Positions 1 through 60,269 of a stretch of DNA of 60,269 bases are shown one piece after another; within the stretch, counting starts at the first letter, position 1; each line of letters begins with the position of its first letter. This stretch comes from Gemmobacter serpentinus (GTDB taxonomy: Bacteria > Pseudomonadota > Alphaproteobacteria > Rhodobacterales > Rhodobacteraceae), in assembly GCF_008973825.1 (NCBI RefSeq), contig NZ_WCHR01000025.1, positions 1-60,269 on the forward strand, in the 5' to 3' direction. The notes beneath the pieces were generated by a model. The model was not told the origin of the DNA, did no database searches, and saw nothing but the letters and a program-made list of their open reading frames with translations. Both the position numbers and the translations under genes were made by a program.

Positions 1-293
1 GCGCAACTCCTGAACTTGGGGCAGGGCGGTTTGATCTTCGGTGGAAATACGCGCGTATCCGATGAGTGGCACGGGGCAGGGGGCCTTTTTGCAATTGCGG
101 ATGTCAGGAGTAAACGACCGTTTGTAAACGTAAGCAAGGGCGCTCTCGGTAGCCGAGGTCAGCGAAATGCCCTTCGTTTCCTCAGGCTGTGTCGCGTTTG
201 GTTCCCGATTTCAATTGAAGCGATTAGCTGAAACCTGAGCGGTCTGGTTGGAGCTTGGCATTTCAGCAAAGGCTCGACGGAAGGGCAGGGGGC
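1..293. other. No supportable gene at left edge
   Basis: One plus-strand frame is open from base 1 to a stop ending at 231. Its product matches no family I recognise and has no in-frame start inside the window except an ATG at 16. It may be the tail of a gene that begins outside, or chance. Bases 232-293 lie downstream of the recombinase stop codon and show nothing identifiable. Confidence 0.4.
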
Positions 294-1403
294 TTACAGG
301 CCTGCGGCCTTGGTCAGGTTCACCCGGAACCTGTCGCGGCGTCGCTGGTATCGGCGGGTCATCTCTGCGCTGGCATGACCAAGCTGCTTTTGAACGTAGC
401 GCTCATCAACTTCCGCGCTGCTGGCAAGGCCTGCGCGCAGGGAATGGCCCGAGAACAGCCGCACGCGCTCGGCTTCAGGCAGATCAGGGCGTAGCCCGGC
501 CTCGCGGGCGCAGGACTTGATCAGCCGGGCGACGTGCTTGTCCGACAACCGCTCGCTCGTGGCTTTCAGGCCGTTGCGTGACGTGGCGACGAAGATCGGG
601 CCGAAGTCGATCCTTGCGTAATGCAGCCACTGCGTCAGGGCATGGACCGGGCAGGTCTGATCTGATGAGCCGCGGGCGATTTCGACCTCGCGCCAACCGG
701 TCTTGCCGCGCAGGGTGAGGAGCACGCCGTCCTCCAAGATCTCGACCCAGCCGCCGGAGTCAGGCGTGTCATCCTTGCCGTGGTCGAGGCTGACAATTTC
801 GGACCGACGCAGGCCACCAGCAAAGCCGATCAGCAGGATCGCCCGGTCGCGCAGGCCGCGCAAATCGTGGGGGAGGGTTGCCAGCATGTCGCGCAGGTCT
901 TCCGGCAGAATGGCCTCTTTCTGTGCTGGTGGCCGTGCGTGCTTGCGGCGGATGCCAGCCAGGACGCTGGCAATGTGCCGATCTTTGCGGTCGAGCCGCT
1001 CTCCGCGCTGCGCATAGCCCCAGGTCAGGCCAGACAGCCGCCGTTCTATAGAGGAGGCCGAGAGGGCAGGTGCTTTGCCGCTCGGCGCTGCCAGATCGGC
1101 GATGTAGAGGCCGATCAGCTGGGACGACGAGGGGAGAGGGTCCGCGCCACGCATCCGGCACCAGCGCGCGAAGTGGGCCCAATCCTTGGTGTAGGCCTTC
1201 AGCGTGTTCTCCGACGCCGCCTGACGCGCATAGTCACGCGCCGTTTCGACCAGGCGGTCGAGCGTGCCCGAGCCAGCGACATGGGAGGGCAGGGCGATCG
1301 TGTCGCGCTCCGTATCAGCGCTGTCGTCCCGCTCATGGCGATCGGGACGTTCCGGGGGTTCTGAAGGCGATTTCTCGGGCGTTTCGGTCATACCGTCGAG
1401 CAT
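294..1403 (-). CDS. Tyrosine recombinase / site-specific integrase
   Basis: This 369-residue protein is a phage-integrase-family DNA recombinase that breaks and rejoins DNA through a covalent phosphotyrosine. An N-terminal SAM-like core-binding domain (about residues 50-155) precedes the catalytic domain (about 165-365). The full catalytic set is visible: Arg199 in GLRRSEI, Lys234 in the GKTGW hairpin, His320 and Arg323 in HSLRAG, His343 in LGHAS and Tyr352 in RRYQ. The first 45 residues are charged and probably disordered. A second Met at residue 5 is an equally possible start. It is divergent from the DUF1403-scpB pair. No XerC/XerD assignment is justified; it could act in plasmid dimer resolution or element integration. 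Confidence 0.93.
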   Translation of the reverse strand: MLDGMTETPEKSPSEPPERPDRHERDDSADTERDTIALPSHVAGSGTLDRLVETARDYARQAASENTLKAYTKDWAHFARWCRMRGADPLPSSSQLIGLYIADLAAPSGKAPALSASSIERRLSGLTWGYAQRGERLDRKDRHIASVLAGIRRKHARPPAQKEAILPEDLRDMLATLPHDLRGLRDRAILLIGFAGGLRRSEIVSLDHGKDDTPDSGGWVEILEDGVLLTLRGKTGWREVEIARGSSDQTCPVHALTQWLHYARIDFGPIFVATSRNGLKATSERLSDKHVARLIKSCAREAGLRPDLPEAERVRLFSGHSLRAGLASSAEVDERYVQKQLGHASAEMTRRYQRRRDRFRVNLTKAAGL

Positions 1404-1517
1404 ACTCCCGGCACGTCCGATAATGCAATCTTATTGGACATTGGGGAGTCGACAAAGCTGCGGCGCTATGGGTTCATTCCGCTGGTTGAAAGCGCCGTCA
1501 CAATATAGGCTGCCGAC

Positions 1518-2405
1518 ATGAGAAAACCGCGCGCCGCGTCTTTGGAAACCTTGCCGATGCTGCCCCCGCTGCCGGGCTGGATCGTCTCTGCGCCGTCCGA
1601 GCCGCCGGAGGCTGCGGCCTTCCGGTCCGGGGCCGCGCTGGCGCATCTGGGTCAGGCAATGGCGTCGGGGGATGTGCCTCTGGCGCTGTGGCGCGATCGT
1701 CTGGCCCTGACGGCGGCCGAGAACTGCGCTGCGATGGCGGGGCGAAGGGAAGGGCAGGGCGCCTTGCGCGATGCCCTGCACCTGACGGGACCGGGCGACG
1801 ACCCCGGCCCGGCGGGGCGGATCGCACGGCAGTGGTCACGCGCGGCGGCGCGGCCGGTTTCGGTCGCGCATCTGGTCAATACGCTGGACGGAGTAACGGC
1901 AGAGCGGATCGCGCTTTGCCTTGATGCCACCGGACCGACCCCAGTGGACCGCGCGGCGCAGGTCGTCGAGGCGGTGCTGACCGATAGTCCGCGAGCCGAG
2001 GCCGCCGCCCTGATCCTGTCCGATGCCGCGTTGGCAAAAGCGTTGGGGGCAACGCATGTGCTGCCGCTTCTGGCGCTGACGCTCAAGCCCCGCGATATAC
2101 GCTTGCGGGGCGATGATCTGCGGCTGGCCTGTCACCGCGCCGTTGTCTCTGCCGTTCGGCAGGCGCTGCCGCTGGCCGGCGATCTGGCCCGTGCGGCGGC
2201 CCGCCTTCGGGCAGTGGCCCCGAAGCTGCGCGCCAAGGCGGCGGGCCGGGCGGTCGATCTGTTCCTGTCGCGCGATGCGCTGGTGCCGGGGGCATTGGCC
2301 TTCATGTCGGATCGGGCCGCGCGACGGCTCTGCGACCGACTGGTGGCGCTCGGCGCCGTGCGCGAACTGACAGGGCGGGACACGTTCCGACTTTACGGGG
2401 TCTGA
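1518..2405 (+). CDS. DUF1403 family protein
   Basis: The 295-residue protein is Ala/Arg/Leu-rich and predicted to be mostly helical and soluble, with no signal peptide or membrane segment. From recall of Rhodobacterales accessory regions I assign it to DUF1403, whose function is unknown. Its stop codon is two bases before the scpB start, so the two are almost certainly co-transcribed. The divergent recombinase starts 114 bp upstream, which leaves room for a shared regulatory region. The family assignment is from memory of sequence character and context rather than from a named motif. Confidence 0.7.
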   Translation: MRKPRAASLETLPMLPPLPGWIVSAPSEPPEAAAFRSGAALAHLGQAMASGDVPLALWRDRLALTAAENCAAMAGRREGQGALRDALHLTGPGDDPGPAGRIARQWSRAAARPVSVAHLVNTLDGVTAERIALCLDATGPTPVDRAAQVVEAVLTDSPRAEAAALILSDAALAKALGATHVLPLLALTLKPRDIRLRGDDLRLACHRAVVSAVRQALPLAGDLARAAARLRAVAPKLRAKAAGRAVDLFLSRDALVPGALAFMSDRAARRLCDRLVALGAVRELTGRDTFRLYGV

Positions 2406-2407
2406 GC

Positions 2408-3016
2408 ATGGGGCGGCGCGAGGACACAGAACTTGACCGCGAATTGGCCGTTCTTCCCCCTGAGCTGCGCTGGCGGGAATGGATGCGTCGGATCGAGGCG
2501 GTGCTGTTCGCAAGCACGACCCCGGTGGCGCGCGAGGATCTGGCGCGGGTCGTGGGGCAGGGGGCCTCAGTCGATCTGTTGATCGAGGATCTGGCAGTGG
2601 ATCTGGAAGGCCGACCCTATGAGGTGGCACAGGTGGGAAAGGCGTGGATGCTGCGCACGCGCGCGGCCTATGCCCCAGCGATCCGCGCCGCGGCGGATGT
2701 GGACGGCCAAGCGCTGAACCTGTCGGAATACGATCTGGCCGTGCTGGCGGCGATTGCGTATCACCAGCCGATCAGCCGCGACGGGTTGAAGGACATCTTC
2801 GGAAAAGAGATCAGCCGTGACCTGATCGGCCGACTTGCCGAGCGGGACCTGATCGGCACCGGCCCTCGCGAACCCCGCCGTGGCGCGCCTCATACCTTCG
2901 TCACCACCGAGGCGTTCCTGGCTGCCTTCGGGATGGAGTCCTTGCGCGACCTGCCAGACCCCGAGCAATTGGACGATGCAGGCCTGGCAGGCCCATCGGG
3001 GGCCATGGAAGGTTAG
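2408..3016 (+). CDS. scpB: ScpB-like segregation/condensation protein
   Basis: The 202-residue protein has the two winged-helix (kite) domains of ScpB. A conserved stretch runs from 'RRIEAVLFAS' near residue 27 through 'LSEYDLAVLAAIAYHQPISR' near residue 105 to the 'LIGRLAERDLIGTGPREPRRGAPHTFVTT' region near 140-168. In known systems ScpB binds the kleisin ScpA, which bridges SMC. Here there is no scpA or smc beside it; the partner is a DUF1403 gene. It may be an accessory, element-borne copy that joins the host SMC complex or serves element partition. The protein looks full length, although IS66-derived sequence starts within about 70 bp of its stop codon. Confidence 0.85.
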   Translation: MGRREDTELDRELAVLPPELRWREWMRRIEAVLFASTTPVAREDLARVVGQGASVDLLIEDLAVDLEGRPYEVAQVGKAWMLRTRAAYAPAIRAAADVDGQALNLSEYDLAVLAAIAYHQPISRDGLKDIFGKEISRDLIGRLAERDLIGTGPREPRRGAPHTFVTTEAFLAAFGMESLRDLPDPEQLDDAGLAGPSGAMEG

Positions 3017-3480
3017 GCGAACACTGTGGAATTCGTCGAAGATGAGCAGGCGCGGCTTGACGCTGTCGAGAAGATGATCGACCTGTTCGCTGGCGCGGGA
3101 CAGCGCCGCAAGATCTCCGCCAAATCCCGGCTGGGCGAAAAGCTGACCTACATCCATAACCACTGGGACGGGCTGCAAACCTTCCTGACCGACGGCCGCG
3201 TCGAGATCGACAGCAACAGGGTCGAAAACCTGATCCGCCCCATCGCCCTCAATCGCAAGAACGCCCTCTTTGCCGGTCACGATGAAGGCGGCGTCGCCTG
3301 GGGCCGCATTGCTTCGCTGATCGAAACCTGCAAAATCAACGGCATCGAGCCCTTCGCCTATCTCAAGGCAACCCTGACAGCCATCGCCAACGGGCATCCG
3401 CAAAGCCGCCTCGACGATCTGCTGCCGTGGAACTTCACACCGTCAAGATAACGCGACCGTGCTGTCCAGCGACCGCTTAC
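3017..3480 (+). mobile_element. Right-end remnant of an IS66-family element
   Basis: Downstream of the truncated transposase frame the sequence ends at 3471-3480 in GACCGCTTAC. Read inward on the minus strand this gives the GTAAGCGGTC start typical of IS66 terminal repeats. No matching left end is present, so this is a one-ended remnant. The left limit is uncertain, somewhere between 3017 and about 3085. Confidence 0.7.
3026..3451 (+). pseudogene. IS66 transposase C-terminal fragment
   Basis: The frame encodes only the last part of an IS66-family TnpC transposase: the region around 'DGRVEIDSNRVENLIRPIALNRKN', the 'GRIASLIETCKINGIEPFAYL' helix and the diagnostic C-terminal LLPWNF. The N-terminal zinc and main DDE parts, and the companion tnpA/tnpB genes, are absent. 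The first roughly 20 codons do not look like IS66 and probably come from other DNA joined at the break. The product is not expected to be active. Confidence 0.85.
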
Positions 3481-3587
3481 GCATGTCACAAATTCAAAAG
3501 TCTTGCGCGGGGCGCTTCTGCAGATTTTCTTATTGCTCGGTTGCTGCGCATCGATGGAGCGGATGTCCGGTGCGCAGAAGGCAAACG

Positions 3588-4298
3588 TCAATAGCGTGTC
3601 GTCATACGATAGCCAGGCCGGTGACTCAGGGTTACAAGAGTGATTGCAGCGTTTTGCCACCATGTGGAGCGTTCGACGCAGAACACCGGCTCGCCGAGTT
3701 TATGGTCGAGATGCGTGACGATCATTGCATCAGCGGCTGCTGCCAAGAAGCTAATCTCGACCTCGGAAAACGGGACCGTCGCTATCAGCCACTCATTTGG
3801 ACCTATCACCGTAAAGTCCTGCTGCAACGCTTGCGGTAGGGCTGCCGCGTTGATCCAGCGATCTTCAAGCTGAAATGCTTCACCATTGGCAGAGTGCAAA
3901 CACACCAGATGAACCACTTTGCTGCCAAGTTTAAGGTTCATCCGTGCCCGCAGCCATTCAGGAGCTGCAAGGATTTCGCGACTGACCAACACATAACGGT
4001 AAGACGCCCCAGTTTTTTCGATTTCCACGCGAACAATTGGCATCTCAAAACGCGCTTGCCGGATCGGAGCCATGCGAACCCGGGTTCCAGCTTTGCGCTT
4101 GCGGTCCAGAAATCCAAGTTCGGTCACTTCGCGAAGCGCACGGTTCATTGTCGTTCGCGAACATCTGAATTCTTCTGCCAACTCCACTTCGCCAGGGAGC
4201 AGAGTTCCGGGACCCCAAGGCCCTTCTGTGATGCGGTGCAGGATTTCTGCCATGACGTCCCTGAAGGTGGTCTTCTCGATGATTGGTGTGGTCGCCAT
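3588..4298 (-). CDS. hutC: Histidine utilisation repressor HutC (GntR family)
   Basis: This 236-residue GntR/HutC-family repressor has an N-terminal winged helix (residues about 8-75, with recognition-helix region 'FRCSRTTMNRALREV') and a C-terminal UTRA effector domain (about 90-230) that in characterised HutC proteins binds urocanate. It is divergent from hutD with 73 bp between the starts, and that gap contains a HutC-type half-palindrome, so it is probably autoregulated. Further operator-like sites in front of hutF/hutI and the Rieske operon suggest it controls the whole island. Confidence 0.93.
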   Translation of the reverse strand: MATTPIIEKTTFRDVMAEILHRITEGPWGPGTLLPGEVELAEEFRCSRTTMNRALREVTELGFLDRKRKAGTRVRMAPIRQARFEMPIVRVEIEKTGASYRYVLVSREILAAPEWLRARMNLKLGSKVVHLVCLHSANGEAFQLEDRWINAAALPQALQQDFTVIGPNEWLIATVPFSEVEISFLAAAADAMIVTHLDHKLGEPVFCVERSTWWQNAAITLVTLSHRPGYRMTTRY

Positions 4299-4320
4299 TC
4301 AGGTCTGCCTCTTGGCCGCG

Positions 4321-4354
4321 TATGAAGCCCTTGATACGGTTATGTGTAGGCTTA
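4321..4354 (+). promoter_or_regulatory. Putative HutC operator, hutC/hutD promoter
   Basis: TATGT at 4341-4345 followed by GTAG matches ten bases of the TTATGTGTAGACATA site seen at 6289-6303, but the right arm is degenerate (GCTTA). A weaker TATGA half-site lies 20 bp upstream at 4321. Position between the divergent hutC and hutD starts fits autoregulation. This is weaker than the other two sites. Confidence 0.5.
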
Positions 4355-4371
4355 AGGCAAGGATTGGCCCC

Positions 4372-4911
4372 GTGTTTCGCATCCTGAACGCAGATGAGTT
4401 CCAGACCAACTCCTGGAAGAATGGGGGCGGAGTCACACATGAGATTGCACGTCACGCTGTTGGCGATGGTTGGCTGTGGCGTATCAGCATTGCTGAGGTC
4501 GGCTCGGACGGGCCATTTTCGGTCTTTCCTGGAATGACACGGATTTTGACGGTCATTGACGGAGCGGGGATTGATCTGCTGTCTGCGGACGGTGTTCTGG
4601 AGGCGCGCCTGCACCGCCCTGCTCCCTTCTCCGGTGACCTCGATGTGACAGCCAGGTTGGTCGGCGGACCTGTCCGTAACCTGAATCTGATTTATAACGC
4701 GAAGGTTATCGAGCCTGCCGTGGAGGTGATTTTGGGGCCAGCCACGCTGAACTGTGAAGCTGGAACAACTGGGCTCCTTTGCCTTTCAGGCGCCATCACA
4801 GTTGCCGGTGATGGATTGCGTGAGGGGGCGTTCGCATTGGGGAACGGCGCAGACATAGAACTTGCGGCTGGGGCCGCAGGGATACGCATTACCCTGCGGA
4901 AACTGGCCTGA
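4372..4911 (+). CDS. hutD: HutD family protein
   Basis: HutD is a cupin-fold protein of the Hut regulon whose proposed role is limiting excess histidine flux; it is not an enzyme of the pathway. The diagnostic 'WKNGGG' lies near residue 14, followed by a β-rich sequence to residue 179. I chose the GTG at 4372 because AAGGA at 4358-4362 is well spaced and the product then starts like other HutD proteins. An in-frame ATG at 4342 has no ribosome site and would place the operator inside the gene. The gene converges on hutF, whose stop lies only six bases away. Confidence 0.85.
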   Translation: MFRILNADEFQTNSWKNGGGVTHEIARHAVGDGWLWRISIAEVGSDGPFSVFPGMTRILTVIDGAGIDLLSADGVLEARLHRPAPFSGDLDVTARLVGGPVRNLNLIYNAKVIEPAVEVILGPATLNCEAGTTGLLCLSGAITVAGDGLREGAFALGNGADIELAAGAAGIRITLRKLA

Positions 4912-4917
4912 CAGCGG

Positions 4918-6276
4918 TCAAACAGCGTCGATCAAGCCTTTCAGGGCCTTCCGCCAACCCGCGATGATCTGTTCCCTGTAGACGTGACGCCTTTCTTTCA
5001 CCCGGTGTCTGCCTGCGGACCACAGGTCTGTGACCACGGTATCGGGTGCCGCAAAGGCCAGACCATCAAGAATGTGATCGGGGCGCAGCGCGCAAAGCGT
5101 CGGGTGCGACAAGTCGATTGCTGTCAGATCGGCAAGATTGCCGACCGCGATCTGCCCCGATTTGCGCCCCAAAGCCTGTGCGCCACCAAGTGCGGCACCG
5201 ACATAAAGGCGCTGGCCGACCGAGCCGTCCTTTTCGACCATGACATTGCGGGCAATGTCGCGCAGGCGCTGGCTGTATTCCAGTGTGCGCAGTTCCTCGG
5301 TCAGGCTGATGCGGACGTTGCTATCGGATCCGATTCCAAACGCCCCGCCTGCAGCCAGCCATCCTGGCCCATTGAATGGCCCATCGCCAAGGTTGGCCTC
5401 GGTGATCGGGCAAAGCCCGGCAACTGCGCCGCATTTTGCCAGTGCTGCGGTTTCTTGCGTGGTCATGTGGGTGGCGTGGACAGCACACCAATCCGCGCCA
5501 ATGGGGGTATTCGCCAGCAGCCATTCCACCGGCCGCGCACCCAGCCAGGCTGAAATATCGGCCACCTCCTTGGGCTGTTCGGCGACATGAATGTGAATGG
5601 GGTTTCCATTTGCCAACGGTAAAGCGCGGGCCAGATCGGCAGGGTTGGTGGCGCGTAGCGAATGGGGCGCAATGCCAACACGGGTGTCATGGGGCAGCGT
5701 GCGGGCAGCTGCGCGTGTGGCCTCCAGCAACGCGGCAAAATCATCTACTGTATTGCCAAACCGCAACTGCCCGGCTGCCATCGGTTGCTGCCCTGCACCG
5801 CCATAGGTGTACAGGACCGGCAGATGCGTCAGGCCGATACCCGTCAGGTGGGCTGCGGCAAAGATGCGGTTCGACAGTTCGGCGATGTCGGCATAAGCGT
5901 CTCCACCCGGTTGATGATGCACATAATGGAATTCGCCAACGGCGGCGTACCCGGCCTCTTGCATCTCCATGAACACAAGGGCGGCAATCGCCTCCATCTG
6001 CGCCGGCGTCAGCCGATCCAGAAAGCGATACATCAGATCGCGCCATGTCCAGAAACTATCACGACCTGCGATCCTGTGTTCAGTCATGCCTGCCATCGCG
6101 CGCTGGAAGGCGTGGCTGTGCAGGTTTGAAAGTGCGGGGAGCAACGCGGACACGAGTGTATCGCCCTGCTGCGGGGCGGCTGCTTTGCACACCCCGGTGA
6201 TATGCCCATCGGCCACGGTGATCCTGACCTGTTCGGCCCATCCGTCGGGCAGCAAGGCGCGTTCTGCAAAAATCAC
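4918..6276 (-). CDS. hutF: Formimidoylglutamate deiminase HutF
   Basis: HutF (452 residues) converts N-formimidoyl-L-glutamate to N-formyl-L-glutamate and ammonia, the fourth step of the five-step Hut route. It belongs to the amidohydrolase superfamily. Visible metal ligands include His53 and His55 in 'NLHSHAFQRAMAG', the 'IHVAEQ' His near residue 231, and the 'GSDSNVRIS' Asp near residue 318. The start is a GTG preceded at ideal spacing by AAGGAG (plus-strand CTCCTT, 6286-6291). That ribosome site overlaps the HutC-type palindrome, so a bound repressor would cover it. The gene is divergent from hutI. Confidence 0.96.
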   Translation of the reverse strand: MIFAERALLPDGWAEQVRITVADGHITGVCKAAAPQQGDTLVSALLPALSNLHSHAFQRAMAGMTEHRIAGRDSFWTWRDLMYRFLDRLTPAQMEAIAALVFMEMQEAGYAAVGEFHYVHHQPGGDAYADIAELSNRIFAAAHLTGIGLTHLPVLYTYGGAGQQPMAAGQLRFGNTVDDFAALLEATRAAARTLPHDTRVGIAPHSLRATNPADLARALPLANGNPIHIHVAEQPKEVADISAWLGARPVEWLLANTPIGADWCAVHATHMTTQETAALAKCGAVAGLCPITEANLGDGPFNGPGWLAAGGAFGIGSDSNVRISLTEELRTLEYSQRLRDIARNVMVEKDGSVGQRLYVGAALGGAQALGRKSGQIAVGNLADLTAIDLSHPTLCALRPDHILDGLAFAAPDTVVTDLWSAGRHRVKERRHVYREQIIAGWRKALKGLIDAV

Positions 6277-6288
6277 AATGGCGACTCC

Positions 6289-6324
6289 TTATGTGTAGAC
6301 ATAATAATCATACTTGCATACATA
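6289..6324 (+). promoter_or_regulatory. Double HutC operator, hutF/hutI divergent promoter
   Basis: A perfect palindrome TATGT-GTAG-ACATA occupies 6290-6303. A second, one-arm-imperfect copy TACTT-GCAT-ACATA occupies 6311-6324. The centres are 21 bp apart, two helical turns, as expected for cooperative binding on one DNA face. The first copy is identical over 15 bases (TTATGTGTAGACATA) to the reverse complement of the site before the Rieske gene. Assignment to HutC is inferred from position and from the similarity to known GntR-type HutC palindromes. Confidence 0.75.
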
Positions 6325-6358
6325 ACGCGCAGGCAACACCTTTTGCGGAGCATTTCCC

Positions 6359-7570
6359 GTGCAAAATCCCTCAGTCGTTTTGACCTCACTTCGGGCGGCA
6401 ACGATGGTGTCGGGCGCTGATCCCTACGGTTTGATTGACGAGGCGGCGCTCGTTTTGGTTGGGGGCAAGATCGCATGGGTTGGGGCGCAGGCAGATCTGC
6501 CCGGCGAATACGCTGCTATGCCCGTACAGAACATGAGCGGGAGGCTGATCACACCAGCTCTGATTGACTGCCACACCCATACTGTTCACGGCGGCAACCG
6601 TGCTGCGGAATTCGAGATGAGGCTGCATGGGGCAAGCTACGAAGAGGTTGCACGGGCTGGAGGCGGGATAGTCTCGACAGTGACAGCAACGCGCAGGGCC
6701 TCGGAAGACGACCTTGTTGCTGCGGCGATGCCGTTTGTCGATGCGATGATTGCAGAAGGCGTCGCGGTGATCGAGATCAAGTCAGGTTATGGGCTGGAGC
6801 AGAACACCGAACTGAGGATGCTGCGTGCGGCGCGGCGTATTGGCCGGTTGCGGCCAGTTTTGGTGCGGACAAGCTTTCTGGCGGCGCATGCTGTCCCCGT
6901 GGAGTATATGGGTCGTGCCGACGCCTATATCGATCAGGTTTGCATTCCCGCGCTACACGCGGCCCATGCCGAAAGGCTGGTCGATGCGGTGGACGGGTTC
7001 TGCGAAGGCATCGCCTTTTCGCCTGCACAAATCGAACGCGTATTTCAAGCCGCCCGCAGCCTTGGCCTGCCGGTTAAGTTGCATGCCGAGCAGCTTTCCA
7101 ACTTGGGCGGCGCTGCGCTGGCTGCGCGGTATGGCGCGATGTCTGCCGATCATCTGGAATATCTGGATGAGGCGGGGGTGGTCGCAATGGCCGCTGCCGG
7201 AACCGTGGCGGTGATCCTGCCTGGCGCATTCTACACCTTACGCGAACAGCGGATGCCCCCCATTCATCTCCTGCGCCAACATGCCGTGCCGATGGCGGTG
7301 GCGACTGACATGAACCCCGGCTCATCGCCCATGGTCTCGCTGCTTCTGGCGATGAACATGGCCTGCACTCTGTTCCGGATGACTCCGGTCGAGGCTTTGG
7401 CCGGGGCCACTACCCATGCTGCCCGTGCGCTTGGTCTTGCAGATCGCGGCACTCTGGCTGTGGGCCAGATCGCGGACCTTGCCGTCTGGAACTGCGGCCA
7501 CCCGGCCGAATTGGCCTACCGCATCGGCTTCAATCCCCTTCACCAACGCATTATCGGAGGCGTCCTTTGA
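6359..7570 (+). CDS. hutI: Imidazolonepropionase HutI
   Basis: HutI (403 residues) hydrolyses 4-imidazolone-5-propionate to N-formimidoyl-L-glutamate, the third Hut step. The amidohydrolase metal motif '[12 protein letters not shown]' places His72 and His74, and a later 'KLHAEQLSN' His and 'VATDMNPG' Asp complete the site. The start is GTG at 6359, with GCGGAG about eight bases upstream. It is the first gene of the plus-strand hut operon and its stop overlaps the hutH start by three bases. Confidence 0.96.
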
Positions 7571-9105
7571 CCGCTCTTACCCTTGTTCCCGGCCAGACCA
7601 CCTTGGCGCAACTGGCGCGCATCTACCGCGAAGAACTGGCCGTCACGCTGGACCGCGCCGCACGACCGGGGATCGAGGCTGCCGCTGCTGCGATCAGTGC
7701 TGCTGCTGCTGGCGACGTTCCAGTCTACGGGGTAAACACCGGTTTTGGCAAACTGGCGTCCCTGCGCATCGCCCCCGAAGACACGGCTACCCTGCAACGC
7801 AACCTGATCCTGTCGCATTGCTGCGGTGTGGGCGACGCCATCCCGCGCGCCCATGCGCGGTTGCTGATGGTGCTGAAACTGCTCAGCTTCGGGCGCGGCG
7901 CGTCAGGCGTGCGTTGGGCGTTTGTTGAACTGCTTGAAGCGATGCTGGCCCGTGGTGTGACGCCAGTCATTCCTGCGCAAGGGTCGGTCGGGGCTTCGGG
8001 CGATCTGGCCCCTTTGTCACACATGACCGCTGTTCTGATCGGCCATGGGGCGGCGGAATATCAAGGCCGCGTGCTGCCGGGGGCCGAGGCATTGACTGCG
8101 GCTGGCCTGACCCCCATTCAGCTTGGCCCCAAGGAAGGGCTGGCCTTTATCAACGGCACGCAGTTCTCGACCGCCTTCGCGCTCGCCGGCCTGTTCGACG
8201 GTTGGAATGCGGCGCAGTCGGCTTTGGTGACTTCGGCGCTGTCGACCGACGCGATTATGGGGTCCACCGCTCCCTTGCAGCCGGAAATCCATTCTCTGCG
8301 TGGTCATTCCGGACAGATCGAGGCTGCAAGCTTTATGCGCGCGCTGTTAGCGGGTTCTGAAATCCGCGAAAGCCACATCGTGGGCGATGCGCGCGTTCAG
8401 GACCCTTATTGCATCCGGTGCCAGCCACAGGTCACCGGAGCCGCGATGGATGTTTTGCGTCAAGCAGCACATACTCTGGTGATCGAGGCCAACGCGGCAA
8501 CCGACAATCCGTTGGTGCTGACTGGGGCCGGGCTGATCGTGTCCGGTGGTAACTTCCACGCTGAACCCGTGGGCTTTGCCGCCGACATGATTGCGCTGGC
8601 CTTGGCCGAGATCGGGGCGATCGCGCAGCGCCGCGTCGCCTTGATGGTGGACCCGGTTTTGTCGTTCAACCTGCCTGCGTTCCTGACTCCGCGCCCCGGC
8701 CTGAACTCCGGCCTCATGATCGCCGAGGTGACCACTGCCGCGCTGATGTCCGAGAACAAGCACATCGCCATGCCTTGCGTGACCGACAGCACGCCGACAT
8801 CGGCTAATCAGGAAGACCATGTCAGCATGGCAGCACACGGTGCCGTGCGTTTGGGAAAGATGGTGCAAAACCTGAACGTGATCCTTGGGGTCGAGGCGAT
8901 TTGTGCTGCCCAAGGCATCGACTTCCGTGCGCCGTTGCACACCAGTGCGCCGCTGCAGGGCGTTGTTGCGCGGCTGCGTCAGGATGTGGCAACGTTGGGC
9001 GATGATCGCTACCTTGCCCCCGATCTGGCCGCAGCGGCACGTCTGATTGGCAATGGTGCTTTGGCGCAGGCAAGTGGCTTGGCACTGCCCGAGCTTTCTG
9101 CATGA
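7567..9105 (+). CDS. hutH: Histidine ammonia-lyase HutH
   Basis: HutH (512 residues) removes ammonia from L-histidine to give urocanate, the entry step of the pathway. The Ala143-Ser144-Gly145 triad in '[12 protein letters not shown]' forms the self-made MIO electrophile, and Tyr54 in 'YGVNTGFG' is the expected catalytic tyrosine. The start is a TTG at 7567 with GGAGG at 7556-7560 just upstream; the codon overlaps the hutI stop, consistent with translational coupling. The length is normal for the family. Confidence 0.97.
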
Positions 9106-9908
9106 TGCTGGTCAACGTCACGCAAGGCGACAGTCCAGTCATTCTCGGCCTGCCGCACGGGGGGACGTATGTGCCCGACGCGCTGATGGCCCGGTTGAAT
9201 GACCGTGGGCGAAGGCTGTCAGACACGGATTGGCATATTGCTCAGCTTTATCAGGGGCTTTTGGCTGACGTTACGACAGTCGAGGCGACGTTTCACCGCT
9301 ATGTCATCGACGCCAATCGCGATCCAGCCGGGGCTTCGCTTTATCCGGGTGCCAACACCACGTCCCTGTGCCCGACAACGGATTTCGACGGATCGGATAT
9401 CTGGACCGCAGGGCAGGAGCCAAGCCCGGACGAGATTGCCGCCCGCCGGACGCAATACCACGCGCCCTATCACGACGCATTGGCCACCGAAGTAGATCGG
9501 GTGAAAGCCCGGCATGGTGTGGCGATTGTCTATGATTGCCATTCGATCCGCTCGACCATCCCCTTCTTGTTTGCGGGGCTGCTGCCGGTCTTTTCCATCG
9601 GCACCAATGACGGGCAGAACTGCGCGCCGCAGGTGTCGGACGCTGTCTCGGTGCCCTGTTTTGCGGCCACTCCGTTCGACACGGTGTTGAATGGCCGCTT
9701 CAAGGGCGGCTGGACCACCCGCCACTATGGTCAACCTGGCACGGGCGTTCATGCCATTCAGATGGAACTGGCCCAACGCGCTTATCTGGCCGCCGAGGCC
9801 GCACCTTGGACCTATGCAGCCCAGAGTGCCGCACCTTTGCGCGCGGTTCTGGCGCAAATCCTGCAATCCCTCGACACCCTTGCCCGTTCGGGTGTGCTCA
9901 ACCGCTAA
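9102..9908 (+). CDS. hutG: N-formylglutamate deformylase HutG
   Basis: HutG (268 residues) hydrolyses N-formyl-L-glutamate to glutamate and formate, the last step of the five-enzyme route. It belongs to the N-formylglutamate amidohydrolase family. The N-terminal '[10 protein letters not shown]', the central 'YDCHSIRS' and the C-terminal '[26 protein letters not shown]' block are family hallmarks. The ATG overlaps the hutH stop (ATGA). Together with HutF it shows that this organism uses the formylglutamate branch rather than direct formimidoylglutamase. Confidence 0.95.
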
Positions 9909-9919
9909 AGGAGCCTTCC

Positions 9920-11602
9920 ATGCTTGATCGCAAGAACAGCCGCGACATCTATCCCGCCACCGGCACTGAAATCACCGCGAAATCGTGGCAGACCGAGGCC
10001 GCGATGCGGATGTTGATGAACAACCTGCATCCTGACGTTGCCGAGAACCCGCATGAGTTGGTGGTTTACGGCGGCATTGGCCGCGCCGCGCGGTCTTGGG
10101 GCGATTTCGACCGGATCGTCGCCACGCTGAAAGACCTTGAAGATGACGAAACCCTGCTGGTGCAATCCGGCCGGCCGGTCGCGGTGGTCCGCACCCATAA
10201 GGATGCCCCGCGCGTTTTGATCGCCAATTCCAACCTCGTGCCGCATTGGGCGACTTGGGACCATTTCAACGAGCTCGATAAAAAGGGCCTGATGATGTAC
10301 GGCCAGATGACCGCCGGGTCGTGGATCTACATCGGCACCCAAGGCATCGTGCAAGGTACCTATGAGACCTTTGCGGAGGCGGGCCGTCAGCACTTTGGCG
10401 GATCACTCAAGGGCAAGTGGATCCTGACGGGTGGCCTTGGCGGCATGGGCGGGGCGCAGCCCTTGGCAGCTGTGATGGCGGGGGCTTGCTGTCTGGCCGT
10501 TGAATGCGACGAGACGCGGATCGATTTCCGCCTTCGCACCCGTTATGTCGATGCCAAAGCGCGGACTTTGGACGAGGCGCTGGCGATGATCGCCGAATGG
10601 ACCGCCAAGGGCGAGGCAAAGTCGGTCGGCCTCTTGGGCAATGCCGCCGATGTGTTCCCCGAACTGGTGCGCCGGATGAACGCAGGTGGCGCACGTCCTG
10701 ATATCGTCACCGACCAGACCTCTGCCCATGACCCGCTGCACGGCTATCTGCCGCAAGGCTGGAGCGTTGCCGAATGGCGGGCCAAACAGGAAACCGACCC
10801 GAAGGCGGTGGAAAAGGCCGCTCGCGCCTCGATGTGCATCCATGTGGCGGCGATGGTGGATTTCTGGAATGCGGGCGTGCCGACGCTGGATTATGGCAAC
10901 AACATTCGGCAGGTCGCGCAGGAAGAAGGGCTTGAAAACGCCTTTGCCTTCCCCGGCTTTGTGCCGGCCTATATCCGGCCCCTGTTCTGCAAGGGCATTG
11001 GTCCGTTCCGCTGGGTGGCGCTGTCCGGCGACCCCGAGGATATCTACAAAACCGATGCCGCGATGAAAAAGCTGTTCCCGGAAAATGAACACTTGCACCG
11101 TTGGCTTGATATGGCCGCCGACCGCATCGCCTTTCAGGGTCTGCCCGCCCGCATCTGCTGGATCGGGCTCGGGGATCGGCACCGCGCCGGGCTGATGTTC
11201 AACCAGATGGTCAAGTCGGGGGAGTTGAAAGCCCCGATCGTGATTGGCCGTGACCATCTGGATTCAGGATCGGTTGCCTCGCCCAACCGCGAGACCGAAA
11301 GCATGAAGGACGGATCAGACGCGGTCTCGGATTGGCCACTGCTCAACGCGCTGGTCAACACCGCGTCGGGGGCCACTTGGGTTTCGATCCACCACGGCGG
11401 CGGCGTCGGCATGGGCTTTTCGCAGCATTCTGGCGTGGTTATCGTGGCCGACGGCACTGATGATGCTGCCAAGCGGCTGGAGCGCGTCCTGTGGAACGAT
11501 CCGGCGTCAGGCGTCTGGCGTCACGCCGACGCAGGTTATGAAACCGCAATTGACTGCGCCAAAGAACGTGGTCTGCGCCTGCCGACTATTCTGGGCAACT
11601 GA
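9920..11602 (+). CDS. hutU: Urocanate hydratase HutU
   Basis: HutU (560 residues, usual family length) adds water to urocanate to form imidazolonepropionate, using tightly bound NAD+ as an electrophile. Conserved stretches include '[12 protein letters not shown]', '[18 protein letters not shown]'-type residues near 140, '[15 protein letters not shown]' near 175 and '[15 protein letters not shown]' near 495. I chose the ATG at 9920 because AAAGGAG at 9907-9913 precedes it at good spacing; an upstream in-frame start would overlap hutG by 100 bases. Formaldehyde genes follow after 77 bp. Confidence 0.95.
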
Positions 11603-11679
11603 GATCACCTTGCCGCTTGTCAGATAACGCCGGCGGGAGAAGAACTCCGGCTTGCCATCCCTGTAGAAAGGAAGTCCCC

Positions 11680-12810
11680 ATGCGCACTCGCGCCGCTGTC
11701 GCCATCGCCCCCGGCAAACCGCTTGAAATCATGGAGGTAAACCTCGACGACCCGAAAGAGGGCGAGGTTCTGATTGAAATCAAGGCCACTGGCATTTGCC
11801 ACACTGACGAATTTACCCTGTCGGGTGCCGATCCCGAAGGGCTGTTTCCGGCCATTCTCGGCCATGAAGGCGCAGGCGTGGTCATCAAGTGCGGCCCCGG
11901 CGTGAAATCGCTGAAGCCGGGAGATCACGTCATCCCGCTTTACACCCCCGAATGCCGTGAATGCCCGTCTTGCCTGTCGCGCAAGACCAACCTTTGCACG
12001 GCCATTCGCGCGACGCAGGGCCAAGGGCTGATGCCGGATGGCACCACCCGGTTCTCCATGCTCGATGGCACGCCGATCTTTCATTACATGGGCTGTTCCA
12101 CCTTCGCCAACCATACGGTGATGCCGGAAATCGCGCTGGCCAAGGTGCGTGAAGACGCGCCGTTCGACAAGATCTGCTACATCGGCTGCGGTGTGACCAC
12201 CGGCATCGGCGCGGTGCTGAACACGGCGCAGGTTGAGATCGGTGCCAAGGCCGTGGTGTTCGGTCTGGGTGGTATTGGTCTGAACGTGATTCAGGGCCTG
12301 AAAATGGCCGGGGCCGACATGATCATCGGCGTCGATCTGAACAACGACAAAAAGGTCTGGGGCGAGAAGTTCGGGATGACCCACTTCATCAACCCGAAAG
12401 AGATCGAAGGCTCGGTGGTGCAGGCGATCGTTGATCTGACCAAGACCCCGTTCGACAAGATCGGCGGCGCGGATTACTCGTTCGACTGCACCGGCAACGT
12501 CAAGGTGATGCGGGACGCACTGGAATGCACCCATCGCGGCTGGGGCCAGTCGATCATCATCGGCGTGGCACCCGCTGGCGCCACCATCGAAACCCGCCCC
12601 TTCCAGCTGGTCACCGGCCGGGTCTGGAAAGGCACAGCATTCGGCGGCGCGCGCGGCCGCACCGATGTGCCGAAGATCGTCGATTGGTATATGGAGGGCA
12701 AGGTCGAGATCGACTCGATGATCACCCATATCCTCAAGCTGGAAGACATCAACAAAGGCTTCGATCTGATGCATTCGGGCGAAAGCATCCGGTCCGTCGT
12801 CGTATTCTGA
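11680..12810 (+). CDS. frmA: S-(hydroxymethyl)glutathione dehydrogenase (class III ADH)
   Basis: This 376-residue zinc alcohol dehydrogenase oxidises S-(hydroxymethyl)glutathione, the spontaneous or Gfa-made adduct of formaldehyde, to S-formylglutathione with NAD+. Catalytic zinc ligands are Cys40 and His62, and structural zinc ligands are Cys92, Cys95, Cys98 and Cys106. The nucleotide-binding GLGGIG motif is near residue 195. The ATG at 11680 has GAAAGGA upstream and gives the exact class III length. It lies 77 bp after hutU in the same direction with no clear terminator, which puts formaldehyde oxidation in the hut transcript. This is unusual, because histidine degradation itself releases no formaldehyde. 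Confidence 0.95.
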   Translation: MRTRAAVAIAPGKPLEIMEVNLDDPKEGEVLIEIKATGICHTDEFTLSGADPEGLFPAILGHEGAGVVIKCGPGVKSLKPGDHVIPLYTPECRECPSCLSRKTNLCTAIRATQGQGLMPDGTTRFSMLDGTPIFHYMGCSTFANHTVMPEIALAKVREDAPFDKICYIGCGVTTGIGAVLNTAQVEIGAKAVVFGLGGIGLNVIQGLKMAGADMIIGVDLNNDKKVWGEKFGMTHFINPKEIEGSVVQAIVDLTKTPFDKIGGADYSFDCTGNVKVMRDALECTHRGWGQSIIIGVAPAGATIETRPFQLVTGRVWKGTAFGGARGRTDVPKIVDWYMEGKVEIDSMITHILKLEDINKGFDLMHSGESIRSVVVF

Positions 12811-12870
12811 GATCACATTACCGGAACCGGACCGGCGCGTACTATCCGGGGAAATGGGAGGAGACACCAC

Positions 12871-13431
12871 ATGACCAAACCGAAATTGCACCCGGCACTG
12901 GACAGCGGCATCGCCGCGACCTCGCCGGATTTCACAGGCGGCACGCTTGTTTGTGCTTGTACCGACAAACCCGTGCGCGTGCGCGTCGAGGGCCAAATCG
13001 CCCACAACCACGCTTGTGGTTGCACCAAATGCTGGAAGCCCGAAGGCGCGATCTTTTCGATTGTCGGGGTGGCCCCGCATGACAAGGTGACTGTGCTTGA
13101 AAACGGTGACAAGCTTTCCGTTGTTGATCCAGCCGCTTTGATCCAGCGCCACGCTTGCCAGGCCTGCGGCGTTCATATGTACGGGCCCGTCACCCGCGAG
13201 CACCCGTTTCAGGGACTGGATTTCATCCATCCCGAGCGGTTTGAAGAAAAGGGTTGGGCGCAACCTGGCTTTGCGGCTTTTGTGTCCTCGGTGATCGAAG
13301 CGGGCGTTGATCCGTCGCAAATGGACGCCATCCGCGGCCAACTCAGGGCGATTGGGCTGGAACCTTCTGATTGCCTGAACCCGGGCCTGATGGACTATAT
13401 CGCAACTTGGACCGTTCAGCACCGCGTCTGA
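12871..13431 (+). CDS. gfa: Glutathione-dependent formaldehyde-activating enzyme Gfa
   Basis: Gfa (186 residues) promotes the condensation of formaldehyde with glutathione, supplying the substrate for the dehydrogenase encoded just upstream. Family zinc-binding cysteines are visible: Cys28 and Cys30 in 'LVCAC', Cys49, Cys51 and Cys54 in 'CGCTKC', and Cys96 and Cys99 in 'HACQACG'. The ATG at 12871 is preceded by GGGAGGAG, a strong ribosome site. It is the last gene of the hut transcript and converges on the LysR gene. Confidence 0.95.
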
Positions 13432-13446
13432 ACTGGGACATAAACA

Positions 13447-13474
13447 ACCGCAGGCAGGCTATCCCGCCTGCGGT
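13447..13474. terminator. Hairpin between gfa and lysR, possible bidirectional terminator
   Basis: ACCGCAGGC at 13447-13455 pairs perfectly with GCCTGCGGT at 13466-13474 across a 10-base loop. The 9-bp GC-rich stem lies between two converging genes and overlaps the last codons of the lysR gene. There is no T-run on either side, so classic intrinsic termination is not assured. Confidence 0.5.
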
Positions 13475-14394
13475 GCCGAAATCGCCTTTTGGCGGCGAGA
13501 AATTGTCTGAATCCAGTTCCGCAACTCTGCCCCAAATGGTTTTTCCAGCGCGCTCGGGTCCCAAGCCAGGGAGTAAGCCTGTGAGAGCTTGAGCCGGATG
13601 TCGAAAGGCACGACAAGCCGCCCCGAGGCGATATCTTCGGTTGCCATGGAAAGTTGTGCCAGCACGAACCCCCGACCATTAATCGCCGCGTCAATCGCCG
13701 CACTGGACATCGAAAAGGCAACCTCGCCCACAGCCTTCCGACGAGGTACGCCAACATGTGCCGCCCAATCGCCCCAGCCAAGTGCTGCACCCTGCGCGCG
13801 ATCCCATTCGATCCCCAAAAGCGGCGCATCGAGTATGTCCCCGGGCGTTTGCAGCTTCAGTCTTGCAAGAAGCGACGGAGAACAAGCCGGGACGACCCAA
13901 TCCGTGAACAACTCGGTTCGATGATCAAAGCGCGTTATCAGATCACCGTAAGACAGCCGAAAGTCTACCTCATCAGATCCAAAGCGGGGTTCGGTGTCGT
14001 CCCCGATCAAGCGCACTGTTGCGGTGGGATGTGACGATTGCCAGTCGAACAGTTGCGCGCCAATCCATTTGGAGGCCAGCGACGGCAGACACGAAATCGT
14101 CAGTGATGCCTCTGATCGAGCCCGCAGCATCTTGCTTTGTGCCTCGCGCAGCGCATCAAACGCAGCTTTGACGTCGTCATGATAGTGGCGCCCGCGTGTC
14201 GTCAACGCGATCGACTTGCCTTTGCGCTCGACCAGCCGCAGCCCGACCTCTGCCTCCGCTTTGCGAAGCTGCTGGCTGATCGCGCCGACTGTCACACCCA
14301 GTTCGGTTGCGGCCGCTGTAGCACTGCCAAGTCGGCCAAATGCCTCGAAGGCCTGGATCGCACGCATGGAGGGAAGTTTTTGCAAGTTCGTCAT
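13459..14394 (-). CDS. LysR family transcriptional regulator (GcvA-like)
   Basis: The 311-residue protein has an N-terminal winged helix-turn-helix ('SMRAIQAFEAFGRLGSATAAATELGVTVGAISQQLRKAEAEVGL', reported here only as the region of residues 9-52) and a LysR substrate-binding domain. The start at 14394 gives the normal LysR N-terminus; an upstream ATG at 14475 would add 27 unrelated residues. It is divergent from the Rieske operon with 111 bp between the starts, the usual position for a LysR activator of that operon. With the HutC-type site it suggests dual control: general histidine status through HutC and a specific co-inducer through LysR. Confidence 0.88.
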   Translation of the reverse strand: MTNLQKLPSMRAIQAFEAFGRLGSATAAATELGVTVGAISQQLRKAEAEVGLRLVERKGKSIALTTRGRHYHDDVKAAFDALREAQSKMLRARSEASLTISCLPSLASKWIGAQLFDWQSSHPTATVRLIGDDTEPRFGSDEVDFRLSYGDLITRFDHRTELFTDWVVPACSPSLLARLKLQTPGDILDAPLLGIEWDRAQGAALGWGDWAAHVGVPRRKAVGEVAFSMSSAAIDAAINGRGFVLAQLSMATEDIASGRLVVPFDIRLKLSQAYSLAWDPSALEKPFGAELRNWIQTISRRQKAISAPQAG

Positions 14395-14474
14395 TCCGGC
14401 AGAAGTAGAGTTTAGATTTTCTAAAATAGAACACAGAAGCAAGTGCTTTTTGAATCGGTAAATGCAGACTAGCA

Positions 14475-14490
14475 ATATGTCTACACATAA
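14475..14490 (+). promoter_or_regulatory. Putative HutC operator before the Rieske operon
   Basis: TATGT-CTAC-ACATA at 14476-14489 is a perfect palindrome in its arms. Its reverse complement is identical over 15 bases to the site in the hutF/hutI promoter. It sits 16 bases before the Rieske start codon, between the ribosome site and the likely promoter, where a bound repressor would block transcription. No second copy is visible 20-21 bp away, unlike at hutF/hutI. Confidence 0.75.
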
Positions 14491-14505
14491 AGCCGGGAGC
14501 AGATC

Positions 14506-15543
14506 ATGTACCTAACCAACAGCTGGTATGTCGCAGCGTGGGATCACGAGGTCGGCAAGGACCTTTTCCCAGTCAAGATGCTGGGCGAACAAATCGTGCT
14601 TTACCGGAAGACCAATGGGGAAGTGGCGGCCCTGGAGGACGCCTGCCCGCATCGCAAGCTGCCGCTGTCGATGGGTCGCATCAAAGGCGACACGGTTGAA
14701 TGCGGCTATCACGGTCTGACATTCAACAGCACAGGCACCTGTACTCGGGTTCCTGGAGTCGAGAAAATCCCGCATGTCGCCTGCGTGCGCTCTTATCCGA
14801 TCCATGAACGCTACGGCTTGCTTTGGGTCTGGATGGGCGACGCCGAAAAGGCCGATCCTGCGCTGATCTTCCAGGTGGACCATTGGGGCGATCCGGCCTG
14901 GGGCCTGAATCGCGGCGATTCGATGGCGATCGATTGCAACTATCTTTACATGACCGACAACTTGCTCGACCCGTCTCATGTGGCTTGGGTTCACCAATCG
15001 TCCTTCGGCAATGCCGCAACTGAAGAGGCGCCGCTGGAAACCACCATCGGCGAAAATGGCGTTACCGTTTGGCGCTGGATGCTCGATGTGGAGCCTGCGC
15101 CCTTCTATGCGCCCTATCTGAAGTTCAAGGGTAACACCGACCGCAAGCAACACTACGAAGTGCACTACCCAAGCCATGCCATCATCAAGGCGATCTTCGC
15201 GCCTGCAGGCAGCGGTGGCGAAGGCCGGCCGCTGCATGAGGACACGTTCCTGATGGACAGCTACAATTTCATGACCCCTATCGATGAGAACACCACCAAA
15301 TACTACTGGTTCCAGATGCGCAATTTCGCGCCCGACGACGCAAAAATCTCTGCAGAATTTGCCACCTCGGTGCGTGGTGCCTTTGATGAGGATCGCGCCG
15401 TTCTGACTGCAGTTCACAAGGGCATGGCCAACAAGCGCACGCCGAACCTTGATCTCAAGATCGACGTCGGCCCGATGCGCTTCCGCCGCAATCTGGCCAA
15501 ACTGATCGAGGCAGAGCAGGCACAGAAAGTCGCGGCTAAATGA
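14506..15543 (+). CDS. Rieske non-haem iron oxygenase, VanA-like demethylase
   Basis: This 345-residue oxygenase subunit is of the vanillate O-demethylase/Rieske monooxygenase type. The 2Fe-2S ligands are Cys47 and His49 (ACPHR) and Cys66 and His69 (CGYHG). The mononuclear iron site has His158 and His163 in 'DPSHVAWVH', with the bridging Asp155 and an acidic cluster at 294-296. Members of this group oxidise O- or N-methyl groups and release formaldehyde, or oxidise rings. GGGAGC precedes the ATG. It heads an operon that shares a repressor site with hut and lies next to formaldehyde genes, so I infer demethylation of a histidine-like substrate. The true substrate cannot be read from sequence. 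Confidence 0.92.
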   Translation: MYLTNSWYVAAWDHEVGKDLFPVKMLGEQIVLYRKTNGEVAALEDACPHRKLPLSMGRIKGDTVECGYHGLTFNSTGTCTRVPGVEKIPHVACVRSYPIHERYGLLWVWMGDAEKADPALIFQVDHWGDPAWGLNRGDSMAIDCNYLYMTDNLLDPSHVAWVHQSSFGNAATEEAPLETTIGENGVTVWRWMLDVEPAPFYAPYLKFKGNTDRKQHYEVHYPSHAIIKAIFAPAGSGGEGRPLHEDTFLMDSYNFMTPIDENTTKYYWFQMRNFAPDDAKISAEFATSVRGAFDEDRAVLTAVHKGMANKRTPNLDLKIDVGPMRFRRNLAKLIEAEQAQKVAAK

Positions 15544-16658
15544 CCCTGAACATCGACCAGGGTCTGCAAAGCAAAGCTGGGTTTCGCGGTCTGAGGGTTG
15601 CCGCAAAAATCGTCGAAAGCAGTCTCATCACCTCGTTTCATCTGGAAGCGGCGGATGGGTCGGCCTTGCCAGCCTTCCGTCCCGGTCAGTTTCTGGTATT
15701 CAAGATCCCGTCGGGCGACCCAAAAGGCTATGTGCTGCGCAACTACAGCCTGTCCGGCTCGCCCGACGATCACTGCCATTACCGCATTTCGGTCAAGCGT
15801 GAGCCGTCAGCAGGGCCGGGCCTGCCGGTCGGGCAAAGTTCCAACTACCTGCATGACAATGTCTGCGTCGGCGATGTCTTGATCGCCGACGGCCCGCGCG
15901 GCGAATTTGTGCTGGATGAGGCCAGTGACCGCCCGGTGGTTCTGTTTAGCGGCGGGGTCGGGCTGACGCCAATGGTGGCGATGCTGCACGCACTGGTCAA
16001 CCGGTCGGCCCGTCGCACCCTGTTTCTGCATGCCTGCGAAAACGGCGAGGTGCATGCCCTGCACGATGAGGTCAATGGTCTGATCAGCCAGCGTCCCGGC
16101 TTGTCGGCCCATTACTGCTATCGTGCGCCCAGTGCCGAAGATCGCATTGCAAACCGATTTGACAGTGAAGGCTTCATCACCCGCGACGTGCTGCAGAGCC
16201 TGCTGTGCCTCGACGATTACGATTTCTACCTCTGTGGCCCACCACCATTCATGCAGGCGATGTTCCAAACGCTGCGCGGCCTTGGCGTGGCCAAGGACCG
16301 CATCGCCTATGAATTCTTCGGCCCAGCCACGGTGCTTGACGCGGAGGTCAAGCCGAAGCCGGTCGCTCCGACAGCCGGTACCACTCCCGTGCCCGCAGTC
16401 GGGGCGATCACGGTCGAGTTCCGCAAATCTGGAATCGTTGCCGAGTGGAATGCCAGCGCGCAGTCGTTGCTGGCCTTTGCAGAAGATCACGGGTTGAAGC
16501 CGGAATTCAGCTGCCGCGCGGGCATCTGCGGCACATGCACGTCGCGGATCATTTCGGGCGAGGTGAGCTATTTCGAAGACCCGCTTGAAGATCTGGCGCA
16601 GGGCGAATTGCTGCTGTGTTGCTCGCTCCCAAAGACCGCCATCGTATTGGATCTGTGA
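15540..16658 (+). CDS. Oxygenase reductase, FAD/NAD(P) domain plus 2Fe-2S ferredoxin
   Basis: The 372-residue protein passes electrons from NAD(P)H through flavin and a plant-type 2Fe-2S cluster to the Rieske oxygenase encoded upstream. The FNR-type flavin motif RNYS is at 67-70 and the nucleotide motif GGVGLTP at 138-144. After a Pro-rich linker (about 270-290) the ferredoxin domain carries Cys325, Cys330, Cys333 and Cys360 or Cys361. The domain order, flavin first and ferredoxin last, is that of PaaE/KshB and flavohaemoprotein-like reductases. Its start overlaps the oxygenase stop by four bases. Confidence 0.93.
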   Translation: MTLNIDQGLQSKAGFRGLRVAAKIVESSLITSFHLEAADGSALPAFRPGQFLVFKIPSGDPKGYVLRNYSLSGSPDDHCHYRISVKREPSAGPGLPVGQSSNYLHDNVCVGDVLIADGPRGEFVLDEASDRPVVLFSGGVGLTPMVAMLHALVNRSARRTLFLHACENGEVHALHDEVNGLISQRPGLSAHYCYRAPSAEDRIANRFDSEGFITRDVLQSLLCLDDYDFYLCGPPPFMQAMFQTLRGLGVAKDRIAYEFFGPATVLDAEVKPKPVAPTAGTTPVPAVGAITVEFRKSGIVAEWNASAQSLLAFAEDHGLKPEFSCRAGICGTCTSRIISGEVSYFEDPLEDLAQGELLLCCSLPKTAIVLDL

Positions 16659-17800
16659 TGACCGCTTCGCCCAAAATCCAACCAAACCCCGGCGCGGCAT
16701 CTGCGGCCCTGATGGTCAATCCGAATGTGGCTGCTTTGCCAGCCTACAATGCAGGGATGTCGCTTGCACGCGCCCGGTTGCTCAGCGGGCATGACGATTT
16801 GGCACGGCTGGCCAGCAACGAAAATCCCGATGGCTGCGCGCCCGCAGTCCTGGCTGCCTTGGCGAATGGTGGTTTTGAGCCTTGGCGATACGCCGATCCG
16901 GCCTGCACCGCATTGCGCGAAGCTTTGGCCGCGCGGCTCGGAGTCGATGCAGGTGTGATTGTGGCTGGCAATGGGTCCGAGGAAATGATCGCCGCGATCT
17001 CGCGTGGCGTTCTGGTGGCTGGCTCGCAGGTGGTGACGGTGGTGCCAAGCTTTGGTCTGCATGAGATCGAGCCGCTGGCTGCTGGTGCCTCGGTCTTGAA
17101 AGTTCCGATGACGGTAGATGCAGGCTTTGATCTCGCGGCGCTGGAGGCGGCAATTGCCGCCGGGCCGCGCGTGGTGTTTCTGTCTTCGCCGTGGAACCCG
17201 GTTGGGCCCGCGCTGGATAAGTCTGCGCTGCAGCGCCTGATCGCAGCCGTTCGGCCGGGGACTTTGTTCGTTCTGGATGAAGCCTATTTCGAATATGCAG
17301 ATGCTGATGCACCCGACGGAATTGAAAGCCTGCGCAATAGCGGCATTGCTTTCGTTGTGCTGCGTACCTTTTCCAAAGCCTATGGTCTGGCCGGTTTGCG
17401 CGTCGGGTATGCAGTATGTTCAGACCCTGAAATTGCGCGGGTGATTACCGCGGCCAAGACCCCGTTCAACGTGAATGGGGCCGCACAAATCGCCGCGGTG
17501 GCAGCCCTTGAGGATGAGGCATGGATGACGGCCTCGGTTGCGCGCATCCGTTCCGAACGGGATCGCGTTGCGCTTGCCTTGGCCGGAATGGGCCTTCATG
17601 CTGCCGCATCGCAGACGAATTTCCTTTTCTTTGACACCAGGCACGACAGTTCCATTGTCGCCGCGGCACTTCTGCAAGACGGCATCATCGTCAAGGCATG
17701 GCGTGAATTGGGGTATGAGACATGGCTTCGCGTCACGATCGGCAAGCCTGCCGACAATGATCGGCTGATCGCCTCGCTCCAAAAGCAGGTGGCGGGATGA
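16658..17800 (+). CDS. Class I/II aminotransferase, HisC-like
   Basis: This 380-residue fold-type I PLP enzyme resembles histidinol-phosphate aminotransferase. Lys240 in 'FSKAYGLAGLRVGY' forms the Schiff base, Asp207 in 'LDEAY' contacts the pyridine nitrogen, and Asn180 in 'SPWNPVG' is conserved. The ATG at 16658 overlaps the reductase stop (TGATG). In this operon it could interconvert histidine (or a methylated histidine) and imidazolepyruvate. A biosynthetic HisC role is unlikely given the catabolic neighbours. The imidazole substrate is inferred from context. Confidence 0.88.
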   Translation: MTASPKIQPNPGAASAALMVNPNVAALPAYNAGMSLARARLLSGHDDLARLASNENPDGCAPAVLAALANGGFEPWRYADPACTALREALAARLGVDAGVIVAGNGSEEMIAAISRGVLVAGSQVVTVVPSFGLHEIEPLAAGASVLKVPMTVDAGFDLAALEAAIAAGPRVVFLSSPWNPVGPALDKSALQRLIAAVRPGTLFVLDEAYFEYADADAPDGIESLRNSGIAFVVLRTFSKAYGLAGLRVGYAVCSDPEIARVITAAKTPFNVNGAAQIAAVAALEDEAWMTASVARIRSERDRVALALAGMGLHAAASQTNFLFFDTRHDSSIVAAALLQDGIIVKAWRELGYETWLRVTIGKPADNDRLIASLQKQVAG

Positions 17801-19209
17801 GGACGCAGGCTGTCGCAAGCGTTGATCCTCTGGCGTTGAAACAAGCGTTGACGGCGGCTGTTGGCGCTGGCCATGTGCGCAATGATGCTGGCCCCGACCA
17901 TGGTGCGACATTGCTGGTCCTGCCCGGATCAACGGCCGAAGTTGCCGCTGTTGTCGCCATTGCACGGACGCACGGTGTCAGCATCGTGGCGCAAGGCGGC
18001 CATACCGGTTTGGTCGGCGGTTGCCAGTCTCATCCCGGCCAGATCGTGCTGTCACTGACACGCATGGCATTGATTGAGGCCATTTACCCCGACGAGCGCG
18101 TGGCGATCGTGCAGGCGGGCGTGGCACTGGAAGCCTTGCAGAGTGCTGCCCTGACACATGGGCTGGAACCCGGCATCGACCTGGCCGCGCGAGGAACCGC
18201 GACCATCGGCGGCATGGTGTCGACCAACGCGGGTGGCATCATGGCGCATCGCTACGGGGTGATGCGTCATCGCGTGCTGGGGCTGGAGGCGGTGCTGCCT
18301 GATGGCACCATCTATTCCGACATGACCCGCGTGGTGAAAAATACGGCGGGCTACGATCTGAAGCACCTGTTTATCGGCGCTGAAGGCACCCTTGGCATTG
18401 TCACGCGGGTGGTCATCAAACTGGAGCCTTTGCCGCAGTCCACCGCCACGGCGATGCTGGGCCTGCCATCGGTGGCTGCGGCGTTTGAGGCAATCAATCT
18501 CGCGCTGCGCGTCGATGCGGGGCATTTGCGGGCGGCCGAAGGACTCTGGCAGTCCTATATTCAACTGACCGCGCGGGCCCAGGGCTGGTCGGAACCGAGC
18601 TTTCCACTGGATCAACCGATTTGCCTGTTGCTGATGCTGGGCGGTGCCAACCAAGCTAGTCTGAACGAGGGTATCGAGCAGATCTTTGCTGCCATCTTCG
18701 ACCGTCACCCAACAGCCACTGGCATTATTGCCGGATCCAAACGCCAAGAATCCGATTTGTGGCGATTGCGCGAGGATACTGATCAGCTCTACCGCGCCCA
18801 TGCGGCAGCGCCGTCCTATGATGTCTCCGTGCCGCTTTCCGAAATCGAGGCTTATGTTGAACATGTGACAAGTGGTCTAAACCGGATCGACGCCGATCTA
18901 GTTCCCTATATTTTTGGGCATCTTGCCGACGGTAATCTGCATATCGTGCTGAACCGCGTCGGTCCGCTGGATACCGCTCTGTCCCGCGCTGTGGACCATG
19001 TGCTTTATGCCGCCCTGCGCGCTCTCGGCGGGTCCTTTTCCGCTGAACATGGGGTGGGGTCCAAACGCATACCCGCCTTGGTCGCCACATCTGATCCGGC
19101 GAAGCTGGCCACGATGATGCTGTTCAAGCAGGTTCTGGACCCTGATCTGACCCTGAATCCCGGCAAAGTTCTGCCGATCCCCACCCAAGCCCGCGAGAAA
19201 TCCCAATGA
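17797..19209 (+). CDS. FAD-linked 2-hydroxyacid dehydrogenase (GlcD/D-lactate type)
   Basis: The 470-residue flavoprotein has a PCMH-type FAD-binding domain in the N-terminal half ('AQGGHTGLVGGC' near residue 67; 'ARGTATIGGMVSTNAGG' near 130) and a FAD-oxidase C domain. The C-terminal half ends with 'HLADGNLHIVLNR' near 370 and 'FSAEHGVGSKR' near 410, typical of glycolate oxidase GlcD, D-lactate and D-2-hydroxyglutarate dehydrogenases. The start overlaps the aminotransferase stop by four bases. Next to that enzyme it may oxidise an imidazole-lactate-type hydroxyacid to the keto acid. The substrate is unproven. Confidence 0.9.
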   Translation: MRTQAVASVDPLALKQALTAAVGAGHVRNDAGPDHGATLLVLPGSTAEVAAVVAIARTHGVSIVAQGGHTGLVGGCQSHPGQIVLSLTRMALIEAIYPDERVAIVQAGVALEALQSAALTHGLEPGIDLAARGTATIGGMVSTNAGGIMAHRYGVMRHRVLGLEAVLPDGTIYSDMTRVVKNTAGYDLKHLFIGAEGTLGIVTRVVIKLEPLPQSTATAMLGLPSVAAAFEAINLALRVDAGHLRAAEGLWQSYIQLTARAQGWSEPSFPLDQPICLLLMLGGANQASLNEGIEQIFAAIFDRHPTATGIIAGSKRQESDLWRLREDTDQLYRAHAAAPSYDVSVPLSEIEAYVEHVTSGLNRIDADLVPYIFGHLADGNLHIVLNRVGPLDTALSRAVDHVLYAALRALGGSFSAEHGVGSKRIPALVATSDPAKLATMMLFKQVLDPDLTLNPGKVLPIPTQAREKSQ

Positions 19210-21158
19210 TACAGCCGCGCGACCTGACGCAATCCGCCGACACCAGCCTACCGTTCGCGTTGGACTACGCGACGATGCGTCATCGGTTCTTGGCAGCCGC
19301 GCGAGCAGCAGGTGCGGCTCTTTCAGAGCACATTCACCCGCTGCACGGGCCAGATGGCACGACAATCGCCACCGATGTGGCGCTCATCGGGCAGGCGGAT
19401 GCAGCCAAGCTTATGGTTCTGATTTCCGGCACGCACGGGGTGGAAGGGGCTTACGGCTCTGCCTGCCAAACGGCATGGCTGGCGCAAAAGGCCAATTGGG
19501 CCTTGCCCGACGACACCGCGGTTCTGATGGTTCACCTGATCAACCCCTGGGGCACCGCCTGGTCTCGTCGGGTGAACGAAGACAACGTCGATTTGAACCG
19601 CAACTTCATTGACTGGACCACCCGCCCGCCCGTGAACCCGGGCTATGCCGAACTGCACTCGGCTTTGGTCGTGCCCGCCCTGGAGGGTCCCGAAAGGATT
19701 GCCGCCGATGATGCACTGGCAGAACAGACCCATGCCAAGGGTCAGACGAAAATCTCCTCGATTATAGAGGCGGGTCAATATGGCTTTCCCGACGGGTTGT
19801 TCTACGGTGGAGATGCCCCGGTCTGGTCCAACCGCGTGCTGGCCGCGATCCTGGCACAGTTTGGGCAAAGGGCTGCGCAGGTCATCGTGTTCGATCTGCA
19901 CACCGGCGCGGGACCCTACGGCTATCCGGCCCTCTTGTCGGTCAGCCCGGTCGATCATCCCGGGTTGGCTTGGGGCGCGCAGATATTCGGCCCCGCGATG
20001 GGTCAGGTCATCACCGGGCAAACATCCACCACCACAACCGGCATCGCGGCCACCGCTACCGGCTATGTGTCAAACTTCGTGCGCGAGGCCATGCCTCAAG
20101 CGCGTGTGCTGCCGCTGGTAATGGAATGTGGCACGCTGAGCAGTGCCGAGATGCAGCGGCGTGTCGTCGAGGACAACTGGCTGCACCTTTTCGGCAAGCT
20201 TGGCTCTGATCGCGCCCAGCGGATCAAGTCCGAACTGGTTCAGGGCTTCATTCCGCAGGATGAAAGCTGGCAACAAATCTGCCTTGCAACCAGCCTGCGT
20301 CATTTCGATAACGCGCTTTCCGCCCTGAAAAAGGTCGAGGCCTTGCCAAGGACAGCCGCCGCACCGAAAAGCCCGCTTTCAATTGCGCCCAAAGGCACTG
20401 CTGCTGTCGAGGTCGTCGATCTGCATAAATCCTTCGGCCCGCTGGAGGTTCTGCAAGGTGTGAACCTGATCGCCTATCCGGGCGAAGTCGTATCGATGAT
20501 CGGCTCGTCCGGGTCCGGAAAAAGCACCATGCTGCGCTGTATCAACCTGTTGGAACAGCCAAACTCCGGCCGCATCGTGATCGACGGTGAAGTTGTGCGG
20601 ATGAAAACCGCGGTCAAGGGTGCCGCGACTATCGCTGATCAGCGCCAGATCGAGCATATCCGGGCCCGCGTCGGGATGGTGTTCCAAAGCTTCAACCTGT
20701 GGCCCCACATGACGGTCTTGGAAAACATTATTGAGGCACCGATCCATGTGCTGAAAGAGCCGCGCGCCGATGCGGTCGAACACGCCCACGCCCTTCTGAA
20801 AAAGGTCGGGCTCTCGGACAAGCACGCGCACTATCCCGGTCAGCTTTCGGGCGGGCAGCAGCAGCGCGCCGCTATCGCCCGCACATTGGCGATGCGTCCC
20901 AAGGTGATGCTGTTCGACGAGCCGACATCGGCGCTGGACCCCGAGTTGGTGGGCGAAGTGCTGCGTGTCATCCGCCAACTGGCCGAAGAGGGCAATACGA
21001 TGATCCTTGTGACGCATGAGATGCAGTTCGCACGCGAAGTCAGTCACAAGGTGATGTTTCTCCACCGGGGGCGCGTGGAGGAAGAAGGAAGCCCGGCCGA
21101 TCTGTTCGGTCAACCGCGTTCAGAACGTTTGCGTCAGTTCCTGGCCCGGACGTTCTGA
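19206..21158 (+). CDS. Fusion: DUF2817 M14-type hydrolase plus polar amino acid ABC ATPase
   Basis: One uninterrupted 650-residue frame joins two enzymes. Residues 1-380 are a DUF2817 zinc hydrolase of the M14/aspartoacylase superfamily: His77 and Glu80 in 'GTHGVEG', Arg132 in 'NLNRNF', His232 in 'DLHTG' and Glu307 in 'MECGT'. Residues 400-650 are a PAAT-family ATPase: Walker A 433-441, Q-loop near 494, signature LSGGQ 547-551, Walker B ending DE 571-572 and H-loop His604. No ATG or GTG with a ribosome site lies near the junction, so a real fusion is likely. The binding protein and both permeases follow. I infer that a cytoplasmic hydrolase is tethered to the importer, perhaps trimming an N-acyl or dipeptide form of the substrate on entry. 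Confidence 0.9.
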   Translation: MIQPRDLTQSADTSLPFALDYATMRHRFLAAARAAGAALSEHIHPLHGPDGTTIATDVALIGQADAAKLMVLISGTHGVEGAYGSACQTAWLAQKANWALPDDTAVLMVHLINPWGTAWSRRVNEDNVDLNRNFIDWTTRPPVNPGYAELHSALVVPALEGPERIAADDALAEQTHAKGQTKISSIIEAGQYGFPDGLFYGGDAPVWSNRVLAAILAQFGQRAAQVIVFDLHTGAGPYGYPALLSVSPVDHPGLAWGAQIFGPAMGQVITGQTSTTTTGIAATATGYVSNFVREAMPQARVLPLVMECGTLSSAEMQRRVVEDNWLHLFGKLGSDRAQRIKSELVQGFIPQDESWQQICLATSLRHFDNALSALKKVEALPRTAAAPKSPLSIAPKGTAAVEVVDLHKSFGPLEVLQGVNLIAYPGEVVSMIGSSGSGKSTMLRCINLLEQPNSGRIVIDGEVVRMKTAVKGAATIADQRQIEHIRARVGMVFQSFNLWPHMTVLENIIEAPIHVLKEPRADAVEHAHALLKKVGLSDKHAHYPGQLSGGQQQRAAIARTLAMRPKVMLFDEPTSALDPELVGEVLRVIRQLAEEGNTMILVTHEMQFAREVSHKVMFLHRGRVEEEGSPADLFGQPRSERLRQFLARTF

Positions 21159-21246
21159 GACTGACATCGCGACCGGGCAAGCCAGAACAGGGCGAAATCG
21201 GTGCGGTGAAGACCAAAAGGAAACGAAGTTCAACAAGGAGACGGAC

Positions 21247-22041
21247 ATGAAATTGAAAGTTCTTTCGCTCATCGCGCTACTCGCTGGGGCTGCGTCTGGG
21301 GCGCAGGCCGAAGGCCAGCTGAAGATCGGGACCGAAGGTGCGTATCCCCCGTGGAGCATGGCCGATGCCAACGGTGCTGTCACCGGCTTTGACGCCGATG
21401 TAGGCAACATGCTTTGCACCAAGCTGGCGATGGAATGTGTATTCGTGGTTCAGGCATTTGACGGGCTGATCCCGGCATTGCAGGCCAACCAGTTCGACAT
21501 CATCATTTCGGGCATGTCGATCACCGCCGACCGCAAGAAGGAAATCAACTTCTCGATCGGTTATGCTGAACTGGCCAACAAGGTTGTCGTCGCCAAGGAG
21601 TCCGATCTCGCGGGCATCACCGAGATTCCGGCGCTGCTGGCCGCTCTTGATGGCCATTCGGTTGGCGTGCAGGCAGGCACCACCCATGCCCATTTCATGG
21701 AAAAGCTGGCGCCGACCGCAACGCTGAAATCCTACGCCACTTTGGATGAAATGCAGATCGACCTTGCGAACGGCCGCGTCGATGCCGGCTTTGCCGATGT
21801 ATCGGCCCTGCAGAGCTTTCTGGACAAGCCCGAAGGCGCAGGCTTCCAGTTTGTCGATGTGAACATCATCTCCACCTTTGACCCGACCTTGGGCGAAGGC
21901 GTTGGCGTCGGCATTCGGCAGGATGATGCGGACCTGAAAGCGAAAATCGACACCGCGCTTTGCGAGCTTATCGCGGATGGCTCGATCAAGGCTTCCAGCG
22001 AGAAGTGGTTCAACATGGATATCTCGCGCCCCTGCCAGTAA
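21247..22041 (+). CDS. ABC transporter periplasmic binding protein (polar amino acid type)
   Basis: The 264-residue protein belongs to solute-binding family 3 (HisJ/ArgT-like). A signal peptide ends at 'GAQA' near residue 21. The mature protein begins with the typical 'LKIGTEGAYPPWSMADANGAVTGFDADVG' region, and 'IISGMSITADRKKEINFS' follows near residue 85. AAGGAG eight bases before the ATG is a strong ribosome site. It delivers ligand to the permease pair encoded downstream. Family 3 proteins bind amino acids and derivatives, so histidine-like ligands are plausible. Confidence 0.92.
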   Translation: MKLKVLSLIALLAGAASGAQAEGQLKIGTEGAYPPWSMADANGAVTGFDADVGNMLCTKLAMECVFVVQAFDGLIPALQANQFDIIISGMSITADRKKEINFSIGYAELANKVVVAKESDLAGITEIPALLAALDGHSVGVQAGTTHAHFMEKLAPTATLKSYATLDEMQIDLANGRVDAGFADVSALQSFLDKPEGAGFQFVDVNIISTFDPTLGEGVGVGIRQDDADLKAKIDTALCELIADGSIKASSEKWFNMDISRPCQ

Positions 22042-22116
22042 CGCCGGGCCGAAATTTCAAGAGCAGACTGCGCCCGGCATCGGCTGGGCGCATGTTTCAG
22101 AAAACAGGATGAAGCG

Positions 22117-22824
22117 ATGGAATTCGGTTTGGTACAGGTCTGGGAGGGTGGCTGGGTCGGTGCAATTCTGCGTGGTGCCGCAGTCACCATTGCCGTCGGT
22201 GTGGCTAGCATGATCTTCGGGCTGATCATCGGGACAATCTGCGGCCTGATCAAATGGCGCGCGGTTTTCGGGCTGTCACAAATGGTTGATCTTTACACGT
22301 CGGTCATCCGTGGGGTGCCGGAACTGTTGATCATCTACCTGCTGTTTTTCGGGTCCGTGGAATTTGTTACCAAGATTGCAACGGCCTTCGGCTTTGCGGA
22401 ACTTGCCGACGCGGGCTATGCCTTCTTCATCACAGTGGCCGCGATCAGCGCCATTTCGGGCGCTTATTCAACCGAGGTCATCCGCGGTGCGCTTGCTGCA
22501 ATCCCGAAAGGCCACATCGAAGCGGCTGTGGCGCTTGGCCTGCCAAGTCGCCGGATCTTCGCGCGCATCATCGCCCCGCAGATGCTACGCATTGCCTTCC
22601 CGGGCATAAACAACGTCTGGCAAACCACGATCAAGGACACGGCATTGGTGTCGGTGGTTGGACTGCAAGAGTTGATGCGGACGGCCTTTATCGGCGCGGG
22701 ATCAACCCATAATCCCCTGATCTTCTATTCAATTGCCGCCTTAGTTTACTTGATGATCACTCTGACAAGCCAGGTCGGCTTCAATAGGGTTGAAACCCTT
22801 TTGTCTCCTCGGAAAGGTGCCTGA
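22117..22824 (+). CDS. ABC transporter permease (HisQ/HisM type)
   Basis: The 235-residue integral membrane protein has about five hydrophobic helices and the 'IRGVPELLIIYLLFFG' and 'EVIRGALAAIPKGHIEAAVALGL' (EAA loop, around residues 125-147) regions of polar amino acid permeases. The EAA loop docks on the ATPase part of the fusion protein. The gene starts 75 bp after the binding protein and is followed after three bases by the second permease. Confidence 0.92.
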   Translation: MEFGLVQVWEGGWVGAILRGAAVTIAVGVASMIFGLIIGTICGLIKWRAVFGLSQMVDLYTSVIRGVPELLIIYLLFFGSVEFVTKIATAFGFAELADAGYAFFITVAAISAISGAYSTEVIRGALAAIPKGHIEAAVALGLPSRRIFARIIAPQMLRIAFPGINNVWQTTIKDTALVSVVGLQELMRTAFIGAGSTHNPLIFYSIAALVYLMITLTSQVGFNRVETLLSPRKGA

Positions 22825-22827
22825 GCC

Positions 22828-23547
22828 ATGGAGCTTATTCAGCTTGCCGTGCCTGTGCTGCTCAAAGGTCTTTGGATGACCCTGACGCTTACGGCCCTTT
22901 CCGTGGCTATCGGTTTTAATCTGGGCTTGGGCCTTGCGATCCTGCGCGGGTCAGACAATTCGTGGCTTTCCGGGTTTGCGCGCTACTACAGTATTGTTTT
23001 TCGCGGCACCCCACTTTTGGTGCAGATCTTCCTAATTTATTACGGCCTTGGGCAGATCAAATTCATCCACGACACGCCAGCCATGTGGTGGGTCGTCAGC
23101 GAAGGTTCACGCTGCGCGGTTCTGGCATTGGCGCTGAACACCGCAGCCTACACGTCTGAGATTTTGCGCGGCGGACTTGTTGCCGTGCCCGCTGGTCTGG
23201 TCGAAGCGGCCAAAGCCTGCGGTATGTCGCGCATGACGCGTTTTCGCCGCATCGAGTTTCCGCTGGCGATCCGGCAGGCGTTGCCCGCCTATGGCAACGA
23301 AATTGTGTTGATGGTCAAAGGCACCAGCCTTGCCTCGACCATCACCGTGCTGGAAATCACCGGCTACGCGAAACGCTTGATGAGCCAGACATTTGCGATT
23401 TTCGAAGTTTTCGCCATCGCAGGGGTGCTCTATTTGGTGCTGAATCTGGTCTTGATTGGCATTATGCGGCTGGTCGAACGCCGATTGATGCGCCACACTG
23501 GGTCAGCACCGCAGATTAGATCAGCTACCATGCAGCAACCGATCTGA
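22828..23547 (+). CDS. ABC transporter permease (HisM/HisQ type)
   Basis: This 239-residue paralogue of the preceding permease completes the heterodimeric membrane channel. It has the 'FRGTPLLVQIFLIYYGLGQ' region near residue 57 and the EAA loop around 'EILRGGLVAVPAGLVEAAKACGM'. It is the last gene of the Rieske operon. The sequence beyond its stop contains only short hairpins without a T-run and then an IS3-type end. Confidence 0.92.
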   Translation: MELIQLAVPVLLKGLWMTLTLTALSVAIGFNLGLGLAILRGSDNSWLSGFARYYSIVFRGTPLLVQIFLIYYGLGQIKFIHDTPAMWWVVSEGSRCAVLALALNTAAYTSEILRGGLVAVPAGLVEAAKACGMSRMTRFRRIEFPLAIRQALPAYGNEIVLMVKGTSLASTITVLEITGYAKRLMSQTFAIFEVFAIAGVLYLVLNLVLIGIMRLVERRLMRHTGSAPQIRSATMQQPI

Positions 23548-23655
23548 TACGGTCTTGGCATGAGCTTAATTTTTACGCTGCGTTCGCAGCACGAAGGCCA
23601 CGGGATTATCGTGGTCAGGCGTGATGGTCCTTCATGGCATTAACAGCTATCGAAA

Positions 23656-23772
23656 TGAGTTACTCCCCCGAAAATCGGACAATGACGGAAGTTAGGATCT
23701 GAAGTCTGCTTGTCCTTAGGACGAGGAGATCAAAACATGTCAAAACGCAAGATGTCGCGTAGCCCTTAATTA
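23656..23772 (+). mobile_element. Left-end fragment of an IS3-family element
   Basis: TGAGTTACTCCCCCGAAAAT at 23656 resembles IS3/IS407-type terminal repeats. It is followed at 23726-23735 by GAGGAG and an ATG at 23738 whose product begins MSKRK, like many IS3-family OrfA proteins, and stops after ten codons at 23768-23770. The rest of the element is missing: the ISL3 element begins at 23773. The 108 bp before it (23548-23655) hold no gene. Confidence 0.55.
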
Positions 23773-25463
23773 GGGTCATCCTCAATTTGTGTGGTGCAGA
23801 GGGAGCATTCGGGCCCTGAGCAAGTTCGGGCCGGCTCGCCCATACATCGCGCGCTTCAAGGTCTTCAATCGGTTGATCTGGCCTTCGGCTTGACCATTGC
23901 TCCACTCCATTTCGATGGCATTCCTGACCGCATCAATGTCTCTGTTCAAGGTTCGGGCGAACCGCACGATGGGCGCCAGGTCCGTTTCGATCGCATCGTC
24001 GATCCAGGCGGGCAGCGGGTCTGCTTTTCGACCACGCAAGATGCCATTGAAACGCATGGCGAGGCGCCGCATTGTTGTGAAGGCAGGCGAGCCTTCCTTG
24101 AGAACTTCGACTTTTCTCGCCTGCTCCAAGGTAAATCTTCCTCTTGGTTTGATGCAGAGTGCGGCCGCGATAACCGGGGAAATCGCGTGCCCCGTTTCCG
24201 GGTCCCGGACCGGTGCAAGGACCTGATCTTCCTTGGTGGGTCCCTCCTGTTCCTCTTTTTCGGCTCTGCGCCATCCGGCCAAGAGCCGCTGCAAGTTTGA
24301 CAGGCTGCCCTCATAACCACGTTCTTGGATCAAAGGGAGCAGCGCATTGCCGCTGCGAATACCGTTCTCCCAGCGTTGCTTCAGGTACTCTTCAAAATAC
24401 CATGCGGAGGAGCGCTTGAGGACGGCGCGCTTTCGGTCAGGTGGCGTTTCGAACTGCAGCCATTTCGCGACGCTACGCCGGGGAAACCCCGTTCGCCGTC
24501 CGATCTCGCTGCACGTCAGCCCTTGCTGCCTAAGTACCGAAATGGTCTTGAAAATCTCTTCTCGGGATTTGCGATGGGCAAGACGTGATTTCAGAAGGTT
24601 CTGAGCTGTGCTGATGTTGTCTGCATCGGAGAGCAAGGCCCTTCCAGTTGCACGACCGTGCAGGTTCATTTGCTCCTCGATTGCCATGCGAAGGTTCTGC
24701 ACGATATGAAACCGGTCGGCGACCTGTTCCGCCTGCGGCGCTCCTTGTCGGGCGGCTTGGGCGTAGAGACCGCAGCGATCCCGGCTTATGACTTCCACCT
24801 CAGGATGACGCCTTAGCCAGTCGGTGCATGTGACGACATCACGATCTTCGAGAACATCGATGACAGCGCGACGCTCGAGGTCGATGATGATCGTCCCGTA
24901 GTTCTGCGACTTTCGCCAACTCCAATCATCGATCCCGATGATCCGTGCGCGTGGTGGAACAACTTGAGCTGCGCGTAGCAACTGTCGGAGAATAGTATCG
25001 TCACTGACCCGGATACCCAGTCGCCGCAAGAGCCGTTCAGCTGGGGTGCCGCCAGCGGCGTGCGCCATATGGCCTAAGAGTTGTGCCTGTCGCGACGTCC
25101 GGCGCGCATAAGGGGTCGCCACCGCCCCCTCGCGATCGGAGAACGTGCGGCGGCGGCAATCCGAGTTCAAACATCGCCATCGACAAACCCTGAGCTCGAT
25201 CCAAACCGCTTGGCCCTGAGCAGGAAAATCCTCGATCCGCCGGCGCCGCCAACCATGTCGTTGTCTTGAGGACGTCCCGCACTCAGGGCAGGTGCCATTC
25301 GGAGCCAGTCTGCCAGATACGACCCATGCACCCGTCTCAGACTGGCGGACCTCACCAACCTCGACGCTGGCGGTTGGAGCCCAATGCTTCTTCGATACCA
25401 CGGCCTGATCCCTTCAATCTGTGAAACTCGGTCAGACCGTGACACACAAATTGAGGATGACCC
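23773..25463 (-). mobile_element. Complete ISL3-family insertion sequence
   Basis: The element is 1,691 bp and bounded by 21-bp perfect inverted repeats, each starting GGGTCATCCTCAATT inward from 23773 and from 25463. It contains a single transposase gene on the minus strand. The eight bases on each side (CTTAATTA and GGATAAGG) do not match, so the usual ISL3 8-bp target duplication is absent. A deletion or recombination after insertion probably removed one flank. Confidence 0.9.
23782..25401 (-). CDS. ISL3 family transposase
   Basis: The 539-residue transposase has the ISL3 N-terminal zinc-binding region ('CPECGTSSRQRHGW' near residue 37 and a second Cys pair 'CRWRCLNSDC' near 73). A helix-turn-helix part and a DDE_Tnp_ISL3 catalytic domain follow, including 'IIGIDDWSWRKSQNYGTIIIDLERR' around 158-182 and 'RDRCGLYAQAARQGAPQAEQVADRFHIVQNL' around 208-238. 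The C-terminal 'EWSNGQAEGQINRLKTLKRAMYGRAG' is diagnostic. The gene appears intact and the element may still be mobile. Confidence 0.95.
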   Translation of the reverse strand: MVSKKHWAPTASVEVGEVRQSETGAWVVSGRLAPNGTCPECGTSSRQRHGWRRRRIEDFPAQGQAVWIELRVCRWRCLNSDCRRRTFSDREGAVATPYARRTSRQAQLLGHMAHAAGGTPAERLLRRLGIRVSDDTILRQLLRAAQVVPPRARIIGIDDWSWRKSQNYGTIIIDLERRAVIDVLEDRDVVTCTDWLRRHPEVEVISRDRCGLYAQAARQGAPQAEQVADRFHIVQNLRMAIEEQMNLHGRATGRALLSDADNISTAQNLLKSRLAHRKSREEIFKTISVLRQQGLTCSEIGRRTGFPRRSVAKWLQFETPPDRKRAVLKRSSAWYFEEYLKQRWENGIRSGNALLPLIQERGYEGSLSNLQRLLAGWRRAEKEEQEGPTKEDQVLAPVRDPETGHAISPVIAAALCIKPRGRFTLEQARKVEVLKEGSPAFTTMRRLAMRFNGILRGRKADPLPAWIDDAIETDLAPIVRFARTLNRDIDAVRNAIEMEWSNGQAEGQINRLKTLKRAMYGRAGPNLLRARMLPLHHTN

Positions 25464-25485
25464 GGATAAGGGTGCGGCGGTTCAT
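25464..25485 (-). pseudogene. DsbA-type gene cut off by the ISL3 element
   Basis: The ATG at 25485 (minus strand) overlaps the dsbB stop codon in an ATGA arrangement typical of translational coupling. Only seven codons (MNRRTLI) remain before the ISL3 inverted repeat. In similar metal islands a thioredoxin-fold DsbA/DsbG-like gene follows dsbB, so I infer that its start survives here. The remainder is not found on the far side of the IS. Confidence 0.5.
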
Positions 25486-25919
25486 GTGCGGTGTCCTTTC
25501 GGCAGGATGAGACAGGCAAGGATCGCCGCAAAGGCGACCGCTGAGAGATAGGGGATCGGCAGGCCAAGGATCATCTGCGCCTCACCGGTGCAGGAGGGGC
25601 CATTTTCAGTGCATGGCACGATCGGTGCGGGCAGGATCCCTGCGTACAGGCCCGAATGCCATGCCGCAAGTGCGAGCCCGGCGAAAGCCAACGGCAAGCC
25701 ATAGGTGCGCGCCATCCCGTCTCCCCGCCAGAGCGACAGGCCAAGGATCGGCACCAAGGGGAACATGGCGATACGCTGATACCAGCAGAGCGTGCAGGGC
25801 ATCTGACCAAGCACCTCTCCGATGAAGAGCGCACCAAGCGTGGCCGCCAGTGCGATCAGGAAAGCGACGGTCAAGGAAAGGTCGTCACGCGACAGGCTCT
25901 GCGGGTCAGCTTTGGTCAA
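25482..25919 (-). CDS. dsbB: Disulfide bond formation protein B (DsbB-like)
   Basis: This roughly 145-residue inner-membrane protein has four hydrophobic helices. It carries the quinone-side CxxC ('MPCTLCWYQR') and a periplasmic pair ('VPCTENGPSC'), as in DsbB, which reoxidises DsbA. I prefer a TTG start at 25919, because AAGGAG (plus strand 25927-25932) lies seven bases upstream. The ATG at 25961 lacks a ribosome site and would overlap lspA by 56 bases. Its usual partner gene has been destroyed by the downstream IS. Confidence 0.88.
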   Translation of the reverse strand: MTKADPQSLSRDDLSLTVAFLIALAATLGALFIGEVLGQMPCTLCWYQRIAMFPLVPILGLSLWRGDGMARTYGLPLAFAGLALAAWHSGLYAGILPAPIVPCTENGPSCTGEAQMILGLPIPYLSAVAFAAILACLILPKGHRT

Positions 25920-26391
25920 GAACCGGCTCCTTGCGGCGACGAAGGGGAAGCGAGGCGGCAAGGATCAGGACCGTGCCGAGAGTGATCGCAATATCGGCGA
26001 CGTTGAACGTGGGCCAGTGCCAGTCACGCCAATAGAAATCAAGGAAATCAGTCACGGCACCCTGCCGAAGCCGGTCGATGATGTTGCCAAGCGCCCCGCC
26101 CACGACCAGTGCAAAGCCTGCCCTTTCCAAAGCAGGTTGCGCCCGGAATGCCATGACGGCGAAGGCGATGGTCAGTGCGCCCGTCAGCGCAGCCATCAGA
26201 AGGGGCTTACCCGCCATGAACCCGCCCATCATGCCAAAGCTCGCGCCGGTATTGAACCCGAGGGAAAGGTTGAGGCCCGGCAGGACCGGGACCGCAGTCC
26301 CCTGCGACAGCAGCGACAGCGCTGCGGTCTTGGTCAACTGGTCTGCCACCACTGCGGCAGCAATCAGCGAAGTCAGCATCACCCTGGTCAT
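25906..26391 (-). CDS. lspA: Lipoprotein signal peptidase LspA
   Basis: LspA (161 residues) is a four-helix inner-membrane aspartic protease that cleaves prolipoproteins. The conserved 'GGALGNIIDRL', 'VTDFLDFYW' with Asp115 and 'FNVADIAI' with Asp133 are visible, the two Asp forming the catalytic dyad. It lies in a metal-resistance gene string rather than beside ileS, which suggests an accessory copy, as is common next to ZntA/CadA-type pumps. It overlaps its neighbours at both ends. Confidence 0.93.
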   Translation of the reverse strand: MTRVMLTSLIAAAVVADQLTKTAALSLLSQGTAVPVLPGLNLSLGFNTGASFGMMGGFMAGKPLLMAALTGALTIAFAVMAFRAQPALERAGFALVVGGALGNIIDRLRQGAVTDFLDFYWRDWHWPTFNVADIAITLGTVLILAASLPLRRRKEPVLDQS

Positions 26392-27011
26392 TCTACGGCC
26401 TTGCTCTTGATGCCGATCCAGCGTGGGACCGACGCGGCGTAACGATCATAGTCCGGCCCGATCGCCGCGCGCAGGGCGGCCTCTTCCGACCTGACTTGCG
26501 TGCTGGCCGACCAGAGGAACAGGAGCGGGGCCAGGACCGTAGGGATTGCCGGAACCGCCATCGCAACACCCACCAGCAGCGCCGCTTGACCCACAAAGGT
26601 TGGGTTGCGACTGAAACGGTAAAGCCCGCCCGAAACCAGATCGCCCGTCTCGCCGCCCACCAAGCCGACGCGCCAGGATGATCCCATCGACATCTGCGCG
26701 GCAAAGGCCACCATCGCGCCAAGCCCCGCGACAAAGACCCCGATCAGACCAAGGAGGACGCCGCGCCCCTCGGTCCAAAGCGGATCGATCTTGTGCAGGA
26801 TAGGCACGGCGAGCCAGAGGAGCGGCCCGAAGAACGCCAAGGCAAAGGCCACGCGAAACCCGATTGCCGCCAGCCGATCGCGCCCCGTGGCGCGGGCGAA
26901 CAGCCATACAGGCCGACCCGCCGCTTTCGCGGCCAGCGCGCTGCCCCAAAAGAACAGGGCCAGATAGCCGAAGAGAAGGGCCAGTGCGGCCCAGCCGAAA
27001 CCGGAGATCAT
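26388..27011 (-). CDS. Isoprenylcysteine methyltransferase-like membrane protein
   Basis: The 207-residue protein has about five membrane helices and the C-terminal 'GLYRFSRNPTFVGQ' motif with 'EEAALRAAIGPDYDRYAASVPRW', typical of the ICMT/PEMT-like membrane methyltransferase superfamily. The SAM-binding residues are expected in this C-terminal part. The substrate is unknown. It sits between lspA and the P-type ATPase with a four-base overlap to lspA, so it belongs to the metal operon, where such genes are frequent but unexplained. Confidence 0.82.
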   Translation of the reverse strand: MISGFGWAALALLFGYLALFFWGSALAAKAAGRPVWLFARATGRDRLAAIGFRVAFALAFFGPLLWLAVPILHKIDPLWTEGRGVLLGLIGVFVAGLGAMVAFAAQMSMGSSWRVGLVGGETGDLVSGGLYRFSRNPTFVGQAALLVGVAMAVPAIPTVLAPLLFLWSASTQVRSEEAALRAAIGPDYDRYAASVPRWIGIKSKAVE

Positions 27012-27015
27012 CGTC

Positions 27016-29301
27016 CTACGCCTCCCGTTCCGGATTGAACCGCAGCAGGCGCAGCGCGTTCAGCGTCACCAGCACAGTCGCTCCGGTGTCAGCCAGGATC
27101 GCGATCCAGAGACCGGTCAGACCGAATACCGAGGTCACGAGGAAGACGGCTTTCAGCCCGAGCGCGATGGTCACGTTCTGGCGGATGTTGGCCATCGCAG
27201 CGCGCGACAGACGGATCGTGGCGGGAATGTCGGTCACTCGGTCACGAAGAATGGCCGCATCGGCCGTTTCCAGCGCCACATCAGTTCCCGAGCCCATCGC
27301 CACGCCAACGCTTGCCTGTTTGAGCGCGGGGGCGTCGTTGATGCCGTCGCCGATCATCATCACGCTGCCTTGGGTACCGATCTCGCGGATATAGGCGAGC
27401 TTGTCCTCGGGCAGCATGTCGGCCTCGAACTTCAGCCCAAGACTTCCGGCAATCGCGGCGGCCGTGCGCGGGTTGTCCCCGGTCAGGATCACCGATGTCA
27501 CTCCCATGGCCGTCAACTGGCGCACCGCGTCTTTGGCATCCGCACGCGGCTCGTCTCGCATGGCGATAAGGCCCAGCGGGTTCTTTTCGCGGAACACGGC
27601 GACGGCGGTCTTTCCGTCCTCCTCAAAAATCGTGGCCTGCCGAAGACCGATGCCATCGAGCCCGCCATGCTCCATCGCATAACGGGGCGAGGATACATAG
27701 GCCACCGCGCCGCCCACGGTTGCAACAACGCCTTTGCCCATCAGGGCCTTGGCATCCTGCGACGGCAGCGCGGAAACGCCCGCGTCCTTGGCCTTGTTCA
27801 GGATCGCAATCGCCAGCGGGTGGCTCGACCCTGTTTCGACGCCCGCAGCAACGGCAAGAAGCTCGGCCTCGGTCGTTGCCCCGAACGGCACCACATCCGT
27901 CACCTGCGGGCGGCCATGCGTCAGCGTTCCGGTCTTGTCGAAGGTCACGACCTCCACCTTCGCCGCCGCCTCGATCACTGCGCCGCCCTTCATCAACAGC
28001 CCACGCCGCGCCCCGGTGGACATGGCGGAGGCAATGGAGGCGGGGACCGAAATGACCAGCGCGCAAGGGCAGCCGATCAGGAGCAAGGCAAGGCCGCGAT
28101 ACACCCAGGTGTCCCAGGGTTGACCGAATGCCAGCGGCGGTACCACCACGACCAGCGCCGCAACGGCGACGATTGCGGGCATATACCAGCGGCTGAAACG
28201 GTCTATGAAGCGTTCGGTCGGCGCGCGCGCCTCCTCGGCCTCTTCGACCAAGCGGATGATGCGGGCGATGGTGTTGTCTTCCGCGCCCTTGGTGACCTTC
28301 ACCCGCAGCGCGGCCTCAGTGTTGATTGCGCCTGCAAAGACCGCATCCCCCGGCCCGCGCGTTTTGGGGACGCTTTCGCCGGTGACCGGGCTTTCGTCCA
28401 CGCCCGAGGTGCCATCCAGGATCTCGCCATCGGCCGGAATCCGGTCGCCGGGGCGAACAAGCACGGTCTGGCCGATGGTCAGGCTTGCGGCGGGCACCTC
28501 ACGCGTGGTGTCGCCGGTGACCAGTTGTGCCGTTTTCGGGACAAGGTTCGCCAAGGCCCTGATGCCGTCTCGCGCCTTGCCAGCGGCCACGCCTTCGAGC
28601 ACCTCGCCTACGGCGAACAGGAAAACGACCAGCGCCGCTTCTTCCGCCGCGTTGATGAACAGCGCGCCGATGGCCGCGATGGTCATCAGGCTTTCGATGG
28701 TGAAGGGCTGACCCATGCGCAAGGCGGAGAAGGCACGCTGCGCCACTGGGGCCACGCCGATCAGACAGGCGGCGACAAAGGCCCATTTGCCGATCTCGGG
28801 CGCAAGATACTCGATGATCCAGGCCGCACCGAGCAACAGCGCGGTGAAGATGACCAGCTTGCCCTTGGCCGTCTGATACCAGCGCTTGCCCCGGTCGGCG
28901 GGGTCATCATGGACATGGCCGGGGCTGCCGTGACCGCTGTCGTCGCGCTTTGCGGCGGCCGCCTTCGGGCCGTGGTCGTGCCCGGCGTGATCGTGGCCCT
29001 CATGTGCCGCATGGTCATCGTCATGCCCATCGTGGGCACCGGGCAGAACGAAGTCCTTCTTCGCCCCAGCCGCGCGTGGCGCAATCTGATAGCCAAGCGC
29101 ACGGACGGTCTTCTCGATCTTGTCCCGCTTGGTCTGCGTCTCGTCCAGGGTCAGCCGCAGGCGCTCCGTCATGATCCCGACCTCGACGCCGCTTACCCCC
29201 GGAAGACGCGCCACCGCATCCCTGATCTTGGTCGCGCAGGACCCGCAGTCCATGCCCGTCACGGTCCAGTCGCAGTACGTTTCGCGTGCAGCTTCCGACA
29301 T
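27016..29301 (-). CDS. zntA: Zn/Cd/Pb-translocating P-type ATPase (ZntA/CadA-like)
   Basis: The 761-residue P1B-type ATPase exports soft divalent metals. An N-terminal HMA domain carries Cys19 and Cys22 in GMDCGSC. A His/Asp-rich segment (about residues 90-131, over a dozen His) probably binds metal. The membrane CPC motif is at 411-413 (GCPCALV) and the phosphorylated Asp455 is in DKTGTLTHG. The 'GDGINDAPAL' hinge follows. I chose the ATG at 29301 because AGGAGG stands seven bases upstream; the longer form (29340) would overlap it. The gene is divergent from a MerR regulator. The CPC with HP-type residues and the MerR neighbour point to Zn/Cd/Pb rather than Cu. Confidence 0.93.
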   Translation of the reverse strand: MSEAARETYCDWTVTGMDCGSCATKIRDAVARLPGVSGVEVGIMTERLRLTLDETQTKRDKIEKTVRALGYQIAPRAAGAKKDFVLPGAHDGHDDDHAAHEGHDHAGHDHGPKAAAAKRDDSGHGSPGHVHDDPADRGKRWYQTAKGKLVIFTALLLGAAWIIEYLAPEIGKWAFVAACLIGVAPVAQRAFSALRMGQPFTIESLMTIAAIGALFINAAEEAALVVFLFAVGEVLEGVAAGKARDGIRALANLVPKTAQLVTGDTTREVPAASLTIGQTVLVRPGDRIPADGEILDGTSGVDESPVTGESVPKTRGPGDAVFAGAINTEAALRVKVTKGAEDNTIARIIRLVEEAEEARAPTERFIDRFSRWYMPAIVAVAALVVVVPPLAFGQPWDTWVYRGLALLLIGCPCALVISVPASIASAMSTGARRGLLMKGGAVIEAAAKVEVVTFDKTGTLTHGRPQVTDVVPFGATTEAELLAVAAGVETGSSHPLAIAILNKAKDAGVSALPSQDAKALMGKGVVATVGGAVAYVSSPRYAMEHGGLDGIGLRQATIFEEDGKTAVAVFREKNPLGLIAMRDEPRADAKDAVRQLTAMGVTSVILTGDNPRTAAAIAGSLGLKFEADMLPEDKLAYIREIGTQGSVMMIGDGINDAPALKQASVGVAMGSGTDVALETADAAILRDRVTDIPATIRLSRAAMANIRQNVTIALGLKAVFLVTSVFGLTGLWIAILADTGATVLVTLNALRLLRFNPEREA

Positions 29302-29349
29302 TGTCATTCCTCCTGCCGCAGGGCGGGCAGTTGCTTTCATCGAATCAAG

Positions 29350-29380
29350 AACCTAATGTCTCTAGCAACTATAGCTTCAA
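29350..29380 (-). promoter_or_regulatory. MerR-type promoter of the P-type ATPase operon
   Basis: On the minus strand a -35 TTGAAG (plus 29375-29380) and a -10-like TAGGTT (plus 29350-29355) are separated by 19 bp. The stretched spacer holds the imperfect dyad CTATAG-TTG-CTAGAG. Long-spacer promoters with a dyad are the hallmark of MerR-family control, in which the metal-bound regulator untwists the DNA. Confidence 0.75.
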
Positions 29381-29390
29381 GGGGAATCTG

Positions 29391-29831
29391 ATGCTGACCA
29401 TCGGAAAACTGGGCGAGGCAGCCGGGGTGAAGGTTCCGACGATCCGCTATTACGAACAGATCGGCCTTTTGCCCGAGGCGGAACGCAGCGCGGGCAACCA
29501 GCGGCTCTATGGCCGCAAGGCGATGGAGCGTCTGGCGTTCATCCGGCATGCGCGCGATCTGGGTTTCACGCTGGAAGCGATCCGCGATCTCCTCAGCTTG
29601 TCGGACAGACCCGACCAGTCGTGTGCCGCCGCAGATGCCATCGCAAGGGCGCAACTGGCCGAAATTGAAAGCCGCCTTGCCCGCCTGACCGCGCTGAAGG
29701 CCGAACTCGAACGCATGGTCGTGCAATGCGCAGGCGGGAAGATCGCCGACTGCCGGGTCATAGAGGTGCTGGGAGACCATTCCCTGTGCGCGACAGATCA
29801 CCGCTACCCAGAAAGCGAGGTGCCGTCATGA
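29391..29831 (+). CDS. MerR family metal-responsive regulator (CadR/PbrR/ZntR-like)
   Basis: The 146-residue regulator has an N-terminal MerR winged helix ([20 protein letters not shown] region), a long dimerisation helix and metal-binding cysteines Cys78, Cys113 and Cys121. That spacing resembles CadR and PbrR; His130 and Cys133 may add ligands. The ATG at 29391 has AAGGGGA upstream; an upstream in-frame ATG is not credible. It is divergent from the P-type ATPase and very likely activates it on Zn, Cd or Pb. Its stop overlaps the next start. Confidence 0.92.
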
Positions 29832-30163
29832 CCGCGCCCGGCACACTCGCCATCTATGCCGGAGCGGCCCTGGCCGAAATCCTCGGCTGCTTTGCCGTCT
29901 GGGCCTGGATGCGGCAAGGCGCAAGCCCGCTCTGGCTGCTGCCTGGCCTGGTTAGCCTCGCCGTGTTCGCCTGGCTTCTCACGTTTGCCCCGGCCGATTT
30001 CGCGGGGCGCGCTTATGCGGCCTATGGCGGTGTCTACATCGCTGCCTCTCTCGTCTGGCTTTGGCTTGTCGAGAAGCAGCGTCCGGATGCTTGGGACATG
30101 ACGGGTGCTGCGATTTGCTTGCTCGGCGCAGCAATCATCCTTCTTGCGCCCCGGGCGGCTTGA
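29828..30163 (+). CDS. YnfA/UPF0060 family membrane protein
   Basis: The 111-residue protein has four membrane helices and resembles the small-multidrug-resistance-like YnfA family. Landmarks are '[17 protein letters not shown]' near residue 11, '[22 protein letters not shown]' near 59 and '[21 protein letters not shown]' near 86. The ATG overlaps the merR stop (ATGA), so the genes are coupled. Members often sit beside metal regulators. The transported compound is unknown. Confidence 0.88.
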
Positions 30164-30230
30164 TCAACAACAACACTCGGTCAACCGTTTGTGCGTTGTC
30201 GAAATTGTCTCCTCATGTCATGCACGTCGA

Positions 30231-30554
30231 ATGTCGTGGATTGTCCGATCATTTCTTGCGGTGCTTTTGGCTGTGTCCCTGTTCGGGGCCGCAGTCAGTG
30301 AGGTATCGGCCGGACTTGCAGCGGAGATTGCGGCAGCTGCCGACCCGTGCTGCGAAGGCGATTGCCCTGAGGACACGGCATGCGGCGTCGCCTGCGAAAT
30401 GATGGCGCGTGGCGGAATGACAATGCTCGCTCTGGTACAAGTCCCAGGGCTGTCCGTTACCGAGGAGGCATCTGCTGCTGTCCTGATGCTTCCTGACCGG
30501 CATCCTCCATCCGGGCTTCCGCCGGATGGCTTGAGGCGACCTCCCCGCATTTGA
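30231..30554 (+). CDS. Small Cys-rich exported protein, unknown
   Basis: The 107-residue product begins with a signal peptide (MSWIVRSFLAVLLAVSLFGAA) and then carries a compact cysteine group 'DPCCEGDCPEDTACGVAC' at about residues 39-56, followed by a Met-rich stretch. I do not recognise the family. The position before fixH-like, cusB and cusA genes, and the Cys/Met content, suggest periplasmic or membrane-anchored copper or silver binding. The ATG at 30231 was chosen for the signal peptide; no strong ribosome site is visible. Confidence 0.6.
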   Translation: MSWIVRSFLAVLLAVSLFGAAVSEVSAGLAAEIAAAADPCCEGDCPEDTACGVACEMMARGGMTMLALVQVPGLSVTEEASAAVLMLPDRHPPSGLPPDGLRRPPRI

Positions 30555-30649
30555 CCCTGCCGCGTGCGTCAGCGCGCGGATGATGCCGTTTGCACCTGCG
30601 CCAGTTGGCTTCGCGGGTGCGCGATCGTTGCAATCAAAGGGTCTTCCTC

Positions 30650-31045
30650 ATGACAAGCATGTTCCGCCGCATTTGCGGCTCCGTTCTGGCACTTCTCATC
30701 GGCGCATCTGCCCTCTGGGCAGGTGCCGACGACTACCGTTTCGAAGTCGTCTCGACCGACCATCGAGTCGGATCTGGGGTGACGATTGAACTTCGTCTGA
30801 CCGATCTTCGCACCGGCCAGCCGGTCGAGGGCGCGGTTATCTATGCCACGCGCATGGACATGGCCCCCGACGGGATGGAGATGATGACCTCACCCGTCAC
30901 CGCATTGCCGGCCGAAGGTCCGGGCACTTACTTGTTCAGCACGGATCTCACCATGGCGGGCGGATGGCGGTTTTCGGTGGCGGCCAAGGTGCAGGGTGAA
31001 CCTGAAACCGTGAAGGCAGAACTGGAATTGCGAGCCGAGCCATGA
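30650..31045 (+). CDS. FixH-like periplasmic/membrane-anchored protein
   Basis: The 131-residue protein has an N-terminal signal or anchor ('RRICGSVLALLIGASALWAGA') and a β-sandwich resembling the FixH/YtkA family ('RVGSGVTIELRLTDLRTGQPVEGA', 'MAGGWRFSVAAKVQGEPE'), with several Met residues near 62-74. Such proteins accompany CusBA-type efflux genes, where they may handle copper in the periplasm. The stop overlaps the cusB start. The ATG at 30650 gives a proper signal peptide; upstream residues do not. Confidence 0.78.
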   Translation: MTSMFRRICGSVLALLIGASALWAGADDYRFEVVSTDHRVGSGVTIELRLTDLRTGQPVEGAVIYATRMDMAPDGMEMMTSPVTALPAEGPGTYLFSTDLTMAGGWRFSVAAKVQGEPETVKAELELRAEP

Positions 31046-32505
31046 GCGCGGTTGGCAAGCTGACTGCCGCAGTCCTTGTTGCAGGCAGTGCCGGATGGAT
31101 CGGGCTGACCGCTGGCGAAAAGGGAATCACCGTGGCCAGCCTGATAGGCATGGCCGAGATGCAGCTTGCCGCGTTGATGGGCAATGACGCAGTCGCCATG
31201 CCAGGTGGTGACGCCCCTGAAGCAGAGCCAACCGGCCCGGTGATCTATTGGAGGCATCCAGATGGGTTGCCCGAATGGTCGGTATCCGAGCGGCAGACGG
31301 CGGATGGGCGGGACTTCCTGCCTGTCCTGGCAAGCGAGGATCTGTCACTGGGCCTTGCTCCCGAGCCCGCCGCAGAAACGGCCATGGCGGAAACAGGTGA
31401 GCGGACCATCCTCTACTACCGCAACCCGATGGGCCTGCCCGACACCTCGCCAGTGCCGAAGCAGGATTCAATGGGGATGGATTACATCCCCGTCTATGAC
31501 GGTGAAGACAGTGATGACGGCTCGGTCACTGTCAGACCTGGCAAGTTGCAGCGCACCGGGGTTCGAACGGCCGAAGCGGTGTTGGCACCCCTGGCGGCCA
31601 AATTGCGCGCGCCGGGAATCGTGGAACTGGACGAACGCCGGATCAGTGTCATCTCGCTGCGCGCAGACGCCTTCATAGAAACGGTTGCCGATGTGACCAC
31701 TGGCAGCACGATCGTCGAAGGTGCACCGCTTGTGACGCTCTATTCACCCGAGATCGCTGCCGCTCTTGCACAGTTCCTGACCGACGTGCGGTCGGAAGGG
31801 CGGTTAAGGGAGGGCGCGCGGCAGCGATTGGAAAACCTCGGCGTGCCGGGAGAGGTGATCGACCGCATCGCGACCGAGGGCCAGACGACGGTCAGCATCC
31901 CAATCATGGCCCCGCGCAGCGGCGTGGTGCTGGAGAGAATGGCGGTTGAGGGCATGATGTCGGAGGCGGGCGATACCTTGTTCCGCATCGCTGACACCTC
32001 GACCGTCTGGGTCATCGCCGAAGTGCCTGAAGCGGCACTGATGGAGATTGCGGTAGGAGCAGAGGTTCGCGTGAGTTTTCGGGGCCTCACAGATGGCCCG
32101 ATTTCGGGCCGTATCGACACCATTTACCCCGAAGTCGATATGATGACCCGCACGGGAAAGCTGCGGATTGAATTGCCGAACCCGGACGGGCGTCTGCGCG
32201 CCAACATGTTTGCCGAGGTCGAAATCATGCTCGGCGGCGCACCCGTGGTGCAGGTGCCCGAGGGTGCTGTGATCGACACCGGCGACCGGCAGGTGGTGAT
32301 CCTTGATCTGGGCGAAGGGCGGTTCCGGCCCGAACCTGTGATCGTGGGGCGCAAAGGCGGCGGCATGATCGAGATCGTCAGCGGCATCGAGGCGGGTGAC
32401 ACGGTTGTCAGCGCCGCCACCTTTCTGATCGACGCCGAAAGCAACCTCAATGCGGCTTTGGCTGCCCTGGCAGCGCCTGAAGCCACCCCGAAGGCCAACC
32501 CATGA
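31042..32505 (+). CDS. cusB: CusB-type RND efflux periplasmic adaptor
   Basis: The 487-residue adaptor links an inner-membrane RND pump to an outer-membrane channel. After an N-terminal membrane anchor it has two heavy-metal-binding (HMBD) repeats, 'IYWRHPDGLPEWS' near residue 64 and 'LYYRNPMGLPDTSPVPKQDSMGMDYIPVY' near 117-145. The lipoyl/barrel-sandwich and β-barrel domains follow ('ISVISLRADAFIETV', 'VLERMAVEGMMSEAGDTLFRIADTSTVWVIAEV'). The duplicated HMBD is typical of the Cu(I)/Ag(I) CusB group. The gene overlaps cusA by four bases. No cusC-like outer-membrane gene is present. Confidence 0.93.
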   Translation: MSAVGKLTAAVLVAGSAGWIGLTAGEKGITVASLIGMAEMQLAALMGNDAVAMPGGDAPEAEPTGPVIYWRHPDGLPEWSVSERQTADGRDFLPVLASEDLSLGLAPEPAAETAMAETGERTILYYRNPMGLPDTSPVPKQDSMGMDYIPVYDGEDSDDGSVTVRPGKLQRTGVRTAEAVLAPLAAKLRAPGIVELDERRISVISLRADAFIETVADVTTGSTIVEGAPLVTLYSPEIAAALAQFLTDVRSEGRLREGARQRLENLGVPGEVIDRIATEGQTTVSIPIMAPRSGVVLERMAVEGMMSEAGDTLFRIADTSTVWVIAEVPEAALMEIAVGAEVRVSFRGLTDGPISGRIDTIYPEVDMMTRTGKLRIELPNPDGRLRANMFAEVEIMLGGAPVVQVPEGAVIDTGDRQVVILDLGEGRFRPEPVIVGRKGGGMIEIVSGIEAGDTVVSAATFLIDAESNLNAALAALAAPEATPKANP

Positions 32506-35500
32506 TCGCCCGTATTATCGAATGGTCGGCCCGCAATGTGCTGCTGGTTCTGTTTGCCACCGTCTTTACCGTCGCGGCAGGCCTGTGGTCGCTACGCACG
32601 CTGCCGATCGACGCCATTCCGGACCTTTCGGATGTGCAGGTGATCGTGCTGACCGAATACCCGGGGCAAGCACCGCAGGTCGTCGAGGATCAAGTCACCT
32701 ATCCCCTGACCTCGGCCATGCTGACTGTGCCGCAATCAAGGGTCGTGCGGGGGTTTTCTTTCTTCGGAATCTCCTTCGTCTACATCATTTTTGAAGACGG
32801 CGTGGATCCCTATTGGGCGCGTTCACGGGTGCTGGAGTATCTGAACGCGGCCGCAGCGCGCTTGCCCGACGGGGTGACGCCCGCGCTTGGGCCGGATGCG
32901 ACGGGCGTGGGCTGGGTCTATCAATACGCGCTGAAGGGCGAGAACCTGAGCCTTGCCGAGCTGCGGTCCCTGCAGGACTGGGTGATGCGCTTTGCCATCA
33001 GCGGTGCCGATGGCGTGTCGGAAGTCGCAAGTGTCGGCGGGTTTGTGAAGCAATACTCGATCACCGTGGATCCGGTGCGGATGCGGGCGCTTGGCATCAC
33101 CCTGTCCGAGATCGGAGAGGCAGTTGCGGCCAGCAACATGGACACCGGCGGGCGCACGGTCGAGCTGTCGGAATTCGAGTTCATGGTGCGGGGGCGCGGC
33201 TATCTGGACGGCATCGGTGATCTTGAGATGGTCCCGATCCGCGCCGAAGGCGGCGTCCCGGTCCTTTTGCGCGATGTTGCGCGGGTCGAGATCGTGCCCG
33301 ACGAGCGCCGGGGCATTGCTGAGCTGAATGGAGAAGGCGAGGTCGCCAGCGGCATCGTGCTTCAGCGCGTGGGCGCCAATGCTCTCGACGTGATCAACAA
33401 TGCCAAGGCCGAGATCGAGACCATCGCGCAAAGCCTGCCCGAGGGGGTGGAGATCGTCACGGTCTATGACCGGTCCGACCTGATCCTGTCGGCCATCGAG
33501 ACCCTGCGGACGACCCTGCTTGAAGAAAGTATCGTCGTAGCCCTGGTCACCTTCGTGTTCCTGCTACACGTTCGGTCATCGTTGGTGGCGATTATCATGC
33601 TGCCCGTGGGTCTTCTGATGGCCTTCACAGCCATGCGCGCGCTTGGAATCGGGGCCAACATCATGAGCCTTGGCGGTATCGCCATCGCCATCGGTGCCAT
33701 GATCGACGCCGCCATCGTGATGATCGAGAACGCCCACAAGCATCTGGAGAGGTCAGAACCCGGCAAGCCACGGGTTGAGGTGCTGATTGAAGCCGCATCC
33801 GAGGTCGGCCCCGCTCTGTTCTTCAGCCTACTGATCATCACCGTCTCCTTCCTGCCGATCTTCGCGCTGGCAGGGCAAGAGGGCCGCCTGTTCGGCCCCT
33901 TGGCTGCAACCAAAACTTTCGCCATGGCGGCAGCAGCACTCTTGTCGGTGACGCTGGTGCCCGCGCTGATGGTGATCTTCGTGCGCGGGCGGATTGTGCC
34001 CGAACACAGGAACCCGGTGAACCGGGTCCTGATCGCACTCTATCGCCCCGTCATCCAATGGGTGCTGCGGGCGCGGGTGTTCACCATACTCTTGGCGCTG
34101 GTCGCACTGGTCGCCACGATCTGGCCCGCGCGCCAATTGGGGTCCGAGTTCATGCCTGCGCTGGACGAGGGCACGATGATGTACATGCCCACCACCCTGC
34201 CGGGCCTCTCGGTCACCAAGGCCGCGGAACTGATGCAGATGCAGGACCGCATCATCCGCAGCTTCCCGGAAGTCGAGACTGTCTTCGGCAAGGCGGGACG
34301 TGCGCTAACGGCAACCGACCCGGCCCCGACCGAAATGTTCGAGACGATCATTCAGCTGAAGCCGAAGGATGAGTGGCGCGAGGGCGTCACGATGGAAAGC
34401 CTCCGGTTGGAAATGGACGCCGCGCTGCAATTCCCCGGCGTCTCGAACGCCTGGACCCAGCCGATCCGGGCGCGCATTGACATGCTGGCGACCGGCATCC
34501 GCACGCCGGTGGGGGTAAAGGTGTTCGGCACCGACCTAACAGAAATGGAGGCCGTCGCGCGACAGGTCGAGGCGGTGTTGCGCAATGTTCCCGGCACCAC
34601 CAGCGCCTATGCCGAGCGGGTGATCGGCGGCTATTACCTCGACATTGTCCCAGACCGCGAACGGCTGGCGCGTTACGGCCTGTCGATTCAGGACGTGCAG
34701 GAAGTAATCGCCATGGCGCTTGGGGCCGAGGCGATCACCCAGACCGTCGAGGGGCGCGAACGCTACAACGTAGCACTGCGCTATCCCGCAGCGCTGCGAC
34801 AGGATCCCGATGCCATCGCGCAAGAGGTTCAGGTCGCGCTTCCGGGTGGTGGCACTGTCCCCTTGGGCGAGGTCGCCGCTGTCGAGCGTACACGGGGTGC
34901 GACGTCGATCCGCACTGAGAACGGTCAGCTTGCCGTCTACATCTTCGTGGACATCGCGGGCCGCGATCTGGGCGGCTATGTCGCCGAGGCACAAGCGGCA
35001 GTGGCTGGCGAAGTGATCCTGCCGCCCGGCTATTCGCTGGGCTGGAGCGGTCAGTTCGAATACCTCGAACGTGCCAAGGCCCGGCTGGCGATCGTCGTGC
35101 CGATCACGCTGGCGGTGATCTTCCTGCTTCTTTTTCTGAACTTCCGCCGCCTGACCGAAACCCTGATCGTCATGCTGTCGCTGCCCTTCGCGCTGGTCGG
35201 CGGGGTCTGGCTGATGTGGTGGATGGGGTTCAACACCTCCGTGGCAGTCGCCGTCGGGTTCATTGCGCTGGCAGGCGTAGCGGCAGAAACTGGGGTGATC
35301 ATGCTGATCTACCTCGACCACGCACTGGCCGAACGCCGGGCCGAGGTTGCCCGCGCAGGCCGCCCATTCACCCGCGCCGATCTCGATGCCGCCATCATGG
35401 TCGGCGCTGTCGAACGGGTCCGGCCCAAGATGATGACTGTCGTCGCAATCATGGCGGGTCTAATGCCGATCCTCTGGGCGCATGGCACTGGATCCGAGGT

Positions 35501-35672
35501 CATGAGCCGCATCGCCGTGCCGATGATTGGCGGCATGGTGTCGTCCACCATCCTGACATTGGTCGTGATTCCGGCTGTCTACGCACTGATCAAGGGGCGC
35601 GGGCTGGCGAAGGCAGAAGACATTGCCAAGGGTGGTGCAGTCGTAAAGCCAATGGGTCAATCCCTGGCCTGA
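32502..35672 (+). CDS. cusA: CusA-type heavy-metal RND efflux pump
   Basis: The 1,056-residue proton-driven RND transporter exports Cu(I)/Ag(I) from periplasm and cytoplasm. It has 12 membrane helices and two large periplasmic loops. Family landmarks include the N-terminal '[26 protein letters not shown]' region, '[15 protein letters not shown]' near residue 558 and '[18 protein letters not shown]' near 660. The Met residues in these last two motifs match those used by CusA to coordinate monovalent metal, favouring Cu/Ag over the divalent CzcA type. It is the last gene of the efflux string. Confidence 0.94.
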   Translation: [1056 protein letters not shown]

Positions 35673-35746
35673 AAGTAGTCGGAAAAACCCCAGCAAAACT
35701 GATTGGAGCAAGCAATTCCGAGGTCTCTCTTCCGCGTCAAGCCATC

Positions 35747-36592
35747 TCATCGGGAGATTTCTCCTGCCAAAACGGCGCGTCCGTGCACGGCGAGGATTGC
35801 AGCGAACCTTGGACAGCCAAACTGTCGCACGACATCTAGGACACGAGCATCGTAGGCGGTTTGGCCAATCAGGCTGCACAAATCCGATTCGTGAAACTGT
35901 CGGTTGGCGCTCGGAGCAGCCCGAATCTGCTGATGGAGCTCAAGCGTTTTGGGATCTTGGTTGGCCAGCAGCTTCGGCTCAGAAAAAACCGTTGGAGCCC
36001 GGCTTGACGAACTGGTCCGCCAGCGCCGCATGAAGCCGAGCAAGTAGCCAGCCGGGACATGGGCATTGCCGCGCGACCGGTTGAAGGTCAGGAAACGTTC
36101 CCAGATGACCTGCGTGTCGACGTTCCAGCAGGCCAGCGATGTCTTCGCAGCCTTGATCAAGGCTGCCCAGGGTGTTCGATAGACGTTCGTTCCTACGCCG
36201 ATCTCGATCTTTCCTGCAAAGATAGTTTTGTTCTTAGACTCTCTAGATTGTGATGTGTCGCCTGGGGCTGACACGACATCTGGCAACGCATCGACATCGC
36301 TGCTCCCCGCGAACCGGAAAAGCCAAGGCGCGAACTTGCCGTTCGTCTTCCACCGGACCAGCGCCAGGCCAGAGGCTGCGAGCTCGACCAAAAGCACCGT
36401 CAGATGTTGCCGCGACACCCTCATTTTTTCCGCAAGATGAGCCAGCGTGAAAGCGGCAGTCCCGCGCTCGAGCCCGTTGTACCCATCTTTCCAGGCAATC
36501 CCGTCGAGGATGATCGTCGCGAGCTTATGGGCCGCCGTGGATAATGGGGTTTCCGTGATGCGGCGCAAGATAGCGCCCGTGGTGAGTTCCAT
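35747..36592 (-). CDS. Winged-helix protein, possible plasmid replication/regulatory factor
   Basis: I do not recognise this 281-residue protein with certainty. Residues about 45-95 look like a winged helix-turn-helix ('LAHLAEKMRVSRQHLTVLLVELAASGLALVRW'). The middle is polar, and the C-terminal half is Arg- and Ala-rich without membrane segments. It faces away from the transfer operon and converges on cusA. Similar N-terminal wHTH proteins occur in plasmid replication initiators and in element regulators, but no replication origin repeats are seen beside it. Function remains open. Confidence 0.6.
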   Translation of the reverse strand: MELTTGAILRRITETPLSTAAHKLATIILDGIAWKDGYNGLERGTAAFTLAHLAEKMRVSRQHLTVLLVELAASGLALVRWKTNGKFAPWLFRFAGSSDVDALPDVVSAPGDTSQSRESKNKTIFAGKIEIGVGTNVYRTPWAALIKAAKTSLACWNVDTQVIWERFLTFNRSRGNAHVPAGYLLGFMRRWRTSSSSRAPTVFSEPKLLANQDPKTLELHQQIRAAPSANRQFHESDLCSLIGQTAYDARVLDVVRQFGCPRFAAILAVHGRAVLAGEISR

Positions 36593-36807
36593 GATGTGTC
36601 GTTCCGTCTTGGGGCGACATCAGACCGCGAGGCGTGCAAAATTTCGTTCCGGCAAAGGTATTTGCCGGTTGAACGGACCCAAAGCTCGCGCTAAAGTCCC
36701 ACTACCACGAGGAAATCAGTGCGGCGTCGGGCCTATGGTCTGGCGTCGTTTCTGTTTCTAGGGGTTACGTCTTTAGATCGTTTCGGAGGGGGTAGTCGTT
36801 CAGGTTC

Positions 36808-37446
36808 TCAGTAGTGAACTTCTTCGTGTCCGTAGCTGCCTTCATAGTCGCGCCACTCGACGAAGACCGACCGGTGCCAATAGCTGCGACAGTCGGTCGG
36901 CACGGCGAAGTCTGAGGCGGTCGGCACCGCAGAAACGCTGCTCCGACGGCGGCTGTATTCGCCTTGATCGCCGTAGCTGCCCATGTAGACACTGCCCCAA
37001 CTGTTACAGTCGCCATCAGAGCTGCGCCGCTGCTGGTAAGTGATCTCGAACACGCGGATCGAGCGGACGAAGTCAAACGCCGGGTCCGATATGTCGACAT
37101 CCGCCCGATCTTGGACAAGCTGAAATGCGAAGGGCGTTTCCGGGACCGAGACGAGCGGCACAGGCTCACCGCGGAGCGCGATGTCGAACAGGCGCTCTAT
37201 CGGTTTCGCCTCGCCCCGGAAACTCACCCGCATCGGGCAGTTCCAGATCTGCAGCGGCGGCTCAATCGGCCACGGCGTGATGCGGCGGATGAAGACTGCA
37301 CGGGCATGCGCGCATTCTGCCGAGGCCGGCCAGCCCCCTGCGAGGCAAAGAAGGATCGCGCAGTCGACTGGGTAAGCCATTGCCGGAGTGACGGTTACGG
37401 TTGAGAGACCGACACCCAGGAGGAGGGCAGGGAGGAGAGGTTTCAC
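36808..37446 (-). CDS. Exported Cys-containing protein near transfer genes, TrbM-like N-terminus
   Basis: The 212-residue product has a signal peptide ending at 'PAMA' near residue 24. The mature start, 'YPVDCAILLCLAGGWPASAECAHARAVFIRRI' (residues 25-56), resembles the cysteine-rich start of TrbM proteins. The rest is β-rich and ends with many Tyr and Ser residues. I chose the GTG at 37446 because GAAGGA lies eight bases upstream and it overlaps the stop of the preceding gene (GTGA). It probably acts in the periplasm during conjugation; TrbM-family membership is only partial. Confidence 0.65.
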   Translation of the reverse strand: MKPLLPALLLGVGLSTVTVTPAMAYPVDCAILLCLAGGWPASAECAHARAVFIRRITPWPIEPPLQIWNCPMRVSFRGEAKPIERLFDIALRGEPVPLVSVPETPFAFQLVQDRADVDISDPAFDFVRSIRVFEITYQQRRSSDGDCNSWGSVYMGSYGDQGEYSRRRSSVSAVPTASDFAVPTDCRSYWHRSVFVEWRDYEGSYGHEEVHY

Positions 37447-37736
37447 GGGAGGTCCTTCTGAGCTGGCTGGATGTTGAGGAAGGTTGAATAGGCCTCGGTT
37501 GCCCTGTGGGCTTCCGACAGGGCGCGATTGCGCTCTGTGTCGAGGCAGGCGATGTGGGTGCTGACGGCCGCAAAATAGGCTTCGAACTCGGCCGCGATCT
37601 CTGCGCGGTACTCGGCGAGAACCGCCTCGGGGAGGTCGGTGACCGGCACTTCGGGCGGCAGGCAACGAATCACCTCTGGTTGTGCAATGGCTGCGGAGTT
37701 CATAAACATGAACACAATGATCGCGGCCAAATTCAT
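37443..37736 (-). CDS. Small exported coiled protein, unknown
   Basis: From the ATG at 37736 the 97-residue product has a signal peptide (MNLAAIIVFMFMNSAAIA) followed by a short helical, charged mature part with two cysteines ('VIRCLPPEV' and 'HIACLDTER'). An ATG at 37751 is also possible. Its stop overlaps the start of the next exported protein, forming a two-gene minus-strand operon divergent from the T4SS. Function is unknown; a periplasmic transfer accessory role is inferred from position. Confidence 0.6.
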   Translation of the reverse strand: MNLAAIIVFMFMNSAAIAQPEVIRCLPPEVPVTDLPEAVLAEYRAEIAAEFEAYFAAVSTHIACLDTERNRALSEAHRATEAYSTFLNIQPAQKDLP

Positions 37737-37751
37737 CTCTCGTCTGCGCAT

Positions 37752-38042
37752 CTGAAGTGCTAATCCGGCCGATTGAACCGATCCGTGAACCCGCAAAAAT
37801 GCCAATATTTCTTGGTCTTTTCTCAACGTCTGCGTCTCATTACGTGGCTCCATTTTCTCGAGGACCGACCGGTGCAGCTGCCTTCATGACACGCCGTCCG
37901 GTTCAACCGCAGGTTCGGGCATACGCCCTTCTTCTATTGTGTTTGTCATTTTTGTGTTGAATGCGCCATACTTTCTGTTAGGCATCGCCTCACAAAGAAA
38001 TCTGCGATACAACGTTCCCAACAGATGATCCGAGGGGACCCC
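37752..38042. other. Divergent intergenic region before the transfer operon
   Basis: About 290 bp separate the exported minus-strand pair from the first plus-strand gene. It is more AT-rich than its surroundings, especially around 37930-37980, and probably contains the promoters of both transcripts. I see no credible gene, tRNA or clear origin-like repeat in it. Confidence 0.5.
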
Positions 38043-38381
38043 ATGAATACCAAACGGCGCGCATTGCCTGTCTTGCTGGAGCGTGACTTCCGCAAGCTGG
38101 CCGCATCCGAAGGAGCGACTGTTGAGATCGAGTGTGTCAGTGCGCCCAACCCCGACGAACGGTTCTCGGGGGAATGGCTGTTCTACGTTGTCAGCCCCGC
38201 GGGCGAACGCTTCCTTCTGGTCACGGCGCTTGCGCGGGAACGTATCGTCAATTCCCCGATCGGTATGTTCGGGCTCGCCTTCGGCAAGCTCAACCTCGAC
38301 CATCTCGACGTGCCTGCTGTCGCTGGCGCTGTCTGCACTGGCATGCGGAGCCGCCCAGGCGGAAGTGATCCGCTGGAATGA
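38043..38381 (+). CDS. Hypothetical protein heading the T4SS operon
   Basis: The 112-residue product is soluble and unknown ('[23 protein letters not shown]' start; '[27 protein letters not shown]' centre). A GAGGGG lies just upstream of the ATG at 38043. Its last roughly 40 codons overlap, in another frame, the signal-peptide region of the lytic transglycosylase. This overlap is unusual and could reflect either true overlapping genes or a one-base frameshift. Confidence 0.55.
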
Positions 38382-38988
38382 TCCGGAAGGGCAGGGCGGA
38401 GAAGTCCACCTTGCAGCACTTGATTCATCCGTCCTGCGCTATGACGGTCAGGGGCAGCTCATCGTTCCTATTCACCCTGAACCAGTTGAAGAAGAGACGC
38501 GGGAAGGGGAGGGGGCAGAAGTCGCCGCTGATGTCTCCTTCAGCACCAAAGGGGTTGCAGCCCCAAGGGATGTCTTGCCACAGGTCCGGCTGATTGCGAC
38601 CCGCTATCAAGACCATCCGGCCTTGGCGCAACTGGAGCTTTCGCCCGCTGAATGGGCCGCATTCTTTCAGGCAATGATCAAGGTCGAGAGCAATTACACA
38701 CAAGAGGCTGTCAGCCATGCCGGTGCGCTTGGCCTCGCGCAACTGATGCCCGGCACGGCTGATTATCTCAACGTTGACCCCTCGGACCCCATCGAAAACC
38801 TCGACGGCGGCGCACGCTATCTTCTGGAACAAATGGCCGCCTTCGGCAGCCTAGAGCTTGCCCTTGCCGCCTACAACGCCGGCCCCGAGGCCGTGCGCAA
38901 ATACGACGGCGTGCCACCCTACGCCGAGACACAATCCCACATCGTCAAGGTGATGGCGGTCTATGACCGCATCCTCACCGAGCTCTGA
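38230..38988 (+). CDS. virB1: VirB1-like lytic transglycosylase
   Basis: This periplasmic SLT-family enzyme opens peptidoglycan for T4SS assembly. A hydrophobic signal sequence ends at 'CGAAQA', and the mature protein starts '[10 protein letters not shown]'. The SLT domain (about the last 130 residues) has the catalytic Glu in 'IKVESNY', then '[15 protein letters not shown]' and '[17 protein letters not shown]'. The start is unclear: no ATG or GTG precedes the signal in frame except a GTG at 38083, which would overlap the upstream gene heavily. I give the TTG at 38230 as the best guess, without a good ribosome site. Confidence 0.8.
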
Positions 38989-39010
38989 ACCAAGAAGGAC
39001 AACTCACCCA

Positions 39011-39310
39011 ATGCGCAACCAAAACGTGGCTCTTCTGGGCCTGACCCTTTGCACCCTTTTTCTGGCGCAAGCCGAGCCAGCACTCGCGCAGGTGGTCTTC
39101 ACCAAGGCCGAAACCGTGGCCACCGGCGTTCTGGCCTCCTTCCGGGGCACCCTCGCGACAGCCTTCTTCGGCATCGCCTTCGTGGTGACCGGCTTCCTCG
39201 CGGCCTTCAACCGGATTTCCTGGGCCTGGGTGGCATTGGTTGTGGTAGGTGCCTTCCTTGTTTTTGCCGGCCCCGCCATTGTCGCCAACCTGCGCTCGTC
39301 CTTCAGCTGA
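39011..39310 (+). CDS. virB2: VirB2/TrbC-like pilin
   Basis: The 99-residue precursor has a signal peptide ending near 'PALA', leaving a short mature protein with two long hydrophobic helices ('TLATAFFGIAFVVTGFLAAF' and 'WAWVALVVVGAFLVFAGPAIV'), the classic T4SS major pilin layout. An AAGGA lies upstream of the ATG at 39011. It is followed 15 bp later by virB3. Confidence 0.9.
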   Translation: MRNQNVALLGLTLCTLFLAQAEPALAQVVFTKAETVATGVLASFRGTLATAFFGIAFVVTGFLAAFNRISWAWVALVVVGAFLVFAGPAIVANLRSSFS

Positions 39311-39325
39311 GGCGAGACCAGACCC

Positions 39326-39592
39326 ATGGAGAAAAGCGCGGTCATCCTCGGGCTCTCGCGGCAAGCCAAGTTTCTTGGCCTGCCGATGCCCTATGCCATG
39401 GCAGTGGGAGCGATGACCGTGCTGCCCTTCATCTTGTTCAAGCCGGTTTGGTGGTTCTTGACCGCACCGATCTGGTACGGGCTTGCCCGCTTTGCGACGA
39501 AGCTGAACCCGAATGGGCATCACGTCTTTGCCGTTATGATGCAGGTGACGCCGATGGCCATCCTGCGGAAAGGGCGGCGTCATGTTTCTTGA
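39326..39592 (+). CDS. virB3: VirB3-like inner-membrane T4SS protein
   Basis: The 88-residue protein has the VirB3/TrbD pattern: a short polar N-terminus ('ILGLSRQAKFLGLPMPYAM'), one hydrophobic hairpin ('VGAMTVLPFILFKPVWWFL') and a charged tail. It anchors near the VirB4 ATPase. The gene overlaps virB4 by eleven bases. Confidence 0.9.
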   Translation: MEKSAVILGLSRQAKFLGLPMPYAMAVGAMTVLPFILFKPVWWFLTAPIWYGLARFATKLNPNGHHVFAVMMQVTPMAILRKGRRHVS

Positions 39593-41924
39593 GAGAGAAG
39601 GCCTGCGGGGCAGGGCGCGGGCGCTGATCCCGGCGGATCCGAAGATCTATGCGCATCTGCCTTATGTCATTGAGCTTGATGACGAGGTGGTGCGCACCCG
39701 CGACAACGGGCTGATGATCTCGCTCGAAGTGACCGGCATTGACGGGATCACATCCGGGTCTTCGGCGGTCACCGCCCTTCGGGCGGGGTTCGCGCATCTG
39801 CTCGACACGTTGGATGAACGTTTCAGCTTCTATCTGCACCGGATGATGCGCCCGGCCCAAGCTCAGCTGAAACCGATCCACGGCCAAAGCTTTGCAGCCG
39901 ATATCGACCGGGCATGGAACACGGAACTGCAGCGCCGCAACCTGCAGGAATCCGTGCTGATCCTCACGGTCGTCCGGCGGCAAGTTGCTCCGCTGGCTGT
40001 CCCGCTCTTTGGCAAAGCGGCGGCAAAGGTCTGGGGCGAGGATACCGACCGGCGCTTGGAAGAGTTGCGCGAGGTGGTTTCGATCCTCGAGACCGGACTT
40101 GGCGTCAAATCCCATCGGCTCAAGATCAGCGATGGCAGCCTGATCGGCTTTTACGCCTCGCTCCTGACCGGCGAGTTGCGCAGCAAACCACGCAGTCCCT
40201 TTGGCATCATCGCCGAAGATGCCAGCGATGCCGCCATTCGCTTCGGCAAAGGTCAGTTCGCGGTGGAGGAGGGGGCAGATACGCCGCGCGTCGGTGCTGT
40301 TCTCTATGTCAAATCCTATGCGACCTCGACCTGGCCCGGCATGCTGGATGCACTCGGGGCCTCCCGCAATACCATTATCACCCACAGCTACACGCCGATT
40401 GAGCGAGGCAGCATCACCGAACGCGTGAAACGCCGCGTGGCGCAAATGCGGGCTTCCGAAGACATCGCTGCGACGATCGAGGCCCAACTTTTTGAGGCTG
40501 CTGACAAATCCGAAAGCGGCGAGCTCGGCTTTGGTATCCATCAGATGACCATCACGGTCTTTGCCAGTGATCAGGCGGCACTGGATACCGAAGTCGCCCG
40601 CATCCGCGGAATCGCGCATCAAAACGGCATGCGGTTGGTTCGCGAAGTCACAGCGCTCGAGGCCGCCTTCTTCGCCATGCACCCCGGCAACATGGACTAC
40701 CGGGCGCGGGACATGACGGTCTCGTCCTTGAACTTCGCCGATATGGCAGCACTACATGCCGCAGATACCGGGACGGAAGCCGCGCGCCTGCCATGGCAAA
40801 CGCCGCTGACGTTGTTTCAAACTTTGCAGGGCAGTCTGCATCGGTTCAGTTTCCATGAACCCGGCGACCCGAAAGCTGAGCCGACCAACGGCCATACGCT
40901 CGTCTTGGGCAAGTCCGGCGGTGGTAAGACCACCACTGTCGCCTTCCTCGCGGCCCAGGCTCAAAGGGTAGGGGGCCGTACGATCATCTTTGACAAGGAA
41001 GCGGGGCTCAAAATGGCGGTCCGTGCCCTTGGTGGCCGCTATGCAGAAATCCGTGCCGGACGGCCGACCGGGCTGAATCCGCTTGCCACAGAATCCGGCG
41101 AACGCGGAGAGGCGTGGTTTCTGGATTGGCTGGTGGCCCTTCTCGAACAGCGCAGCGGGCCGATGACACCGATGCAGTCTGAGGCCCTCAAATCCGCCAT
41201 TTCTCAGAATGGCAAAGCCCGCGAAGGGTTGCGGAACTTCCGCGCGTTTCAGGAGCTTTTCGGTGATGTCGGCGATGGGCTCGATCTCGCGCAGCGGATC
41301 AGCGAATGGGGGCCGGAAGGGCGCTACGGCTGGGTGTTCGGCGAGGCCGAAGAGCCGGTGGTGGATTTCACCAGCCATGATGTGACGGCCGTGGATCTGA
41401 CAGAAATTCTCGACCTCGGCACCGAACGCACCGCGATCCTCGGCTATCTCTTCCGCCGTATCGAGATGCTGATCGAAGAAAAGCGCCCGACGCTCATTCT
41501 GATCGACGAGGCATGGAAGGTCCTCGACGACGAATACTTCGCCAAGAAGCTCGCCGAATGGTTGGTGACCGCGCGCAAGAAAAACGTCGTCGTGGTGATG
41601 ATGACCCAGTTTCCAAACCAGATCCGGGGCTCAAAAGCCCGCTCGATCCTGGAAGCCCTGCCGAACCAGCTCTTGTTCCCAAACGGTGAAGCAGCAAGTG
41701 CCGACTATGACGGGTTCCGGCTGTCCGATGGCGAGCTGGATTTTGTCCTGAGCCCGATCCCAGGCCAGCGGATGGTGCTGTCACGCACGCCGCGCAGCTC
41801 GACCGTGCTGAACGTCGATCTCAAAGCTCTGGGGCCACTTCTGACAGCGCTTGGCGGTGGTCAGGCCGGGCTCAATGCCTTTGGCGCGGACTATGCCAAC
41901 CGGCCCAAATTCTGGAAGGAATGA
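39582..41924 (+). CDS. virB4: VirB4 T4SS ATPase
   Basis: VirB4 (780 residues) powers pilus biogenesis and substrate transfer. An N-terminal CagE/TrbE/VirB4 domain precedes the ATPase domain with Walker A at about 443-451 ('LGKSGGGKTTT') and Walker B near 638 ('PTLILIDEAWKVLDDEYF'). A 'RKKNVVVVMMTQFPNQI' sensor region follows. It is close to the family length and intact. Confidence 0.96.
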   Translation: MFLEREGLRGRARALIPADPKIYAHLPYVIELDDEVVRTRDNGLMISLEVTGIDGITSGSSAVTALRAGFAHLLDTLDERFSFYLHRMMRPAQAQLKPIHGQSFAADIDRAWNTELQRRNLQESVLILTVVRRQVAPLAVPLFGKAAAKVWGEDTDRRLEELREVVSILETGLGVKSHRLKISDGSLIGFYASLLTGELRSKPRSPFGIIAEDASDAAIRFGKGQFAVEEGADTPRVGAVLYVKSYATSTWPGMLDALGASRNTIITHSYTPIERGSITERVKRRVAQMRASEDIAATIEAQLFEAADKSESGELGFGIHQMTITVFASDQAALDTEVARIRGIAHQNGMRLVREVTALEAAFFAMHPGNMDYRARDMTVSSLNFADMAALHAADTGTEAARLPWQTPLTLFQTLQGSLHRFSFHEPGDPKAEPTNGHTLVLGKSGGGKTTTVAFLAAQAQRVGGRTIIFDKEAGLKMAVRALGGRYAEIRAGRPTGLNPLATESGERGEAWFLDWLVALLEQRSGPMTPMQSEALKSAISQNGKAREGLRNFRAFQELFGDVGDGLDLAQRISEWGPEGRYGWVFGEAEEPVVDFTSHDVTAVDLTEILDLGTERTAILGYLFRRIEMLIEEKRPTLILIDEAWKVLDDEYFAKKLAEWLVTARKKNVVVVMMTQFPNQIRGSKARSILEALPNQLLFPNGEAASADYDGFRLSDGELDFVLSPIPGQRMVLSRTPRSSTVLNVDLKALGPLLTALGGGQAGLNAFGADYANRPKFWKE

Positions 41925-41931
41925 TTGTCCA

Positions 41932-42159
41932 ATGAAATCAATATATTACATAACCTTGATTATGCGAGTCCGATTTTGGGCTGTCATGATGGGTGCATCC
42001 CTCGGTCTCGCCGCCTGCACCGGCGTGCCGATTGCCAAGACCAATTGCTGGGCCACCGCTGGATCCACTGTGACCACTTCCACCAAGGGCGCAAGCCCGG
42101 ATGCGGCGCTTGTCTCACGCGGCAACACTTCGGGTCTTGATGTCATTCCCTGCGAATAA
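41932..42159 (+). CDS. Small lipoprotein, VirB7 candidate
   Basis: The 75-residue product has an N-terminal hydrophobic signal with lipobox 'LAAC' near residue 29, followed by a short mature part with two more cysteines ('KTNC' and 'VIPC'). Size, lipobox and location in the virB operon suit VirB7, the lipoprotein that stabilises VirB9 in the outer-membrane core; sequence similarity is too short to prove it. An in-frame ATG at 41962 is an alternative start and gives a more typical lipoprotein signal. It overlaps the next gene by 20 bases. Confidence 0.7.
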   Translation: MKSIYYITLIMRVRFWAVMMGASLGLAACTGVPIAKTNCWATAGSTVTTSTKGASPDAALVSRGNTSGLDVIPCE

Positions 42160-43282
42160 ACCTCTTGGCATGATCGGGGCATTGGCCTTGGGCGCGGCGG
42201 TCCTGCCTTGGCCTGCGACGGCGCAAGGCGTGCCGATTGTCGACCCGAAATCTATCATCCAGCACGGGTTGGAGATCGCGCAGATGTCCTATCTGACCGG
42301 TGGGCGCGAACTTGAGGCCGACAAGAAGCGTCGTATCGACGAATTGCACCAGGACCAACTCGATGCGCTGGATGCCACGTTGGCGATGATGACGGGTCAG
42401 ACACCGTGGATCGGCGATCTCGAAGTGATCCCCGGCGCCGAGGCGGAAGTCCTCTATGCGGTTGAGGACAACAACCCTTATGCCGCCCGGCTTTTCGGCG
42501 ATGCCAAGACCAGCATCGAAGAGATGATCGTCGCCACCGCGCAGAAATACGCAGGGCACCCCGGCCTTGCCCGTGCCGGATTGAACCCGGTCGAGTTTCG
42601 CATCTGGTTCCAAAGCCTCGTGAAACAGGAGTCCGGGTTTTCCATCGGTGCACGTTCGCCCGTCGGAGCCTTTGGTCTGACGCAGGTTATGCCCGATACC
42701 GCCAAGGATCTTGGCATTTACCCCGCCTACTATGACGATCCGATGCTGCAGCTGGATGGTGGCGCGCGGTACTTCCTGACCCAGCTCAACACCTTCGGCT
42801 CGGTGCCGCTGGCCTTGGCGGCCTATAACGCCGGTCCGGGCAACGTCACAAAGTACGGCGGCATCCCGCCGTTTGAAGAGACGCAGAATTACGTCGTCCG
42901 CATTACCGGGTTCTTCAATGCCTATGCCGGCAAGATCACTGGCGTGGATCAGGTCGGCACTTTCGATCCACGCGACATGGCGATCGCCGAGGCCAGCAAC
43001 ACATCTGATGCTGGCCTGCACTATGGCATGGCCGCCTCTCTGGAGATTGAGGCGTCGCTGAAGCGGCTGCGCGCCATCATCGAGCGCATCCCGACAACCA
43101 AATCGACCAAAGAGGCGCTGGACCTCAACAGCTATGCCCGGGCGGAAGCCGTCCGCATTGGGCTCATGGTCGAGCGGGTCAAGGCAGCCCGCGTGAAGGT
43201 CGATCAAGCGCGCTACGCCCTCTGGCTGCAGGCCTATGCCATCGACGCAACATTCATCAAAGTGAAGGGTGGTTCCGAATGA
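42140..43282 (+). CDS. VirB5-like protein with inserted lytic transglycosylase domain
   Basis: From the ATG at 42140 this 380-residue exported protein has three parts. The signal peptide and first mature residues ('TAQGVPIVDPKSI') match the start of the next gene's product ('LAQGVPTVDLTSI'). Residues about 135-260 form an SLT domain with catalytic Glu in 'VKQESGF', 'PVGAFGLTQVMPDTA' and '[17 protein letters not shown]'. The C-terminal part again matches the neighbour: 'IPTTKSTKEALDLNSYARAE' against 'IPDTEGLKEAIDLNTRVTAE', and both end FIKV..GG.E. I infer duplication of a virB5-like gene and insertion of a peptidoglycan hydrolase. Confidence 0.88.
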   Translation: MSFPANKPLGMIGALALGAAVLPWPATAQGVPIVDPKSIIQHGLEIAQMSYLTGGRELEADKKRRIDELHQDQLDALDATLAMMTGQTPWIGDLEVIPGAEAEVLYAVEDNNPYAARLFGDAKTSIEEMIVATAQKYAGHPGLARAGLNPVEFRIWFQSLVKQESGFSIGARSPVGAFGLTQVMPDTAKDLGIYPAYYDDPMLQLDGGARYFLTQLNTFGSVPLALAAYNAGPGNVTKYGGIPPFEETQNYVVRITGFFNAYAGKITGVDQVGTFDPRDMAIAEASNTSDAGLHYGMAASLEIEASLKRLRAIIERIPTTKSTKEALDLNSYARAEAVRIGLMVERVKAARVKVDQARYALWLQAYAIDATFIKVKGGSE

Positions 43283-44070
43283 TCCGCAATCTTGTCCGGG
43301 GTCTTGGCCCTCTTCTGATTTCTGCCGCGATGCTCTCCCCTGCCCTCGCGCAGGGCGTGCCAACAGTTGACCTCACCAGCATCGCCAAGATTGGCGAAGT
43401 GCTGACCGAGGCCAAGCTGCAGGTAAAGGAGATGATCGCCTCCAACCTGAAGCTCGATGAGCAGATCCTGAAGCAAATCGAACAGATCGCCACCCTGAAG
43501 GCGCAGCTGGACGCCTTGCGCAACGGGTTGACTCTGGAGGCCCTGGGCATCCCGGACCCGGACACCTTTTTCGATGACATTCTTCCGGATGTTGCGGACC
43601 TGACCGGCGGGCTGATCTCGGCGAAAGATGGCAAGTATTCCCTGATGACCACCTCCGGCAAGGTCGGCGACAAGCCCGCCGCGCAATATGTCTCGGAGTT
43701 CTTCGCCTCGGCCGGACTTGATGTGGCCACCGTCGATACTCTTGCGAACAGTGAAGACGAGGGGGCCGCCCGGATTGGCACGCAAGCAAACACCGCCGCT
43801 TTCCTCTCGGCCGCCGCAGAAACCTCCTCGGTCAAGGCCTCAGAAAGCCTCGAGCGGGTCCACGAGCTTGTGCAGGAAATCCCGGACACCGAGGGGCTGA
43901 AAGAGGCCATCGACCTCAACACCCGCGTGACGGCGGAACTGTCAATCGCGCTCGCAAATATCTGGAATATGGAATCCGCCCAGTTGATGGGTATGGGCGA
44001 GGCAGGCGTCATGGATGCTGCCACCGCCGCTGAAGAGCAGAAGTTCATCAAGGTCCTTGGGGGAGAATGA
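43279..44070 (+). CDS. virB5: VirB5/TrbJ-like T4SS protein
   Basis: The 263-residue exported protein has a signal peptide ending 'PALA' near residue 24, then a long helical mature part ('LTEAKLQVKEMIASNLKLDEQILKQIEQIATLKAQLDAL'), as in the VirB5/TrbJ minor pilus proteins. It is a paralogue of the preceding gene at both ends. The start overlaps that gene by four bases. Confidence 0.8.
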   Translation: MIRNLVRGLGPLLISAAMLSPALAQGVPTVDLTSIAKIGEVLTEAKLQVKEMIASNLKLDEQILKQIEQIATLKAQLDALRNGLTLEALGIPDPDTFFDDILPDVADLTGGLISAKDGKYSLMTTSGKVGDKPAAQYVSEFFASAGLDVATVDTLANSEDEGAARIGTQANTAAFLSAAAETSSVKASESLERVHELVQEIPDTEGLKEAIDLNTRVTAELSIALANIWNMESAQLMGMGEAGVMDAATAAEEQKFIKVLGGE

Positions 44071-44555
44071 GCATGACCAACGCCTTCAAAGTGCGAATGA
44101 TGGGCGGTGCCCTTGGGCTGATCGCGGTTTTCTCGGCCGCGGCTTGGGCCGAAACCCCAGCCCCGGCAAACCTTGCCCAAGAGGAAGCCTATCTCGACGT
44201 TTTGCCCAAAGTCGAGATCCCTGAAAATGTGCAGCCAATCCCGGGAGCAGTGAACGAAGAATTCCGGAACTGCCGGGCATTGTGGCCTGCTGAGTATGAG
44301 CTATCGCAGAAGGGCCCTGAAGCCCGCGCTTATCGGGATATCTACGGGTTCATCAAAGTCAGGAATGTGGTTCAAACTCAGGACTGCTCTTGTGGCGGGA
44401 AGGTCGCGAACTGGGAAGCTGTCGAAGCCCTGGCCGCCGACTTGCGGAACGCGAAGGCCGTCGAGCGCTTGACCTGGCAGCAAACGCTCGAAGTCTTTGA
44501 AGCATCGAATGCCCTGTTCCCGATCGCAGAGACAATGTGCGGGGGCAGCTTCTGA
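44067..44555 (+). CDS. Exported T4SS-associated protein, unknown
   Basis: The 162-residue protein has a signal peptide ending 'AAWA' near residue 28 and a soluble mature part with four or more cysteines ('RNCRALW', 'QDCSCGGKV', 'ETMCGGSF'), which could form disulfides in the periplasm. No named family is recognised. It is coupled to virB5 (ATGA) and overlaps the virB6 start by one base, so it is a true operon member. Confidence 0.75.
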   Translation: MSMTNAFKVRMMGGALGLIAVFSAAAWAETPAPANLAQEEAYLDVLPKVEIPENVQPIPGAVNEEFRNCRALWPAEYELSQKGPEARAYRDIYGFIKVRNVVQTQDCSCGGKVANWEAVEALAADLRNAKAVERLTWQQTLEVFEASNALFPIAETMCGGSF

Positions 44556-45553
44556 TGGACAGCGTCTCGACCATACTGGCGACGCTGGACTCGGCGATCA
44601 CCGCCGCTGGTCGGCAGTACTTCGAGGCGACAGCGGGGGCGATTGGGCCGCTCTACACCAGCCTATTGACCCTGCTCCTCGTCATGGTCGGGATCAACGC
44701 GGCTTTGAATGTCTATCGGATCTCGATGCGAGATGCGGTTCAGCTGTCGTTTCGGATCGTGATGGTCCTGATGTTTGGGTTGACCTGGTCAAATTTCACC
44801 CAGATCTATGAAGCCGCCAGCAACGGCTTAAGCGCGCTTGCGCTGGAGTATTTCCGCTTGGGCGGCAGTGGTGTCGGGTCCTCTGCCACGGCGGCGATGG
44901 ATGACATGGCGAATATGATGGCAGGGAACGTGGATTCCGTGTCTTCAGCAATGTCGTCCATCATGCGCGGTTTCGTTGCTGCGGTTCTTTATGTGGTCTT
45001 GGGCGTCCTCATGGCCGTCTATGTATTCATTGTTGGCTTCTCGAAGTTGATGATCGCGTTCCTTCTCGGGGTCGCGCCGCTCGCCATCGGCGCCACCATT
45101 TTCGAGAAGACCAAGGGAATATTCGAGGCCTGGCTTTCAGCCATGATCGGTTATCTGATGTATCCGGTCGCCTCTGCCGGCGTTATTGTCGCTGTGGTGA
45201 CGGTTGCCCATGACGTCTTCCGAAACGCGGATGCAGTCACCGACCTCGGCTCGATCCTCGGCTTCTTCGTCATCGTCTTTGTCGGCATTTTTGCCCTGAT
45301 GGCGATCCCGAACGCCGTGACGCACATCACCGGCCAGATCAGTCTCGCAAGCATTGCGCCACAGGCTCTGCGGGTTGCGGGCAAACCGCTGGAAAAGGCT
45401 TCCGACTATTCGGCGCGCCGGATGAACGAAGTGCGCTCGGGCTTCATGCACGGCAAGACCGAACACCACCATTTGCGCGATCAGGCGCGATCCGATGCCG
45501 AGCGCGGCCAGGCCGCAAGGGCGCGTTTGGGTCAATTCATCCGCGACAGTTGA
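44555..45553 (+). CDS. virB6: VirB6/TrbL-like polytopic membrane protein
   Basis: The 332-residue inner-membrane protein has about six helices: near residues 28-46, 60-77, 145-165, 168-190 and 195-260. The conserved VirB6 central region is visible ('FSKLMIAFLLGVAPLAIGATIFEKTKGIFEAWLSAMIGYLMYPV'). VirB6 forms part of the translocation channel. The C-terminal cytoplasmic tail is charged. The ATG at 44555 is preferred to an ATG six codons upstream that would overlap the previous gene. Confidence 0.92.
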   Translation: MDSVSTILATLDSAITAAGRQYFEATAGAIGPLYTSLLTLLLVMVGINAALNVYRISMRDAVQLSFRIVMVLMFGLTWSNFTQIYEAASNGLSALALEYFRLGGSGVGSSATAAMDDMANMMAGNVDSVSSAMSSIMRGFVAAVLYVVLGVLMAVYVFIVGFSKLMIAFLLGVAPLAIGATIFEKTKGIFEAWLSAMIGYLMYPVASAGVIVAVVTVAHDVFRNADAVTDLGSILGFFVIVFVGIFALMAIPNAVTHITGQISLASIAPQALRVAGKPLEKASDYSARRMNEVRSGFMHGKTEHHHLRDQARSDAERGQAARARLGQFIRDS

Positions 45554-45619
45554 CGCTGACGAACTGGCCCACGCCACACAGCCGCCTACCGCGCAAATTC
45601 CCATTTTCGGAGCAAGACA

Positions 45620-46300
45620 ATGACAGGATCACCCCCTGAATTGAGAAGTTTTCTCGAAGCCGAGATGTTCTACGGCGTCAAAAAGCGCGAGCGGATTGCC
45701 TATCTGGTGGCGGGCGGCGGGCTGGCCATCGGTCTCATGGGCATGATTGCTGTCGTCACAATGCTCCCATTGAAGCAAACCGAAGCCTTCCTCGCCATCG
45801 TCGACAAGGACACCGGGGTCGCCGAACGCGTGGTCGCAGTGGAAAAGGCCGGGATCGAACAGGCCGAGGCCATCCGCCAAAGCCTGCTCTTTGCCTATGT
45901 CACCGACCGTGAAACCTATGACCAGCATGACAATGAAAGCCGCATTCTGCGCGCCTACACCTGGTCCGAAGGCAATGCCCGCCAAGGCCTCGTGAGCCTC
46001 TGGACGGAAGGCAACGCCAACTATCCGCCCAAGCTCTACGGTCAGAATTCAAAGGTGGTCATCGACATCCTGTCGATCACGCCGGTGACGGATACCACCG
46101 CGCAAGTGCGCTTCACCAAGACCTGGGTCTCCGATGGTGAGGGCGTGCCTGACCGGATCGGCAAATTCACCGCCACTGTCACCTATCGCTTCGAGCCCTC
46201 CAAACAAACCGCGCTCGATCTCGTTTGGCAGAACCCGACCGGATTTTTGGTGACGGACTACCGCATCACCGCAGAAACCCTCGCCCCCACGGAGGAATGA
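45620..46300 (+). CDS. virB8: VirB8 T4SS assembly protein
   Basis: VirB8 (226 residues) is a bitopic inner-membrane protein. A short cytoplasmic N-terminus with 'AEMFYGVKKRERIAYLV', one membrane helix (about residues 28-48) and an NTF2-like periplasmic domain with 'RETYDQHDNESRILRAYTWSEGNARQ' are typical. It nucleates assembly of VirB9 and VirB10. The gene follows virB6 after 66 bp with a ribosome site near 45610. Confidence 0.94.
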   Translation: MTGSPPELRSFLEAEMFYGVKKRERIAYLVAGGGLAIGLMGMIAVVTMLPLKQTEAFLAIVDKDTGVAERVVAVEKAGIEQAEAIRQSLLFAYVTDRETYDQHDNESRILRAYTWSEGNARQGLVSLWTEGNANYPPKLYGQNSKVVIDILSITPVTDTTAQVRFTKTWVSDGEGVPDRIGKFTATVTYRFEPSKQTALDLVWQNPTGFLVTDYRITAETLAPTEE

Positions 46301-46301
46301 C

Positions 46302-47018
46302 ATGACCCATCCACTGACCCTTCCTGCGCTCGGGCTTCTGATCTCGATGACCGCCCTGCCCGCTTTGGCCGAAACTGCGCCGAAGCCCGGCAGCCATGAT
46401 GCCCGAGTGACCTATGCCACCTATCAGGAAGGGCAGGTCTACCGGATCAACACCCGGCTCAGAAACGTGACCCTTGTTGAACTTGGCGAGGGTGAAAAAA
46501 TCCAGTCCATCGCCATCGGCGATCTCGAAAGCTTCAAGATCGACAAGTTGGAGCGGGCCAACCTCTTCATCATCAAACCCGTGGTCGCCGGGGCCACGAC
46601 CAACCTGACGGTGGAGACGCAGCGCAACATCTATTTCCTGCAGGTAACTGAAGGCGGAAAGGGCAATCCGAACTATTCGGTCAAGTTCACGGTGCCGGGA
46701 AGCACGCGCGCCGCCACTGCCGGCAGCGAGATCCCCGCCTCGCTGCCCATGACCTACAAGATCATGAAAAAGGGCCGCGCCCTGCCCGGTTTTGCACCGG
46801 TGTCGATCTCGGATGATGGGCGCAAGACCACCTTCATCATCCCGCCGGGCGCGCCGATGCCGACGATCTTCCGGGCCGATGCCAAGGGTCAAGAATACTC
46901 GGTCAATTCTTCCGTCCGCGGCACCACCATCACCGTCAGTACCCGGTCAGAACGCTGGGTTCTGCGCTATGGCGAAGACTACGTCTGCGTCACGGCCGAG
47001 CCGGGGGTCAGCCAATGA
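46302..47018 (+). CDS. virB9: VirB9 outer-membrane core protein
   Basis: VirB9 (238 residues) has a signal peptide ending at 'PALA' near residue 22 and the family's 'DARVTYATYQEGQVYRINTRLRNVT' start. β-strand regions lead to 'YKIMKKGRALPGFAPVSISDDGRKTTFIIPP', the C-terminal part that interacts with VirB7 and VirB10. The ATG follows the virB8 stop by one base. Confidence 0.94.
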   Translation: MTHPLTLPALGLLISMTALPALAETAPKPGSHDARVTYATYQEGQVYRINTRLRNVTLVELGEGEKIQSIAIGDLESFKIDKLERANLFIIKPVVAGATTNLTVETQRNIYFLQVTEGGKGNPNYSVKFTVPGSTRAATAGSEIPASLPMTYKIMKKGRALPGFAPVSISDDGRKTTFIIPPGAPMPTIFRADAKGQEYSVNSSVRGTTITVSTRSERWVLRYGEDYVCVTAEPGVSQ

Positions 47019-48334
47019 GCGACGAGACCCAAGCCGAAAAACTCACTGCCCGCATGGAACGCATGAGGCCTTCCGAGGCCCCCAAGCGCCGCCGGGGCAT
47101 AAACCCGTACGCGCTTTCCGCCGTGACGGCCGTGGCCGGTGTTGGCGTCGGGGCATGGCTGGTTTTGGCCGCACCTGACGCCCCTGCCCCGGCACCCGCC
47201 ATTGAAACGGCCTCGGTCAGCGATTTCCAAGGCGACGGAACTGGAACCGACGGGTTCAGCGTTTCACGGCCAAAGCCGCAGATCGTCCCGGTAGCGCCGG
47301 ACACCTCGGAGGCGGAACGGCTGCAGGCAGAGATCGAGGCGTTGAACGCCCAGATCGCCGATCTGAAAGCCAATCCGGTGACCGTCACGGATGAGGCCGC
47401 ACTCTCTGACCTCAAAGCGCAGGTCGCAGCTCTTGATGCCGATGCAAAGGCCCGGGCGGCTGCTCTCTCCGATCTAGAGCGCGAGAACATCCGGCTGCAG
47501 ACCGAACTTGAGACCAAGGCGCTGATCGATGGCGACTCTGAGGCTGAGGCGGCGCGCGCTCGGGAAGAAGAACTGGCTCGGCGCAGGCAGGAAGCCGAGA
47601 TGCTCAATGAGGCGCAAATCAATTCCGACATGGTGGCGCTGCGCTCCAGCATGGACATGGGTTTTGAGGCTGGCGCTGCGGCCCCTGCCCCCGGTGCTCC
47701 CGGACAGGCCGCCACCGGAGATGAGGCGTTTCGCAGGGCCGGGGCCAAGGCGGCCGAGGTCCGGCAGGCAGAGGTCATCGCCGATCCGGCCCATACTGTG
47801 ATGCAAGGCACGCTGATTGAGGCCGCGCTTGAGACCGCGATCAGCACAGATCTTGCCGGCAATGTCTCTGCCATCGTGAGCCATGATGTTTGGTCGTTTG
47901 ATATGTCCCGCGTGCTGATCCCACGCGGTTCGCGTCTCTTCGGTCGTTACGACTCTGAGGTCGATGCCGGTCAGCGGCGTGTGCTGATCGCCTGGGACAG
48001 GCTGGTGACGACCGACGGGCAATCCGTCACCCTTGCTGCCTATGGCACGGACCGCATCGGGCGCTCTGGTCTGCCCGGCGCAGTCCGAAACCACTTCCTC
48101 CAGCGTTTTGGCACCGCCGCGCTCATTTCCCTAATTGGTGCCGTGCCAACACTGGCAGCCGACAAGTACGCGGCCAATGAGGTGGCCTCCGACACCGCCG
48201 AAAACGTCGGCACTGATCTCGGCGAGGCGGTCAATACGGTGATGGCCGATTATCTCAGCATCCCGCCGACGATCAGCGTCAACCAAGGCGCTGTCGTGAT
48301 GATCCGCGTCGATGCGGATCTGGCGTTTTACTGA
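47015..48334 (+). CDS. virB10: VirB10 channel protein
   Basis: VirB10 (439 residues) spans both membranes. After a short cytoplasmic part there is one membrane helix (about residues 32-54), a coiled, Ala/Glu-rich periplasmic stalk (about 90-200) and the TrbI-like β-barrel domain ('VMQGTLIEAALETAISTDLAGNVSAIVSHDVWSFDMSRVLIPRGSRLFGRY'). The antenna helices of the outer-membrane pore lie near the C-terminus. The start overlaps virB9 by four bases. Confidence 0.95.
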   Translation: MSDETQAEKLTARMERMRPSEAPKRRRGINPYALSAVTAVAGVGVGAWLVLAAPDAPAPAPAIETASVSDFQGDGTGTDGFSVSRPKPQIVPVAPDTSEAERLQAEIEALNAQIADLKANPVTVTDEAALSDLKAQVAALDADAKARAAALSDLERENIRLQTELETKALIDGDSEAEAARAREEELARRRQEAEMLNEAQINSDMVALRSSMDMGFEAGAAAPAPGAPGQAATGDEAFRRAGAKAAEVRQAEVIADPAHTVMQGTLIEAALETAISTDLAGNVSAIVSHDVWSFDMSRVLIPRGSRLFGRYDSEVDAGQRRVLIAWDRLVTTDGQSVTLAAYGTDRIGRSGLPGAVRNHFLQRFGTAALISLIGAVPTLAADKYAANEVASDTAENVGTDLGEAVNTVMADYLSIPPTISVNQGAVVMIRVDADLAFY

Positions 48335-49320
48335 TGAGCTATCTCGACACCTATCTCGGGCAACTTGATGCCGCCCTGTCGGACCCGGCCGTCATCGAGC
48401 TGGCAATCAATGCCGATGGATCAATCTGGCTGGAGCGCGCGGGGCAGATTCACATGACCTCAAGCGGCCTTGCCGCCCTGCCCGCCAGGGCGGTGCGCGA
48501 CTTGGCCTCCCAGATTGCCAATTCGACCTCGAACACTTTCACGGAAACGGCGCCTCTGGTCTCGGCGGCAGTGCGCTACCGCGATCTGATGCTACGCTGT
48601 CAGGTGGTGGGCTCACCCGCCGTTTCCGGCGGCACGGTGATTGGCATTCGGGTGTTTCGATCCCGGCAGGGGGATGTTCGGCGCGTGGCCAAATCCTTCA
48701 GCTTCCTGCGCGGCCAAGAAAACTCCCTGGAAGAGGAGCGCCGCGCGATGGTGGCGGAAATCCGCGCCGGTTCTGAAGGGGCGGATGTCGAGGCTTTCCT
48801 CAGCAAGCTGGTGTCCGAGCGGCTGAACGTCATCGTTTCTGGTGGCACCTCGACCGGCAAGACAGAGTTGGGCCGCAAGCTTCTGGAAATGGTCGCCTCC
48901 GATGAGCGGATCGTCACGATTGAGGATTCCCTCGAACTTCTGCCCGGCCAGCCCAATACCGTGAGCCTCATCGCGCAGCGAGATGAAGGCTCGCCCCGCT
49001 CGGCCGACAAACTCTTGCAGGCCACTCTGCGCCTGCGACCAGACCGGATTATCCTCGGAGAATTGCGCGGGGCTGAGGCCGCCACGTTTCTGGACGCGAT
49101 CAACACCGGGCATTCGGGTTCGTTCACCACGCTGCACGCCCATTCGGCCCGCAAGGCGATGGACCGGCTGGCACTTCTGGTGATGGCCCAAGGCACCAAG
49201 CTCAGTTTTGGCGAGGTCATCCGGTATCTTCAGACCTCGATCGACGTGATCCTCCAGATGGGCCGCATCGGCGATCAGCGCGGGATCATGGAGATGTATT
49301 TCCCCGGCCTCGACGACTGA
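48334..49320 (+). CDS. virB11: VirB11 T4SS ATPase
   Basis: This 328-residue hexameric traffic ATPase has Walker A at about 169-177 ('SGGTSTGKTEL'), the Asp box 'IVTIEDSLEL' near 193, the Walker B region 'RPDRIILGELRGAEAATFLDAINTGHSGSFTTLHAHSA' near 231-268 and the His box within it. It cooperates with VirB4 and VirD4. The ATG overlaps the virB10 stop by one base. Confidence 0.96.
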   Translation: MSYLDTYLGQLDAALSDPAVIELAINADGSIWLERAGQIHMTSSGLAALPARAVRDLASQIANSTSNTFTETAPLVSAAVRYRDLMLRCQVVGSPAVSGGTVIGIRVFRSRQGDVRRVAKSFSFLRGQENSLEEERRAMVAEIRAGSEGADVEAFLSKLVSERLNVIVSGGTSTGKTELGRKLLEMVASDERIVTIEDSLELLPGQPNTVSLIAQRDEGSPRSADKLLQATLRLRPDRIILGELRGAEAATFLDAINTGHSGSFTTLHAHSARKAMDRLALLVMAQGTKLSFGEVIRYLQTSIDVILQMGRIGDQRGIMEMYFPGLDD

Positions 49321-49381
49321 CATCGGGGCAGCACCCGCCCTCCCCTTTCCCATTTCCGGCTCTTTGCCCCGCAGGTACACC

Positions 49382-51571
49382 ATGGAAAACGACATCAATG
49401 CAGGCGCGGCGCGCCCGCGAACAGAGCGCGGCGCTGCGGAACGTTTGGCTGTCGAGCGACCAAAGGAATACTTCTCTGTCCGTTTGACGCTGTCTGGGAC
49501 CGCGCAGGAATTCGACGATCCCCGCCAGGCGGGCGAGGCCTTCTTCCGCGCCGATCCAGCCGAGCGGCCCTCGGTCGCGCATATCGATGGCAACACCGCG
49601 CGCACCATGGCCCGGACAGAGATCCACGGGGTCCATGAGACGGGCGAGACGCGGTATTTCAAAAGCCTGCCGGACTCACATGCCCCGGATGCGGAGTTCC
49701 GCGCCGGGTTTCTGAATGCGATGGAGGCCTCGCTGACGGAGCGGTTGGGCAAGGTCGCGTGGGGCAAGGATGGTCCTGCCGTGACCGAGCGGCTCGATAC
49801 AGGCCTAAGAGATGATCTCGAGGCCTTCGCCCGCCGAGCCCCTGAAAAGGCAGCGGCGCTTTGGGCCGATCACAGTGATGCCGTCCCGCCCGGGCCGGAA
49901 TTGCGCGCGGCGGTGCAATCCCGGGAAGAAATCGTGGATCGCGAAGTGGCCGCATGTCAAGAAGCCCCAGCTGAAAAGCCGCCCATTATCGCCACAGGCG
50001 ATTGGGTCACCACCGATGCAAATGTCGATCTGCGATCCGTGGCGGTGGCTACCGACCGAGGGGTTCACACGGGCTATGAAGCAAGTCTGCCAGGAGGGGA
50101 GAATGAGCTTACGGTCTCTGAGCGCACTTTCCCAAATTCGCGCGAGGCTCTGCGTCATGCCTATGATTTCTATGAAGGTGGAGAGGAAGGTCTCGAGCTG
50201 GCGGTAAAGCGCGCGGCCGAAATGGACCGCGAGTTGCTGGAAGAACCCGACCGCGGGCCAGAAGGGCTTGTCCTTGAGCATCGGCCACAGCCCGAGTTCG
50301 CCCGCCCCGAGACCGCAATCTACGCAGGCGACGAGGCGCAGCTCGTCCTGACCCTTGGCCGGGATAATGAAGACACCCGTGACCTAGCCGAGCGGCTCGT
50401 TGCCGACCCGGAATTTCGCAAGGTGGTGGCCGAGCATATCCCTAATGCGGACAGAACGCTTGGCACCGGTCGCTTTGTCGACGGCGAAGGCTCCAGCGGC
50501 TTTTTGCCCGACGAGCTTTTGGCCGTTACCTCCTACGGTGGCGATGGCGGAGCTGAGGTTTTGGCGAAGTTCCCCGATGAGGGTCCGCTCAGTGAAGCCT
50601 TGGCAAAGCATCTGGCGCAAAGTTCGGTGATGGCGGCCTTTGTCGAAGAAGAACGGCAGCGGAGTGACTTTGCGGCAGACCCGGCGCGGGCAATCTCGGC
50701 CTGGGTGGCGCAATCGACGGCCCAGATCGACAGATTGCCGTCGGACCGACAAGACGACCTGCGATCCGAAATGCAGGGGATCGCCAAAGAGGCGGCGGCA
50801 GCCTTTGGACTGGATCAGGTTCAGGCGGAAATAGCAGCCTCGCCCCGTTCGACGCTCTACAGCACATCCATCGGCGCTGACACTTTGGTCGTTGGTGGCG
50901 CGGAGAGCGAGTTTCATAAGGGCAGCGCCAATACGCTCAAGGCAGACCTAAGCCTCAACGCCAGCTTGGCAGGCATCGACGGCGAAAAACTCCAGAAGCG
51001 TCTGGAAACCGGGGCCGCCAATGCCCGCGAAGAAGAGTCGTGGGTGAAATCCGATATTGCCGATGTCGCCAAGCGGCACGGCTTTGATCTCGACAGCGCT
51101 CAAGGTCGCAGTTCGGCGGCTGAGCGGGTGGATCGTTTCTACGAGCGTGCAGCCGAATTGATCCAGTCCGCCCGCAGCATCGATGTGACCCGCGGACCTG
51201 ACACGCTGGTTGAGGCTTTGGGTTCACTAGCGCGCGTCCATGCCAGCCAGGGATCCGTCGCCTTCCGAAATGAAAATCAGGCTCGGGATTTCGCGGAAGA
51301 AATGAAGGAGCGCTATGGGGCGTCGGTTCTGAAGGACATCGCCGCGGGCCGGACCGAGGCACTGGCCAAGGACGTGCCGGACCCGGCCGCACGGGCGGCG
51401 ATGGCAGTTGCCGTCGTTTCGGCGGCAAAGGAACATCCCTCGCTTGGCCTCAGCGCGCATGAAGCGGAAGCGGCGGAACGCAGAATGGTGGCACAAGCGG
51501 CGTCGAGACCGCCGGAACCCGCGCGGGCACATGTTCATGATCGCGCTCATGGCAACGACAGAGAGTTTTGA
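49382..51571 (+). CDS. Large transfer-linked protein, unknown function
   Basis: This 729-residue soluble protein lies between virB11 and virD4 and is coupled to the latter. It is rich in Ala, Glu, Asp and Arg and has no signal peptide or membrane helix. Near the N-terminus 'EYFSVRLTLSGTAQEFDDPRQAGEAFFRADPAERPSVA' and later 'YEASLPGGENELTVSERTFPNSREALRHAYDFYEGG' look like small repeated α/β modules of the kind found in large polyvalent mobile-element proteins. I saw no HUH relaxase triad. A DNA-processing or transferred-protein role is possible. The ATG at 49382 is preferred to one six codons upstream. Confidence 0.75.
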   Translation: MENDINAGAARPRTERGAAERLAVERPKEYFSVRLTLSGTAQEFDDPRQAGEAFFRADPAERPSVAHIDGNTARTMARTEIHGVHETGETRYFKSLPDSHAPDAEFRAGFLNAMEASLTERLGKVAWGKDGPAVTERLDTGLRDDLEAFARRAPEKAAALWADHSDAVPPGPELRAAVQSREEIVDREVAACQEAPAEKPPIIATGDWVTTDANVDLRSVAVATDRGVHTGYEASLPGGENELTVSERTFPNSREALRHAYDFYEGGEEGLELAVKRAAEMDRELLEEPDRGPEGLVLEHRPQPEFARPETAIYAGDEAQLVLTLGRDNEDTRDLAERLVADPEFRKVVAEHIPNADRTLGTGRFVDGEGSSGFLPDELLAVTSYGGDGGAEVLAKFPDEGPLSEALAKHLAQSSVMAAFVEEERQRSDFAADPARAISAWVAQSTAQIDRLPSDRQDDLRSEMQGIAKEAAAAFGLDQVQAEIAASPRSTLYSTSIGADTLVVGGAESEFHKGSANTLKADLSLNASLAGIDGEKLQKRLETGAANAREEESWVKSDIADVAKRHGFDLDSAQGRSSAAERVDRFYERAAELIQSARSIDVTRGPDTLVEALGSLARVHASQGSVAFRNENQARDFAEEMKERYGASVLKDIAAGRTEALAKDVPDPAARAAMAVAVVSAAKEHPSLGLSAHEAEAAERRMVAQAASRPPEPARAHVHDRAHGNDREF

Positions 51572-51573
51572 TC

Positions 51574-53565
51574 ATGCAACGCGTTGCTCTGCTTCTTCCC
51601 CTTGGTCTCACCTCTGGCTTGCTGGTTGGTCTCATCGCCGGGGGCCTTGTTCTCAACCTGATCTTGGGGCGCGATCCGAACGCAACCGGCATCTTTGTCC
51701 TGATCGCTGAGTTCCCCGGTTTCGCCCGGCTGACCTCCGTGCCCTGGGTCCTGCCTTGGCAGATCGTCGGCGCATCGACCGTGCTCTTCACGGTTGCGGC
51801 CGTCGCCCTAACCTTCCGCCAGCAGCTCACCGAATACGGTCAGGCTAAGTTCCAGGCGCGCGCTGAGATGAAAGCAAATGGCCTTCTGCAGCCCTTGGGG
51901 GCGGGAATGGTCTTCGGCAAGCTCGGGGCACCCTCAAAGACGGCAGCTTACGTCAGCGCCACGTTCCAGAAATTTCCGCATTGTCTTGTCGTGGCCCCCA
52001 CCAGGGCGGGTAAAGGCGTGGGTTATGTAATCCCGAACACGCTTCTGTTTAACGGCAGCATCGTGGTGCTCGACGTGAAGGGCGAAATCTTTGAGGCCAC
52101 TTCCCGGCACCGTCAGGCTGAAGGCGATGCGGTTTACCGCTTCTCACCCTTCGACTTTGAACATCCGACGCATCGCTACAACCCGCTGGAGCGGGTCGCC
52201 CGCGTTGAAAATCTCGAACAACGTTACACCGAACTGGCCAAGATCTCCGACTACTTCTTGACGGTTTCGGACAAAGGGACGGCTGGCGACTTCCTGACCG
52301 AGGGGCGTGAACTCTTCGTCGCCGCGGGGTTGCTTGCGATTGAAAGGTGCAAGCCGACCATCGGCGAGATCAGCCGGATCCTATTTGGCCGGGGTGCTAC
52401 CCAAGAGGTTTACGGCGAGCATGCCGAAGAGGTAAAACACCCCAACGCGGCCCAGACCTTCCGCAAGTTCGCGGGCTATTCTGACCGGACCTTGTCGTCC
52501 CACGCTTCCGTTCTTGGTGGCGCGGGCATGACGCTTTGGAACAACCCGGCCGTGGATCGCGCCACCTCCGGCAACGACTTTTCCTTTGCCGATCTCCGCA
52601 AGCGGCCGATGTCGATCTATGTTGTGGTCAACGCAGACGATATCCGCACCCTGTCACCTCTGGTGCGCCTTTTTTTCGGCGAGCTGATCGCCACCATGCG
52701 CTCCACCCTCCCCGACCCGAAATCCGAGCCCTGGCCGGTCATGGTCATGCTGGATGAATTCGACCAGTTGGGGCCCATGCCCATCGTCGAACAGGCGTTG
52801 AAGCAGCTTGCCGGTCACGGTGCGCGGGTGTCCATCATCACCCAGTCGATCCCCGGTCTCGACAACATCTATGGCGAAAACGTTCGCCTGTCGCTCGAGT
52901 CTGCGGCCGGCATGAAGCTCTACCTCGCGGCGAACGACAAGAAGACCGCGGGTGAGATTTCGGATGCGTTGGGCAAGACCACCAAGCTTTCAGTCTCGGA
53001 CAGCGTGTCAAGGGACAGGGATTTCATGCAGCGGCGGTCGGTCAGTCGGCGGATGGAAGAGCGGCCACTTCTGACACCCGATGAGGTGCGGCGGTTGAAT
53101 CCTGATCAGGCAATCCTCATCCCTGAACGGCAGAACTCGCTCTTGGTCCACCGGATCGTGTATTTCCAGGATCCGACGTTCAAGAAGCTGTTCGATGCTC
53201 AGAAGGGTGCACTGCCCTATCCGCCCAAGGAGGCTGCGGACGTGCAGGTGCTGACCCAAAGGATGGAGGCGCTGGAACGACGGTTGGCCGAACGTATGGT
53301 GGTGGATTATGTGAGGCCGGAGAAGGTGAAGGCGGAAGCCCCCGTCGAGCCAGAGCCGAAACTTGCGGCCGAGATTGTGGCGCGGGGGGAGGTCGCGCCA
53401 GAGGCCGAGCTGGATGCAGTCGCAGCTGAGGTGCTCGTCACGGTGGAACAGGCCGAAGCCATCGCAGCGCCCGAGGTTGATCTCGCAGCCTTGAGACCAC
53501 CCATCACAATCGTGGTTTCGAGGATAAGCAAGTTCTCCCACAACCTCGCAGGCTTGGAGCTCTAG
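51574..53565 (+). CDS. virD4: VirD4/TraG type IV coupling protein
   Basis: The 663-residue ATPase recruits DNA-protein substrates to the T4SS. Two N-terminal membrane helices (about residues 3-28 and 50-75) precede the TraG/TraD ATPase domain with Walker A at about 139-147 ('APTRAGKGVG'). Walker B is in 'PVMVMLDEFDQLGPMPIVEQALKQLAGHG' near 388-416, followed by 'SIITQSIPGLDNIYG'. The C-terminal tail is Glu/Ala-rich and probably disordered. A TTG at 51568 overlapping the previous stop is an alternative start. Confidence 0.95.
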   Translation: MQRVALLLPLGLTSGLLVGLIAGGLVLNLILGRDPNATGIFVLIAEFPGFARLTSVPWVLPWQIVGASTVLFTVAAVALTFRQQLTEYGQAKFQARAEMKANGLLQPLGAGMVFGKLGAPSKTAAYVSATFQKFPHCLVVAPTRAGKGVGYVIPNTLLFNGSIVVLDVKGEIFEATSRHRQAEGDAVYRFSPFDFEHPTHRYNPLERVARVENLEQRYTELAKISDYFLTVSDKGTAGDFLTEGRELFVAAGLLAIERCKPTIGEISRILFGRGATQEVYGEHAEEVKHPNAAQTFRKFAGYSDRTLSSHASVLGGAGMTLWNNPAVDRATSGNDFSFADLRKRPMSIYVVVNADDIRTLSPLVRLFFGELIATMRSTLPDPKSEPWPVMVMLDEFDQLGPMPIVEQALKQLAGHGARVSIITQSIPGLDNIYGENVRLSLESAAGMKLYLAANDKKTAGEISDALGKTTKLSVSDSVSRDRDFMQRRSVSRRMEERPLLTPDEVRRLNPDQAILIPERQNSLLVHRIVYFQDPTFKKLFDAQKGALPYPPKEAADVQVLTQRMEALERRLAERMVVDYVRPEKVKAEAPVEPEPKLAAEIVARGEVAPEAELDAVAAEVLVTVEQAEAIAAPEVDLAALRPPITIVVSRISKFSHNLAGLEL

Positions 53566-53737
53566 GGCCATCTGGGGATCAACTTCGGCCCATTTCGCGA
53601 TCTTGAGCTGACCTTTGATCTTGCGGATGCAGGCATTTTCCAGGTTCAGGGGCGATGGTTTTCAATGAAAATAGTGGACTAATCGGCACCTTCCGTGCGA
53701 ACAAGGGCGTCTTTTCCAATGCCCACGAGGATTTGCA

Positions 53738-54358
53738 ATGCGACCCGGTCGCCCCACGCACTTGACCCTGACGCGCCGCGCGCTCGGCACCCGGCTTGCT
53801 GGGTTTGCTGCCGCAATCGGTTTTGGGCAAAGTGCAGCGACCAGCGTGGCAGCCCAACCAGCGTCTGCTATAGATCGCGAACTGCGTGATGCAGCCCTCA
53901 GAGGTCTCGCCTTGGCAAGCCATCGCGGCGATCCGGTGGCCGCAAAAGCTGCCGAGGCAACGATTGCTCGACTGGCGGAAACCGATCCTGAAGCCGCCCT
54001 TCTCGGTCGAATCTACCAGTTGCTGGACGTGCGTCCCGCCGCCTATTGGCGCGGAGACCTGCCTGCGGCCGCGGCGGCAGATCTTTCCGCGCTCCACGGG
54101 GCGATCCGTGCCAGCCAGCCGGTGGCCTTCGGTTACACCGGCCTTTCGGGGAAAGAGACGACGCGCACGGTCCTGCCCCTAGCCTTGGTGCATCCGCCCC
54201 AGGGGGTGAAATTGCTTGCCTGGTGCGAGGAGCGCAGGGATTTCCGCCAGTTTTTCGTAAGGGCAATGCAGGGGCTGACCCTCAGGGAGGGTGAATTCAG
54301 CGGTGATCGGTTAGCACTGGTGCGAGGGTTGCTGGAAAAGGAAGCCGCTCGCGCTTGA
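53738..54358 (+). CDS. WYL-domain protein with export-like N-terminus
   Basis: The 206-residue protein ends in a WYL-like domain: 'LHGAIRASQPVAFGYTGLSGKETTRTVLPLALVH' (about 117-150), then 'KLLAWCEERRDFRQFFVRAMQGL' (about 155-177), the WYL core in which ligand-sensing residues lie. Unlike typical WYL regulators it has no recognisable N-terminal helix-turn-helix. Residues 8-40 instead read as an Arg-Arg, hydrophobic, Ala-x-Ala sequence like a Tat signal. It is 172 bp past virD4 and converges on cap3. WYL repressors (CapW) control some CBASS islands, but this one may not bind DNA. Confidence 0.72.
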   Translation: MRPGRPTHLTLTRRALGTRLAGFAAAIGFGQSAATSVAAQPASAIDRELRDAALRGLALASHRGDPVAAKAAEATIARLAETDPEAALLGRIYQLLDVRPAAYWRGDLPAAAAADLSALHGAIRASQPVAFGYTGLSGKETTRTVLPLALVHPPQGVKLLAWCEERRDFRQFFVRAMQGLTLREGEFSGDRLALVRGLLEKEAARA

Positions 54359-54581
54359 CCTCAGGTTGGGTTGACGACGCACCTGGCCCAAAGCCGACAT
54401 CCAGTGGAACTTCCGGCTGTTGCGGTCGCAGCTCGCATTGCAGCCGTTTGCACCTTCCGCGATATTGACGGCCGACTGACCGACCAGAGTGCGCGGCAAA
54501 CCGGTCATTCAGAGATCTAAAATGAAAGGCTGCTTTGTCCGCGAACCGTACATCAAAGAAGGGTTAACCGTCTCGTTTGAC
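54359..54581. other. Convergent intergenic region between WYL gene and cap3
   Basis: These 223 bp separate the transfer island from the CBASS island. I see no credible gene and no strong terminator hairpin with a T-run. The segment marks a visible drop in coding regularity and is a likely junction between the two islands. Confidence 0.4.
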
Positions 54582-55115
54582 TTACCGGTCTGGAGATTTG
54601 CCTTCGATCTCGCGGCCTCCAGCAGCAAAACCCTTGGTCGCGGTCAATGCTGTCGCCGTGAGAACGACCTTGCCGAAGCTACCTTGCGCCGATAGCTCCC
54701 ATGTTGTTGGATCAACGTTAGTGCCAACAATCAACATGATGAACGCGTCAAGATCGTGGTCTGATTCCCTATAGAGATTGAGGATGGACGTAGCATCTGA
54801 GGGCGACGCCGTTGGGCGCTGCGATGGATGCGTGTGCCAAGTTCCGATGAAGTGCAGACCCGACCCATGCTTTTGGAGAACATCGGCTTGCACGCTCGTC
54901 CGGTGAGGAATGTAGCCATTCCGAGTTCTACGGTCTTGGGGGAAAGGTCCGGACGCTACATCGATTGTGCAGTGCCGCCCAGGTGAACTGGAAAAAAGCG
55001 GGCCACCGGCTTCACAGTCTCTCCACCTCAATTGGCGGTGCTTCCACAAAACCTCCATCGCTTTAGGCGCAAGGTTATATCGAAGTCCGAAACGATCACA
55101 TACCCAGACAGTCAT
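54582..55115 (-). CDS. cap3: Cap3-like JAMM/JAB peptidase of CBASS
   Basis: The 177-residue protein is a JAB/MPN metalloprotease. With the start at 55115 the zinc site is Glu35 in 'CEAGGPLF', His94 and His96 in 'GTWHTHPSQRP' and Asp107 in 'TASPSD'. In type II CBASS Cap3 cleaves the CD-NTase C-terminus from conjugates made by Cap2, controlling its activation. The ATG overlaps the cap2 stop (ATGA), which I prefer to an in-frame ATG at 55157 inside cap2. It is the last gene of the minus-strand operon. Confidence 0.9.
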   Translation of the reverse strand: MTVWVCDRFGLRYNLAPKAMEVLWKHRQLRWRDCEAGGPLFSSSPGRHCTIDVASGPFPQDRRTRNGYIPHRTSVQADVLQKHGSGLHFIGTWHTHPSQRPTASPSDATSILNLYRESDHDLDAFIMLIVGTNVDPTTWELSAQGSFGKVVLTATALTATKGFAAGGREIEGKSPDR

Positions 55116-56908
55116 GATTTGCATCCGCAAATTCGACAATGATCGCTGCGGGTCCAAGTGCGCTCAAACTCTCCTCCGGCCTGGCACGACTGGCCAACGA
55201 ACTTTTTCCATTCTTCGGACCAGTTTCCACCAACGGCACCAAGTAAACGAGCAGGACCGGACCAGATCCGGTGAACATGTGTCGGGTCGCCCATCAGCTG
55301 CTCAAGACACAGATCAGCTATCAGGCCGTGGCCGCGCGCAAGTTGCGATGCTCCGTAGGGTTGAAAAGCACCGCCGCACGCGGGATGCGTCCGCGTCATC
55401 GTGCTTCCTGGCCATTCGGCGACACGGAGTAGGCTTTCGCCGAACGTGCTTAAGCCGCACCCGAAACATGGTCCTCCTTCCGAAACCGACACACCATGCG
55501 CGGCAACTGCGTGTGGTTCCAACCACCCGTAGATCGCCGTAGGCGAACGATCTTGGGCAAGACGCCATGCTTCGAAAGCGCCTTCATCCATCCAGGATCC
55601 GATCGCAACGAGAATGATATCCGAGCCGCGCAAGACCTCCGGTTTGGTCTCCGCGATCGTCTGCCAACGGACATGATACTCGCGCACATTTGGGAGATCT
55701 GGGAACTCATTGCGCAACCTCTCAGCCAACGCGTCTGCCTTCCAGCGCCCCACATCTGACATACCTAGGTCGTGTCTGGTTGTATTTTCACTCGCGAGGA
55801 CTTCGGGATCGATTAGGTTTAGCCCGCCCACACCCGCTTTTGCTAGAAGAGTGGTAACTCCAGATCCAAGGGAACCGCATCCCAACACCGTGACAGTCTT
55901 GCCTTGAAGTGCTCGCACTTCCCGCAGTTGATCTCGCCCATGCACCCATGCCGCATCAAGGCGCTCTACCTCAAAGGGTGAAATCTTTAACGATGCGCCG
56001 GCTCTCCGTCGGATCAAAACTTCGCGCGGCATCTTATTGGCTCTGAACCCGGCCGTTACATGCTTGCGCCCGCGCTCGGTCTCCTTCAGCGCGCGTGGGA
56101 TCTCATACGCGATCATCGTCGCATGTGGTCGCGTCGGTAGCGCGACAGTCACCAGCAAGGCACCCGGGCCGCCCATAAGCGGCTCGATCAAGGCAGCGCG
56201 CTCCTCTCCCGGTGCCGCCATGTCCAATAGCTGTTTGGCATTGCTGGGTAGTTCTTGCGGGTTTGGTAGGGCATCAGGTCTAAGCACTACCGCCTGCTCG
56301 AACACCCAGGGCCGCGTTTGGCGTCCGTGCCGACGATTCAGCCATTCGGTTAGGTGTTGCGCGTTGTCGGATAGAACGACAGCCGTTTGACCTCTCCATA
56401 TGTAACCAATTGGCCCGGCGTAATCGCTAGGCGCCAAAAGCGATCGGATCGGCCGCAGCGCGCTCTCACGCCCAAGATAGGATAGGTACTCTTCGGAGAT
56501 TTCACGCTCGACGAATGCTGGGTTCGACCAATCCGCTACAAGCTCCAACAGCCTCTTTAGGTAGGCATGTGCAATCCCGACCGGATTGCCAGGATCTATT
56601 GGAGTTCGGCTTGGAAAGGCACAGATGAACCCATCTGCTTCCAAATGTGGAAGGGTGCCGAGCGTCGGCGGGCGCCGCATGTAGAGCCGTGGTGCCGACC
56701 AAGGGAAGGCGGCGTCGATCACCATGTCGACGTCCTTGACGTCCGCCCCAATTGGCACCCTGAAGCGCCAACCTGCAAGCCAAGGCCCCTTTGGCAATAG
56801 TCGCAGCTCGTCGGCAGCAAGTCTCTGCCCGCGCCATTGGGTCTCAGCAGCCCGACTTACCCTCCCGAGCACATCACTCATGTTCGCAAGTTCAGGCGTA
56901 GCGTTCAT
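55112..56908 (-). CDS. cap2: Cap2-like E2-E1 ubiquitin-transfer-type enzyme of CBASS
   Basis: The 598-residue protein has an N-terminal E2-like domain (about 1-150) with the likely catalytic Cys96 in 'LEADGFICAF'. A linker leads to a ThiF/E1 domain (about 315-598) with the nucleotide motif 'VLGCGSLGSGV' at 341-351, 'NLIDPEVLASENTTRHDLG' near 364-382 and a zinc pair 'CFGC' at 481-484. Cys511 is a candidate E1 cysteine. In known type II CBASS this enzyme joins the CD-NTase C-terminus to a target, priming the system. The start overlaps the CD-NTase gene by 17 bases. Confidence 0.93.
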   Translation of the reverse strand: MNATPELANMSDVLGRVSRAAETQWRGQRLAADELRLLPKGPWLAGWRFRVPIGADVKDVDMVIDAAFPWSAPRLYMRRPPTLGTLPHLEADGFICAFPSRTPIDPGNPVGIAHAYLKRLLELVADWSNPAFVEREISEEYLSYLGRESALRPIRSLLAPSDYAGPIGYIWRGQTAVVLSDNAQHLTEWLNRRHGRQTRPWVFEQAVVLRPDALPNPQELPSNAKQLLDMAAPGEERAALIEPLMGGPGALLVTVALPTRPHATMIAYEIPRALKETERGRKHVTAGFRANKMPREVLIRRRAGASLKISPFEVERLDAAWVHGRDQLREVRALQGKTVTVLGCGSLGSGVTTLLAKAGVGGLNLIDPEVLASENTTRHDLGMSDVGRWKADALAERLRNEFPDLPNVREYHVRWQTIAETKPEVLRGSDIILVAIGSWMDEGAFEAWRLAQDRSPTAIYGWLEPHAVAAHGVSVSEGGPCFGCGLSTFGESLLRVAEWPGSTMTRTHPACGGAFQPYGASQLARGHGLIADLCLEQLMGDPTHVHRIWSGPARLLGAVGGNWSEEWKKFVGQSCQAGGEFERTWTRSDHCRICGCKS

Positions 56909-58175
56909 CTCCGCCCAGTTTCACTGCGGGCCGCTCATCTTTAGTCTCGAGCAAGTTGACGGTTAGAAGTTCCGGAGCCGCAACAGTTCCCACCGCTTGG
57001 GCCACGTCGTCAGCGAGAAGACTCACATCTGTCGGAAACCTTGAACCGAGGGCGGCCAACATATGCTTTAACGTGGTCTGTAGCGTGCTCGATGTGATCA
57101 GCGCCGCCTCAAGTTGTGCCTCCAATGTGATTGCCGCTGCAGTAAACGTCTGGCGGTCGGCCTGGGTCCATCCTTGGTCAAGGCGCGCGCCTGAGACAAC
57201 CGGGTTCGGTATCTCTTGGCGCAATATCTCGGGCAGTTCGCGTGCTACGGCAAGAAGGGCAAGATCATCCCGGCCACTGAACGGTCTATAACCCTGATGG
57301 TTCTCGAACACTTCAACGACCGCCCACATAAGCGCGATCGAGGCAAGGCCAGCCAAGTCTTGTTCGTCTCGCCAGGCCTTCAAGTAACGAGATACGAAGC
57401 GAACTTGGTCTCCGTGCTCCCGTACGGCATCACGGAACCAATCTTCAAGTTTGCGCGGGTCGGACGGGATCCACTTTCCGCGCCCGTCATCGTCGCGACA
57501 GGCCAAACGCATCTGGTCAGCAGAGAGCCGTCCATAGATTTCATTGCCAAAGTCGTCATCGCGCAAATCCATGAAACCATCCCTGATCACACGTTCTTGG
57601 GCCATCGCCGTCTCGACCAAGGTTGCGAATTCCTTTTCCGGAACAGCGTAGAGCGCGATGTCCACGTGCGCCTCCCGATCAATCTCAACGCGGACGCAGG
57701 ATGTCTTCTGCTTGAGCGTCCACCCGTTCTTTTCACAAACATCTGATACAAGCTGCTCGACGGCTCTGAAATATCCATCTGCCGCAACAGACGGTGCAAG
57801 AGCACCGTCGCGACTGATATAGCGTGTCGGAAGGAACATACCGTCGTCTAGATCGATCTGAAGCGGCGGCTTCTTGCCCTTCGCCGGATCGTTCACTGTC
57901 GAGTATGAAAAACTTCCCTGCATCCGAAACTTCGGTCGACCGAAAGCCTCGGTGATATCCGCCTGCTCTGAGTTGAGCGCAACGATCGCATCACGCGTGA
58001 TCATTTCAGTGATGGGGAAGCGGTCGGTCCAGTCCTTCAATCCCGAACGGATCGCATCTCTCAACTCGTCCCGGACCGCGCGCAGCTCGTCTTCACGCTC
58101 CTTGGGAAGTTTGAGCTTCTTGACGTAGCAACTTTCGTTTGTGCTGTTGAGCGCTTTGTGCGCGTTCACTGGCAT
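56892..58175 (-). CDS. CD-NTase, DncV-like cyclic dinucleotide synthase of CBASS
   Basis: The 427-residue protein has the nucleotidyltransferase active site of cGAS/DncV-like enzymes: 'QGSFSYSTVNDP' at 86-97, metal-binding Asp108 and Asp110 in 'QIDLDDGMFLP', and the third Asp172 in 'HVDIALY'. The 'PPLQIDLDDG' context and the short spacing resemble the DncV (clade A) group, which makes cGAMP-type products; the exact product cannot be read. The C-terminal tail ending 'GGDERYA' is the expected site of Cap2-mediated conjugation. AAAGGG precedes the ATG. Divergent from a Cap15-like effector gene. Confidence 0.92.
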   Translation of the reverse strand: MPVNAHKALNSTNESCYVKKLKLPKEREDELRAVRDELRDAIRSGLKDWTDRFPITEMITRDAIVALNSEQADITEAFGRPKFRMQGSFSYSTVNDPAKGKKPPLQIDLDDGMFLPTRYISRDGALAPSVAADGYFRAVEQLVSDVCEKNGWTLKQKTSCVRVEIDREAHVDIALYAVPEKEFATLVETAMAQERVIRDGFMDLRDDDFGNEIYGRLSADQMRLACRDDDGRGKWIPSDPRKLEDWFRDAVREHGDQVRFVSRYLKAWRDEQDLAGLASIALMWAVVEVFENHQGYRPFSGRDDLALLAVARELPEILRQEIPNPVVSGARLDQGWTQADRQTFTAAAITLEAQLEAALITSSTLQTTLKHMLAALGSRFPTDVSLLADDVAQAVGTVAAPELLTVNLLETKDERPAVKLGGDERYA

Positions 58176-58339
58176 GACGCTACCCTTTCGTCCTAAAGGC
58201 CAAATTCATCAACTGGACTTTCAGCCTGTCGGATGGGACAACACCATGTAGCGGCTAAAGAGTCGTAAGCTTACAAGATATATGGGATTTCCGATCTGAA
58301 TCCAAGAGGTGGATGTCCCGAAGTGTAGGAGAACAAAAC

Positions 58340-59095
58340 ATGTATGCACTTTTGCCGTGGAGAACTCTGGGTACGGCGATGATGATCGTCGCTGGACTTG
58401 CCGTCTATGCAGACAATTTCGGCGCGTTGGTAGGTGTGATGGTTTCCGACGCGGTGGTAATCCGGTACCTGCCAGTAGCGGTTCTTGCGGTACTTGGAAT
58501 TGTCTTTGGCCTCACGGCCTACTGGGCGCCTTGGCGGTTGCTTTGGCGAATGATCCCCGTGCTCAACCGTACGGTGTTCCCAGACCTTAACGGCGTGTGG
58601 GTCGGGACGACGGCATCGAACTGGCCGACCATTGAAAAGATGCGAAACGCGGCGACTACAGAGCGCGCAATCGACCTTGCGGAGCTATACGAAACGGCGG
58701 AGCGCCACGATGCGATCGCAGTTGAGATTACCGCTTCGCTGTACTCCATGAGGCTTGCGACGGGTCTGAGCTCCAATGACGCCACATCTTACTCCATCAC
58801 TGCACGACCCTGGAAGTGCCAGCATACACCACGCATTCACCTCGCCTACGTGTATGAGCAGGAAACTAAAGACCCCTCTGCCACGGACGAGGAACGTCAC
58901 ATGGGGGCAGCCGATCTCGTTTATGACCCGCATTCCCCCAATGACCTCGAAGGTGTCTATTGGACGAGGCGCAGTTGGATTGAAGGGCTGAATACGGCTG
59001 GCCGTCTCAGATTGCGCCGAATTGCACCGTCGAAAGACCCCTCGAAGACCCTTCGCGATTACGCCCGGGAAGAAAAGGCGCGGCTCGATCCATGA
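58340..59095 (+). CDS. cap15: Cap15-like membrane effector (copy A)
   Basis: The 251-residue protein has two hydrophobic segments near residues 8-26 and 40-62, then a short basic stretch and 'FPDLNGVWVGTTAS' near residue 80, the start of the β-barrel domain of Cap15 effectors. Cap15 binds the cyclic nucleotide signal through that barrel and oligomerises to disrupt the inner membrane. The ATG at 58340 has AGGAG eight bases upstream, so I prefer it to the ATG at 58313. It is divergent from the CD-NTase gene rather than co-transcribed, which is unusual for CBASS. Confidence 0.85.
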   Translation: MYALLPWRTLGTAMMIVAGLAVYADNFGALVGVMVSDAVVIRYLPVAVLAVLGIVFGLTAYWAPWRLLWRMIPVLNRTVFPDLNGVWVGTTASNWPTIEKMRNAATTERAIDLAELYETAERHDAIAVEITASLYSMRLATGLSSNDATSYSITARPWKCQHTPRIHLAYVYEQETKDPSATDEERHMGAADLVYDPHSPNDLEGVYWTRRSWIEGLNTAGRLRLRRIAPSKDPSKTLRDYAREEKARLDP

Positions 59096-59424
59096 GGTCC
59101 AGGCGCACGAAGCAAGCCCAGGCATGGCCTTAGTTGAATAGCCGCCCGAGTTTACCTCTGCGGAAATGGAGTGGCGGTTTTGAGGCATGCGGCCATGCAG
59201 CAGTTTTAGTCCGGCCTTGATGCCGTACATGCACGATCCAAGAACCTGCACGGGAGATCGAAAGGCTTGGACCGACGAAAAAAATGTTCGCCCTCATCAA
59301 GCCTTCAAGATTCATGGGACTGACGGGTCGAGTATCGTTCGAGAAAACGACGTCTTCTGCCCACACAGCGGGCGCGTGGCTCCTGCCACGTCGTGGAGCA
59401 TCAACATCTATGTGAGCTAGGGCG
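59096..59424. other. Convergent gap between the two Cap15-like genes
   Basis: These 329 bp lie between two converging effector genes. Short open frames exist on both strands (for example 59187-59420 plus and 59130-59366 minus), but neither has a ribosome site or a recognisable product. I see no strong terminator. The region is GC-richer than the Cap15 copy B gene to its right, so an island boundary may lie near 59410. Confidence 0.45.
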
Positions 59425-60039
59425 CTAATAGTAGGATACCTCCACGTCCGTCTTGTTAGTGATTTGCCTTAAGTTTATTCGACCGCAGGTCTTTCTATCA
59501 GTGTAGTAGTAGCCCGACAGCTCCAAATCCTGCGGCGCTTTGAGGCCAGCATTGCGCACATCCAAAATTGTAGATCCAGTATAGGATTGCCACTTAATAT
59601 TCGAAGGGGTTGAACGAAAAGTATAGTATAGCTTGAATTGCCCCGCCTCGATCACGGGGGTAGTTTCAAGTGTCAAAGATTTTGACGTCTCGGTGTGCAG
59701 ATCGATTTGTACCTCAATAAGATTCTGTCTAATTGCCGCTCTTGCCGGGATTTTCTGTCCTCCCTCGAGAACGATCTCGCCTTCCCATGTCCCGTTCAAA
59801 TCAGGATAAAGAGAAGAGTTGAATTTTTTGAGTAGCCTCCAAATCGCTCGTGAAGTTGAATTGGTTGTGATAACAAGAATAACAATCAGTACCACCCAAG
59901 GCGCAACAGACAAAAGACGAACGATTGGCAATTCACTCTGCAGTACCCGTTCAGCACCCCAGTAAGCGAAAATACTCAAAGCAGTCGTCACAATCGCGAC
60001 ATAGCGGAGCAGATACGTGAAACTAATGACTCTAAACAT
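59425..60039 (-). CDS. cap15: Cap15-like membrane effector (copy B)
   Basis: From the ATG at 60039 this 204-residue protein has two hydrophobic segments (about residues 7-28 and 38-58), a basic 'RAIWRLLKKFNSS' and then 'YPDLNGTWEGEIV', matching the membrane-to-barrel junction of copy A ('FPDLNGVWVG'). Overall similarity to copy A is low outside this layout. The gene is clearly more AT-rich than its neighbours. A longer start at 60093 would add 18 residues and overlap an upstream frame. Its orientation matches the CD-NTase operon, from which copy A separates it. Confidence 0.82.
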   Translation of the reverse strand: MFRVISFTYLLRYVAIVTTALSIFAYWGAERVLQSELPIVRLLSVAPWVVLIVILVITTNSTSRAIWRLLKKFNSSLYPDLNGTWEGEIVLEGGQKIPARAAIRQNLIEVQIDLHTETSKSLTLETTPVIEAGQFKLYYTFRSTPSNIKWQSYTGSTILDVRNAGLKAPQDLELSGYYYTDRKTCGRINLRQITNKTDVEVSYY

Positions 60040-60269
60040 CTTTGCCAATCGAGTTGAAGTCGCAAACACGAGCTTTTCCCGTGCTTTTTGCATAAAGAAG
60101 TGCTACGTATGACTCACGTAAAGATTTGCCAACTCCGACGGAAAAAGAAATCTCACTACCACCGATACTTTCTATCCCACATTTCCCAAGTAAGGCGCTG
60201 ATTTCGCTGTCCTGACCATTATATTTCCTATATAAAACATGGTGTTGAAGGCTGCGAGGGGCGCGTTTC
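60032..60269 (-). CDS. Partial reading frame running off the right edge
   Basis: A minus-strand frame is open from the window edge to a TAG at 60032-60034, giving about 77 residues with normal composition ('ISALLGKCGIESIGGSEISF', 'GKSLRESYVALLYAKSTGK'). Its stop overlaps the proposed Cap15 copy B start at 60039, an arrangement typical of coupled genes. The protein is not recognised. It may be the 3' end of another defence gene. Confidence 0.4.
   Translation of the reverse strand, partial: KRAPRSLQHHVLYRKYNGQDSEISALLGKCGIESIGGSEISFSVGVGKSLRESYVALLYAKSTGKARVCDFNSIGKDV

What the first reader, a model, noticed from the sequence alone, without database searches (positions are those of the whole stretch)
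11680..23547. Hut-linked oxidative demethylation island, possibly for methylated histidine derivatives
Seen: a complete hut cluster, two formaldehyde-handling genes continuing from hutU, and a second operon with Rieske oxygenase, reductase, HisC-like aminotransferase, FAD hydroxyacid dehydrogenase, M14-type hydrolase and an amino acid ABC importer. Known: VanA-type Rieske enzymes release formaldehyde from methyl groups; FrmA and Gfa remove formaldehyde; histidine breakdown alone makes none. Inference: the second operon imports a methylated imidazole amino acid (for example a ring-N-methylhistidine, its β-alanyl dipeptide such as anserine, or a histidine betaine), trims it, demethylates it and feeds histidine to HutH. 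I know of no described pathway with this gene set.
Basis: partly seen in the sequence, partly recalled or inferred. Interest (0 to 1): 0.87.

Follow-up and report, generated by a model that had tools for sequence, protein, structure and literature searches.

The report
Histidine-linked Rieske demethylation gene cluster
These bacteria carry a conserved set of genes that probably imports a methylated form of histidine, cuts off the methyl group as formaldehyde, and passes the histidine to the ordinary histidine-breakdown pathway; no paper describing it turned up in the library searched.

Summary
The window holds a complete hut cluster, then frmA and gfa (formaldehyde genes), then a divergent LysR/Rieske operon: oxygenase, reductase, HisC-like aminotransferase, GlcD-like dehydrogenase, a DUF2817 (M14-fold) hydrolase fused to the importer ATPase, and a HisJ-type importer. 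Comparison supports the main inference. Hut genes lie in the fetched flank (up to about 10 kb) of 29 of 119 related oxygenases; on the tree the linkage needs at least 20 changes among 63 scored rows. In Rhodobacteraceae 13 of 65 clade members lie near hutU against 0 of 22 distant paralogues. Formaldehyde genes sit inside the same operon in Ensifer L095 and in L190, from outside the class. A LysR-type operator occurs once in the 4.26-Mb genome, between lysR and the oxygenase. Best reading: oxidative N-demethylation of a methylated histidine, most likely ring-N-methylhistidine, feeding Hut. Hercynine-type substrates are a serious rival: L190 carries a MIO-less histidine-lyase relative, and sarcosine-oxidase-type genes lie in 9 loci. 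None of 15 Mesorhizobium loci is hut-linked, and 12 of 57 clade-bearing Rhodobacteraceae genomes lack hutU. The substrate is inferred, not shown.

The parts
3588..4298 (-). hutC, GntR-type repressor
   Evidence: TIGR02018 257.1 bits, cut-off 220
4342..4911 (+). hutD (start inferred)
   Evidence: PF05962 133.6 bits, cut-off 25
4918..6276 (-). hutF, formimidoylglutamate deiminase
   Evidence: TIGR02022 563.2 bits, cut-off 413.05
6359..7570 (+). hutI, imidazolonepropionase
   Evidence: TIGR01224 458.3 bits, cut-off 298.15
7567..9105 (+). hutH, histidine ammonia-lyase with the GSVGASGD (MIO) motif
   Evidence: TIGR01225 652.9 bits, cut-off 539.15
9102..9908 (+). hutG, N-formylglutamate deformylase
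   Evidence: TIGR02017 360 bits, cut-off 278.75
9920..11602 (+). hutU, urocanate hydratase
   Evidence: TIGR01228 957 bits, cut-off 375; thiourocanate hydratase models missed
11680..12810 (+). frmA, S-(hydroxymethyl)glutathione dehydrogenase
   Evidence: TIGR02818 581.9 bits, cut-off 543.95; second copy at 91% on another contig
12871..13431 (+). gfa, S-(hydroxymethyl)glutathione synthase
   Evidence: TIGR02820 303.2 bits, cut-off 234.55; only match in the genome
13459..14394 (-). LysR-type regulator, GcvA-like (ORF could start at 14475; ATG at 14394 preferred)
   Evidence: PF03466 and PF00126; a divergent lysR stands beside 60 of the oxygenases mapped
14411..14425 (.). Conserved operator TTTAG-N5-CTAAA
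   Evidence: Only exact match in the genome; 56 of 63 matches in 2.2 Mb of related loci lie within 260 bases of the lysR or oxygenase start; present at 49 of 60 divergent pairs
14506..15543 (+). Rieske non-haem iron oxygenase, proposed N-demethylase
   Evidence: PF00355 and PF19112; model pLDDT 92.7, nearest fold dicamba O-demethylase TM 0.90
15540..16658 (+). Reductase (FAD/NAD/2Fe-2S)
   Evidence: PF00970, PF00175, PF00111; within 50 bp of the oxygenase in 58 of 119 occurrences
16655..17800 (+). HisC-like aminotransferase
   Evidence: PF00155; PRK05166 421.2 bits (cut-off 540) and TIGR01141 272.1 (cut-off 276.55), both missed
17797..19209 (+). GlcD-like FAD 2-hydroxyacid dehydrogenase
   Evidence: PF01565, PF02913; TIGR00387 227.9 bits, cut-off 567.9, missed
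19206..21158 (+). Fused DUF2817 (M14-fold) hydrolase and ABC ATPase, one 650-aa ORF
   Evidence: PF10994 and PF00005; 34 of the 39 DUF2817 best hits are ORFs of 650 aa or longer; M14 chains among the best fold matches
21247..22041 (+). HisJ/LAO-type periplasmic binding protein
   Evidence: PF00497; alpha-amino-acid site pattern kept (residue roles recalled)
22117..22824 (+). ABC permease, ArtQ/HisQ-like
   Evidence: PF00528; equivalog cut-offs missed
22828..23547 (+). ABC permease, ArtM/HisM-like
   Evidence: PF00528; equivalog cut-offs missed

Best explanation
A LysR-controlled pathway for a methylated histidine. The HisJ-type importer brings in a free amino acid of the histidine kind. The DUF2817 hydrolase fused to the importer's ATPase frees it from a conjugate where needed. 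The Rieske oxygenase and its reductase hydroxylate the methyl carbon; the carbinol breaks down to formaldehyde and histidine. Gfa and FrmA take up the formaldehyde through glutathione, and HutHUIFG degrade the histidine to glutamate. HisC-like and GlcD-like enzymes most likely bring the matching 2-hydroxy acid (imidazole-lactate type) into the same pool by oxidation and transamination. Most likely substrate: a ring-N-methylhistidine, because one demethylation then suffices. Shown: gene content, operon forms, conserved operator-like site, linkage. Inferred: every reaction and the substrate.
For: Hut genes in the flank of 29 of 119 related oxygenases, in alpha-, beta- and gammaproteobacteria, in different gene orders; at least 20 changes on the tree (25 rows with, 38 without; 63 of 81 rows scored); in 8 loci the oxygenase lies within 150 bp of hutU. 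Control: 13 of 65 clade members against 0 of 22 paralogues of 37-42% identity lie near a listed hutU (Fisher 0.033; 0.37 expected by chance); hutU in 45 of 57 genomes with the clade against 106 of 238 without. In a phylum-wide draw, 11 of 12 genomes with the clade have hutU against 136 of 386. Formaldehyde genes: frmA/gfa in the flank of 15 of 119, and inside the operon in Ensifer L095 (perm-frmA-gfa-GlcD) and L190 (oxygenase-reductase-importer-HAL-like-frmA). Nearest solved folds are dicamba and guaiacol O-demethylases, with methylxanthine N-demethylases further down. The binding protein has Asp where nopaline-binding NocT has Ser, as expected (recalled) for a free alpha-amino group. hutU scores as a urocanase, not a thiourocanate hydratase. 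Of 106 other neighbour proteins of 180-620 aa scanned, no Pfam family recurs in more than 4.
Against: No substrate has been tested. 14 of 15 Mesorhizobium, 4 of 4 Rhizobium and 4 of 5 Pseudomonas loci have neither hut nor formaldehyde genes in the fetched flank. 12 of 57 clade-bearing Rhodobacteraceae genomes show no hutU at the threshold used, four of them under 85% complete. SoxA-like genes, too long for the scan, lie in the stretches of 9 loci, within 550 bp of the oxygenase in 4 of them; an unnamed 370-aa family lies in 18. L150 lies near an ergothionase-like lyase and a trimethylamine-methyltransferase homologue. L190 has a histidine-lyase relative without the MIO tripeptide. gfa is single-copy in the genome, so it may be the housekeeping copy. 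The role of HisC/GlcD is guessed.
Confidence: 0.5

Rival explanations
1. The substrate carries the methyl groups on the alpha-amino nitrogen (hercynine or a partly methylated relative). The oxygenase removes one, and sarcosine-oxidase-type enzymes or a MIO-less lyase finish the job before HutU.
For: L190 operon: oxygenase, reductase, importer, a HAL relative with YLG in place of ASG, and frmA. SoxA-like genes in 9 loci, within 550 bp of the oxygenase in L038, L147, L148, L151. L150: ergothionase-like lyase, MTTB homologue and a Ring_hydroxyl_A-type Rieske enzyme within 10 kb.
Against: The window operon has no second demethylase or lyase of this kind beside it. The binding protein keeps the pattern of an alpha-amino site. 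HisC-like enzymes need a primary amine (established chemistry). The carnitine/betaine-like Rieske neighbours carry Ring_hydroxyl_A, whereas this one carries VanA_C. hutU is no thiourocanate hydratase, which speaks against ergothioneine itself.
Confidence: 0.2
2. The operon is mainly for imidazole-lactate or a related hydroxy acid: GlcD-like and HisC-like make histidine, and the Rieske pair oxidises or demethylates a ring-substituted version of the hydroxy acid rather than the amino acid.
For: HisC-like in the flank of 53 and GlcD-like of 44 of 119. In L133 and L134 a HutC-type regulator sits with HisC-like genes and parts of a second importer. Imidazole-lactate use through aminotransferase and Hut was described in Pseudomonas acidovorans (recalled, no call).
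Against: Several hut-linked oxygenases have no HisC or GlcD in the flank (L129, L130, L138, L141, L152). The binding protein looks built for an alpha-amino acid.
Confidence: 0.13
3. The oxygenase is an ordinary aryl O- or N-demethylase of another compound, and its place beside hut is incidental.
For: Nearest solved structures are dicamba and guaiacol O-demethylases. 90 of 119 copies have no hut gene in the fetched flank.
Against: Linkage to hut far above chance and absent from the paralogues in the same set of genomes; at least 20 changes on the tree; a set of invariant residues shared by linked and unlinked members and absent from the outgroup rows.
Confidence: 0.1

Closest known systems
VanA-type Rieske demethylases (dicamba O-demethylase DdmC, guaiacol O-demethylase 7qwt)
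   Same: Rieske plus VanA_C domains; model superposes on DdmC at TM 0.90; near full-length alignment to 7qwt and DdmC
   Different: About 29% identity; own invariant residues against 37-42% paralogues; sits with histidine genes
Methylxanthine N-demethylases NdmA/NdmB
   Same: Rieske enzymes that remove N-methyl groups from a heterocycle (recalled); fold match TM 0.73-0.78
   Different: 18-23% identity; purine substrates; here linked to hut
Hut histidine utilisation pathway
   Same: Complete hutCDFIHGU in the window, families confirmed
   Different: Known Hut makes no formaldehyde (established knowledge); here frmA and gfa follow hutU and a probable demethylation operon stands next to it
Glycine betaine / carnitine Rieske monooxygenases (GbcA, CntA)
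   Same: Oxidative N-demethylation (recalled); the reductase here matches GbcB weakly (125.6 bits, cut-off 500; its best model is a flavohaemoprotein, 270.7 of 432)
   Different: Different catalytic domain (Ring_hydroxyl_A in the CntA/GbcA-like neighbours, VanA_C here)
M14 peptidases: aspartoacylase/desuccinylase-like enzymes and cyanophycin dipeptide hydrolase CphZ
   Same: Best fold matches of the DUF2817 part; H77, E80, H232 and E307 invariant in 32 sequences (roles recalled)
   Different: No sequence match to a solved structure at E 0.1, only weak ones with a profile; TM 0.3-0.5 by query length; ORFs long enough for the ATPase fusion in 34 of 39 hits

Membership tests
Rieske oxygenase of the VanA_C type | Rieske PF00355 and VanA_C PF19112 above cut-off | tested here: met
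   78.2 bits (cut-off 20.3) and 167.7 bits (cut-off 23.5)
Rieske oxygenase of the VanA_C type | Fold of a solved VanA-type demethylase | tested here: met
   3gke TM 0.90; 7qwt TM 0.86
Rieske oxygenase of the VanA_C type | Catalytic activity as a demethylase | not testable with these tools
   No assay possible
Hut pathway | hutH, hutU, hutI, hutF, hutG above curated cut-offs | tested here: met
S-(hydroxymethyl)glutathione dehydrogenase (FrmA) | TIGR02818 above cut-off | tested here: met
   581.9 against 543.95
S-(hydroxymethyl)glutathione synthase (Gfa) | TIGR02820 above cut-off | tested here: met
   303.2 against 234.55
Histidinol-phosphate aminotransferase HisC | TIGR01141 or PRK05166 above cut-off | tested here: not met
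   272.1 against 276.55; 421.2 against 540
Glycolate oxidase subunit GlcD | TIGR00387 above cut-off | tested here: not met
   227.9 against 567.9
Histidine-binding protein HisJ (equivalog) | NF011965 above cut-off | tested here: not met
   147.6 against 459
Glycine betaine monooxygenase reductase GbcB | NF058606 above cut-off | tested here: not met
   125.6 against 500
Thiourocanate hydratase (ergothioneine breakdown) | NF058530 or NF058531 above cut-off for the window's hutU | tested here: not met
   674.7 against 930; 686.8 against 880
DUF2817 / M14 hydrolase | PF10994 above cut-off, M14 fold, conserved metal-site pattern | tested here: met
   335.1 against 23; M14 chains as best fold matches, low TM; H77, E80, H232, E307 invariant
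Methylhistidine catabolic pathway (proposed) | Linkage of this oxygenase clade with hut above chance | tested here: met
   29 of 119; 13 of 65 against 0 of 22
Methylhistidine catabolic pathway (proposed) | Turnover of a methylhistidine to histidine and formaldehyde | not testable with these tools
   Needs purified enzyme

The most novel reading that the evidence does not exclude
A widespread, undescribed catabolic route for ring-N-methylhistidine (or its conjugates): a dedicated Rieske N-demethylase with its own LysR operator, an importer whose ATPase is fused to the hydrolase that frees the amino acid, and built-in formaldehyde disposal, repeatedly joined to Hut in alpha-, beta- and gammaproteobacteria.
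Probability: 0.4. Interest if true: 0.75.

Novelty: new variant of a known kind. Interest (0 to 1): 0.62.

Why it matters
Methylhistidines come from actin, muscle dipeptides and other proteins, hercynine from fungi and bacteria (general knowledge). The searches made here found no bacterial demethylation route into Hut. If right, this gives a function to an oxygenase clade, to DUF2817 and to a hydrolase-ABC ATPase fusion, and it makes a gap in nitrogen and one-carbon cycling directly testable with one enzyme assay.

Tried and rejected
RNA families and tRNAs: none in the window. A HutC-type operator search (motif recalled) gave no clear excess over shuffles (4 matches, mean 2.02; 17 of 100 shuffles reach 4). 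An opine reading, because the binding protein scores best against nopaline-binding NocT, was set aside: the window protein has Asp where NocT has Ser. A scan for a competing pathway took 106 of the 139 neighbour proteins listed, themselves the nearest of 276 candidates of 180-620 aa; the top Pfam family has 4 of 106. That size limit leaves out SoxA-like proteins, and the recurring 370-aa family u0 has no Pfam match, so both were counted apart (9 and 18 loci). A second look at the DUF2817 fold with VIA-align was not available. Paper searches on methylhistidine, hercynine, hut with Rieske, imidazole lactate and DUF2817 gave nothing relevant (only listings and starts of abstracts were seen, no paper was opened).

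Weak points of my own counts: the 119 oxygenase occurrences are not independent (15 Mesorhizobium; some contigs appear twice under different ids, such as L037/L064). The named loci were fetched as the best 80 of 425, so they lean to close relatives. The hutU place list was cut, so second hutU copies could be missed. The chance estimate there assumes one hutU per 4.1-Mb genome. In one search, 3 of 20 outgroup rows (L161, L168, L174) were read on the wrong strand. Of the 12 clade-bearing genomes, four share one genus and one is the window's own; one hit at 43% identity (G671) was dropped from the 12. The tree is a quick search with SH-aLRT only; rows with short flanks and no linkage were left out of the change counts (63 rows for hut, 62 for formaldehyde).
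Full report
WHAT IS THERE. A complete hut cluster (hutC 3588-4298, hutD 4342-4911, hutF 4918-6276, hutI, hutH, hutG, hutU ending at 11602) is followed after 77 bases by frmA (ATG 11680) and gfa (12871-13431); hutC, F, I, H, G, U, frmA and gfa all pass curated NCBIfam cut-offs and hutD passes Pfam's. A LysR gene faces them, and from 14506 to 23547 runs an operon whose first five ORFs overlap by a few bases: Rieske oxygenase (VanA_C type), reductase, HisC-like aminotransferase, GlcD-like FAD dehydrogenase, one 650-aa ORF in which DUF2817 is fused to a HisP-like ATPase; then a HisJ/LAO-type binding protein and two permeases. The aminotransferase and the dehydrogenase miss the cut-offs for HisC and GlcD, so they may have another task. 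The genome has a second hut cluster (C15) and a second frmA at 91%, but one gfa, which may serve the whole cell.

LINKAGE TO HUT. From 80 named loci (the best 80 of 425) and stretches of family genomes, 119 oxygenases of at least 45% identity were placed with their neighbours. At least one of hutU/H/I/F/G lies in the fetched flank of 29 of 119, or 26 of the 87 with more than 8 kb on both sides. The layouts differ: hutC-oxygenase-reductase-HisC-GlcD with hutF, hutI, hutH further on (Xinfangfangia L061); hut genes on the other side (Aureimonas L103, Mycoplana L105, Fulvimarina L131, Acidovorax L120, Rhodoferax L123); hutU-hutD-oxygenase (L129, L130); and the oxygenase within 150 bp of hutU in eight loci (L038, L045, L122, L138, L141, L152, L153, L154). 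On a tree of 81 dereplicated oxygenases, the linkage (25 with, 38 without, the rest unscored) needs at least 20 changes.

CONTROL. In the same 295 family genomes, 13 of 65 clade members (46% identity or more) lie near a listed hutU, against 0 of 22 paralogues of 37-42% (Fisher p 0.033; 0.37 expected by chance among the 65; the hutU list was cut, so second copies may be missed). hutU is present in 45 of 57 genomes with the clade and 106 of 238 without. In a phylum-wide draw of 398 genomes, 12 have the clade (one 43% hit dropped) and 11 of these have hutU, against 136 of 386 others (p 1.1e-4, not corrected for kinship). Against: 12 of the 57 have no hutU at the threshold used, and none of 15 Mesorhizobium, 5 Ensifer, 4 Rhizobium and 4 Martinezella loci has hut in the flank.

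FORMALDEHYDE. frmA or gfa is in the flank of 15 of 119. The strongest cases are inside the operon. In Ensifer adhaerens L095 the order is oxygenase, reductase, HisC, DUF2817-ATPase, binding protein, two permeases, frmA, gfa, GlcD, all one way. In Mesorhizobium L078, frmA stands on both sides and gfa follows the second. In L190, a genome outside the window's class, the order is oxygenase, reductase, binding protein, two permeases, ATPase, a histidine ammonia-lyase relative, frmA. On the tree the state needs 7 changes (8 with, 54 without). Hut itself makes no formaldehyde (established knowledge), so the oxygenase is the natural source.

REGULATION. The lysR-oxygenase gap holds TTTAG-N5-CTAAA at 14411-14425, 16 bases before the likely lysR start. 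It is the only exact match in 4.26 Mb (the reversed control pattern has 3). In 2.2 Mb of related loci, 56 of 63 matches lie within 260 bases of the lysR or oxygenase start, and 49 of 60 divergent pairs have it. In L113, where reductase, HisC and GlcD form a separate unit, a match lies 269 bases before the reductase; in L132 one lies 228 bases before the binding protein. This suggests one regulon. Binding of LysR to it is not shown.

THE OXYGENASE. The AlphaFold model (pLDDT 92.7) is closest to dicamba O-demethylase (TM 0.90), guaiacol O-demethylase and, further off, saxitoxin-pathway oxygenases and methylxanthine N-demethylases. W161, S166, F167, Y201, Q215, E218, S252-Y253-N254, Y266 and F269-Q270 are at least 95% conserved in 41 clade members, linked and unlinked to hut, and absent from the 20 outgroup rows (three of them mis-read). 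One substrate for the whole clade is therefore plausible.

THE IMPORTER AND THE HYDROLASE. The binding protein has Asp at the place that holds the alpha-amino group in HisJ/LAO proteins (role recalled), where nopaline-binding NocT has Ser; the Pseudomonas version has it too. This argues for a free amino acid. DUF2817 folds like M14 peptidases, with aspartoacylase/desuccinylase-like enzymes and the cyanophycin dipeptide hydrolase CphZ among the best matches (low TM), and its putative metal and catalytic residues are invariant in 32 sequences. In 34 of 39 hits the ORF is 650 aa or longer, that is long enough to be the fusion. In Pseudomonas L132, L133 and L136 it is separate and lies between ATPase and oxygenase. 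Bosea L102 has a peptide-type importer instead (SBP_bac_5, two permeases, double ATPase); Methylobacterium L086 and Microvirga L115 have genes of the same clusters; L126 has an M20 peptidase nearby.

SUBSTRATE. A ring-N-methylhistidine needs one demethylation to become histidine, fits the amino-acid importer, the VanA type and the lack of a second demethylase in the window operon. The rival is hercynine or another alpha-N-methylated form. L190 has a HAL relative in which the MIO tripeptide ASG is YLG, while all 30 HutH hits in other loci keep GSVGASGD. Ergothionase, as I recall, is such a MIO-less lyase, and L150 has an ergothionase-like protein, an MTTB homologue and a Ring_hydroxyl_A-type Rieske enzyme near the oxygenase. 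SoxA-like genes lie in 9 loci, within 550 bp of the oxygenase in L038, L147, L148 and L151. Ergothioneine itself is less likely, because the window's hutU misses both thiourocanate hydratase cut-offs and passes the urocanase one. I put ring-N-methylhistidine first, hercynine second.

LITERATURE. Ten searches of the open library listed no paper on a Rieske enzyme for methylhistidine or hercynine, or on one in a hut cluster. Only listings (at most 15-20 papers each) were seen, and subscription journals are largely missing.

VERDICT. A real, conserved, undescribed (as far as searched) gene set. Its class of function, demethylation of a methylated histidine into Hut, stands at about 0.7 (first two readings together); the exact substrate is open.

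Noticed in passing
window 23782-25401 (-) and 294-1403 (-): An ISL3-type transposase stands just after the importer and a phage-integrase-family recombinase lies at the other end; the cluster may sit in a mobile or rearranged stretch.
   Followed up: partly
G000 contig C15:1-19900 (L156): The window's genome has a second hut cluster (hutU 85% identical); the oxygenase operon was not seen in the fetched stretch.
   Followed up: partly
L190:3455-5023 (-): A histidine ammonia-lyase relative (TIGR01225 533 bits, cut-off 539) with YLG in place of the MIO-forming ASG, in an operon with the oxygenase and frmA.
   Followed up: partly
L117, L119, L122, L124 and others, e.g. L119:8872-9987: A conserved protein of about 370 aa (u0, 18 loci); the members scanned have no Pfam match; often right beside the oxygenase. 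L119 also holds a creatininase-family gene.
   Followed up: partly
L125:13999, L129:11115, L130:11133: The same TTTAG-N5-CTAAA motif 59-77 bases before a conserved protein of about 380 aa that looks secreted, next to the hut-oxygenase block.
   Followed up: no
L086, L102, L115, L061, L126: Peptide-type ABC importer genes in or near the oxygenase cluster, where HisJ-type importer and DUF2817 were not seen.
   Followed up: partly
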